A stretch of DNA of 46,586 bases from Kofleriaceae bacterium (GTDB taxonomy: Bacteria; Myxococcota_A; Polyangia; Haliangiales; Haliangiaceae). Where the stretch lies: the NCBI GenBank assembly GCA_018058095.1, contig JAGPCO010000055.1:1-46586 (forward strand), in the 5' to 3' direction. This document shows positions 1 to 46,586 of the stretch, piece after piece. Below the pieces are notes generated by a model. That model saw only the letters and a program-made list of their open reading frames with translations. It searched no databases and had not been told where the DNA came from. A program made the translations under genes and the position numbers. Each line of letters starts with the position of its first letter. The stretch's first letter is position 1.

Positions 1-2
1 AC

Positions 3-443
3 GACGACACCGGGCTGTCGCGCGGCATGAAGGGCCTGGCGATCCGCCTGGCCCGCGGCTGGAACAAGGCCTTCGCCCGGCGCGGCCGGGTCTTCGCCGA
101 CCGCTACCACGCCCGCCCGGTCACCTCGCCGACGCAGATGCGCAACACGCTGCGCTACGTGCTGTTCAACCACGTGAGTCATTCGATCCGGGATTGGCGA
201 GCCAACCCCGGCCAGCTACGCCAGCGCCTGCGCTTCTTCGAGCCCGACCGCTGGTCGTCGGGTCGATGGCACCCGACGAAGTCGGGTGTCTGGGTCATCG
301 ACGGGACTCCTCCTCCCGCGGGCTCCCCGTTGAGCGCTCCGAAGACCTGGCTCGCGCGCGAGGGCTGGCTCCGCGCCGGCGGGCCGATCGACCCGGCCGA
401 GCTGCTGGACCGAGGCACTCCACGCCTTCCACGCGCGCGATGA
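3..443 (+). CDS. REP-associated (RAYT/IS200-like) transposase, 3' end only
   Basis: The reading frame is open from the left edge, so the gene begins outside the window. The visible part carries the block WNKAFARRGRVFADRYHARPV followed by LRYVLFNHV. This matches the second half of TnpA_REP/Y1-type transposases, where an N-R-x-x-x-R-x-G-x-V-F-x-x-R-Y-H region is followed by a Y-V-x-x-N helix. The HUH histidines that would confirm catalysis lie upstream and cannot be seen. RAYT proteins are single-copy, domesticated relatives of IS200/IS605 transposases that act on short palindromic REP sequences. Two related palindromes occur in this window, at 32249-32279 and 46566-46584. The family call is fairly secure; activity cannot be judged. 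Confidence 0.72.
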   Translation, partial: DDTGLSRGMKGLAIRLARGWNKAFARRGRVFADRYHARPVTSPTQMRNTLRYVLFNHVSHSIRDWRANPGQLRQRLRFFEPDRWSSGRWHPTKSGVWVIDGTPPPAGSPLSAPKTWLAREGWLRAGGPIDPAELLDRGTPRLPRAR

Positions 444-623
444 CGGTGCCCCGCCGCGATGAGGCCTGAGCGAGTCCGGCCGTCCCGGCGCCCAGAATAC
501 GGGGTCGGACTCCTAGTCGCACCACCGCCGTGGCGGGCGGCGGTGGAATATCCGCGCCGCGCCGGCGTCGAACCGGCACGGCGACCCCGCCGTCGCCGTG
601 TCATGCTGCGGCCAGGAGGCCTC

Positions 624-1538
624 GTGAACGCTCACGCTTCGATCGCGCGTCGGTCCGTGCTGGTGTGGTTGCTGTCGCTGCTGGCGGTGGGCTGGGTCAC
701 CGGGCCCGGCCGGCCGGCGCACGCGCAGAAGGCGGCGCGCGACGTGCTGGCGGTGGTGCCCGACGACACGGTGCTGCTGGCGTCGGTCGACCTGGCGCGA
801 GCGCGGACCTCGAAGATGTTCGCCAAGGCCCTGTCCACGCTGAACAGCAAGTTCGACCAGGACGACCTGCTCGTCGCCATCGGTCTCGATCCGGCCCGCG
901 ACCTCGATCGCGTGGTGCTGGCGGTGGCCGGCTCGGTCGACAAGCCACGGCTGCAGCTGCTCATCGGCGAGGGGCGGATCAACCTCGACCCGGCCAAGCT
1001 GGCCGACAAGGCCAAGGTCCACCGCGGCGTGACCTACTTCGCGCTCGACAAGGTCGACCTGCTGCGGCAGGGCAAGAAGCTGTATGCCACCGGCAGCGGG
1101 CAGATGCCCGAGCTGCTCGACCTGCTGGCGCGCAAGCGCACGAGCGCGAGCAAGAGCCGCAAGGCCGCCGAGCTGCGCGCGGCGCTGGCGAGCGTCGACC
1201 TGCGCAGCGACGCCTGGGTGGCGATGCGGCCCGACAAGGGCACCACCGTGCCCGGCGGGTCTGGCACCCTGATGTGGGTGGCGGTCGCAGTGGCGGGGAC
1301 CCGCAACCTGGCGATCGACCTCCACGGCAAGCTCGACAGCGAGGCCGCGGCCGCCGACCTGGTGACCAAGGCCCAGGCCGAGCTGGGCACGGCCAAGACC
1401 CAGGCCAAGGCGCTCGGCCTGCCCACGCTCTCGGATTCGTTGTCGATCCAGGCCGCCGGCCCGATCCTGACGGTCTCGGTCACCATCCCCGAGGCCGAGC
1501 AGGAGGTGCTGCTGCGCCTGCTGTCGGCGTTCATCTAG
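624..1538 (+). CDS. Exported protein of unknown function
   Basis: The product is 304 residues with a clear Sec signal peptide: basic N-terminus ARR, a hydrophobic core around residues 11-22, and a likely cut after AHA before QKAARDV. The GTG start at 624 was chosen because an AGGAGG Shine-Dalgarno lies at 614-619; an in-frame ATG at 603 is the alternative. The mature part is soluble alpha/beta. It opens with DVLAVVPDDTVLLASVDLAR, a pattern seen in exported myxobacterial proteins and in DUF3352-like proteins, but no family was assigned with confidence. No lipobox or catalytic motif is visible. A Ser/Thr kinase follows on the same strand with its own promoter. Confidence 0.75.
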   Translation: MNAHASIARRSVLVWLLSLLAVGWVTGPGRPAHAQKAARDVLAVVPDDTVLLASVDLARARTSKMFAKALSTLNSKFDQDDLLVAIGLDPARDLDRVVLAVAGSVDKPRLQLLIGEGRINLDPAKLADKAKVHRGVTYFALDKVDLLRQGKKLYATGSGQMPELLDLLARKRTSASKSRKAAELRAALASVDLRSDAWVAMRPDKGTTVPGGSGTLMWVAVAVAGTRNLAIDLHGKLDSEAAAADLVTKAQAELGTAKTQAKALGLPTLSDSLSIQAAGPILTVSVTIPEAEQEVLLRLLSAFI

Positions 1539-1616
1539 CCGCGGCTCGACGGGCTCACTGGTGTAGCGGCTCGCAGATCGCACCGCAACTGCGCGACAAG
1601 CAACTGGTCCGCTTCC

Positions 1617-1651
1617 TTGACACCCCGTGCTGCGCCGGGGATGCTTGTTTG
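1617..1651 (+). promoter_or_regulatory. Leaderless-type promoter of the Ser/Thr kinase gene
   Basis: A perfect -35 TTGACA lies at 1617-1622, then 17 bases, then a -10-like GATGCT at 1640-1645. The GTG start follows 6 bases later at 1652. Transcription would begin at or next to the start codon, and no ribosome binding site precedes it. This is the clearest example of the arrangement seen at many starts in this window. Confidence 0.65.
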
Positions 1652-3628
1652 GTGGCGGTGCCTGCGCCTGACGGCGACACGCCTAAGAAGGTGGGTCGTT
1701 ACGAGATCCTGGGCCACTTGGCCACGGGCGGGATGGCGCGCATCTATCTGGCCAAGGCGGGCGGCATCGGCGCCTTCGAGCGCTACGTGGTGCTCAAGAC
1801 CATCCTGCCGGACCGCGCCACCGACCAGCGCTTCGTGACCATGTTCCTGGACGAGGCGCGGCTGGCCGCGACCCTCAACCACCAGAACATCGCCCAGGTC
1901 TACGAGGTCGACGAGGCCGACGGCAACCTCTTCATCACGATGGAGTACGTCCACGGGGAGAACCTGCGGACCATCCTCGAGACCACCCTCCGCAAGGGCT
2001 GGACCATCCCCGTCGAGCTGGCGGTCATGATCGTCAGCTCGGCCGCCGCCGGCCTGCACCACGCCCACGAGCGCAAGGGCAAGACCGGGCAGCCGCTCAA
2101 CATCGTCCACCGCGACGTGTCGCCCGCCAACATCATGGTCGGCTACGACGGCGCGACCAAGCTGCTCGACTTCGGCATCGCCAAGGCCGAGGAGCGGTCG
2201 ACCAAGACCCAGCAGGGCACCATCAAGGGCAAGTACGGGTACATGTCGCCCGAGCAGTGCCGCGGCAAGCCGATCGACCGGCGCAGCGACATCTTCGCGC
2301 TCGGCATCGTGCTGTACGAGATCACGACGCTGCGGCGCGCGTTCCGCGGCAACGACGACTTCGACACGATGCGCCGCATCGTCAATGGTGATCTGGTGCC
2401 GCCCTCGGTGGCGGTGCCGGGCTACCCGCGTGAGCTCGAGGCCATCGTCCTGACCGCGATGGCGCGCGACCCCGACTTCCGGTTCCAGAGCTCGCAGGAG
2501 ATGCTCGAGGCGCTCGACGCCTTCATGGTGCGGGCCAAGCTGCAGGGCTCGCCGTCGACGATGGCCCGCTTCATGACCCAGCTGTTCGGCGTCCGCAAGG
2601 AGCCGTGGGTCGAGGGCGCCGAGCGCCTCAAGCGCCCGAGCGAGCCGCAGGGCGGCGACGCGACCGAGATCTCAGCCCAGCCGGCCGAGCTGGCGGCGGC
2701 GATGGTGGCCGGGCGGCAACCCGAGGCCGACCGCGCCCACCGGGCCGCCACCGTCGAGGCCAGCGAGCTGCTGTCGGAGCGCCCGCGCAGCAGCACGGTG
2801 CCGCTGCCGAACCAGGGCAGCAACGCCACCGACGAGATGAGCGTCACCACCGAGCCGCGCGGGGTGACCAGCCCGGCGCGCCCGGAGGTGCCGGTCTGGA
2901 CGCCGCCACGTGCCCCCAGCCAGCAGCAGCCGGTGCCAGCACCGCCGTACGCTCCGCACGGCCAGGGCCCCACCACCCTGCCGCCGGGCATGGGGCCGGC
3001 GCCGGGTGGCAACATGAGCACCTTGCAGGGCCACGGCCCGGTGACCGGAGCTCCGCACCGGCCGTCTGGCAACCTGCCCAGGCCGCCCGGCACCGCGCCT
3101 GGGGCCGCGTACCCGCCGCCCAGCAATCATTCCGGGCACGGGCACGGGCATGGGCAGGGCCAGGGGCACCCCGGCCAGGGTTACTCGGGGCATCCACCCG
3201 GGCCGGGCTCGGGCCCGGTGTCGACCCGTCGGCCGGTCGCCGGCAACCCGATCGACACCACCGGCAAGGTGCCGGCCTTGCCACAGCCCTTCGCGGGCGG
3301 CGGGCGGCCGGGTGATCCGCTGCCGGCCGAGTTCCGGGTCACGCCGAGCCGGCGCTCGGTGTGGATCATCATGATCGTGCTGTTCCTGGTCATCGGCGTG
3401 GTGGTCGGGACCATCGTGCTCGGCCTGACCCGGTCGGACCCCGAGGTGACGGCGGGCCCGGCGGCCGACGCGGCCGGGCTGGGTTCGGGCGGCACCGGCT
3501 CCGACGGGGTGGGGTCGGGCGGCGCGAGCCCGGGCGGGGCCGCCGCGGGTTCGGCAGGTGCGGGTTCGGCCGAGCCGGGTGTGGTGCCGGCCTCGGGCGG
3601 TGATGCCGGCTCCGGGTCGGGATCCTGA
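1652..3628 (+). CDS. Hanks-type Ser/Thr protein kinase with C-terminal membrane anchor
   Basis: The product is 658 residues. The kinase domain spans about residues 15-290: glycine loop GHLATGGMARIYLAK, catalytic Lys in VVLK, catalytic loop HRDVSPANIM (His153), DFGIAK, and SPEQ in place of APE. HRDVSPANI is a variant often seen in myxobacterial kinases. Next comes a Pro/Gly/Gln-rich linker of about 250 residues with a Gly-His run near residue 493, one membrane helix at about 571-592, and a Gly/Ser/Ala-rich tail of about 65 residues outside the membrane. The kinase would therefore face the cytoplasm. The tail has no recognised sensor fold. The GTG start fits both the beginning of the conserved region and the promoter at 1617-1651. 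Confidence 0.92.
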   Translation: MAVPAPDGDTPKKVGRYEILGHLATGGMARIYLAKAGGIGAFERYVVLKTILPDRATDQRFVTMFLDEARLAATLNHQNIAQVYEVDEADGNLFITMEYVHGENLRTILETTLRKGWTIPVELAVMIVSSAAAGLHHAHERKGKTGQPLNIVHRDVSPANIMVGYDGATKLLDFGIAKAEERSTKTQQGTIKGKYGYMSPEQCRGKPIDRRSDIFALGIVLYEITTLRRAFRGNDDFDTMRRIVNGDLVPPSVAVPGYPRELEAIVLTAMARDPDFRFQSSQEMLEALDAFMVRAKLQGSPSTMARFMTQLFGVRKEPWVEGAERLKRPSEPQGGDATEISAQPAELAAAMVAGRQPEADRAHRAATVEASELLSERPRSSTVPLPNQGSNATDEMSVTTEPRGVTSPARPEVPVWTPPRAPSQQQPVPAPPYAPHGQGPTTLPPGMGPAPGGNMSTLQGHGPVTGAPHRPSGNLPRPPGTAPGAAYPPPSNHSGHGHGHGQGQGHPGQGYSGHPPGPGSGPVSTRRPVAGNPIDTTGKVPALPQPFAGGGRPGDPLPAEFRVTPSRRSVWIIMIVLFLVIGVVVGTIVLGLTRSDPEVTAGPAADAAGLGSGGTGSDGVGSGGASPGGAAAGSAGAGSAEPGVVPASGGDAGSGSGS

Positions 3629-3670
3629 GCCACCCGGCGAAAAATTCTGGCTCCGACCCCGGCGCTCGGG

Positions 3671-3683
3671 GATCATTGATCTC
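3671..3683 (+). promoter_or_regulatory. Possible leaderless promoter of the endopeptidase gene
   Basis: GATCAT at 3671-3676 resembles a -10 box and sits 7 bases before the GTG at 3684. No convincing -35 or ribosome binding site was found. The upstream kinase gene ends at 3628, so a separate promoter in this 55-base gap is plausible. Confidence 0.35.
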
Positions 3684-4700
3684 GTGCGGCGCCAACTCCT
3701 CTTGCTGCTGGTGCTGGTCGGGACGGTCGCTGCCACCTCCACCCCGGCGCAGGCTCGGCGTCGTCACGTCGTCCAGGGCGGCGAGACGCTGGTGCACATC
3801 GCGCGCGCCTACGGGTGCTCGGTCCAGCAGCTGCAGCGGGCCAACCGCCTCGACACCACGCTGATCCGCAGCGGCACCCGGCTCGACATCCCGGCCTGCA
3901 AGCTCAAGCCCGCGCCGCAGGGCCGGCGCCGGCTCGCCGCGGTGGCGCCGCGCCGCGGTGGCGCTGCGGCCGCGACCAGCCGCCCTGGTCGGGTGCGCGG
4001 CGCCATGGCCGCGCTCGATCGCGCCGACGCCGGCGGGCCACTCACGCTGGAGGACCTCGTGGTGCGGGCCGAGAGCCCGCGCGAGGTCGCGGCCAGCCTG
4101 CTCGGGCGCAGCGTCGGTCGGCCCTGGGGCGGCCGCCTGCGCCAGGCCATCCAGCTGCCGCCCGGCGAGGGATACCTGGTGCGCCGGCCGCACCGGGCCT
4201 GGGGCTGCGTGCACGTGGTCGAGCAGCTGTCCGCCGTGCTGGCCGAGGTTCGCGCCACCTACCCCGACGCGCACACCCTGGCCATCGGCGATCTTTCGGC
4301 CGAGACCGGCGGTCGCATCACCGAGCACCGCTCGCACCAGTCGGGCCGCGACGTCGACGTCGGCTTCTTCTTCACCAAGGTGCCCGAGGCCTATCCGGCC
4401 AGCTTCGTGGTGGCCGGCCCCGAGCTCGATCTCGAGCGGACGTGGGGCCTGCTCATGGCGTTCGTGCGCACCCGTGGCCAGCCGGGCGGCGTGACCGCGA
4501 TCTTCCTCGACCACGGCGTGCAGCAGCGCCTGCACGACTGGGCCCTCGCCAGCGGGGTGCCGGCGGCCCTGGTCGACGACCTGTTCCAGTACCCCGACAG
4601 CAAGCAGGCCAACGTCGGGCTGGTGCGCCACGAGCCGCACCACGACGATCACTTCCACATCCGCTTCGGCTGCGCGCCCGACGATCCCGGCTGCGAGTAG
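3684..4700 (+). CDS. LysM domain penicillin-insensitive murein endopeptidase (MepA-like, M74)
   Basis: The product is 338 residues. It has a signal peptide (RRQLLLLLVLVG..., cut near AQA), a LysM peptidoglycan-binding motif at about residues 27-70 (VVQGGETLVHIARAYGCS...), a basic linker, and a C-terminal MepA-type domain. The zinc/active-site motifs of peptidase family M74 are present: HRSHQSGRDVD with His215, His218 and Asp225, and HHDDHFHIRF with His319-His325. This family cleaves D-Ala-meso-DAP cross-links in the periplasm. E. coli MepA lacks a LysM, so the fusion would add wall targeting. The GTG start gives a standard signal peptide; longer upstream starts would not. The gene converges on groEL. 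Confidence 0.9.
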   Translation: MRRQLLLLLVLVGTVAATSTPAQARRRHVVQGGETLVHIARAYGCSVQQLQRANRLDTTLIRSGTRLDIPACKLKPAPQGRRRLAAVAPRRGGAAAATSRPGRVRGAMAALDRADAGGPLTLEDLVVRAESPREVAASLLGRSVGRPWGGRLRQAIQLPPGEGYLVRRPHRAWGCVHVVEQLSAVLAEVRATYPDAHTLAIGDLSAETGGRITEHRSHQSGRDVDVGFFFTKVPEAYPASFVVAGPELDLERTWGLLMAFVRTRGQPGGVTAIFLDHGVQQRLHDWALASGVPAALVDDLFQYPDSKQANVGLVRHEPHHDDHFHIRFGCAPDDPGCE

Positions 4701-4743
4701 GCGACCCCGAGGCGACCCCGAGGCGGCCCCGCCCGGCCCCGAG

Positions 4744-4782
4744 CGGCCGAAACGGCCGACGGCCCGCACCAGGCGGGCCGTC
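4744..4782. terminator. Paired hairpins between convergent genes
   Basis: Two perfect inverted repeats lie back to back: CGGCCG-AAA-CGGCCG at 4744-4758, and a 10-bp stem GACGGCCCGC with loop ACCAG at 4758-4782. They sit between the stop of the endopeptidase gene (+) and the stop of groEL (-), the expected place for a shared bidirectional terminator. No U-tract follows on either strand, which is common in such GC-rich genomes. Confidence 0.6.
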
Positions 4783-4816
4783 GACGCGGGCGTGAGCCCG
4801 GCGAGCGCAGCGTGGA

Positions 4817-6469
<1,653 letters not shown>

Positions 6470-6531
6470 GTGGGTACGTTCCTATCTCGTGAGTGGGTTC
6501 GAAAGGGGGAGGCCGCAGGTGGCAGCGCGGG

Positions 6532-6819
<288 letters not shown>

Positions 6820-6863
6820 CGAAAGGCTCCTGTGAGAATGGCAGTGGAAGGTGCGAGGACAGT

Positions 6864-6880
6864 CCTGCAGCGGCTGCAGG
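6864..6880 (-). repeat. Hairpin in the groES 5' untranslated region
   Basis: CCTGCAG-CGG-CTGCAGG is a perfect 7-bp stem with a 3-base loop, about 45 bases before the groES start codon. It could affect stability or translation of the groESL mRNA; no known thermosensor class was recognised. Confidence 0.5.
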
Positions 6881-6921
6881 GGATTCCGGTGGTGTGGAGG
6901 CGGCGGCTGGGGTGCGTTTTG

Positions 6922-6948
6922 TTAGCACTCACCCAGGGGGAGTGCTAA
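6922..6948. promoter_or_regulatory. CIRCE operator (HrcA binding site)
   Basis: TTAGCACTC, nine bases, GAGTGCTAA: an exact match to the CIRCE consensus inverted repeat. CIRCE is bound by the repressor HrcA, which falls off on heat stress. It lies just downstream of the predicted groESL -10 box, at the transcription start, the classic repression position. hrcA is not in this window. Confidence 0.97.
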
Positions 6949-6957
6949 CAGGCCGGC

Positions 6958-6985
6958 ATCCTAAGGCCGACCGTTTCCGGCGCAA
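6958..6985 (-). promoter_or_regulatory. groESL promoter, housekeeping sigma type
   Basis: On the minus strand, TTGCGC at 6985-6980 and TAGGAT at 6963-6958 are separated by 16 bases. They precede CIRCE directly, so the start of transcription would fall inside or just before the operator. The match is moderate, but the position relative to CIRCE is as expected. Confidence 0.55.
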
Positions 6986-7127
6986 GGGGCAATTCTCTGA
7001 ATTTGCTCCAGCTCTGGGTGTCCGGGTGGTCCTGGCCGGCAAGTCGGCGAATGGAAAAGGGGACTTCGGCGAGCCCCGATCCGGGCCGATCGGCAGGGCC
7101 ACGCCGGCCGACCGTGAGCGGCGTTTC

Positions 7128-7161
7128 TTGCGCTGGCGGCCAGATGGCCGATAACGGAATC
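7128..7161 (+). promoter_or_regulatory. Leaderless-type promoter for the gene at 7162
   Basis: TTGCGC at 7128-7133, 16 bases, GATAAC at 7150-7155, then 6 bases to ATG 7162. This favours the ATG at 7162 over the in-frame ATG at 7144, which would overlap the spacer of this promoter. Confidence 0.55.
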
Positions 7162-7713
7162 ATGGACGTTATTCCGCATGCTTCGGTGGAGGAGTACTTC
7201 CACGAGGTGGTCCGGGATGCCCTGAGCACCGCTCGGGTCTCGGCCGCCAGCTCGACCGAGTGGTACCTGGTCGGCCTGCTCGGGGAGTTCACCCGCGGCC
7301 GCATCTCGGATGAGCCGCTGGGGATCAAGCTGGCCGAGGCCGGCAGCGACCCCGGCCAGCGGGTCAAGACCCTCAAGGAGGTCGGCGACACCTCGCTGTA
7401 CGTGGCCGGGTTCTTCGCCGAGTCGCTCGGCCGCAAGCTGGTCGACGTCGACTACTACGTCGGCCTGGGCAGCAGCGCCTACCACGAGCTGGCGTCGCGC
7501 CTGGGCGGCTCGATCACCGACGTGTACCGCGACCTGGCCGAGCGGTTCCCGGCCTTCGTCGAGGTGCTGGGCGAGATCCGGCGCAGCGCCGACTTCGCCA
7601 CGCCCGACGTCATCAAGCTGTACCAGCAGTGGCTGCACACGCGTGAGGCGTGGATCGAGAAGAAGCTGCGGACGATGGGCATGATCGTCGACCCGGGCCG
7701 GTCGGAGCACTAG
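7162..7713 (+). CDS. Conserved-looking helical protein of unknown function
   Basis: The product is 183 residues, soluble and largely helical, with no signal peptide. The central block reads PLGIKLAEAG...RVKTLKEVGDTSLYVAGFFAESL and DVDYYVGLGSSAYHELA. Blocks with this many fixed aromatic and charged residues suggest a real conserved family, but I cannot name it. The next gene starts at 7715, one base after this stop codon, so the two are translationally linked. ATG 7162 was chosen because a promoter ends 6 bases before it; ATG 7144 is the alternative. Its function is unknown. Confidence 0.75.
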   Translation: MDVIPHASVEEYFHEVVRDALSTARVSAASSTEWYLVGLLGEFTRGRISDEPLGIKLAEAGSDPGQRVKTLKEVGDTSLYVAGFFAESLGRKLVDVDYYVGLGSSAYHELASRLGGSITDVYRDLAERFPAFVEVLGEIRRSADFATPDVIKLYQQWLHTREAWIEKKLRTMGMIVDPGRSEH

Positions 7714-7714
7714 C

Positions 7715-8359
7715 GTGCACCCCCTGAGCCGGCTGCAGGGCGGGCTCGAGGAGCTGTACCGGGTCGCCACCGGCGTGCGGGTGACCGACTTCGTGGTCGA
7801 CGACGACGCGCGCGACCAGCTCGGGCCGGGCCGACGCCCGCGCGAGCAGCTGCTGGTGTGCGAGGACGACGGCGAGCTCAGCGTCGGCCTGTACGTCGAC
7901 CCCGAGGTGGTCGCGGCGCTGCACGCCACCCTGGGTGGCCAGCACCCGCGCGGCGGGCTGTCGGCCGCCAACTTCTCGCCGTTCCTGCTCGCCCTCGAGG
8001 GCGTCAGCCACTTCGTCTACACCGTGCTGTGCGCCCGCGACGCCCGCGCGGTCACCGCGCTCGAGCTCGAGCTGCAGGCCGAGGTCGACAAGTACGTCAC
8101 CTGCGTGCTCACGCTCGGCGCCGACGCCTCGGCCGACCTGCGCCGGCGCCTGTTCGTCGACGTCGACTACGAGGACGACCTCGACGGCGACGAGCGCGAT
8201 CGCTACCGCGCCGCCAACGACAACGCCCACCGCTACGCGACCTACCTCGAGGAGGCCTTCGTGGCGCCCGGCCGCGTCGGCGCGATGTTGCCCGAGCTGC
8301 GCCGATTCTACCGCCACCCGCTGGCGCGCAAGCTCGAGGTCATCGCCAAGGCGGCGTGA
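7715..8359 (+). CDS. Unknown protein, partner of the gene at 7162
   Basis: The product is 214 residues, acidic, soluble, with a GTG start at 7715 immediately after the stop of the previous gene; GGAG lies about 8 bases upstream inside that gene. Visible landmarks are REQLLVCEDDGELSVGLYVD, the block LEGVSHFVYTVLCARDARAVTALELELQAEVDKY (residues about 93-126, given by its ends), and a C-terminal helix RRFYRHPLARKLEVI. No enzyme motif was recognised. The tight pairing with the 7162 gene suggests a shared complex or process. Confidence 0.75.
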   Translation: MHPLSRLQGGLEELYRVATGVRVTDFVVDDDARDQLGPGRRPREQLLVCEDDGELSVGLYVDPEVVAALHATLGGQHPRGGLSAANFSPFLLALEGVSHFVYTVLCARDARAVTALELELQAEVDKYVTCVLTLGADASADLRRRLFVDVDYEDDLDGDERDRYRAANDNAHRYATYLEEAFVAPGRVGAMLPELRRFYRHPLARKLEVIAKAA

Positions 8360-8392
8360 CGCCGGACCGACCCGCGCGCTACGCTCCCGACG
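8356..8392 (+). promoter_or_regulatory. Leaderless-type promoter of the TSP3-type lipoprotein gene
   Basis: GTGACG at 8356-8361 (four of six bases as in TTGACA), 18 bases, TACGCT at 8380-8385, then 7 bases to GTG 8393. No ribosome binding site is present before the GTG. Confidence 0.5.
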
Positions 8393-9229
8393 GTGTGGCG
8401 CGTCGGCCCTTGCCTGGTCCTGGTCCTGACCCTGGCCGGTTGCGGTCGGTTCGGCTTCGCTACCGGCACGGGTGACGCGCCGGTGGGGGCCGCCGCCGAC
8501 GGGAACTCGCCGGCCGGCGACGCCCCGGCCATGGTGTGCGTCGCCCCGGTCGGCAACGACGACGACGAGGACGGCATCGACGACGCCTGCGATGGGTGCC
8601 CGCACCTGGCCGACGGGGCTCAGGTCGACGGCGATGGGGACGGCGTCGGCGACGTGTGCGACCGCTCACCGGGCGACGACCGCGTCGTCCGCTTCGACCC
8701 GTTCCTGAGCGCCGCGCTGGAGGAGCGCTGGAGCGTCGTGCTCGGCGCCTGGACCGTCGCCGCCAGCCAGGCGCGGCTGGACGGCGCCGGCGGCGGGCTC
8801 GGCCGCCTGGGCCACGCCCACGCCGGTGGGCCGATCGTGGCGGTCGCGCGGGGCGCGGTGGTGGCGACCGGCGCCGGCGCCCCGGTCCAGCTGTCGATCC
8901 AGCTCGGCCAGTCCGGCAACGAGGAGGCCGACTACTGTGAGGTCTACGGCGATCCCAACCAGCCCCGGCTCAAGGCCAGCGTGTACGACGGGGTCGGCTT
9001 CATCGAGCGCGCGGCCATCTTGCTGCCAGCCCTGACGCCGGGCCCATTCGCCCTCGCCCTGATCGACGACGGCGCGGCCGGCTGGCGCTGCCAGTTCGTT
9101 CGCCCGAGCGGCGCGAGCGAGATCTCGTCGGCCACCCCGGTCGCGGCCGGACGTGACCTCCTGTACCTGCAGTTCGCCGAGGTCACCGTCGAGCTGGCCA
9201 GCTACGGCGAGGTCGTGCCGGCGCCGTGA
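8393..9229 (+). CDS. Lipoprotein with thrombospondin type 3-like calcium repeats
   Basis: The product is 278 residues. The signal peptide ends in a lipobox LAGC with Cys17. After a Gly/Ala-rich stretch comes an Asp-rich calcium-binding region, DDDEDGIDDACDGCPHLADG then QVDGDGDGVGDVCD (about residues 60-95). This matches thrombospondin type 3 repeats, typical of myxobacterial surface proteins. The remaining roughly 180 residues look like a beta-sandwich of the LamG/concanavalin-like kind (FDPFLSAALEERWSVVLGAW...), but this is inferred from pattern only. It is probably an outer-membrane lipoprotein; its partner is unknown. Confidence 0.85.
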   Translation: MWRVGPCLVLVLTLAGCGRFGFATGTGDAPVGAAADGNSPAGDAPAMVCVAPVGNDDDEDGIDDACDGCPHLADGAQVDGDGDGVGDVCDRSPGDDRVVRFDPFLSAALEERWSVVLGAWTVAASQARLDGAGGGLGRLGHAHAGGPIVAVARGAVVATGAGAPVQLSIQLGQSGNEEADYCEVYGDPNQPRLKASVYDGVGFIERAAILLPALTPGPFALALIDDGAAGWRCQFVRPSGASEISSATPVAAGRDLLYLQFAEVTVELASYGEVVPAP

Positions 9230-9409
9230 CCTCGCCGGCCGGCGGGGCGTGTCGGATCCGTCGACGGTGTGAACCGGCGGTCGCAGCGGGCAGGCCACCA
9301 CGATCCTGCCGGATGACGCGCGACTGTGGCGCCGGGGCAACAGCTGGACCATGGCCGGGAACTTGCTCCCAGCCGGGAGGACGCGTTCAGCTGGACGCAA
9401 GGAGCTTCC

Positions 9410-10030
9410 ATGTCGACCACCTCCCCGCGCCTCTCCGTCTCGCTCGCCGGCCTGATCGCCGTCCTCGCCACCGCCGCCGCCGCTGCTGCCCAGCCGGGGC
9501 CTGGTCCTCGTCCCGGGCCGCCGCCACGCCATGGCTGGGAGCTGGCGGCTGGCGTGAACGGCGGCGAGATCAACTGCGACAGCCAGGACGACCTGTGTGA
9601 CGGCGTGACCGAGGCCGGCGGCCTGTACCTGGCCGCCACCTACATGTTCTCGCCCCGGCTCGGCGTCACCGCCGAGACCTGGCCGATGGTGCACAGCGAG
9701 GACCTGTACTCCTTCACCCACGTGGTCTCCACGATCGGCGTGACCTGGCGGCCGGTCCCGGTGCTCGCCGTCCGCGGCGGCCTCGGCAGCGCCTACGCCC
9801 GGCTGCAGGCCGACGTGGTCGGCCTCGACCGCCGGACCGAGAACGCGCCGGCGGTCCTGCTGGGCGCGGCCCTCGACGTGGTGCGCGCGCCGCGCTGGGC
9901 CCTCGACGTCCACGCCCGGGTCGGGGCGGGCTTCTACGGCAACGACGCCGACGGCGACGGCGAGCCCGACGTGGTCGCGCGCAACGTCGGCCTCGGCCTC
10001 GCCTTCACGTACCTGCTGTCGGCGCGGTGA
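9410..10030 (+). CDS. Small outer-membrane beta-barrel-like protein
   Basis: The product is 206 residues with a Sec signal peptide (SLAGLIAVLATAAAAAAQ). ATG 9410 has AAGGAG at 9399-9404, so this gene uses a normal ribosome binding site, unlike many neighbours. The mature part alternates hydrophobic and polar residues in strands: GGLYLAATYMFSPRLGVTAE, VVSTIGVTWRPVPVLAVRGG, and a final strand VGLGLAFTYLLSAR. This is the pattern of eight-stranded OmpA/OprF-type barrels. The C-terminus does not end in Phe. An acidic loop, NDADGDGEPD, could bind calcium. No partner genes were identified. Confidence 0.75.
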   Translation: MSTTSPRLSVSLAGLIAVLATAAAAAAQPGPGPRPGPPPRHGWELAAGVNGGEINCDSQDDLCDGVTEAGGLYLAATYMFSPRLGVTAETWPMVHSEDLYSFTHVVSTIGVTWRPVPVLAVRGGLGSAYARLQADVVGLDRRTENAPAVLLGAALDVVRAPRWALDVHARVGAGFYGNDADGDGEPDVVARNVGLGLAFTYLLSAR

Positions 10031-10051
10031 GCCGGCGCGCTCGGCCCCGGG

Positions 10052-10918
<867 letters not shown>

Positions 10919-10953
10919 GGCGGCACGGTAGCGGGCCCGGCCCGACGAGGCAA
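10919..10953 (-). promoter_or_regulatory. Leaderless-type promoter of panC
   Basis: On the minus strand, TTGCCT at 10953-10948, 17 bases, TACCGT at 10930-10925, then 6 bases to GTG 10918. No ribosome binding site precedes the start. Confidence 0.62.
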
Positions 10954-10972
10954 CCGGCGCCGGCGCCCGCGC

Positions 10973-12040
10973 TCACGGCGTCGGGAAGAGCTGGCCGCCG
11001 CCGACGCTGCCGAGCACGCACATGACGGTCTCGGTGCAGTCGGGGAAGGCGGCGAACAGGCGCATGAGCTGCTGGCTGTCGAGGCTCATCGCGTCGCACG
11101 GGAACTGCTGGGCCGCGGTCAGGCAGCGGTCGGCCCGGGCTGGCTGGTAACAGGTGCCGTTGCCGCCTGGCCCGAGCGCGCGCAGGGCCTGGGCCAGCTG
11201 GTCGAGCACCACGCCGTTGCTGCCGCCGCACTGCTGGTCGCGGTCGCGCAGGGCGCCGAGGAAGCGCTCGAGGAACCGATCCGCGGTCGGGGTGCCGCCC
11301 GGGCTCGGCGCCGGCACCGGATCGTCGGGCGGAACCGGGGGCATGGGCGGGGCGAGATCGTCGGGGTCGGTCGGGGCCGGCACGCCGGGCGGGCTGCTCC
11401 ACGGGTCCGCTGGGTCGGGTGGCGTGGCGCCTTGCCCGCCGCCCTGGTCGGGCGCGACCTGGCCTGGCATCGCGCCCTGGCCGCCCGGGCCGGTCGGCTG
11501 CGGGTTGGTCGGCATGCGGTCGTCGTCACCACCGCTGGCCGGGGTCAGGGCGCGGGCCGGCTTGGCCACGCTGGGCTTGGGCGGCACCAGCAGCATCACG
11601 ACCGACACCGCGATGGCGATGGCCGCGAGCACGACGACGATCATCGGCCAGCGCCGGGCCAGCCACGAGCCGCGCGCCTCGGCGTCGGCGCCGACCGGGT
11701 ACCCGGGCGAGATGGTGGTGGCAGGGCTCGGGCTCATGCCGGCCAGCAGCGACGGTGCGGCATGGCCGTTGCTGCCGCTGGCGCCGGGCAGGTAGGCCAC
11801 CACGGCCTGGGCAGGCGGTGGCGTCGGCGCCAGCGCCGCTGGGCCGGTGGCAATGTGTGGCAGGGCGGCCGGGGCGAGGGCACCACCGCTGGTGGTCGGG
11901 CCCCCACCACGCCAGGCGACGAGGTCGGCCCGGCAGTGCTTGCAGCGGCCGGCGATCGGGTGGATGAGCCCGCCGCAGGCCGGGCAGGGCACCCGGGCGT
12001 CGGCAGGAGACGGAACACCAGCGCGAGCGAGAGCTGCCAA
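10973..12040 (-). CDS. Zinc-ribbon membrane protein with Pro-rich linker
   Basis: The product is about 355 residues. A zinc ribbon lies near the N-terminus, with Cys19 and Cys22 (CPAC) and Cys33 and Cys36 (CKHC). Next are a low-complexity Pro/Ala/Gly stretch, one membrane helix at about residues 128-150 (WPMIVVVLAAIAIAVSVVML), a Pro/Gly/Asp-rich linker, and a small folded C-terminal domain with several Cys (QQCGGSNGVV, CYQPARADRC, FPCDAMS, FPDCTETVMC). The ribbon should be cytoplasmic and the Cys-rich end periplasmic. The start is uncertain: TTG at 12040 was taken because AGGA precedes it and the ribbon follows closely. No function is assigned. Confidence 0.7.
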   Translation of the reverse strand: MAALARAGVPSPADARVPCPACGGLIHPIAGRCKHCRADLVAWRGGGPTTSGGALAPAALPHIATGPAALAPTPPPAQAVVAYLPGASGSNGHAAPSLLAGMSPSPATTISPGYPVGADAEARGSWLARRWPMIVVVLAAIAIAVSVVMLLVPPKPSVAKPARALTPASGGDDDRMPTNPQPTGPGGQGAMPGQVAPDQGGGQGATPPDPADPWSSPPGVPAPTDPDDLAPPMPPVPPDDPVPAPSPGGTPTADRFLERFLGALRDRDQQCGGSNGVVLDQLAQALRALGPGGNGTCYQPARADRCLTAAQQFPCDAMSLDSQQLMRLFAAFPDCTETVMCVLGSVGGGQLFPTP

Positions 12041-12141
12041 TGTCCTATCAATGTGCCAGGTGGACCCGGCCGCGGCAACCGCCGCGTACCCGGCCACGCA
12101 CTGGCGCCGGTGGTGCCAGGAGGTGCGTAGCCACGGTGACG

Positions 12142-12178
12142 TTGCCAGGGGCCCAGGCCGGCCGCACAGTGTTCGCTC
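12142..12178 (+). promoter_or_regulatory. Promoter of the metallophosphoesterase gene
   Basis: TTGCCA at 12142-12147, 17 bases, CACAGT at 12165-12170, then 8 bases to ATG 12179. The mRNA would be leaderless or have at most a base or two before the start codon. Confidence 0.55.
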
Positions 12179-13060
12179 ATGTTCGCCTCGCCCCAGGTCG
12201 ATCCCGCCAGCACCACGCCGGGGCCCGGTCGCGCCCGCCGGCGGCCCCGCCGTCCGCCGCCGCTGCCGGTGCTGGCCGAACACGAGGTCGTGGTGGCCGG
12301 GCTCGACCCACGCCACGACGGCGTGCGGGTCGCGCACCTGTCGGACATCCACGTCGGCAACATGACCCCGGCCGGTCACGTGCGGGCGGCGATCGCGCTC
12401 GCCAGCGGCGCCGGCGCCGACCTCATCGTCATGACCGGCGACTACGTGTGCTGGCGCCGGCACGAGGTCGAGGCGGCGCGCGAGCAGCTGGCCGGTCTGC
12501 GCGCGCCGCGGGTCCTCACCGTGCTCGGCAACCACGACTACTTCACCCACGCGCGCGGCATGACCGCGGCGCTGGTCGACCAGGGCTACGAGGTGCTGCG
12601 CAACCAGCACACCGTGGTCGAGCTGCGCGGCGCGCCGCTGACCGTGGTCGGGATCGACGATCCGGTCACCCGCCACCACGACGTCGAGGCCGCCTTCGCC
12701 GGGGTGGCGCGCCGCGCCGGCAGCCTGGTGTTGTGCCACGCCCCCGACGCCGCACCTGGCCTGGCCCGCGCCGGCGCCGGGCTGGTGCTGTCGGGTCACA
12801 CCCACGGCGGTCAGATCTACGTGCCCGGGGTGACCGACCGCATCATGCGCCGCCTCGGCCTCAACTACCGCGGCGGCCACTACGCCGTCGGCGACACCAC
12901 CGCGCTGTACGTGACGCCGGGCGTCGGCTTCTCCGGCGTGACCCACCGGGTCGGGCCGGGCACTGCGGCCGAGGTCGCGCTGCTCACCCTGCGCGCGCCC
13001 CGGGCTACGGCGCCGGCGGGTACGGCGCGAAGCGCTGGCGCGACTGCCGCTGCTGGTTGA
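12179..13060 (+). CDS. Calcineurin-like metallophosphoesterase (YaeI-type)
   Basis: The product is 293 residues. The five metal-binding blocks of the family are in order: HLSDIHVGN (about residue 53), MTGDYV (about 87), LGNHDYF (about 118), VLCHAPD (about 189), and SGHTHGGQIY (about 207). The C-terminal pattern GHTHGGQ...G is typical of the YaeI group of di-metal phosphoesterases, several of which act on phospholipids or UDP-sugars; the substrate here is unknown. The N-terminus is basic without an obvious membrane helix. Its last 56 bases overlap, tail to tail, the gene ending at 13005 on the other strand. Confidence 0.93.
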   Translation: MFASPQVDPASTTPGPGRARRRPRRPPPLPVLAEHEVVVAGLDPRHDGVRVAHLSDIHVGNMTPAGHVRAAIALASGAGADLIVMTGDYVCWRRHEVEAAREQLAGLRAPRVLTVLGNHDYFTHARGMTAALVDQGYEVLRNQHTVVELRGAPLTVVGIDDPVTRHHDVEAAFAGVARRAGSLVLCHAPDAAPGLARAGAGLVLSGHTHGGQIYVPGVTDRIMRRLGLNYRGGHYAVGDTTALYVTPGVGFSGVTHRVGPGTAAEVALLTLRAPRATAPAGTARSAGATAAAG

Positions 13061-14273
13061 GGCGCGTCAGCTCGGCGGCGGTGTAGCCGTCGGCGCCGCC
13101 GGCCGGCAGGTGGGACCGGACCCACGCCACCACCTGGCGGCGGACCCGGGCGCCGGCCTCGACCTCGGCGGCCGGGCCGTCCTCGACGCAGGCGTCCCAC
13201 AGCTCGAACAGCAGGCGGCGGCGGGTCGGCGCGTCGACGTCGGTGCGGGCCCACAGGCGCGCCAGGTCGGTCCGGACGCTGGCCTCGGCCCCGGCCAGGG
13301 TGCGCGCCTTCTCGGCCCGGGCCATGCCGACGCGTTCGTCCCGGGTGGCGTCGAGCAGCGCCAGCTTGCGGGCCGCGTAGGGGTCGGCGCCCGACGAGCG
13401 CATGGCCCAGTCGGTCAGATCGAAGCCACCGCTGAGGATCGGCAGGATCGCCGGCGCGTGTTGCTTGCGCTGCTCGGGGTCGCGCGGCGCGCCGATGGCC
13501 ACCGGCTGCGGCTTGATCGGCCCGGCCTCGCTCTGGCCGATCGGGTCCTCGGCCCAGGCGGCGAGCGCGCGGCCGAGGTCGCGCGGGCTCGGCAGCGCGA
13601 GCTTGACGCGCAGGTTGCGGGCGTCCTTGATCGTCGCCTGGCCGTCGCGCCCGACCTGCATCGTGAACACGCCCTCGTCGGCGCGGGCGGTGCCGCCACC
13701 GGCTGGCTGGATGAGGCCGGTGCGAACGTCGGCGGTCGGGCCCGGCACGGCGCGGGCCGCCTCGGCGGCGACGACCGAGTCCGGCAGCGACGTCAGGTCG
13801 GGCCGGCGCATGCGCAGGGCGCCGGGGCCCGGCTGGCCGCCGCCGCCGTCGGGTCCGCCCGGCGGCGTGGTGCCGGCGCCGCCCTCGCTGGCGGTCACGC
13901 TGCTGCCGGCGCCGGTGCTGGTGGTGAGCGCGCCGGCGCCGGGGCCGGGCGGCGCCGCGGTCGGTCGCGTCGTCGCGGGGGCGAGCGCGGTGGGGGCGGG
14001 CGCCGGCGCCGGCGCCACGTCGCCTGGCGGGGCCGGCGCGATCACGACCAGCTCGACGCCGGTGGCCGTCGCGGCCCCGGCCAGCGGCGCGACCACGTCG
14101 ATCAGCTCGAGGTCGGAGCCGGCCCGCCGCGTCGCCGACGAGTCCGCCACATGATGACGAGGTCGGTCGAGCTCGCCGAGCAGCCCCAGCAGCAGCACGT
14201 GGATCAGCACCGACCCGGCCAGCACGGCGGGCAGATCGGGGCGAGACGGGCGGCTGGCGCGACCGGAGCGCAC
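13005..14273 (-). CDS. TonB-like protein with N-terminal membrane anchor
   Basis: The product is about 422 residues. A basic N-terminus is followed by one membrane helix at residues 14-33 (SVLIHVLLLGLL), a pattern typical of TonB-family energy transducers. A long Pro/Ala/Gly-rich periplasmic spacer (about 60-170) follows, then a folded domain containing FTMQVGRDGQATIKD and a helical C-terminal part rich in Arg. The strand pattern V-x-x-D-G-x-x resembles TonB/AgmX C-terminal domains but lacks their terminal motif, so the assignment is by layout only. GTG 14273 is the first start leaving a normal anchor; no ribosome binding site is clear. It is divergent from the sigma factor gene. Confidence 0.68.
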   Translation of the reverse strand: MRSGRASRPSRPDLPAVLAGSVLIHVLLLGLLGELDRPRHHVADSSATRRAGSDLELIDVVAPLAGAATATGVELVVIAPAPPGDVAPAPAPAPTALAPATTRPTAAPPGPGAGALTTSTGAGSSVTASEGGAGTTPPGGPDGGGGQPGPGALRMRRPDLTSLPDSVVAAEAARAVPGPTADVRTGLIQPAGGGTARADEGVFTMQVGRDGQATIKDARNLRVKLALPSPRDLGRALAAWAEDPIGQSEAGPIKPQPVAIGAPRDPEQRKQHAPAILPILSGGFDLTDWAMRSSGADPYAARKLALLDATRDERVGMARAEKARTLAGAEASVRTDLARLWARTDVDAPTRRRLLFELWDACVEDGPAAEVEAGARVRRQVVAWVRSHLPAGGADGYTAAELTRLNQQRQSRQRFAPYPPAP

Positions 14274-14405
14274 GGAGATAGGACTAGTATGTCCCCGAAA
14301 CCGTTGCCCCGTTCGAACGATCTCCGGGCGTCGACGTGGCGGCCGACACCTCGGGCTGGTCCGCTGACATGTACCGGTAGCCATGCTCACGCCCGGAAGG
14401 ACGCC

Positions 14406-14459
14406 ATGACCCACGGACGCGCCGCCCATCGCCCCCCAGCGCCGGGGTGGACGCCATGA
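14406..14459 (+). CDS. Possible 17-residue leader peptide upstream of the sigma factor
   Basis: ATG 14406 has a strong Shine-Dalgarno, GGAAGGA at 14395-14401. The frame encodes MTHGRAAHRPPAPGWTP and stops at TGA 14457-14459, which overlaps the sigma factor ATG at 14456 as ATGA. A short frame with a good ribosome binding site ending exactly on the next start is the usual sign of translational coupling. The sequence GGACGCCATGA occurs at both starts, 50 bases apart, so a local duplication is the alternative explanation. Confidence 0.4.
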   Translation: MTHGRAAHRPPAPGWTP

Positions 14460-15088
14460 TCTTCGGCATGTTGCTGCGCCTCTTCGGAGGCGCCACCGAC
14501 CCGGCCGCCACCCTGGCCCGGGCCGGGCGAGGCGACGCCGACGCCATCCGCGCGGTGTTCGACCAGCACGTCGACGGCCTGTACGCCTTCGTCTACTACC
14601 GGGTCGGGCGCGACGCCGCCCTGGCCGAGGATGTGGTGCAGGAGACCCTGAGCGGCGCGCTGACCCGGGTCGCGCAGTACGACCCCGGCCGCGGCTCGGT
14701 CGCGACCTGGCTGGCCACGCTGTCGCGCAACGTCATCCGCGACCACCTGCGAGCGCACCGACGCGGCGACGAGCTGGCGGCGCAGTGGAGCCGCATCGAC
14801 CGCAGCCTGGCCCAGATCTACCAGGCGCTGGCGGCGGCGCCGCTGCCGGGCGACGTGCTCGAGCGCGACGAGACGCGCGACCTGGTCAACATGACCATCG
14901 CCAACCTGCCCGAGCAGTACCGCACCGTCCTCACCCGCAAGTACGTCGATGGCGCCAGCCTCGAGGCGGTGGCCGGCGAGCTCGGCCTCTCGGCCGACGC
15001 CGCCAAGAGCCTCCTGGCCCGAGCCCGGCGCGCCTTCCGCGACGTCTTCACCACCCTCGGTCAATCCCTGTCGGAGGTCTCGCCATGA
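14456..15088 (+). CDS. ECF-type RNA polymerase sigma factor
   Basis: The product is 210 residues. Region sigma2 covers about residues 25-100: AIRAVFDQHVDGLYAFVYYR, AEDVVQETLSGAL, and SVATWLATLSRNVIRDHLR. Region sigma4 covers about 145-195: LPEQYRTVLTRKYVDG then EVAGELG-like AVAGELGLSADAAKSLLARARRAF, a helix-turn-helix for the -35 element. There is no sigma3. The start at 14456 has GGGG/GG upstream; GTG 14447 in frame is an alternative. The stop overlaps the next start (ATGA at 15085-15088), so the sigma factor and the FecR-containing membrane protein are made together. That layout suggests a sigma/anti-sigma pair. Confidence 0.93.
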   Translation: MIFGMLLRLFGGATDPAATLARAGRGDADAIRAVFDQHVDGLYAFVYYRVGRDAALAEDVVQETLSGALTRVAQYDPGRGSVATWLATLSRNVIRDHLRAHRRGDELAAQWSRIDRSLAQIYQALAAAPLPGDVLERDETRDLVNMTIANLPEQYRTVLTRKYVDGASLEAVAGELGLSADAAKSLLARARRAFRDVFTTLGQSLSEVSP

Positions 15089-18000
15089 GCACGCAACCCG
15101 ATCCGTCCGCGCCGACCTCGGCCGCTGCCACCGGTGGTGAACCCGCCGCCGACGCCATGCTCGAGCGCAACGTCGAGACCCTGCTGGCGGCCGGGCCGAC
15201 CACGCCGGCGCCGGCGCCGACGATGGACGCCCAGGCCAAGGCCCGGGTCCGCGACGCCCTGGTGGCCCGGCACGCGGTCGCCGGCGCCGGTCGCGCGGGT
15301 GGCCGGGCCCGGACGCCGCTGCTCGCCATCGGTGGTGGGCTGGCGGCGGCGGCGGCGGTCGCGCTCGCGGTCGGCGCGGTGCTGGGTGGTGACGGCGCCA
15401 CCGGCGGCGGCGGCCCGGTGCCGACCACGCCGCGCATGCAGCTGGCCGACGGGACCGAGATCCTGACCCGGGCCGGGGCCAAGGTCGACGTGCTCGGGCC
15501 GCGCCGGGTCCGCGTCACCGGCAGCGTGTTGCTCGACGTGGCGTCGCGCGTGGGACCGGGCCCGGGCGCCGACAAGGTGCCGTTCGTGGTCGAGACCCCG
15601 CACGGCACCCTCACCGTGCTCGGCACCCGCTTCGTCGTCGACGCCGGCGCCGACCTGACCGCCGCCGCCGTCATCCGCGGCGCGGTCAAGGTCGCGACCG
15701 ACCAGGGCGAGGTGGTGGTGCGCGCCGGCGAGCGGGCCGAGAGCCGGCGCGGCCAGGTGCCGACGCGTGGCCCGGCGCCGCGCCTGTCGCACCTGGCGAG
15801 CTGGGCCCGCGCCCTGCGCCGCGCCGACGAGGATCACGCCGAGCAGCCGCTGCGCAACGGCACCCTGTTCGCGCGCGACCCCAACCGGCAGGACCAGGAG
15901 TTCCGGCTGCCGATGGCCAACCTGACGGTCGACGCCGTCGTCCACAACCAGGTCGCACGCGTCGCGCTCGACCAGACCTTCACCAACCCGCGCGAGCGCG
16001 AGCTCGAGGGGGTGTATCGCTTCGCCATCCCGGCCGACGCCGCGCTGCAGCGGCTGGCGATGTACGTCGACGGCACCCTGACCGAGTCGGCGGTGGTCGA
16101 GCGCATGCAGGCTCGTCGCATCTACGAGGACCTGGTGTACCGCCGCATCGATCCGGGCCTGCTCGAGTGGGCCGGCGCCGGTCGGCTCGACCTGCGCGTG
16201 TACCCGCTGCGGGCCAAGCAGGACAAGCGCCTGATGCTGGCCTACACCCAGAGCCTGCCGCGCCTGTACGACGACTGGACCCTGGCCGTGCCGCTGCCCG
16301 AGGTCGATGGCCCGGTCGGCACGCTGGTGATGAAGGTGCGGATCGACGACTGCGGCGCGTGTGAGGTGCACTCGCCGAGCCACCCGGTCACGGTCAGTCG
16401 CGACGGCGCGGCGGCGATCGTCACCTACCAGGAGGCGGGCGCGAAGATCGGCGATTCGCTGGTCCTGACCGTGCGCGACCCCGAGACCTCGGCCCGGGTG
16501 GCGCGCCACGCCGAGGGTGGGCAGACCTACCTCGGGGTGCGGGCGCGGCCGCAGCTGGCGGCGCCGGCGGCGGCCGAGCACCGGGCCCGGACCTGGGTCA
16601 TCCTCGACGACGTCAGCGCCTCGCGCGGGCGCAGCGAGCGGCGGGCGCAGGCCGACCTGATCGACCGCCTGCTGACCGAGCTCGACGAGGACGATCGGGT
16701 CGCCGTGCTGGCGTTCGATACCACCGTGCGCAGCTTCGGCGCGCTGACCCGGGTCGACGACGTCGACCGGCGGGCGGTGCGCGAGTTCGTGGTCGACAAG
16801 GAGCCGGGCGGCGTCGGCGCGACCGACCTGGGCGGCGCGCTCGGGCGCGCGCTCGAGGTGCTGGCCGGGGTGGCGCCGACCGACGCCCACATCGTGTACC
16901 TCGGGGACGGCGTCATCACCGGCGGTCAGCGCGACCTCGGCGCGCTGCGGGCCCAGCTCGGCGGCCGCGCGGTGTTCGTCGGCGTCGGCGTCGGCGACGG
17001 CGTCGACCAGCCGACCCTGCGCGCGCTGGCCGACGCCACCGGTGGCGCGGCGGTGACGCTCGACCTGGCCGACGACCTCGGCTGGCGCGCGTTCGACCTG
17101 GTCGCGATGCTGCACGGGGCCCGGGTCACCGGGCTCAGCGCGGTGCTGGTCGACGCCGCCGGCGTGCCGGTGGCCGACCAGGCCACGTACCTCGGCGCCG
17201 GCCAGCTGGCCGAGGGCGAGGAGCTCGACCTGGCGGCGCGGGTGCCGGACGGCGCGCGCCCGGCTGCCCTGATCCTGGCCGGCCAGCTCGCCGGCGCGCC
17301 GTGGCAGCAGCGCATCGAGCTGGCCAGCGCGCAGGACCGCGGCGCCGCCGGCTACCTGCCGCGCCTGTGGGCGCAGCGCCACGTCGCCGCCCGCCTGCTC
17401 GCCAAGTTCGATCACGTGCCGGCGCCGCCGTGTGTCGCCAGCACGCGGACGCGTTGCCCGACCGACGACGAGGTGGCGGCGGCGCGGCGCGAGGAGATCC
17501 GGCGCGAGGTGGTCGCGCTCGGCAAGCAGCACTTCCTGCTGTCACGCCACACCTCGCTGCTGGTGCTCGAGAACGACGCGATGTACGCCAAGTACGACGT
17601 GACCAAGGGCAGCGGCGCGACCTGGGCGCCGTACCCGCTGCCGGCCACGGTGCCGGTGGCGGCGACGCCGGTGGTGACCGCGCCGGTGGCGAGCGGCGAC
17701 GAGCCCGGCCTCGAGCGGGTGGCGCGCCCGCTGCTGGGCCCCCCCGAGGAGGAACTGGGCACGCTGTGGGGCACCGAGCGAGCCGAGGCGCGCGGCGCCT
17801 TCGGCCTGGGCGTGAGCGGCGGCGGCACCGGCTGGGGCACGATCGGCACCGGCCGGTTCGGCACCATCGGCCGCGGCTCGGGAACGGGCTCGGGCTTCGG
17901 GCTGGGCGCCAGCGGCTTTGGTCCGGGCGGCGGCGGCGCGACCGCGGTGCCGGCGGCGACCAGCTCGAGCGTCAGCCCGGACGACGCGACCGCGCCGCTG

Positions 18001-20670
18001 GCCGATCGCGGCCCCATGGAGCTGGACCTGGGGCAGGCGGCGAAGGCCGAGCCGGCGCGCGAGGAGAACAAGCGCGCCTGGTCGCTCGCCGACGGCGATG
18101 ACCAGGCGATCGGCCAGGGCTTCCTCGGCGCGCGCACCCGCCGTGCCTCGCGCATGCAGGCGCAGCAGGCCGGGGTGCTCGGGCTGCTCGACGGGCGCCT
18201 CGGGCATCGTGGCCTGGTCGGCGGCCTGGTCGGCGGCTGGATGTACCCGCAGGGCCTGTCGTACCTGGGCGACGCCCGCCTGGCCGACGTCACCGAGTTC
18301 ATGCCGGCCCTGGTCTCGCCCGAGCTGCGCGCCGGCCTCGGCGCGCTGCGCGCCGCCGCCGGCGACCAGCGCGGCGACGTCGACGCCGCGGCCCGCGCGT
18401 TGATCGAGCGCGCCCGCGCGGCCACCCCGGCCGGCACCTACGTGCTGGCCGATGGCCCTGCCGAGGTCCGCGAGTACCAGGTGAGCGCCGAGGGTGAGCT
18501 GCGCTGGCGGTCCCGGACCGGGCTCGGCCTCGAGGAGCTCGGCCAGCTCGACCGCGCCGGCACGCTGCGCCAGGCCTACCCCGAGTTTGGTCTGGTGTTC
18601 CGGCGTGCCCTCGGCGACGCGGCGCCGGCGCTGCTGTGGGCCCGGCTACCGCTGCTGATGCCCTCGGCCGACCACCTCGCGCGCTGGTTCCAGGTGCGCG
18701 CCGACGGCACCCGGGCGATCACGCTGACCGCACCGACCGCGCCCGGCAAGGTCGTGCTCCGGCTCGAGCTCGACGATCAGGCCCACCTGGTCGCGCTGCG
18801 CGACGGCGCCGGTCGCGACCTGGCCACCGTGACCTGGGCCGGCCCGGCGCCGGTCGCCCTCACCACGGGCGGGGTGGCGCAGGCCATCCGCTTCAGCCCA
18901 GGGGCGGGCGCCGGCCCGGCGCTGCCGACCGGCGCGGTCGAGCTCGAGCTGCCGCTGCGCCCGGTGGCCGTGGCCAGCGCGGCGCTGGCCACGGCCACCG
19001 CTGGCACCGACGCCTGGCGTCAGGCCGGCCGGGCCCTCATCGCCAGCGCCGTCGCCGCCAATGATGACGCCACCGCGGCCCGGACCTACCAGGCCCTGGC
19101 CCGCGCCGGCGCCGTCACCGTGGCCGACCTGGCGCTGGCCGGGCGCGCGCTGTTCACCCAGCTCGGCGATCGCGACTTCGCGGCCGCGCTCGCGCCGCTG
19201 GGCGCACACACGCTGCCGCAGTGTGGCGTGCTCGGGCCGCCCTGCATGCTGGGCAGCCAGCCGTACTACGGGCCGTCCGGCATCGCGCCGCGCGGCCTGG
19301 CCACCTTGCCGCCGCTGGCGCGGCACCTGGCCGAGCTGCGCGCGGCCCGTCGGGCCGGCAAGGTGCCGGCGCAGGCGCTGACGGCGGCTAGCGCCGGCGG
19401 CGGCCTGGTCGCGACGCTGGTCGGTCACCGCGACGTGCTGGCCGCGCTGCTCACGCGCCGGTTCGAGGCGGCGGTGCGCGGCATCGAGGCCATGGCCGGG
19501 CGCGCCGACGAGCTGCCGGTGGTGTCGGCGCTGCTGCTGGCGCAGGCGTGGGACGCGCCGCCCGAGCTGGTGGTGCGGGCGATGCGCGCGGTCGCGACCG
19601 GGCGCCTGGCCAACCAGGTCCGGTTCCAGCTGGCGCGGACCCTGCTGAACCGCGGCGATCGGCGGGCCGAGGCCAGCGTGGCCGCGCTGGCGGCGATGGC
19701 CGAGGTCGACCTCGGCGCCGCGCCGGCGCTGGTCGACGGCACGATGATGCAGGCGGTCCAGGCCGGACCGGGTGGTGCGGCGGCGTGGACCGCGGCGTGG
19801 GCGGCGTACCAGCGCCTGGTGCTCGATCGCGGCGACGTGGCCCACCTGGCCGCGCTGGCGCGCTCGGCGGCGGTGGCGCAGCCGGGCCACACCGACCCCG
19901 ACGCGGCGCTGGCGGCGTTGACCAGCAAGGTCGGGGCGGATCCGGCCGGCCGGCTCGAGGTCGCGCAGCTGGCGCTCGCGCTCGGCGCGACCGACCGCGC
20001 GGCCAAGCTGGTCGAGGGCCTGATGCAGACGCTGCCCCAGGCCGAGCGGCCGCACCGGCTGGCCTACCAGATCGCGGTCACCCAGAACCGCCTGCCCGAG
20101 GCGGCGACCCACCTCGAGGCGGTGCTGGCCGCCGGCGGCGAGACCACCCTGGGCGAGCTGCGGGCCGATCACGCCGAGCTGCTCGGCCTGTACGGCCGGC
20201 AGGCCGAGCTGGCCAGCGACGACACCACCCGGAACGACGCGCTGACGGCGGCGCTGGCGGTGGGCGCGCGCTGGCGAGCGCTCGACCCCGACCACAACGA
20301 GCTCGACCGTCGGATGGCTCGCCTGCTGCTGACCGCGGGCCGCGCCGAGGAGGCCTGGCGCTACCTGTCGACGGCGATCGAGCGCCACCCGTACGACGGC
20401 GCCGGCTACCTCGTGGTCGGCGACGCCCAGGCCGAGGCCGGGTTCGCCGACCAGGCGCTGGCCACGTTCCGCCAGGCCCTGGTGCTCGACCAGACCAACC
20501 CGGCGCCGCGCCTGCGCGTCATCCAGCTGCTGTACACGCTCGGCCGCCCGGCCGAGGGCGACGAGGTGCTGCGCCAGGCCCTGGCGGTGCGCTGGCACGA
20601 GCGGTTCTGGAACGAGCGCTACCAGCTCGACCAGCTGGCGCGGCAGCGCAAGCTGGCGCGGGCGCGGTGA
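15085..20670 (+). CDS. Giant FecR/VIT/VWA/TPR membrane protein, possible anti-sigma regulator
   Basis: The product is 1861 residues. Order: a cytoplasmic segment (1-75); one membrane helix (about 78-100, LLAIGGGLAAAAAVALAVGAVL); a FecR-like beta domain (about 118-228, with VETPHGTLTVLGTRFVV and VRAGERAE); a VIT domain (about 272-405, FTNPRERELEGVYRFAIP); and a VWA domain (about 502-675) with an intact MIDAS DDVSAS (Asp509, Ser511, Ser513), a Thr near 580 and an Asp near 609. A Gly-rich segment at 906-954 repeats GTIG motifs. The last 300 or so residues are TPR-like helices. VIT-VWA proteins bind protein partners through a metal. The start overlaps the sigma factor stop, with GGAGG upstream. 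A role in controlling the sigma factor is inference. Confidence 0.9.
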   Translation: MSTQPDPSAPTSAAATGGEPAADAMLERNVETLLAAGPTTPAPAPTMDAQAKARVRDALVARHAVAGAGRAGGRARTPLLAIGGGLAAAAAVALAVGAVLGGDGATGGGGPVPTTPRMQLADGTEILTRAGAKVDVLGPRRVRVTGSVLLDVASRVGPGPGADKVPFVVETPHGTLTVLGTRFVVDAGADLTAAAVIRGAVKVATDQGEVVVRAGERAESRRGQVPTRGPAPRLSHLASWARALRRADEDHAEQPLRNGTLFARDPNRQDQEFRLPMANLTVDAVVHNQVARVALDQTFTNPRERELEGVYRFAIPADAALQRLAMYVDGTLTESAVVERMQARRIYEDLVYRRIDPGLLEWAGAGRLDLRVYPLRAKQDKRLMLAYTQSLPRLYDDWTLAVPLPEVDGPVGTLVMKVRIDDCGACEVHSPSHPVTVSRDGAAAIVTYQEAGAKIGDSLVLTVRDPETSARVARHAEGGQTYLGVRARPQLAAPAAAEHRARTWVILDDVSASRGRSERRAQADLIDRLLTELDEDDRVAVLAFDTTVRSFGALTRVDDVDRRAVREFVVDKEPGGVGATDLGGALGRALEVLAGVAPTDAHIVYLGDGVITGGQRDLGALRAQLGGRAVFVGVGVGDGVDQPTLRALADATGGAAVTLDLADDLGWRAFDLVAMLHGARVTGLSAVLVDAAGVPVADQATYLGAGQLAEGEELDLAARVPDGARPAALILAGQLAGAPWQQRIELASAQDRGAAGYLPRLWAQRHVAARLLAKFDHVPAPPCVASTRTRCPTDDEVAAARREEIRREVVALGKQHFLLSRHTSLLVLENDAMYAKYDVTKGSGATWAPYPLPATVPVAATPVVTAPVASGDEPGLERVARPLLGPPEEELGTLWGTERAEARGAFGLGVSGGGTGWGTIGTGRFGTIGRGSGTGSGFGLGASGFGPGGGGATAVPAATSSSVSPDDATAPLADRGPMELDLGQAAKAEPAREENKRAWSLADGDDQAIGQGFLGARTRRASRMQAQQAGVLGLLDGRLGHRGLVGGLVGGWMYPQGLSYLGDARLADVTEFMPALVSPELRAGLGALRAAAGDQRGDVDAAARALIERARAATPAGTYVLADGPAEVREYQVSAEGELRWRSRTGLGLEELGQLDRAGTLRQAYPEFGLVFRRALGDAAPALLWARLPLLMPSADHLARWFQVRADGTRAITLTAPTAPGKVVLRLELDDQAHLVALRDGAGRDLATVTWAGPAPVALTTGGVAQAIRFSPGAGAGPALPTGAVELELPLRPVAVASAALATATAGTDAWRQAGRALIASAVAANDDATAARTYQALARAGAVTVADLALAGRALFTQLGDRDFAAALAPLGAHTLPQCGVLGPPCMLGSQPYYGPSGIAPRGLATLPPLARHLAELRAARRAGKVPAQALTAASAGGGLVATLVGHRDVLAALLTRRFEAAVRGIEAMAGRADELPVVSALLLAQAWDAPPELVVRAMRAVATGRLANQVRFQLARTLLNRGDRRAEASVAALAAMAEVDLGAAPALVDGTMMQAVQAGPGGAAAWTAAWAAYQRLVLDRGDVAHLAALARSAAVAQPGHTDPDAALAALTSKVGADPAGRLEVAQLALALGATDRAAKLVEGLMQTLPQAERPHRLAYQIAVTQNRLPEAATHLEAVLAAGGETTLGELRADHAELLGLYGRQAELASDDTTRNDALTAALAVGARWRALDPDHNELDRRMARLLLTAGRAEEAWRYLSTAIERHPYDGAGYLVVGDAQAEAGFADQALATFRQALVLDQTNPAPRLRVIQLLYTLGRPAEGDEVLRQALAVRWHERFWNERYQLDQLARQRKLARAR

Positions 20671-20671
20671 G

Positions 20672-21769
20672 TCACTCGTAGCGCAGGAGCCAGGTCTCGT
20701 CGCTGGCGATGCCACTGGCGACGCCGCCGAACAGCACGAAGGTCGAGGTCGGCGGGTGCAGGGCCAGGCTGGCGCCAGCGCGCGGGGACGGCCCACCGCT
20801 GGTCGGCACGGCGGTCCAGCCGGACGGCGTGAGCGCCCACAGATCGTTCAGCGTGTCGGCGTCGTTGCGGTCCAGCGCGCCGCCGAACAGCAAGAGCTGT
20901 TCGCGGAACGGGTCGTAGGCCATGGCCGCACCGCCGCGTGCGGGCGGAGCGCTCGCCTCGACTGGCAATTCGGTCCACCCGACTCCATCGAACAACCAGG
21001 TGTCCGCGAGCGCCGCGCCATTGTCGTTGAAGCCTCCAAACAGGATCGTGCCGCCGAGGGCCGGCGCGAAGGCCAGGCTGGCCCGGCGACGCGGGCCCGG
21101 CTCGCTGGGTGAGGCGGGCGCGGCGCTGAGGGTGCCGGCTACGACGAGCAAGGTCTCGTTGTTCACCTCCATACGGCCTGCGATCTCGCCGCCGAAGATC
21201 ACCGTGGTCGCCGCGGGGCCCTCGGCCACTGCGTGATCGCTCCGCGACTCGAGCGTGAACGGGGTGCTCCAGGCGGCGCCGTCCCACTGGGAGATCGCGT
21301 CCGTGTCGTCGGGGTAGTAGGTCAGCCTGCCCCCGGGACCCGGCGCCAGCCCTGGACCGGACCCAACGGGATCTTCCGTGGCCAGGTTGAAGAGCTGCCA
21401 GGCGCCACCATCCCAGGTCCAGGCGTCGGTGCGGCCGAGGCCGCCGATGAGGAGGAGTGAGTTGGAGGTCGCATGGTAGGCGAAGCCCGCACGGGAACGC
21501 GCGGCGAGGACGGGCGGGGGCCCGCTCGTCCAGGTCAAGACCTCGACCTGGCAGATGCTGGAGCACCCGTCGTGGTCGTCGGTGTTCCCGTCGTCACACC
21601 GCTCTGGCGCCGTCACGCAGCCGTCGCCGCACTGGTCGCGACACGCCGCGTCCGGAACGCCACCGTCGCCGTCGCCGCCATCCACCGATGGGTCGACGCC
21701 GAACACTCGGTCGCACCCGGGCAGGGGCAGCGCCAGGGCCAGGGCCAGCGTGTTGGGCAAGCCGCGCAT
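20672..21769 (-). CDS. Cys-rich kelch-like surface lipoprotein
   Basis: The product is 365 residues. The signal peptide ends LPGC, with lipidated Cys19 from the ATG at 21769; that start was preferred because GATGAT lies 7 bases before it. A DUF4215-type Cys-rich motif follows: CRDQCGDGCVTAPERCDDGN, then DDHDGCSSICQVE. The rest is a beta-propeller with repeated kelch-like blades: SNSLLLIGGLGRTDAWTWDG, ATTVIFGGEIAGR, GTILFGGFNDNG...DTWLFDG, EQLLLFGGALDRND...DLWAL, and STFVLFGGVASGIASDETWLL. Such proteins are abundant on myxobacterial surfaces and may bind glycans or proteins. Its stop lies 2 bases from the stop of the giant gene, convergent. Confidence 0.87.
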   Translation of the reverse strand: MRGLPNTLALALALPLPGCDRVFGVDPSVDGGDGDGGVPDAACRDQCGDGCVTAPERCDDGNTDDHDGCSSICQVEVLTWTSGPPPVLAARSRAGFAYHATSNSLLLIGGLGRTDAWTWDGGAWQLFNLATEDPVGSGPGLAPGPGGRLTYYPDDTDAISQWDGAAWSTPFTLESRSDHAVAEGPAATTVIFGGEIAGRMEVNNETLLVVAGTLSAAPASPSEPGPRRRASLAFAPALGGTILFGGFNDNGAALADTWLFDGVGWTELPVEASAPPARGGAAMAYDPFREQLLLFGGALDRNDADTLNDLWALTPSGWTAVPTSGGPSPRAGASLALHPPTSTFVLFGGVASGIASDETWLLRYE

Positions 21770-21782
21770 GGGCCCGATCATC
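21770..21782 (-). promoter_or_regulatory. Possible leaderless promoter of the kelch lipoprotein gene
   Basis: On the minus strand, GATGAT at 21782-21777 is followed by 7 bases and ATG 21769. It overlaps the in-frame upstream ATG at 21781. No -35 was recognised. Confidence 0.4.
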
Positions 21783-21795
21783 GCACGGCGGCGCC

Positions 21796-21831
21796 TTGCC
21801 GGCGGCGGGGACGTGCTGGCACTGTGGCGCG
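21796..21831 (+). promoter_or_regulatory. Leaderless-type promoter of the helicase gene
   Basis: TTGCCG at 21796-21801, 18 bases, CACTGT at 21820-21825, then 6 bases to GTG 21832. No ribosome binding site precedes the GTG. Confidence 0.55.
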
Positions 21832-24021
<2,190 letters not shown>

Positions 24022-24033
24022 CGGAACCGGGGG

Positions 24034-25062
24034 ATGCCGCGTATGTCCAAGGTCATCGCCGCGGGGGTCATTGTCGTCAACGGGCCCCGCATCCTGGCGT
24101 TCGAGCGCTTCGACAGGCCTGGCCTGGCGCTGCCGTGTGGCCTGGTGGAGCCTGGTGAGTCGGCGCCCAGCGCTGCCTTGCGGGAGGCGCTCGAGGAGAC
24201 CGGGCTGGTCCTCACGCTGTCCGAAGCCGCGCCGTTCGTCGGCTTTGATACGGTTGGCAACCGGCTCGTGTACACGTTCCTTGCCACCGTCAGCGGCGGC
24301 GCGTTGCGCGGGGAGGCGGTCGGCGAAGGGCGGGCACGATGGGCCAGCGTGCACGAGGTCGCCGACGGCCCGTACTGGCACTACAACCGCCGGGCGCTAC
24401 GGCACTTTGGCGTCCGGATCCCGCTGGCCGGAAAGTTCCACAGCCATCTGACCATCGAGGCTCGGTCTGACGACGAGGCGGCTCGTGCCGCCAAGCTCAC
24501 CTACGGCAAGCTCACCGTGATCCACCTGAGCCGCGGCGACCGGCAGCAAACCGACTACATGGTGACCCACCACTATGAGACTGGGAGCCGAGGCCTCGAG
24601 GACCAGCGTGACATCGAGGCGCTGCTGCGCTCCCGCGAGCAGCTCTTGCGGGAGTCGGGGATCGGGGTGACCCGGCTCAAGCTCGAGTACGACGTCCTCC
24701 ACCCCAGCAACCAGGCGTACGACGCCGAGCCGGCCTGCCGTGCCGGCCTCTACACCGAGGTTCACGTCAAATGCGTCGTGCCGCGGGTCAGTCGAGAGGC
24801 GCTGACCACGGCCGCGGCTGCGGCCGGATGGCACCCGTCGCGGAACCCGTTCGCGCAACGAGCCGACGACCAGGTCGTGCAGTTCATCAACCGTCGCTTC
24901 TACGGGGTGGTCACGCTGGCTGAGGTCGACGCCGAGGTCGACCAGCTGGTTCCCGCGGTCATGAGCCTGGCGTCGGTCGAAGAGGTCAAGTACGAGGTCG
25001 CGGTCTATGACAGCCATGACGAACACGACCGCTGGTGGGCGGCGTCGGAGTCGGCCACGTAG
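24034..25062 (+). CDS. Nudix hydrolase fused to an unrecognised duplicated domain
   Basis: The product is 342 residues. The N-terminal domain (1-130) has a perfect Nudix box, Gx5Ex7REUxEExGU: GLVEPGE, seven residues, then REALEETGL (about residues 42-64). Nudix enzymes hydrolyse nucleoside diphosphates linked to another group. The remaining 200 residues contain two similar halves: FHSHLTIE (His136, His138) followed by QTDYMVTHHYE, and YTEVHVKC (His244) followed by VVQFINRRFYG. I do not recognise this domain; its paired His strands recall 2H phosphoesterase-like folds, but that is speculative. Codon third positions look less GC-biased than in neighbours by eye. It is probably co-transcribed with the helicase. 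Confidence 0.85.
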   Translation: MPRMSKVIAAGVIVVNGPRILAFERFDRPGLALPCGLVEPGESAPSAALREALEETGLVLTLSEAAPFVGFDTVGNRLVYTFLATVSGGALRGEAVGEGRARWASVHEVADGPYWHYNRRALRHFGVRIPLAGKFHSHLTIEARSDDEAARAAKLTYGKLTVIHLSRGDRQQTDYMVTHHYETGSRGLEDQRDIEALLRSREQLLRESGIGVTRLKLEYDVLHPSNQAYDAEPACRAGLYTEVHVKCVVPRVSREALTTAAAAAGWHPSRNPFAQRADDQVVQFINRRFYGVVTLAEVDAEVDQLVPAVMSLASVEEVKYEVAVYDSHDEHDRWWAASESAT

Positions 25063-25069
25063 CGTGGCC
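25053..25069. terminator. Perfect hairpin enclosing the Nudix stop codon
   Basis: GGCCACG-TAG-CGTGGCC is a perfect 7-bp stem whose loop is the TAG stop codon of the Nudix gene. It lies between that gene and the convergent DoxX-like gene, so it could end transcription from both sides. There is no U-tract. Confidence 0.5.
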
Positions 25070-25081
25070 ACGCCGGCCTGA

Positions 25082-25753
25082 TTACGCCTCTGGGGTGGCG
25101 CGCCGGCGCCGGCGTGCGACCAGCGCGGTCACCACCGGCAGGAGCGGCAACAGGGCGATGGCCCACCAGCGCCAGTCGGTGGTGTCCATCCCGCGCGGGC
25201 GGTACACGCCGCCCGAGGCCAGGCTGACCGCCAGGTACAGCGCGAGCACGGCCAGGCCACACCCGGCCCAGGCGCCGAGGTCGGGGCTGGCCAGGCCGTC
25301 GTCGGTGGCGCGTGGCGCGGCCGGGTCACCCGGCGGGGTCCACCAGCGCGGCAGCTCCCACGCCAGCACGGCCAGGGTGCCGAGCCACATCAGGGTGGCG
25401 ACGATCGCGGTCGGCACCACCATCGTGCTCCAGCAGAACACGACGATCGCGGTCAGCACCGGCGCCGCCAGCGCCGCGCCCAGGCCGGCCCGGCGCTGGG
25501 TCATCAGCAGCAGCGCGGCCAGCAGCTGGACCACGCCGACGAAGCGATAGAAGCCGCCGGTGGCGTGGAAGGCGTGCAGGAAGTCGTGGAACGGGCCGCT
25601 GTTGCTCGGGTCGGTGAACGGCTGGCCGAGCACCTTCTTGATGCCGGCCGGCAGGAAGGCGAAGCCGATGAGCAGGCGGACCAGGATGACGACGTGGTGC
25701 CAGCCACGACGGCGGCGGGCGCCGGTGACGAGGGCGTGCAGCAAGGACAGCAC
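25082..25753 (-). CDS. DoxX-like integral membrane protein
   Basis: The product is 223 residues. Four or more membrane helices are visible: VVILVRLLIGFAFLPAGIKK (about 24-43), FVGVVQLLAALLLMTQ, LAAPVLTAIVVFCWSTMVV, WLGTLAVLAWEL, and near the end LAVLALYLAVSLA and WAIALLPLLPVVTALVA. The segment LIGFAFLPAGIKKVLGQPF followed by a short loop and FYRFVGVVQLLAAL is typical of DoxX/DoxD-type proteins. Functions reported for that family vary (quinone-linked redox, SodA complexes), so no substrate is proposed. GTG 25753 lies 23 bases after the nucleosidase stop, with CGGAG upstream, making it the last gene of the run. Confidence 0.78.
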   Translation of the reverse strand: MLSLLHALVTGARRRRGWHHVVILVRLLIGFAFLPAGIKKVLGQPFTDPSNSGPFHDFLHAFHATGGFYRFVGVVQLLAALLLMTQRRAGLGAALAAPVLTAIVVFCWSTMVVPTAIVATLMWLGTLAVLAWELPRWWTPPGDPAAPRATDDGLASPDLGAWAGCGLAVLALYLAVSLASGGVYRPRGMDTTDWRWWAIALLPLLPVVTALVARRRRRATPEA

Positions 25754-25776
25754 GGCGCGATCGGTCTCCGGCCGCC

Positions 25777-26501
25777 TCAGCCCCAGGCGGCGGCGGCCAG
25801 CGCCTGCGCGTACGGGCCACACGCGGTGGTGAGGAAGCGGCCGAAATCGCCGGCGGCGGCATGATCGGCGGTGTCGCTGATGACCCGGGCCACCGCGCAC
25901 GGCACGCCGACCTCGTGGCAGACCTGGGCCACCGCGGCGCCCTCCATCTCGACCGCGAGGGCCTCGGGCAGCTCGCGCCGCAGCGTGCTGACCGCCTCGG
26001 TCGAGGCCAGGAAGCGGTCGCCCGACACGATGAGGCCGCGGACGACGCGGGGGGCGACGATGCCCATGGCCCGCAGCGGCATCGGCACCTGGCCGGCGAA
26101 GCCGTCGGCGGCGCCGGCCAGCCGCTCGCTCCAGCGCGGGTCGGTCGCGAAGGTGGTGGTGCCGAGCATCGGCACCTCGTAGCGGCGGAACAGCGGGCGC
26201 ACGTCGAGGTCGTGCTGCAGCAGGCGATCGGCGACGACGACGTCGCCGACGGCGAGGCCCGGATCGACCGCCCCGGCCAGGCCGGTGAAGAGCACCGCGC
26301 CGACGCGGAAGCGCTCGACCAGCAGGGTGGCGGTGGTGGCCGCCGCGACCTTGCCGATGCGGCTGACCACGTAGATCGTGGTGCGCTCACCGCGGCGCAC
26401 CACGTGGAACGTGCGCCCCGCGATCTTGTGGACCTCGTGCGGCGGCAGGCTGGAGACCACCGCCGCCAGCTCCTCGGCCATCGCGCTCATCACGCCGACG
26501 A

Positions 26502-26505
<4 letters not shown>
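25777..26505 (-). CDS. mtnN: 5'-methylthioadenosine/S-adenosylhomocysteine nucleosidase family protein
   Basis: The product is 242 residues. It begins MIVGVMSAMAEELAAVV, the typical start of the MTA/SAH nucleosidase (Pfs) family, with the purine-binding block FTGLAGAVDPGLAVGDVVVADR, ribose-site SGDRF, the VEMEGAAVAQV motif with the catalytic-region Glu, and VISDTADHAA with the purine-contacting Asp. The enzyme cleaves adenine from MTA and SAH in methionine salvage and removal of SAM by-products. Spacing and length are normal for the family. The ATG overlaps the glpD stop (ATGA at 26502-26505), so it is translated from the glpD message. Confidence 0.93.
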
Positions 26506-28205
<1,700 letters not shown>

Positions 28206-28230
28206 GGCGAGGTGATGGTGAGCGAGGCGG

Positions 28231-29558
28231 TCATGGGGCACACGGCGGGAGCGGGACGGGCCAGCGGACCGCGGTCAGCGTCAGCTCGGTCACGCCGCGC
28301 CCGGCCAGCGCGTCGGCCAGCGCGCCGAGCGTGGCGACGTCGCCGGCGTCGGGATCGAGCGAGACCGCGGTGGTGCCCGCCGGCACCCGCGCCACCAGCG
28401 CGGCGACGCGAGCGGCCCGACCGGCGTCATCCGGCTCGCCGGCGCCGCCGGCAGGCAGCGCGCACCCGGTCACGCTGGCGCCGCCGCGCTGGCCAGCGCG
28501 GCCACCGTCGGCCAGGCCGAGCACCACGCCATCGGTGGCGCGCGCCGGCGCGGTGATCCGCACGGCGATGGCCCGGGTCAGGTCGGGCCAGGCCAGCTCG
28601 GTGCGGGTGGTCGCGACCGCGCCGAGGTACGCCCCCTCCGGCAGCGCCGCCACCACCTCGCGCACCCGCGTCAGCGGCAAGCCACGCGGGGCGATCAGCG
28701 TGGTCGGCCCGGGCGGGGTGGAGTCGGCGGCCCCTGGCGGGCCGGGCTGGGCCGCGGCCACCGCCGTCGGCAGCGTGGCCAGCTCGACCGTCGCCCCGGG
28801 GTAGGCCTCGAGCGGCGGCGACAGCGCCAGGCCGGCGCTCGACCACACGATCCACGGCGCGACGCCGACCATGGTCTGCTTGTCGGTGATGGTGATCAGC
28901 GCGCCGGGCAACGCCGGGACCAGGTGCGCGGCCGGGACCAGGCCGACGCCGACGCCGTTGGCGGTCCACGCTGGCGCGGGCAGGGCGATCGACGCCGGCA
29001 GCGTGAGTGCGTCGGCGCCGGTGCTGGCCGCGCCGACCACCCGCGCCAGCTGGCCCAGCACGTACCACGGCGCGCTGGCCAGCCGCTCCGCGCCGGCAGC
29101 CAGGACCTTCGGGCACTGATCGGCCAGCACCCGCCACGGCCGGTGCGGCGCGCGGACGCTGATGTTGCCGAGCGCAGCCAGGAACTGGTCGCGGCCCGAG
29201 CCCGGGCACGGCAGGCCACACTGCTTGAGCACCCGCTCGACCCGGAGCGGGTCGGTCCCGACCACCCCGTACTCGCCGACGTCGAGGGTGCGCAGCACAG
29301 GCCCGAAGTCGACCTCGCACACCGGGCACGCGGCGATGAGGCGCGCCAGCCGGTGTTCGGGCGCGGTGGTGGAGGTCGCCGTCAGCGCGGCTCGGCAGCC
29401 CACGCGCCAGGCCGGATCGACCGGCGGGTCGGCTGGCGCCCCACCTCCGACCGCGCTGGCGCCGGCGGCGTCGCCGGTGGCCGGCGGCACCCGCTTCTTG
29501 CTGGCGCAGGCGGCGAGCACCAGCCCGGCGCTGGCCGCGATCCGCAGCGCGCGCCCGC

Positions 29559-29562
<4 letters not shown>
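28231..29562 (-). CDS. Lipoprotein of unknown function
   Basis: The product is 443 residues. Signal peptide RALRIAASAGLVLAAC gives a lipobox LAAC with Cys19, then KKR. The mature protein has Cys pairs (ACPVCEVDFG, QCGLPCPG) and stretches such as ITITDKQTMVGVAPWIV and PRGLPLTRVREVVAALPEGA that suggest a folded mixed alpha/beta domain. The C-terminal part carries an ExbD-like/TolR-like feel (ITDKQ..., pattern only), too weak for assignment. The start overlaps the stop of the sigma54 activator gene (ATGA at 29559-29562), so regulator and lipoprotein are made together. Confidence 0.78.
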
Positions 29563-30922
<1,360 letters not shown>

Positions 30923-30926
<4 letters not shown>

Positions 30927-32239
30927 GGATGCCTCGATGACGGTACCACCGCCAGCGCGCACGAAGCAGCGGGCGACGCGCCGGTTTTCCGACGCCGCCG
31001 GAGGCCGACGGCGACCAGCAGCATCAGCGCGGCCGGCCCGGGTCCGGGGCCAGGTCCAGCCCGGCAGCAGCCCGCCCCGGGCGGCGTGGTCACGCCAGCA
31101 TCGCCGGCCGGGTTGCCGGCGGCGTCGGCCAAAGGTGGCGCCGCGTCGAACGGATCACCCACCGGGTACAGCACGACCGAGTTGAACTGCAGGCCGTTGA
31201 TCTGATCGAGCGTCTTGCACTGCTGGCCGGTGCGATAGCCGGCCTTGGCCGCCGTGACACACACACGCCGCGCCGGCACGTCCGTGAACTCGAACCCGCC
31301 GGTGGCGTTGCTGGTGGTGGTGCGCACGCCGTCGAGGGTGACCGCGGCATCGGCGATGGGGGAGCACGGCATCGTCGTTCGCTCGCACACGTTGCCGCGC
31401 AGGGTCACGAGGGTGGTCGGCGCCAGCCGGACCGCGAGGTGGTTGGCGACCGCGCGCTCGACCCCGTCGGACGGCCGGCTGATGAGCGCGCCGTCCCACA
31501 CCATGGCCGCGCTGGCGCCGGTGCCCAGGCCGAGCGCGTTGGCGGCGCCCTGGCTCTGCAGGAAGCCGCCCAGCTCGGCCGCGGTCAGGCCGGCCTGCCC
31601 GGCCTGCCACCCATCGACCACGGCCACCAGCAGGCGCAGCCGATCGGCCGACAGGCCGATCGCGGTCCGAGGCGCACGCACGCAGGCCAGGGTCTCGGCG
31701 TCGGCGCACGCCGGCGGCTCGAGGGCGTTGCCGCGCACCAGCATCGGCTTGCCGGAGACGGCGGCCAGGATGTCGTCGGTCCAGGCCTGGTGGTCGACCG
31801 GCTCCTCCGGCGCGTACAGCCGGGCGATCACGCCGGACGCCCCGGGATGGCTGAGGGACAGGACGCCCGAGGTCGGGCTGTCGGCGGTGCCCGACCAGGT
31901 CACCATGTCGCCGCGGGCCAGCCCGCGCGGGCGGTTGCCGACCACGGCGAAGAAGTCGCCGTTGACGACCACCGGCGCCGCCACCAGCTGGCTCAGCTCG
32001 GTCGGGGTGTGGCCGGCCAGGTCCTGCGGGGTAGCCAGCACGGTGATCTCGGTCGCCGACAGGTCGACCAGGACCAGGTGGATGGTGGTGGGTGCGTCGT
32101 GGCGCCACTCCTGGTAGCGCACCGCCCCGCCGCCCAGCTGGCGCTCGCTGACCAGCGTCGGCGCGGCCGCGGCCGGGCCGACCAGCGCCAGCGCCAGTGC
32201 GCAAGCCAGGCCTGCGCTGGTGATCGAGCCAGGCGTCAT
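30923..32239 (-). CDS. Phosphodiester glycosidase-like (NAGPA) secreted protein with MYXO-CTERM tail
   Basis: The product is 438 residues with a signal peptide (LACALALALVGPAAAA). A NAGPA/DUF2233 domain covers about 50-280: VVNGDFFAV, PRTAIGLSADRLRLLVAVVDG (described by its ends), and the final block with SDGVERAVANHLAV. The usual active-site DGGGS reads GTGAS here, so the conserved Asp is missing. A carboxypeptidase-regulatory-like beta domain (about 290-365) follows. The end shows a MYXO-CTERM-type signal: GCCRAG, a hydrophobic helix, and RRRRK, here followed by 15-20 extra residues. MYXO-CTERM tails mark proteins for cell-surface sorting in myxobacteria. It heads the six-gene run; its promoter is at 32240-32251. 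Confidence 0.85.
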
Positions 32240-32251
32240 GGAGCGACGCTA
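32240..32251 (-). promoter_or_regulatory. Leaderless-type promoter of the glycosidase-like operon
   Basis: On the minus strand, TAGCGT at 32251-32246 is followed by 6 bases and ATG 32239. The hexamer overlaps the outer edge of the palindrome at 32249-32279. No -35 was recognised. Confidence 0.5.
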
Positions 32252-32279
32252 GCAGGATGCGGAAGGAGCATCCTGCTAG
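32249..32279. repeat. REP-like palindrome, long form
   Basis: CTAGCAGGATGC, seven bases, GCATCCTGCTAG: a perfect 12-bp inverted repeat. Its outer part, CTAGCAGG/CCTGCTAG, is identical to the palindrome at 46566-46584. Partial CAGCC TGCTG-like sequence follows near 32296. Short dispersed palindromes of this size match REP elements, which RAYT transposases (one begins this window) are known to mobilise. Confidence 0.55.
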
Positions 32280-32390
32280 ACCTTCTCGATTTCGCAGCCT
32301 GCTGAAAACACAGAGCCCGTCGCGTCGGCAGGCGCCGGCGGCACCGGTTCTTCAACCGCCTGCTGGGCGCGGCTCACGCAGCGGTCGGGG

Positions 32391-34535
32391 TCACGGGACG
32401 TAGACGGTCTTGCCGGCGCGGACCGTGACTTCCTTGGGCGCGATGTTGCCATCGGTGATGACGTAGATGACCCGCTTGCCCTCGGTGAACGCGGCCTTGC
32501 TGACCATGCCCGCGCCCTTGAGCTGGAGCTTGCTGCCGGCCTTGGCCTCGACGAAGCCGAACTCGAACTTGGCGATGGCCGCGTCGGCGCCGACCTCGAC
32601 GGTCTGGTCCCCGCTGGCGCCATAGCTGCCGTTGAACGACACCTTGTACGTGCCCGGCTTGACCACACAGACGAAGTCCTTCACGTCGCGACCGCGGCAC
32701 TCGGGCACGCCGGCCACCGTGCCCTTGCCGCTGACGTTGGCGCGCACGACCAGGGCGGTGCCCTCGACCAGGGTGCGGGTGAAGGTCTTGCGGCGGGCGC
32801 CGCGCTCGGGCTCGGCCTCGAAGTTGACCGGGATGTGCTTCTCGAGGTTGAGGGTGAACGAGGTCGCCTTGCCAGCCTCGATCAGGATCTCCTCGGTCGG
32901 GGTCACCACCCCGGGCAGCAGCTCGCCGTTCTTCCACACCTTGGCCCCGGGCGGCGTCGACTGGATGACCACGGTCGCGTAGTCGGGCGACACCGCGAGG
33001 GTCGACTGGAACTGCGCCGTCTTACCCGGCGCCGGCACCTCGAACGGGAGCAGGCCGTCGCCGTACCCGGTCTTGCGGATGACCGCGGCCTGGGCCGACT
33101 TGGGCGGCAGCGAGGTCAGGATGATCGGGGTCCGGCCCACGATCTTGCCGCCGATCTCGACCTCGGCGTCGCTCGGGTCGCTGATGATGTTGACCGAGGC
33201 GGTCTTGGCCGCCAGCTCCAGCCGCACGGTGGCCCGTTGCTTGGTCGGCTCGACCACGGCCCGGGCCGGCTCGTAGCCGTCGAGAGTGGCCATGACCGGG
33301 TAGGCCTCGCCCACGGTCAGGTTGTCGATGACCAGGCCGCCGGTGCCGGTGACCCCGCGCGGCTTGCCGCCGACCTCGACGGTGGCGCCGGCCGGCTCGG
33401 TGGTGATGAGCACCGACGACTTGGCGGCGCCGAACAGGCGGGGCCAGGCCAGGAGGGCGATCAGCGCGAACATGGCGGCGATGGCCGCGGACAGGGCGAC
33501 CAGGACCGCGGTCGGGGTGCGGCTCGGCACCTCGCGCCGCTCGACCGGGAAGTTGGCGCCGGCCGGCAGCTTGCGCGACGGCCCGGCGGCCAGGCGACCA
33601 CCCGCGTCGATGCGCTCGTGGAAGAAGCCGAACGCCTGCAGCTGGATCTTCGGCGTCTCCAGGTCGAACGTACACACCGCCTCGGTCGCCACGCCGGGCA
33701 GGACGTTGAAGTAGACCCGGCTGGCCGAGTTGGCGATGAGGTACAGCCCGAGCCCGGCGCCGCCGGTCTTGCGATCGATCTGCTGCTCGGAGTGCAGGCA
33801 CTTGTAGAGGTAGCGCAGCACGGTGTCGCGCTCGAGCGTGCCGAACGCGTCGCGCACCGACACCGAGAAGCGGCGGCCGTCGCAGGCGTACTGGATGACG
33901 ACCTTCTGCTCGACCCGGAGGGAGATCCGGGTCTTGGTCGGGATGTCGGAGAAGATCGGGCGGCCCTGCTCGTCGACCGGGGCGTCGTACAAGGCGTTCA
34001 TGAGCATCTCGTCGACGGCCTGCTCGATGGCCTCGCGGTACTTGCGGCGGACGCCCATCAGCTCGGCGTATTCGGACAGCTGGGCGATGGCGAGCGACTT
34101 CTCCTGGTAGTCGCCGACCAGGGCCGAGTGGATCTTGGTGCCCCACGGCACGACCTTCTCGAGGCCGAAGATGTCGCCGGCCAGGACCCGGGTCGCCATC
34201 GCCGCCAGCTCGTTCACGTCGAGCTGCTCGGCGACGATGATGCTGGCGATGCGATCCGAGCCCTGCATGATCTCGACCGTCTGGTCGAGCGCGCTGCGGG
34301 GCAGCACGGCGATGACCTTGGCGTCGCCGGTCAGGCGCGGCAGGATCTCGGCCAGCGCCCCGGCCAGGGCATCGACCAGGTGCACCACCACCAGGCTGAC
34401 CGCGACCTCGCCGCGGCCAAGCGCCTCGAGGCTCTGGTGCGCCTCGGCGGCATGCCCCGACGCCTTTAGCGCCGTCGCCAATTGTTTTGCGATCGCCTTG
34501 TCCGGCGACAGCGCGATAATGCGTCGCGACAGCAT
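32391..34535 (-). CDS. Receiver-like / histidine-kinase ATPase-like / PEGA membrane protein
   Basis: The product is 714 residues. Residues 1-125 resemble a response-regulator receiver fold (RRIIALSPDKAIAKQLATAL, LVVVHLVDALAGALAEILP, KVIAVLPRSALDQ), but a clear phospho-acceptor Asp at the usual place is not seen. Residues about 130-300 form a GHKL ATPase of the RsbW kind: YREAIEQAVDEMLMNALYDA (N box) and GGAGLGLYLI (G box), with no His-phosphotransfer helix. One membrane helix lies at about 343-368. Three PEGA-type beta domains follow outside (about 373-590; SSVLITTEPAGATVEVGGK, IISDPSDAEVEIGGK, VIQSTPPGAKVWKNGE), plus a beta-rich end. This layout suggests signal transfer across the membrane. 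AGGGG precedes the ATG. Confidence 0.85.
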   Translation of the reverse strand: MLSRRIIALSPDKAIAKQLATALKASGHAAEAHQSLEALGRGEVAVSLVVVHLVDALAGALAEILPRLTGDAKVIAVLPRSALDQTVEIMQGSDRIASIIVAEQLDVNELAAMATRVLAGDIFGLEKVVPWGTKIHSALVGDYQEKSLAIAQLSEYAELMGVRRKYREAIEQAVDEMLMNALYDAPVDEQGRPIFSDIPTKTRISLRVEQKVVIQYACDGRRFSVSVRDAFGTLERDTVLRYLYKCLHSEQQIDRKTGGAGLGLYLIANSASRVYFNVLPGVATEAVCTFDLETPKIQLQAFGFFHERIDAGGRLAAGPSRKLPAGANFPVERREVPSRTPTAVLVALSAAIAAMFALIALLAWPRLFGAAKSSVLITTEPAGATVEVGGKPRGVTGTGGLVIDNLTVGEAYPVMATLDGYEPARAVVEPTKQRATVRLELAAKTASVNIISDPSDAEVEIGGKIVGRTPIILTSLPPKSAQAAVIRKTGYGDGLLPFEVPAPGKTAQFQSTLAVSPDYATVVIQSTPPGAKVWKNGELLPGVVTPTEEILIEAGKATSFTLNLEKHIPVNFEAEPERGARRKTFTRTLVEGTALVVRANVSGKGTVAGVPECRGRDVKDFVCVVKPGTYKVSFNGSYGASGDQTVEVGADAAIAKFEFGFVEAKAGSKLQLKGAGMVSKAAFTEGKRVIYVITDGNIAPKEVTVRAGKTVYVP

Positions 34536-34618
34536 CCCCTGGGATCGAAATGTATCTCAGTTCCTCGGGGCACGACAGGCGCTCGGCCTGGTTCCTGCCA
34601 GCGATCGGGCGGCGGTCG

Positions 34619-35167
34619 TCAGATGACGACCCCGTCCCACCGGCCGACCCAGCGGGTCGGGGTGAAGGCCGGGATGGGGTGCGGCGGCAGGACCGGGGTG
34701 TGATCGCGCCAGAACGAGCGAAATGGCAGCTTCTGGCCGGTCCTATAGAAGTGCAGCAGGTAGGCAACGTCGCAGGCGGCGAAGTCGGACACCCATCCGT
34801 CGAGGTCGTACACGTCGCACTCGTGGAGCAGGGCGATGCTGTAGGCGCAGGCGTCCCGCTCGTAGGCAGCGACCGCGACCAGGTCGGCCTCGGTCCACGC
34901 CGTCGGCCGGGCGGTGCCGATGGCGCGGGCGGCGTCCGACAGGTTCCACTGCACCGTGTGCCCGAACAGGTGGAGCAGGATGAACAGGGCGTCGTCGACC
35001 GCGAGATCGAAGTCGACGTGGATCTCGGCGCCGTCGAGGTCCCCGGTGAACGGGTTGGGCACGTCACGGACCCGGACCGGGATGCCCCAGCGGCTCTCGA
35101 CGTGGCGCTCGACCAGGCTGAAGACCTGGCGCAGCCGCTCGGCTTCGGGCGTGGCCGGCGCGGTCAC
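34619..35167 (-). CDS. Zincin-like protein with degenerate HExxH
   Basis: The product is 182 residues, cytoplasmic. The core reads ALFILLHLFGHTVQW, then about 30 residues on, YERDACAYSIALLHE. This has the layout of HExxH metallopeptidases of the ImmA/IrrE type (HExxH helix followed by an ExxA helix), but the catalytic Glu is Leu in HLFGH. Two His and the later Glu could still bind a metal. It may be a non-catalytic binding protein, or a family whose chemistry differs. Its start overlaps the stop of the 94-residue gene (ATGA at 35164-35167), so the two are co-expressed. Confidence 0.75.
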   Translation of the reverse strand: MTAPATPEAERLRQVFSLVERHVESRWGIPVRVRDVPNPFTGDLDGAEIHVDFDLAVDDALFILLHLFGHTVQWNLSDAARAIGTARPTAWTEADLVAVAAYERDACAYSIALLHECDVYDLDGWVSDFAACDVAYLLHFYRTGQKLPFRSFWRDHTPVLPPHPIPAFTPTRWVGRWDGVVI

Positions 35168-35448
35168 GGGCGCGGGGCGCGGACCTTGGCCTGGGCCAGG
35201 TCGTGCAGGACCTGCATGACCGAGTAGGCGGTGACCTCGGCCAGCAGGCGGGTCACGGCCGCGTGCTGGGCGTCGTCGAGGAGGGGCTCGACCTTGCGCA
35301 TCGCGGCCACCACGTTCTGCTCCTGCTTGGCCAGCTCGCCGGGGTCGATCACGCCGTCGGCGATCGAGGCCGAGAAGTGCTCGAGCTGTGCGACGTGGGC
35401 GTCGAGGTCGGGGGTGGAGTCGTCGTCGATCCAGCTGGCGCGGGGCAT
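35164..35448 (-). CDS. Small acidic helical protein of unknown function
   Basis: The product is 94 residues, mostly helical: MPRASWIDDDSTPDLDAHV, then HFSASIADGVIDPGELAKQEQ, MRKVEPLLDDAQHAAVTRLL and YSVMQVLHDLAQ. The IADGVIDPGELAKQE segment resembles the helix-loop-helix seen in TerB/EF-hand-like small proteins, but this is only a resemblance. It lies between the AAA+ ATPase gene (34 bases upstream) and the zincin-like gene (4-base overlap). TACGGT 6 bases before its ATG suggests its own leaderless promoter. Confidence 0.75.
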   Translation of the reverse strand: MPRASWIDDDSTPDLDAHVAQLEHFSASIADGVIDPGELAKQEQNVVAAMRKVEPLLDDAQHAAVTRLLAEVTAYSVMQVLHDLAQAKVRAPRP

Positions 35449-35460
35449 GCCCCGACCGTA
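35449..35460 (-). promoter_or_regulatory. Leaderless-type promoter of the 94-residue protein gene
   Basis: On the minus strand, TACGGT at 35460-35455 is followed by 6 bases and ATG 35448. It lies in the 34-base gap after the AAA+ gene. No -35 was recognised. Confidence 0.45.
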
Positions 35461-35482
35461 CCAGCGGCGCGGGCCGGGATCA

Positions 35483-37270
35483 TCAGCGGCCCTCCAGGAT
35501 CTGCTTGATGGCGGTCAGGCGCTCCTGCAGCTTCTCGCGCCCGCCCAGCTTGTCCATCTTCTCGCGCTTGGCCGGGGGCAGGAACTCGAGGTCGGTGCAC
35601 TCGATGATCGCCGCCAGCTCCTGCGCCTCGCGCTCGAGCGTCTGCGTCGACGGCATGAAGCCGGCCAGCGCCCCGGCCAGCGCCTCCTTGGTGATGGCCT
35701 CGCTGCCGGCCAGGAGCGAGGTGCGGTAGGCCCGGCCGATGATGCCCTCGATGTCGGCGCCCGACAGGTTGCCCAGGTGCGGGAACTCGGCCGGCAGGTC
35801 GGCCTCGTCGAGCTTGGTCCCGGCCTTCCGGGCCAGGATGACGAACATCTTCTTCAGCTCGTCGACCTCGTGCGGGTAGAACAACGGGACGTGGACCTCG
35901 GCCCGGCCCTGCCGCTTGAGGTCGATCGGCAGCTGGTCGGGCCGCGCCGTCAGCAGCATCCACACGATCTTGCCGCGGTAGGCGGTGTCGCCCATCTGCG
36001 CGGCGATCATGCCGAACACCCGGCTCGAAACGCCGGAGTCGCCGCCCTGGTCGCGGTCGCCCAGCATGGCGTCGGCCTCGTCGACGATGACCACCACCGG
36101 TCCCATCGATCGCAGCACGCCGAGCACGCGCTCGAGGTTGCCCTCGGTCTCACCGACGTACTTGGAGCGGAAGTTCTTGAGCACCACGGCCGGGATGCCG
36201 ATCGACCCGGCCACGCAGGTGGCCAGGAACGACTTGCCGGTGCCGACCGGGCCGCAGAACAGGTAGCCCATCGGCACGGTGTCGTACTTGCCGCGGCGGA
36301 TCAGCTCGGCGTCGTCGAGCAGCCGCTTCTTGGCCGCGTCGTGGCCGACGACCGTGTCGAGGCCCCACTTGGGCTCGATGAACTCGAGCATGCCCTGGGC
36401 CGAGCGCTCGATCAGGCGCTTCTTGAGCTCCTTGAAGTACTTGCTGTCGAGGCGGCGCCCACCCTCGACCGCCGAGCGGATGACCACGTCGAGGTCGATG
36501 AGCGAGATGCCGGCGGTGAGGGCGCCGAGCTCGGCCAGGCCGTAGTCGCTGAACGAGGTGACCTCGCGGCCCTTGGCGGCGAAGGCCAGGAAGGCGGTGC
36601 GCTCGCTCGCCGTCGGCATCGCCACCTCGAGGCAGGCGACGTGGGGGTTGGCGGCCATGCGCTCCGACACGTCGGACAGCTTGGGCTCGATCAGGACGAA
36701 GCACAGGTTGAGCCGCTTGACGTACGGGCTCGACGCCCAGTTGAGCAGCGTGACGAGGTGGGTCTGGTCGGCCAGCGACAGCCGCTCGCCGCGCGGGGCG
36801 ACGTAGGCGGCGTGGTCGATGATGATCGCGCAGCGCAGCCGCTTGTCGGGGTCGGCCATCACGTTCTTCTGCACCAGCAGATCGATGGCGGCCAGGGCCT
36901 TGGTCGGCTCGCGCGGCAGCTGGCGCAGGTCGCCGATCCAGGAGCTGGCGGCCACCACCATCTCCTGCAGGCGCTTGCCGTTGCTGCCGGCCAGGCAACG
37001 CAGGCCGCGCGCGAGATCGTAGTGGATGACGAGGTCCCACCGCCCGAACAGCTGCTCGGCCAGGAACTCGGCCAGGCCGGTCCACTTGTCACCGGCGGCG
37101 TCGCCCCGGACCATGTCGTAGGTGTTGCCGTGCAGCACGAACATCGAGGTCGTGCCTGAGAAGTACAGCTCGCCGAGCTTGCCGGCCCAGTCCGGGTAGT
37201 ACGCGGGCAAGGCGGCGGTGCGGCTGACTCCCTCGGAGCCAGCCAGGGTCTTGTCGTCGGCGGCGCTCAT
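35483..37270 (-). CDS. AAA+ ATPase with degenerate N-terminal module (Ycf46-like layout)
   Basis: The product is 595 residues. The C-terminal AAA domain (about 300-510) is complete: Walker A CGPVGTGKS, VLKNFRSKYVGETEGNLERV, Walker B VVVIVDEAD, sensor region WMLLTARPDQL, and arginine-finger region KRQGRAEVHV. The N-terminal half (about 20-290) has ATPase-like spacing, with FVLHGNTYDMV where a P-loop would be and LRCAIIIDHAAYV like a Walker B, so it appears to be a dead ATPase module. This two-part layout is known from Ycf46-like proteins. ATG 37270 was chosen because TACGAT lies 7 bases before it and covers the earlier ATG at 37279. The two small genes downstream are likely partners. Confidence 0.9.
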   Translation of the reverse strand: MSAADDKTLAGSEGVSRTAALPAYYPDWAGKLGELYFSGTTSMFVLHGNTYDMVRGDAAGDKWTGLAEFLAEQLFGRWDLVIHYDLARGLRCLAGSNGKRLQEMVVAASSWIGDLRQLPREPTKALAAIDLLVQKNVMADPDKRLRCAIIIDHAAYVAPRGERLSLADQTHLVTLLNWASSPYVKRLNLCFVLIEPKLSDVSERMAANPHVACLEVAMPTASERTAFLAFAAKGREVTSFSDYGLAELGALTAGISLIDLDVVIRSAVEGGRRLDSKYFKELKKRLIERSAQGMLEFIEPKWGLDTVVGHDAAKKRLLDDAELIRRGKYDTVPMGYLFCGPVGTGKSFLATCVAGSIGIPAVVLKNFRSKYVGETEGNLERVLGVLRSMGPVVVIVDEADAMLGDRDQGGDSGVSSRVFGMIAAQMGDTAYRGKIVWMLLTARPDQLPIDLKRQGRAEVHVPLFYPHEVDELKKMFVILARKAGTKLDEADLPAEFPHLGNLSGADIEGIIGRAYRTSLLAGSEAITKEALAGALAGFMPSTQTLEREAQELAAIIECTDLEFLPPAKREKMDKLGGREKLQERLTAIKQILEGR

Positions 37271-37283
37271 CGCCGGCATCGTA
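37271..37283 (-). promoter_or_regulatory. Leaderless-type promoter of the AAA+ gene
   Basis: On the minus strand, TACGAT at 37283-37278 is followed by 7 bases and ATG 37270. The hexamer overlaps the upstream in-frame ATG at 37279, which argues against that start. No -35 was recognised. Confidence 0.5.
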
Positions 37284-37319
37284 CCAGGCCCCGTGCCCGT
37301 GCCGTGCCGTTGCGGCCGC

Positions 37320-38195
<876 letters not shown>

Positions 38196-38207
38196 GGCGG
38201 CACTGTA
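38196..38207 (-). promoter_or_regulatory. Leaderless-type promoter of the gene ending at 37320
   Basis: On the minus strand, TACAGT at 38207-38202 is followed by 6 bases and ATG 38195. It lies in the 33-base gap after the kinase gene. No -35 was recognised. Confidence 0.5.
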
Positions 38208-38228
38208 CGTCGGCGGCCCCGGCCGCGC

Positions 38229-41200
38229 TCAGGGCACGACGTTCTTCATCGGCGGCGCGGTCACCACCACGGCCTGCAGCGGGGTGGAGTCGACGTCGAT
38301 CCGGCTGCATCGCACCTCGAGCTCATCAGGTGCGTCCAGCGTGGCGACGTAGGCGCCGTCGCCGAAGTCCCCGGCGAAGGGGATCACGCAGGCGATGTTC
38401 GGGCCGGGGGGCACGCCAGCGAGGCGGCTGTGGATGTCGCCCGCCTGGTAGTGCGGCCGGCCGGCGCTGGTCGTGGTGGCCGGGGTGACCGCGATGGCCA
38501 TGCCGACGTGAAACCGGGGCCAGCGCAGCAGGCGCGTGTTGACCTCGGCCACCGTGGTCGCCGCCAGCAGGCCATCGTCGGTGGCGAGCACGACCTGCGC
38601 GCTCGGGATGCGGCCGCGTTCGGCCCGGACGATGACATCGAGCACGGTCCCTGAGAGGTCCAGCCCCAGGCCGTCCGAGGTGGCCTGGCCTGGTCGTAGC
38701 AGGACGTCGACGCTGTCGATGCGGTGATCCCCCAGGGGCGAGGTCGAGAAGGTCCACGCCCGGGCCGGGCCGGCCGGCAGGCCGGAGAACGACCACTGCG
38801 TCCCCTGCTGGTAGCCGGTGGCTGAGGCCAGGAACCCCTCGAACATGAGGTAGACGTTCATGAGGTGCACCCGGCGTCCAGCGGCCAGCAACGGGTCGGG
38901 CTCGGTGCGGCCGCGATCGGCCGTGGGGGCTACCCGCACCTGGACCGTCGCCTGGGCGTTCGGCTCGATCCGGAGGGTGAGCGGACGATCTCCGGCGGGT
39001 GCTGGTCGGCTGCGTTGTCCGGGGGCCATCGCCAGCACCCCGTGGTCGCGTGTGGTGGCGAGGGTGAACGCGCCATCGGGACCGGAGCGGGTGGTGGCGA
39101 GGCCGCGCTGCAGGGCGGGGATGAGCGCTCCGTGCAGCACGAACGAGATCGGCGGGGCAGCGGCCACGACCTCGATGCCCGCGACCGGGCGGCCGCTGGT
39201 GTCGACGACCCGGCCCCGCACGGTGACTGCCGCCTCCGGCTTCGCTGGCGCCAGCGGCCGGGAGGGCAACGCCTGCCCGGCGCGGTCGATCATCGCGACG
39301 GCCTCAGCGGGGTCGCCGTCGTGCAGGAGCATCCCGAGCATCAAGCGCCGCTGCTCGGTCTCCGGCTGCCCGGCGCCGAAGGTCTGCTCGGCCCAGGCCA
39401 GCGACTCGCGCAGCAAGGACACGGTGAGGGTGAGGTCGCCAGGCTCACCACGCAGGGCGTGAAACTCCGCCAGGGTGTCGGTGGCCACCACCGCTCGTCG
39501 GCTGTCGCCGGCGGCGACGAGCGTGGCTCGTGCGGCCCGGGTCTGGTCGATGGCCTGGTCGAGCCGCCCAGCCGCGGCGTCGATACCCGCGACGATGAGG
39601 TCGACCGAGGCCCCGAGGATCGGGTCATCGCCGGCACGCTGGATGGCGGCGCGCGCCTGCTCGGTCAAGCGCTGGATCGCGGCCAGGTCGGACGAGCTGT
39701 TGCGCGTGCACTCGAGCGCGCCGACCCGGGCCATCGCCCGCATGCCATCGGCGCCGGCGGCCTCGGCAGCGGTCGCCGCCTCTTCGAACAACCCGACCGC
39801 GGCTCCGCACTCGCCAGTCAGCTGGGTCACGGTCGCCTTGGTCGTCAGGGCCAGCGGCAGGGCAGGCGGGTAGGCGTCGGCCAGCGCGCGCGCGCGGGTG
39901 AGCACCTCGTCGGCCAGGGCGTGGGCCCGGGCCTTGCCGGCCTTGGCCTCGCTACCCTCGGGGTCTGGGTGCCGGCGGGCGACTCGGGCCAGGAGCCGGG
40001 CCCTGGTGCCGTCCGACCCGACCGACGCCAGCGCGGCCCGGGTCGCTGGATCGGTCGGCAGGGCTGGCATGGCCGCACGTCGGCCGGTCCGGCACAGCTC
40101 GGGCGAAGGCACGACATCAGTCAGGTCGACGCCGACCAGGACTGACGGGGGGAGGTCGCGCACCACGGTGACCGCGCCTACGACCTCGTCGCGCAGCCCG
40201 GCCAGACAAGCCAGCCTTCCGTGGTAGGTCGGCGCGGTCGGAGCTGCACAGGCCGCGAGACGCTCCTGGCGCCACGCGCGGCTGAACCCGTCGAGGTGGG
40301 ACGCGACCTTGGCCCACCGAGGGTCACCGGTCAGCGCGCCCGGCAGCGCGGCGGCGACGGCCGGCGACCAGGCGGCGTCGATCTCGGCGTCGGTCAGGCC
40401 ACACGCGACCGGCGCGACGGCGTGAGCCGGGTCCTCGCCGCCAGTCGCGTAGAGGAGCGCCCCGCCAGCCAGCGCGCCGACGCCGGCGGCCACGACCGCG
40501 CCTCGGACCAGCCGACGCGGACCGTCGACGGAGCGATCGAGGGCGGTGAGCAGCGCGGCCAGGTCCGGCCAGCGCGCGGCCGCGGCGGGCGCGAGCGCGC
40601 GCACCAGGACCGGACGGAGCGCGCGCGGCAACGCGCTGGCATCGGGCGGGCCGCGTTCGACCGCGGCCCGCAGCTCGGCCGCGGTGCGTCCAGAGAACGG
40701 GCGCTGCCCGGTCAGGCCCTCCCACAGCGCGACGGCGAAGGCGAACTGATCGGCGGCCGGGCCGGCCTGCTGGCCCGCGTGTTGTTCGGGCGCCATGTAC
40801 GCCGGCGTGCCCATCAGCGCCCCGGTCGCCGTCAAGGTGCTCGAAAGGTCCGCGCCCGATCGACTGGCGCTGGTGGATCGTGCCGAGGCCTCGGCCGGGG
40901 CGGCCAGGGTCGCCTCGAGCGCGGTCGCGAGCGCGGCCGCGGGCGCGGGCGCGGCCGGCAGCGTCGCCGCCAGCACGTCGGCCTCGTAGGCGCGGGCCAG
41001 GCCGAAGTCGGTGACGACGACCCGGCCGTCGTGCCCGAGCAGGACGTTGGCCGGCTTGAAGTCGCGGTGGACCAGGCCGCGAGCGTGGGCGGCGGCCAGC
41101 CCGGCGCCGGCGGCGCGGAACCGGCGCAGCACCTCGGCCGCGGGCCGGCGTTCGCCGCGCAGCCAGTCGGCCAGGCTGCCGCCGTCGAGCAGCTCCATGG

Positions 41201-41549
41201 CCACGAAGTCGACGCCGCCGGCGGTGCCGACCTCGTGCACGGTGATGACGTTGCGGTGGCTGAGCTTGGCCATGGCCCGGGCCTCGCGCAGCAGGCGCAG
41301 CCGGGCCTCGCCCCCGGCCTCGCTGCGCAGGACCTTGATGGCGACGCGCCGGTCGAGGTCGGGGTCATGCGCGGCGTAGACCAGGCCCATCCCGCCGGCG
41401 CCGAGCTCGCGCTCGATGCGGTAGCGGCCGAGCTGGTCGCCCGGCGCCAGCGCACGCGCGTGGCCGGGCGACGGCGCGGACGAACCAGGCGCGGCCGCGG
41501 TGGCCTCGGGCTCGCTCGCCGAGGTGTCGCCGTGGGCATCGACCGGCAT
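38229..41549 (-). CDS. Large Ser/Thr kinase with extracytoplasmic helical and carboxypeptidase-regulatory-like domains
   Basis: The product is 1106 residues. The kinase domain (about 42-335) has GAGGMGLVYAAHD, VAIKVL, HRDFKPANVLL (His161, Asp163), DFGLA (Asp181) and APEQ. Between DFG and APE lies an Ala-rich insert of about 40 extra residues. One membrane helix follows at about 345-365 (VVAAGVGALAGGALLYA). The outer part contains a helical TPR-like region (about 420-720), then a carboxypeptidase-regulatory-like beta domain (VTVRGRVVDTSGRPVAGIEV, about 770) and more beta sandwich to the end. Kinases with TPR outer parts are common in myxobacteria; the beta-rich end is less usual. TACGCT lies 9 bases before ATG 41549. 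The gene is divergent from the 41616 lipoprotein. Confidence 0.92.
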   Translation of the reverse strand: MPVDAHGDTSASEPEATAAAPGSSAPSPGHARALAPGDQLGRYRIERELGAGGMGLVYAAHDPDLDRRVAIKVLRSEAGGEARLRLLREARAMAKLSHRNVITVHEVGTAGGVDFVAMELLDGGSLADWLRGERRPAAEVLRRFRAAGAGLAAAHARGLVHRDFKPANVLLGHDGRVVVTDFGLARAYEADVLAATLPAAPAPAAALATALEATLAAPAEASARSTSASRSGADLSSTLTATGALMGTPAYMAPEQHAGQQAGPAADQFAFAVALWEGLTGQRPFSGRTAAELRAAVERGPPDASALPRALRPVLVRALAPAAAARWPDLAALLTALDRSVDGPRRLVRGAVVAAGVGALAGGALLYATGGEDPAHAVAPVACGLTDAEIDAAWSPAVAAALPGALTGDPRWAKVASHLDGFSRAWRQERLAACAAPTAPTYHGRLACLAGLRDEVVGAVTVVRDLPPSVLVGVDLTDVVPSPELCRTGRRAAMPALPTDPATRAALASVGSDGTRARLLARVARRHPDPEGSEAKAGKARAHALADEVLTRARALADAYPPALPLALTTKATVTQLTGECGAAVGLFEEAATAAEAAGADGMRAMARVGALECTRNSSSDLAAIQRLTEQARAAIQRAGDDPILGASVDLIVAGIDAAAGRLDQAIDQTRAARATLVAAGDSRRAVVATDTLAEFHALRGEPGDLTLTVSLLRESLAWAEQTFGAGQPETEQRRLMLGMLLHDGDPAEAVAMIDRAGQALPSRPLAPAKPEAAVTVRGRVVDTSGRPVAGIEVVAAAPPISFVLHGALIPALQRGLATTRSGPDGAFTLATTRDHGVLAMAPGQRSRPAPAGDRPLTLRIEPNAQATVQVRVAPTADRGRTEPDPLLAAGRRVHLMNVYLMFEGFLASATGYQQGTQWSFSGLPAGPARAWTFSTSPLGDHRIDSVDVLLRPGQATSDGLGLDLSGTVLDVIVRAERGRIPSAQVVLATDDGLLAATTVAEVNTRLLRWPRFHVGMAIAVTPATTTSAGRPHYQAGDIHSRLAGVPPGPNIACVIPFAGDFGDGAYVATLDAPDELEVRCSRIDVDSTPLQAVVVTAPPMKNVVP

Positions 41550-41564
41550 GGCGCACGCAGCGTA
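41550..41564 (-). promoter_or_regulatory. Promoter with very short leader for the large kinase gene
   Basis: On the minus strand, TACGCT at 41564-41559 lies 9 bases before ATG 41549, giving a predicted leader of about two bases. No ribosome binding site is visible. Confidence 0.42.
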
Positions 41565-41603
41565 CCTCAGGTCGCGCCCCGGCCGGGCCGCGCGCGCTCG
41601 CGC

Positions 41604-41615
41604 TATGATGGGCCG
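41604..41615 (+). promoter_or_regulatory. Leaderless-type promoter of the Cys-rich lipoprotein gene
   Basis: TATGAT at 41604-41609 matches five of six bases of the -10 consensus and is followed by 6 bases and ATG 41616. No -35 was recognised. Together with the kinase promoter it forms a divergent pair. Confidence 0.58.
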
Positions 41616-43844
41616 ATGCGGCAGCGCGGGCGCGTGGTGATGGTGCTGGCGCTCGTGGCGGCCACGCCGGCCTGCCTCGAGTCCAGCCTGGTGCCGTGCG
41701 CCGACGGCACGTTCTGCCCGTCCGGCACGGTCTGTGGCGAGGGCACCTGCACGCCGGCCGAGGCGCTGGCCGGCTGCGCCGGCAGCCCCGACGGCACCGC
41801 CTGCACGATCGCCGGAGGCCCGGGCGCCTGCATCCTGGGCGTGTGCACCGCCCAGGAGTGTGGAGACGGCGCGGTGACCGGCACCGAGCAGTGTGATGGG
41901 GCCGCGGCTCGGACCTGCGAGGCGCTCGGGCATCACGGAGGGACGCTCACCTGCAGCGCCGCCTGCCAGTTCGACGTCAGCGCCTGCCGTCGCTGCGGCG
42001 ACGGCGTGGTCGAGCCGGGGCTCGAGACCTGCGACGGCGCTCCGGCGACCGACTGCGTCGAGCGTGGCTACGACCTGGGCCCGACCAGCTGCACCAGCCT
42101 GTGTAACGCCGACCTCCGCCGGTGCGAGTTCACGGCCTGGCAACGGGCCTTCACCGCGTCGCGCACCCTCGTCGCCGGCGCCAGCGCGGGGCCGGACGAC
42201 GTCCTCATCGCCGGCGCCAACGGCTACGTGGCCCGGTTCGACGGCGCTGGCTGGATCGATGGCACGGTGCCGACCGAGGAACGCCTGGGCGAGGTCGAGG
42301 CGTCGACCACCAGCTACTGGGTCAGCAGCGGAGCGCGCCTGTATCGCCTGGCCCGATCGGCCAGCGTCGCCGATCCGGCGGCCTGGCAGGAGCACGTGCC
42401 GCCGTCGACGCCGGTCCGGGCGATGCACGTGCGGCACGACGCCGACGTCTGGCTCGGTGGTCCGGGGCGAGCGCTCCACGCCTACGACGGCGCCCAGTGG
42501 ACGGCGGTCACGCTCCCCGGCGCGGTGGCCGGCGGGGTGAACTCGATCTGGCGCGATGACGCCCGGTCCGTGATCGGCATGGGCGACGGCAAGGTGCTGG
42601 TCTCGTTCGGCGCGGCCGCCTTCACCACGGCGGCCACGTGCGCGCCGGCCGCGGTCGTCGAGGTGTGGGCCGACCCCGACGGGGCGATCGGCGCGGCGTG
42701 TGACGATGATCGGTTGATCCGGATCGCGGGTGCGGGGCCAGCGGAGATCACGACGTTCCCTGGCTCGGCATGGATCGGCGCGGAGGCGCACGCCGGCTCG
42801 GTGGTCGTCGTCGCGACGGGAGGGCGTCCGCTGTGGCGCGACGGCGGCTACTGGAGCTGGATCGATCAGCCGCTCGCGGGCGCCGACGCGGCCGTGATCA
42901 CCGAGACCGCCGTGTTCATCCTGGTCGGGACCACGGTGTACCAGCGCCCGGCGCGCTGGTGGACGTCGACGACGACGGTCGATCCATCGGCCAGCGTGAG
43001 CGCGGCCTGGTTCCGGTCCGAGGCGGGCGCGGTGGTGCCCTGGATCGCCAGCGGCGTGACCCTGGCCCGGGCCGGGGAGGTCGTGCCCACCACGCTGTCC
43101 GGCTGCGGCAACACGCTGGCCCGGATCGGTGGCCTGGCCGGGCACGCGCCGGGGCCGCTGTTCGCGATCGCCGCGATGACGGGCGGTGGCTCGGCCCTGC
43201 TCCAGATCGACGCCCCGGCGGCGTCGCCCCTCACCCTGCGTTGTGTGGTCGAGGTGGCGCAGGACCTGAGCACGGTCGCGGTCAGCCCGGACGGCGCGGC
43301 CATCGCCGTCGGCGACAATGGGCGCGTGGTGATCGCCCAGCCGGCCGGGCCGGCCCAGACGTACCTGGGGAGCCTCGACGGCCTGCCAGGCAACGCCCTG
43401 GTCGGCGCCTGGATCGGCAGCGGCGACGACGCCTGGGTCGTCGGCACCGCCGGCGCGATCGCCCACTGGGACGGCGCCAGCTGGACCACGACGCCGCCGT
43501 TCGTGACGATCTCCCTGCAGGGGGTCCGGGCCTGGCCCGGCGGGGAGGTCCTGGTGGTCGGCGCCGCCGGCACGGTGTGGCAACGGCGCGGAGGGCAGTG
43601 GGAAGCGCTCGACGGCCCGCCGGGCGCGCGCACGCTGCGGGCGATCGACGGCGCCCAGCCCGACGACGTGTGGATCGGCGGCCTCGATGGTTCGCTGGCG
43701 CACTTCGATGGCGTGAGCTGGTCGCGCGCCACCTTGCCCCCGGTCGCCGGCCAGGACATCGACACGGTGCAGGTGGTGCCGGGTGGACTGGCGCTGCGGG
43801 TCGTCAACACCGGCGGGTCCGTGCGTCAGCTGCGCGGCCTCTGA
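41616..43844 (+). CDS. Cys-rich propeller-like surface lipoprotein
   Basis: The product is 742 residues. The signal peptide RGRVVMVLALVAATPAC has an atypical lipobox (TPAC). The first 170 residues are Cys-rich: CADGTFCPSGTVCGEGTC, then DUF4215-like units CGDGAVTGTEQCDG and CGDGVVEPGLETCDG. The rest is a repeat-rich beta-propeller, with blades of the kind DDVLIAGANGYVARFDGAGW, DVWLGGPGRALHAYDGAQW, DDAWVVGTAGAIAHWDGASW, and DDVWIGGLDGSLAHFDGVSW. The repeated phrase W-x-x-G...L-x-H-x-D-G-x-x-W is common in myxobacterial surface proteins. It may bind a surface ligand. Its end overlaps the convergent MocR gene by 19 bases. Confidence 0.87.
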   Translation: MRQRGRVVMVLALVAATPACLESSLVPCADGTFCPSGTVCGEGTCTPAEALAGCAGSPDGTACTIAGGPGACILGVCTAQECGDGAVTGTEQCDGAAARTCEALGHHGGTLTCSAACQFDVSACRRCGDGVVEPGLETCDGAPATDCVERGYDLGPTSCTSLCNADLRRCEFTAWQRAFTASRTLVAGASAGPDDVLIAGANGYVARFDGAGWIDGTVPTEERLGEVEASTTSYWVSSGARLYRLARSASVADPAAWQEHVPPSTPVRAMHVRHDADVWLGGPGRALHAYDGAQWTAVTLPGAVAGGVNSIWRDDARSVIGMGDGKVLVSFGAAAFTTAATCAPAAVVEVWADPDGAIGAACDDDRLIRIAGAGPAEITTFPGSAWIGAEAHAGSVVVVATGGRPLWRDGGYWSWIDQPLAGADAAVITETAVFILVGTTVYQRPARWWTSTTTVDPSASVSAAWFRSEAGAVVPWIASGVTLARAGEVVPTTLSGCGNTLARIGGLAGHAPGPLFAIAAMTGGGSALLQIDAPAASPLTLRCVVEVAQDLSTVAVSPDGAAIAVGDNGRVVIAQPAGPAQTYLGSLDGLPGNALVGAWIGSGDDAWVVGTAGAIAHWDGASWTTTPPFVTISLQGVRAWPGGEVLVVGAAGTVWQRRGGQWEALDGPPGARTLRAIDGAQPDDVWIGGLDGSLAHFDGVSWSRATLPPVAGQDIDTVQVVPGGLALRVVNTGGSVRQLRGL

Positions 43845-45403
43845 CCCGGCCGCGGCAGCGCGGCCGCCATGGTCGCGACCGCACGCGCCAGCTCACCTTC
43901 GGTCCACGGCGCGAACACCAGGCGCAGCGCGCGCGGGTCGTGGCCGTCGAAGGTGTAACGCGCGCCGGGGGCCAGGTCGACGCCGCTGGCGGCGCAGGCG
44001 GTGAGCCAGCGCGCCACGTCGACCGGCGCGGTCACCGGCGCCCACAGCGAGATGCCGCCGGCCGGCGCCGCGATGGTGAGCACGTCGCCGAGGTGGCGCC
44101 GCAGCGCGCCGACGAGGGCGTCGCGCCGGGACTGGTAGCGCAGCCGCATCTTGCGCATGTGCCGGGTCAGCTCGCCCTCGCTCATGAGCTCGGCGACCGC
44201 CGCCTCCATCGCCAGGTCACCCTGGCGGTCCATCGCCGCCCGCCACACCGTCAGGCGCTCGATCACCGGCGGCGCGGCCAGCACGAAGCCGAGGCGCAGG
44301 CCGGGCGCCAGCACCTTGGACAGCGTGCCGATGTACACCACCGGTCCGGGGGCGTCGCTGGCCGCCAGCGGTGGCACCGGGCGCGAGGCGTAGTGGAACT
44401 CGTGGTCGTAGTCGTCCTCGAGGATGGTCAGGCCGTGGCGCCGCGCCAGCGCGAGCAGGGCCAGGCGCCGGGCCGGGCTCATCGTCACCGTGGTCGGGTA
44501 CTGGTGGTGCGGCGTGACGTACACCGCGTCGACGCGGCGGCGCGCCACCAGGCGGGCCAGGGCGGCGACGTCGAGGCCGTCGCCGTCGACCGCGATCGGC
44601 ACCAGGCGGGCCCCGGCCAGGCGGAGCGCGTTCCAGGCCGGAGCGTAGCCGAAGGCCTCGACGGCGACGGTGGCGCCGGGGCGGAGCAGCGCCCGCGCGC
44701 ACAGGTCGAGGGCCATCTGGCTGCCACGGGTGACCAGCACGTGCTCGGGCCCGGCCGGCACGCCACGCAGGGTGCGGATGAGCGTCGCCAGCGCGGCACG
44801 CAGGGCGGGGTGGCCGGCCGCCTCGCCGTAGCCGAGCAGGCGCCGGCCCGACCGGCGGATGACGCGGCGCCAGGCCCGGGCCAGCTCGTCGATCGGGACC
44901 AGGCGCGGGTCGGGCATGCCGAGCGACAGGCCGAGCATCGGCGTCGCGGCGCGAGCCGGACCCGCTGGCGACGATGGACGCAGGCCGGCCACCAGGGCGG
45001 GGAGCGTGACGGTGGCGCTGGGGAGCTCGCCGGTGCCGGCCGGCGCGGAGCCGGCGGGGCGGGGCGGCCCGGCTGGCAGGTCGAGGCTGACGAACAGCCC
45101 GCGGCCGGGCTGGCTGGTCAACCAGCCCTGCGCCTCGACCTCGGCCAGCGCGGCCAGCACGGTGTTGCGATGGACCGCGAGGGACGCGGCCAGCGCCCGG
45201 CTGGAGGGCAGGCGCTGCCCCGGCCGCCAGCGGCCACGCTCGAGGTCGGCGACCAGGGCGCGGGCGATGGCCAGGAAGCGTGGGCCGGTCGGGGCCAGCG
45301 CGAGGGCCACCGCGTCGGCGCGGGTGTCTCGCCGGGGACGCGCCCGGGGGCGGGCCATCGTGCGGCGCGTGGCGCGGGCGCGGCGCGGGGGTCGGCTGGG
45401 CAT
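43826..45403 (-). CDS. MocR-family (GntR/aminotransferase) transcriptional regulator, PdxR-like
   Basis: The product is 525 residues. A basic N-terminal tail leads into a GntR winged helix (about 40-105: ALVADLERGRWRPGQRLPSSRALAASL, here cut at ALVADLERGRWRPG; then VHRNTVLAALAEVEAQGW). An aminotransferase fold-type I domain follows (about 150-515), with the PLP Lys363 in GTLSKVLAPGLRL, YVTPHHQYPTTVTMS, and LEDDYDHEFHY. Such regulators sense pyridoxal phosphate. It is divergent from a PNPOx-domain gene, the usual partner of PdxR-type regulators, with a palindrome between. ATG 45403 was chosen because TACCGT lies 6 bases upstream; the earlier ATG at 45448 lies inside the palindrome. Confidence 0.94.
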   Translation of the reverse strand: MPSRPPRRARATRRTMARPRARPRRDTRADAVALALAPTGPRFLAIARALVADLERGRWRPGQRLPSSRALAASLAVHRNTVLAALAEVEAQGWLTSQPGRGLFVSLDLPAGPPRPAGSAPAGTGELPSATVTLPALVAGLRPSSPAGPARAATPMLGLSLGMPDPRLVPIDELARAWRRVIRRSGRRLLGYGEAAGHPALRAALATLIRTLRGVPAGPEHVLVTRGSQMALDLCARALLRPGATVAVEAFGYAPAWNALRLAGARLVPIAVDGDGLDVAALARLVARRRVDAVYVTPHHQYPTTVTMSPARRLALLALARRHGLTILEDDYDHEFHYASRPVPPLAASDAPGPVVYIGTLSKVLAPGLRLGFVLAAPPVIERLTVWRAAMDRQGDLAMEAAVAELMSEGELTRHMRKMRLRYQSRRDALVGALRRHLGDVLTIAAPAGGISLWAPVTAPVDVARWLTACAASGVDLAPGARYTFDGHDPRALRLVFAPWTEGELARAVATMAAALPRPGQRPRS

Positions 45404-45415
45404 GGGGGCACGGTA
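45404..45415 (-). promoter_or_regulatory. Leaderless-type promoter of the MocR gene
   Basis: On the minus strand, TACCGT at 45415-45410 is followed by 6 bases and ATG 45403. The palindrome at 45447-45468 lies just upstream of where the -35 would be, suited to autoregulation. Confidence 0.5.
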
Positions 45416-45446
45416 CGGCGGCCGATGCCGGTCTAGCGACTGGTCC

Positions 45447-45468
45447 ATCCAGATTCTAGAAACTGGAT
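45447..45468. promoter_or_regulatory. Putative MocR operator palindrome
   Basis: ATCCAG, ten bases (containing TTCTAGAA), CTGGAT: 10 of 11 base pairs match across a 22-base palindrome. ACTGG also recurs as a direct repeat at 45439-45443 and 45462-45466. It sits in the gap between the divergent MocR and PNPOx-GNAT genes, where MocR proteins usually bind. Confidence 0.6.
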
Positions 45469-45504
45469 CTTCAGGAGTACCAGCGAGGGCGGTACCACCA
45501 GCCC

Positions 45505-46569
45505 ATGCGCCGCGCCGAGTTCGCCATGGCCCCGGAGGCCGCCCGCGCCTTCCTGACCGAGCAGGCCACCTTCCACCTCGCCAGCACCCGCGCCGATGGG
45601 ACGCCGTTGCTGCGCACCCTGCACGGGGTGGTGGTCGACGGGCACCTGGTCTTTCACAGCGCGCCGGCCGGCGACAAGACCTGCGTGGTCGGCCGGCCGG
45701 CGGTGGCCGCCAGCGAGGACCTGGTGGCGGTGGTGCCGAGCACGTTCTTCGATCCGATCAAGGCGTGCCCGGCCACCACCTACTACCGCAGCGTCCAGGT
45801 CGAGGGCACGGTGGTGGCGATCGAGGAACCCGGCGCCAAGGCGCGCGCCCTGCAGGCGCTGATGGAGAAGCTGCAGCCGGGTGGCGGCTACCGGCCCATC
45901 ACGGCCGACGACGCGATGTACCGCGGGCCGGTACGCGGCCTCCTGGTGGCCGGGCTGGCGCTCACCAGCGACCGGGTCACCGGCAAGGCCAAGCTGGCGC
46001 AGAACCGCAAGGCGGCCGAGGTGAGCGCGCTCCTGTCCTCGTTGTGGCGACGCGGCGACGACGGCGACGTACGCGCGATCGAGCTGGTACGCGACGCCAA
46101 CCCGGCCGCGGCCATGCCGCCGGAGCTGACCGGACCGGTCGGCATCACGCTGCACCCGTGGCTGCCGCCTGGTGAGGCGGGGGCGGTCGCCGCGCTGCTC
46201 GAGGGCACGTACTGGAACGTCGGCTACACCGCGGCGCAGCTGGCGCGGGCGCAGGTCGGCTCGACGGCGTGGATCGGCGCGCGCGACGCGTCGGGGGCGC
46301 TGATCGGCAGCGCCCGAGCGCTGGCCGACACCGGCAAGCTGGCCTGGATCTACGACGTCATCGTCGCCCCGAGCTGGCGCGGGCGCGGCGTCGGCACGGC
46401 CCTGGTGCGGATGCTGCTCGACCACCCGGCCGTGCGCGGCACCAGCCGGGTCATGCTCGGCACTCGCGACGCCCAGGAGGTGTACCGGCGGCTCGGCTTC
46501 GTCGAGCGTGCCGCGCTGGCGTCCGGGTACCCGACGACCGACATGGTGCTGGTGCGAGCGGCGCCCTAG
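45505..46569 (+). CDS. PNPOx-like flavin-binding domain fused to a GNAT acetyltransferase
   Basis: The product is 354 residues. The N-terminal split-barrel domain (about 5-200) resembles pyridoxamine 5'-phosphate oxidase-like/FMN-binding proteins: FHLASTRADGTPLLRTLHGV, LVFHSAPAGDKT, VAVVPSTFFD, YYRSVQVEGTVVAIEE. The C-terminal GNAT domain (about 210-350) has the acetyl-CoA loop VAPSWRGRGVGTALV and the final strands MLGTRDAQEVYRRLGF. Its place opposite a PLP-sensing MocR regulator suggests a role in vitamin B6 or amine metabolism; the acetyl acceptor is unknown. AGGAG at 45473-45477 is too far upstream to act as an ideal ribosome binding site. The stop lies in the palindrome at 46566-46584. 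Confidence 0.9.
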   Translation: MRRAEFAMAPEAARAFLTEQATFHLASTRADGTPLLRTLHGVVVDGHLVFHSAPAGDKTCVVGRPAVAASEDLVAVVPSTFFDPIKACPATTYYRSVQVEGTVVAIEEPGAKARALQALMEKLQPGGGYRPITADDAMYRGPVRGLLVAGLALTSDRVTGKAKLAQNRKAAEVSALLSSLWRRGDDGDVRAIELVRDANPAAAMPPELTGPVGITLHPWLPPGEAGAVAALLEGTYWNVGYTAAQLARAQVGSTAWIGARDASGALIGSARALADTGKLAWIYDVIVAPSWRGRGVGTALVRMLLDHPAVRGTSRVMLGTRDAQEVYRRLGFVERAALASGYPTTDMVLVRAAP

Positions 46570-46584
46570 CAGGCTGCCTGCTAG
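46566..46584. repeat. REP-like palindrome, short form
   Basis: CTAGCAGG-CTG-CCTGCTAG, a perfect 8-bp stem with a 3-base loop, containing the TAG stop of the PNPOx-GNAT gene. Its arms are identical to the outer arms of the palindrome at 32249-32279. It could also act as a terminator; the window ends 2 bases later. Confidence 0.55.
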
Positions 46585-46586
46585 CC

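What the first reader, a model, noticed from the sequence alone, without database searches (positions are those of the whole stretch)
32391..34535. One protein joining a receiver-like domain, RsbW-type ATPase, membrane helix and three PEGA domains
The cytoplasmic half has a receiver-like fold without an obvious phospho-Asp and a GHKL ATPase without a His-phosphotransfer helix, so it is not a normal histidine kinase. The ATPase resembles anti-sigma kinases (N box with EML-x-N, G box GGAGLGLYLI). The outside half is three PEGA repeats, often found next to protein kinases or at the cell wall. A membrane-spanning RsbW-like switch controlled by PEGA domains would be unusual.
Basis: partly seen in the sequence, partly recalled or inferred. 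Interest (0 to 1): 0.65.

Follow-up and report, generated by a model that had tools for sequence, protein, structure and literature searches.

The report
Membrane-anchored RsbW-type switch with PEGA ectodomain
A gene found in soil and water relatives of the myxobacteria appears to encode a protein kinase switch of the RsbW (anti-sigma) type that spans the cell membrane, with its phosphorylation input domain worn out and an array of PEGA domains outside the cytoplasm, suggesting that bacteria have wired this normally soluble switch straight to the cell envelope.

Summary
ORF 32391-34535(-) is a real 714-aa protein: receiver fold (1-120) without any phosphorylation residue, a SpoIIAB/RsbW-type GHKL ATPase (132-295), one membrane helix (342-367), three PEGA repeats and a further beta region. 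There is no DHp helix and no invariant His, so it is not a histidine kinase. It is a conserved full-length family (34-57% identity) in Kofleriaceae and scattered other Myxococcota; PEGA-bearing members form one clade. Soluble relatives keep the phospho-Asp position (30/32); PEGA-bearing ones have lost it (2/43 keep it). Soluble relatives sit beside STAS-zinc-ribbon genes whose invariant Ser aligns with the SpoIIAA phospho-Ser, and sometimes SpoIIE phosphatases. A few PEGA-bearing members are themselves next to STAS-fused Ser/Thr kinases or SpoIIE phosphatases. Best reading: a transmembrane RsbW-type serine-kinase switch in a STAS partner-switch network, receiver input replaced by an envelope input. 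An anti-sigma output is not supported (no SigB/F/G-type sigma found). The window protein's own STAS partner and output are not identified; the conserved downstream neighbour is an FHA-sigma54 activator. The cytoplasmic half is laid out like Leptospira LvrC (2026); the membrane/PEGA form is a new variant.

The parts
32391..34535 (-). whole gene: pseudo-receiver + RsbW-type GHKL ATPase + TM + PEGA array, 714 aa
34176..34535 (-). residues 1-120, receiver (REC) fold; phospho-Asp position is H52, acid pair S10/P11, Thr position L78, Lys position A102
   Evidence: AF2 model; Z 16.2 to DrrB receiver 3nns, 114 residues, 2.0 A; sequence hits to receivers; column counts
33651..34142 (-). residues 132-295, GHKL/Bergerat ATPase of SpoIIAB/RsbW type
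   Evidence: Z 15.5 to SpoIIAB 1th8_A, 130 residues, 2.2 A; RsbW 6m37_C Z 14.4; PF13581
33978..34013 (-). N box D175-E-M-L-M-N180-A-L-Y-D-A-P186
   Evidence: E176 and N180 invariant in 23 orthologs and in 31 of 31 non-PEGA relatives
33834..33851 (-). G1 box D229-x-F/Y-G232-x-L234 (family hallmark; the first Gly of DxGxG is aromatic)
33741..33779 (-). ATP lid / G2 box I253-D-R-K-T-G-G-A-G-L-G-L-Y265
   Evidence: invariant G259, A260, G261, L262, G263 in orthologs
33435..33512 (-). single transmembrane helix, residues 342-367
   Evidence: Kyte-Doolittle maximum 2.78 (window starting at 344); 6 Lys/Arg against 2 Asp/Glu just before it; helix in the model
33216..33422 (-). PEGA repeat 1, residues 372-440
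33000..33197 (-). PEGA repeat 2, residues 447-512
   Evidence: PF08308 best stretch 447-492
32814..32981 (-). PEGA repeat 3, residues 519-574
32394..32789 (-). C-terminal beta region, residues 583-714, family unknown
   Evidence: conserved G592, G628
30923..32239 (-). conserved downstream neighbour: phosphodiester glycosidase (NAGPA) with MYXO-CTERM sorting signal
29559..30962 (-). conserved downstream neighbour: FHA-domain sigma54 activator; candidate output partner
   Evidence: within 4 kb of 21 of 43 PEGA-bearing members
34619..35167 (-). upstream neighbour, 182 aa, unknown; synteny in close relatives
35164..35448 (-). upstream neighbour, 94 aa, unknown; synteny in close relatives
35483..37279 (-). 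upstream neighbour, AAA ATPase, 598 aa; synteny in close relatives

Best explanation
It is a membrane-anchored serine-kinase switch of the RsbW/SpoIIAB kind. The cytoplasmic GHKL domain binds ATP and, depending on its state, binds and phosphorylates the conserved Ser of a STAS-zinc-ribbon partner; a SpoIIE-type phosphatase reverses this. In soluble relatives the N-terminal receiver still carries the phospho-Asp position and may be the input. In this clade the receiver has lost its chemistry and is probably a fixed dimer or interaction surface, while the input comes through the membrane helix from the PEGA array outside the cytoplasm. Freed or captured STAS partners would then act on Hanks-type kinases (some are STAS-kinase fusions) and perhaps on the FHA-sigma54 activator encoded downstream, rather than on a SigB/F-type sigma. 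Shown: domain folds, motif conservation, loss of the receiver residues, gene linkage, conserved Ser in the partner family. Inferred: kinase activity, membrane orientation, signal direction, the identity of this protein's own STAS partner, and the output.
For: Fold: 132-293 matches SpoIIAB (Z 15.5) and RsbW (Z 14.4); N-box Glu and Asn invariant. Soluble family members in the same genome: of six, one overlaps a STAS gene (C135), one is 16 bp from a double-STAS gene (C112), one lies in a same-strand cluster with STAS-kinase, FIST-STAS and SpoIIE phosphatase genes (C190). STAS within 1 kb of 3 of 6 has P about 5e-7 under uniform placement; without the member that seeded the STAS search it is 2 of 5, about 8e-5. 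In other genomes the triad family member-STAS-SpoIIE is seen (L113, near-contiguous genes; L112) and STAS neighbours reach Oligoflexia/Bdellovibrionales (L115, L118). STAS Ser invariant in 20 of 20 and aligned to the SpoIIAA phospho-Ser. PEGA-bearing members themselves: next to STAS-STAS-kinase in L082 and L091, and in a same-strand cluster with two SpoIIE phosphatases in L048. Receiver Asp kept in 30 of 32 other relatives outside the kinase-linked sister group, absent in 41 of 43 of the PEGA clade, which is one clade once contig-end or broken copies are counted in.
Against: No STAS or SpoIIE gene was found beside the gene in the window, and for most orthologs of the main group none is adjacent (16 of 43 have none of the scored genes within 4 kb, several of them at contig ends). 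The first Gly of the DxGxG box is replaced by Phe/Tyr in nearly the whole family, so nucleotide binding may differ from RsbW. No activity is shown. Signal passage from PEGA through one helix is assumption. Two PEGA-bearing members (L090, L091) have an Asp at the phospho position.
Confidence: 0.66

Rival explanations
1. Membrane-tethered anti-sigma factor: the GHKL domain sequesters a sigma factor at the membrane, as proposed for LvrC and known for RsbW/SpoIIAB, and releases it on an envelope signal.
For: Best whole-half structural match is LvrC 9qih_A (Z 13.6, 261 residues aligned over both domains, but rmsd 20 A, which suggests a different relative placement of the domains; [quoted passage not shown] SpoIIAB-sigmaF complex 1l0o is among the top matches.
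Against: No SigB/F/G-family sigma over cut-off in a 97% complete genome (best 138 against 234 bits); the region-3 sigma factors inspected look RpoD/RpoS-like. No sigma gene was seen linked to the family in the loci annotated.
Confidence: 0.15
2. The switch works on the FHA-sigma54 activator encoded downstream (directly or through a STAS protein), i.e. an envelope-responsive control of sigma54 promoters. This can hold together with the best explanation as its output.
For: FHA-sigma54 activator within 4 kb of 21 of 43 PEGA-bearing members, including distant lineages (L045, L049, L086-L088), sometimes as the next gene; about 57-73% identity to the window's activator in most conserved pairs.
Against: Gene linkage only. 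The FHA domain lacks the usual phosphothreonine-binding Arg in all 22 sequences (Thr or Gln in its place), so it may not read phosphorylation. RsbW-type kinases are known to phosphorylate Ser of STAS partners.
Confidence: 0.3
3. Catalytically dead scaffold: receiver and ATPase are both degenerate and the protein only tethers partners at the membrane.
For: Receiver is clearly degenerate; G1 box departs from DxGxG.
Against: N-box Glu/Asn, G1 Asp and the GAGLG box are invariant over orthologs down to 34% identity; the odd G1 box is shared with soluble members linked to STAS and SpoIIE genes, where kinase function is expected.
Confidence: 0.12
4. Ordinary hybrid histidine kinase with a divergent DHp.
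For: REC plus HATPase plus membrane helix occur in hybrid kinases; PF02518 weak hit.
Against: Only 11 residues between receiver and ATPase, no DHp helix pair, no invariant His.
Confidence: 0.02

Closest known systems
LvrC (lic11110) of Leptospira, Rec-Bergerat response regulator proposed as anti-sigma factor (PMC13269768, PDB 9qih)
   Same: same order receiver then RsbW-type Bergerat domain; top structural match over both domains
   Different: LvrC is described as a Rec domain joined to the Bergerat domain, with a canonical phosphorylatable receiver (D53); ours lacks all receiver catalytic residues and adds a membrane helix and a PEGA array
SpoIIAB / RsbW with SpoIIAA / RsbV and SpoIIE / RsbU
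   Same: GHKL fold, N-box Glu/Asn, linkage of the family to STAS proteins with the phospho-Ser and to SpoIIE phosphatases
   Different: canonical kinases are small and soluble and bind SigB/SigF; here fused to a receiver, membrane-bound, no SigB/F/G-type sigma found, STAS partners carry a zinc ribbon and can be fused to Hanks kinases
SypE-SypA of Vibrio fischeri (PMC10120452)
   Different: SypE is kinase-REC-phosphatase in one chain, with a receiver activated by phosphotransfer; no membrane helix or PEGA in that description
PEGA-domain Ser/Thr kinases of the same bacteria (own genome C193 kinase next to the closest paralog)
   Same: PEGA carried by a signalling protein linked to the same family
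   Different: there PEGA is on a Hanks-type kinase and the RsbW-like protein is a separate soluble neighbour; here PEGA is fused to the RsbW-like protein itself

Membership tests
RsbW/SpoIIAB GHKL serine kinases | GHKL fold matching SpoIIAB/RsbW | tested here: met
   Z 15.5, 130 residues, 2.2 A to 1th8_A; 6m37_C Z 14.4
RsbW/SpoIIAB GHKL serine kinases | N-box Glu and Asn, GxG box conserved | tested here: met
   invariant E176, N180, G261, G263
RsbW/SpoIIAB GHKL serine kinases | canonical DxGxG G1 box | tested here: not met
   D-x-F/Y-G-x-L in nearly all members; this lowers membership in the classical subfamily, not the claim of a similar way of working
RsbW/SpoIIAB GHKL serine kinases | STAS partner with phosphorylatable Ser | tested here: inconclusive
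   linked STAS gene seen for soluble relatives and for PEGA-bearing L082/L091; partner of the window protein itself not identified, seven candidate STAS proteins in the genome
RsbW/SpoIIAB GHKL serine kinases | Ser kinase activity on the STAS protein | not testable with these tools
   needs biochemistry
anti-sigma factors | cognate SigB/F/G-type sigma in the genome | tested here: not met
   TIGR02980: no match over cut-off; assembly 97% complete
anti-sigma factors | physical binding of a sigma factor | not testable with these tools
   needs biochemistry
LvrC-like Rec-Bergerat response regulators | receiver followed by Bergerat domain | tested here: met
LvrC-like Rec-Bergerat response regulators | phosphorylatable receiver (Asp, acid pair, Thr/Ser, Lys) | tested here: not met
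   H52, S10/P11, L78, A102
hybrid histidine kinase | DHp helices with phospho-His before the ATPase | tested here: not met
   11-residue linker, no invariant His
PEGA-domain proteins (PF08308) | PEGA match over gathering score | tested here: met
   50 bits against 20.8

The most novel reading that the evidence does not exclude
A sigma-free transmembrane partner-switch receptor: PEGA domains sense the envelope, the helix sets the state of an RsbW-type kinase with a dead receiver, and the STAS partner it releases is itself part of a Hanks-type Ser/Thr kinase, so that partner switching feeds the large kinase network of Myxococcota instead of a sigma factor.
Probability: 0.3. Interest if true: 0.72.

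Novelty: new variant of a known kind. Interest (0 to 1): 0.53.

Why it matters
Partner switching is best known as a soluble cytoplasmic device that ends in a sigma factor. Here a conserved family couples it to the membrane in a single chain and, by gene linkage, to Ser/Thr kinases; this genome alone holds over 150 kinase-domain matches, and what controls such kinases is largely open. The STAS-zinc-ribbon proteins, the SpoIIE phosphatases and the kinase fusions give concrete partners to test.

Tried and rejected
Single-sequence phmmer against PDB: nothing useful. Profile search of the family against PDB sequences found receivers; LvrC was not among the listed matches. Viral structure library: mostly tail, baseplate and surface proteins matched, uninformative. 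Literature searches for PEGA with anti-sigma, PEGA with Myxococcota and PEGA with histidine-kinase-like ATPase found no paper in the library. The profile with its zinc ribbon matched eukaryotic zinc fingers; trimming to the STAS core gave the anti-anti-sigma match. The Ser/Thr-kinase query was taken in a wrong frame and was replaced by a kinase profile. Hybrid histidine kinase was considered and rejected. No sigma factor gene was seen linked to the family in the neighbours annotated. Neighbour tallies depend on contig ends; 16 of 43 PEGA members show none of the scored genes within 4 kb. The phylum-wide search scored only three candidates a genome, so 7 of 283 is a lower bound.

Full report
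Check of the observation. The ORF at 32391-34535 on the minus strand encodes 714 aa. It has the codon composition of a real gene in this GC-rich genome. Pfam reports PEGA (50 bits, cut-off 20.8) and HATPase_c_2 (25.1 bits, cut-off 27.4). Full-length homologues at 34-57% identity were aligned from 22 other genomes. The records carrying relatives are mostly Kofleriaceae, Myxococcales and Deltaproteobacteria MAGs. In an evenly drawn sample of the phylum only 7 of 283 genomes passed E 1e-60, so the family does not look general in Myxococcota, though that search scored few candidates a genome.

Anatomy. AlphaFold2 with the ortholog alignment gives mean pLDDT 85 for the whole chain and 93 for residues 1-310. 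Residues 2-120 match receivers (DrrB 3nns, Z 16.2, 114 residues, 2.0 A); residues 132-293 match SpoIIAB (1th8_A, Z 15.5, 130 residues, 2.2 A) and RsbW (6m37_C, Z 14.4). The best match spanning both domains is LvrC of Leptospira, 9qih_A (Z 13.6, 261 residues, rmsd 20 A, which suggests that the two domains are placed differently). A helix at 342-367 is strongly hydrophobic with a positive stretch before it, so the N-terminal half is probably cytoplasmic. Three PEGA repeats and a further beta region follow.

Receiver. All positions of the receiver active site are changed: S10/P11 for the acid pair, H52 for the phospho-Asp, L78 for Thr/Ser and A102 for Lys (positions read off the alignment to known receivers). 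Across the PEGA clade the phospho-Asp column is His 34, Ala 4, Glu 2, Asp 2, Cys 1 (43 rows); in 32 other relatives outside the kinase-linked sister group it is Asp in 30; in the kinase-linked sister group it varies (Ala 7, Gly 5, Asp 5, Ser 2, Asn 1). In the tree the PEGA-bearing rows fall in one clade (SH-aLRT 95); its three rows not scored as PEGA are two copies at contig ends and one truncated frame. So the loss of the phospho-Asp goes with the clade that gained the membrane half and with its sister. The tree is a quick one without bootstrap.

ATPase. E176, N180, D229, G232, G261 and G263 are invariant in all 23 orthologs and in the 31 non-PEGA relatives counted. The first Gly of the DxGxG box is Phe or Tyr in nearly all members, a hallmark of this family.

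Relatives and partners. The genome holds six members of the receiver-GHKL family and seven genes with a STAS domain followed by a Cys4 zinc ribbon. Three of the six members lie beside such genes: C135 (overlapping STAS gene), C112 (double STAS, 16 bp away) and C190, where one same-strand cluster holds a SpoIIE phosphatase, a FIST-STAS protein, a kinase-STAS protein and the family member. Under uniform placement 3 of 6 within 1 kb has P about 5e-7; the STAS profile was seeded with the C135 neighbour, and without it 2 of 5 gives about 8e-5. Elsewhere L113 shows the genes family member-STAS-SpoIIE nearly contiguous and L112 the same triad; STAS neighbours also occur in Oligoflexia/Bdellovibrionales contigs L115 and L118. 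The STAS core matches anti-anti-sigma structures (4hyl 5.9e-5; SpoIIAA 1th8_B 0.0023) with the invariant Ser on the SpoIIAA phospho-Ser (that this is the phosphorylated Ser of SpoIIAA is established knowledge).

PEGA-bearing members and these partners. In L082 and L091 the PEGA-bearing protein directly follows a STAS-STAS-kinase gene (for L082). In L048 two SpoIIE phosphatases, a small gene, a second family member with a membrane helix and a weak PEGA match, and the full-length ortholog follow each other on one strand. In L051/L092 a Ser/Thr kinase gene is adjacent. In many Kofleriaceae, and in the window, the linked gene is instead an FHA-sigma54 activator, usually with a phosphodiester glycosidase between, which in the window carries a MYXO-CTERM signal. 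The FHA domain lacks the usual Arg. The closest paralog (L028 group) is next to a Ser/Thr kinase in 18 of 20 rows, in the own genome one with PEGA.

Output. No SigB/F/G-family sigma passes its cut-off, and the region-3 sigma factors inspected are RpoD/RpoS-like. So the classical end point of RsbW is not evident. [quoted passage not shown]

Conclusion. The protein works most likely as a transmembrane RsbW-type serine-kinase switch in a STAS partner-switch network, with a dead receiver and an envelope-facing PEGA array. The fold, motifs, loss of receiver residues and the family's gene linkages are shown; activity, partner of this particular protein, signal and output are inferred. The receiver-GHKL layout is known from LvrC; the PEGA membrane form and the zinc-ribbon STAS / kinase wiring were not found in the papers searched.

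Noticed in passing
L160 (G000:C190) about 786-11206, minus strand: One same-strand cluster holds a SpoIIE phosphatase, a FIST-STAS protein, a Ser/Thr kinase with internal STAS-zinc-ribbon domain, and a soluble receiver-RsbW protein: all parts of a partner switch together.
   Followed up: partly
A3: L029, L030, L032, L082, L091, L097, L106, L110, L112, L113, L115, L118, L139: A STAS domain followed by a Cys4 zinc ribbon, mostly unrecognised by Pfam, with invariant Ser, in Myxococcota and Oligoflexia/Bdellovibrionales; sometimes fused to a Ser/Thr kinase, FIST or PDZ domain.
   Followed up: partly
G000:C162 (L159:4273-5114): A canonical small RsbW-STAS gene pair in the same genome, although no SigB/F/G-type sigma is found.
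   Followed up: no
window 29559-30962: FHA domain of the sigma54 activator has GT or GQ where FHA domains usually have GR, in all 22 orthologs.
   Followed up: partly
window 34619-37279: Syntenic set AAA ATPase, 94-aa and 182-aa proteins upstream of the finding in close relatives; the two small ones have no convincing family match.
   Followed up: no
window 38229-43703: 1824-aa frame with only a partial protein-kinase match and low third-position GC for this genome; possibly a frameshift or a wrong frame in part.
   Followed up: no
L075 (JABDMN010000384.1): A full-length relative on a 3.6-kb contig labelled Acidimicrobiia; it groups inside the Myxococcota proteins, so probably a binning error.
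   Followed up: no
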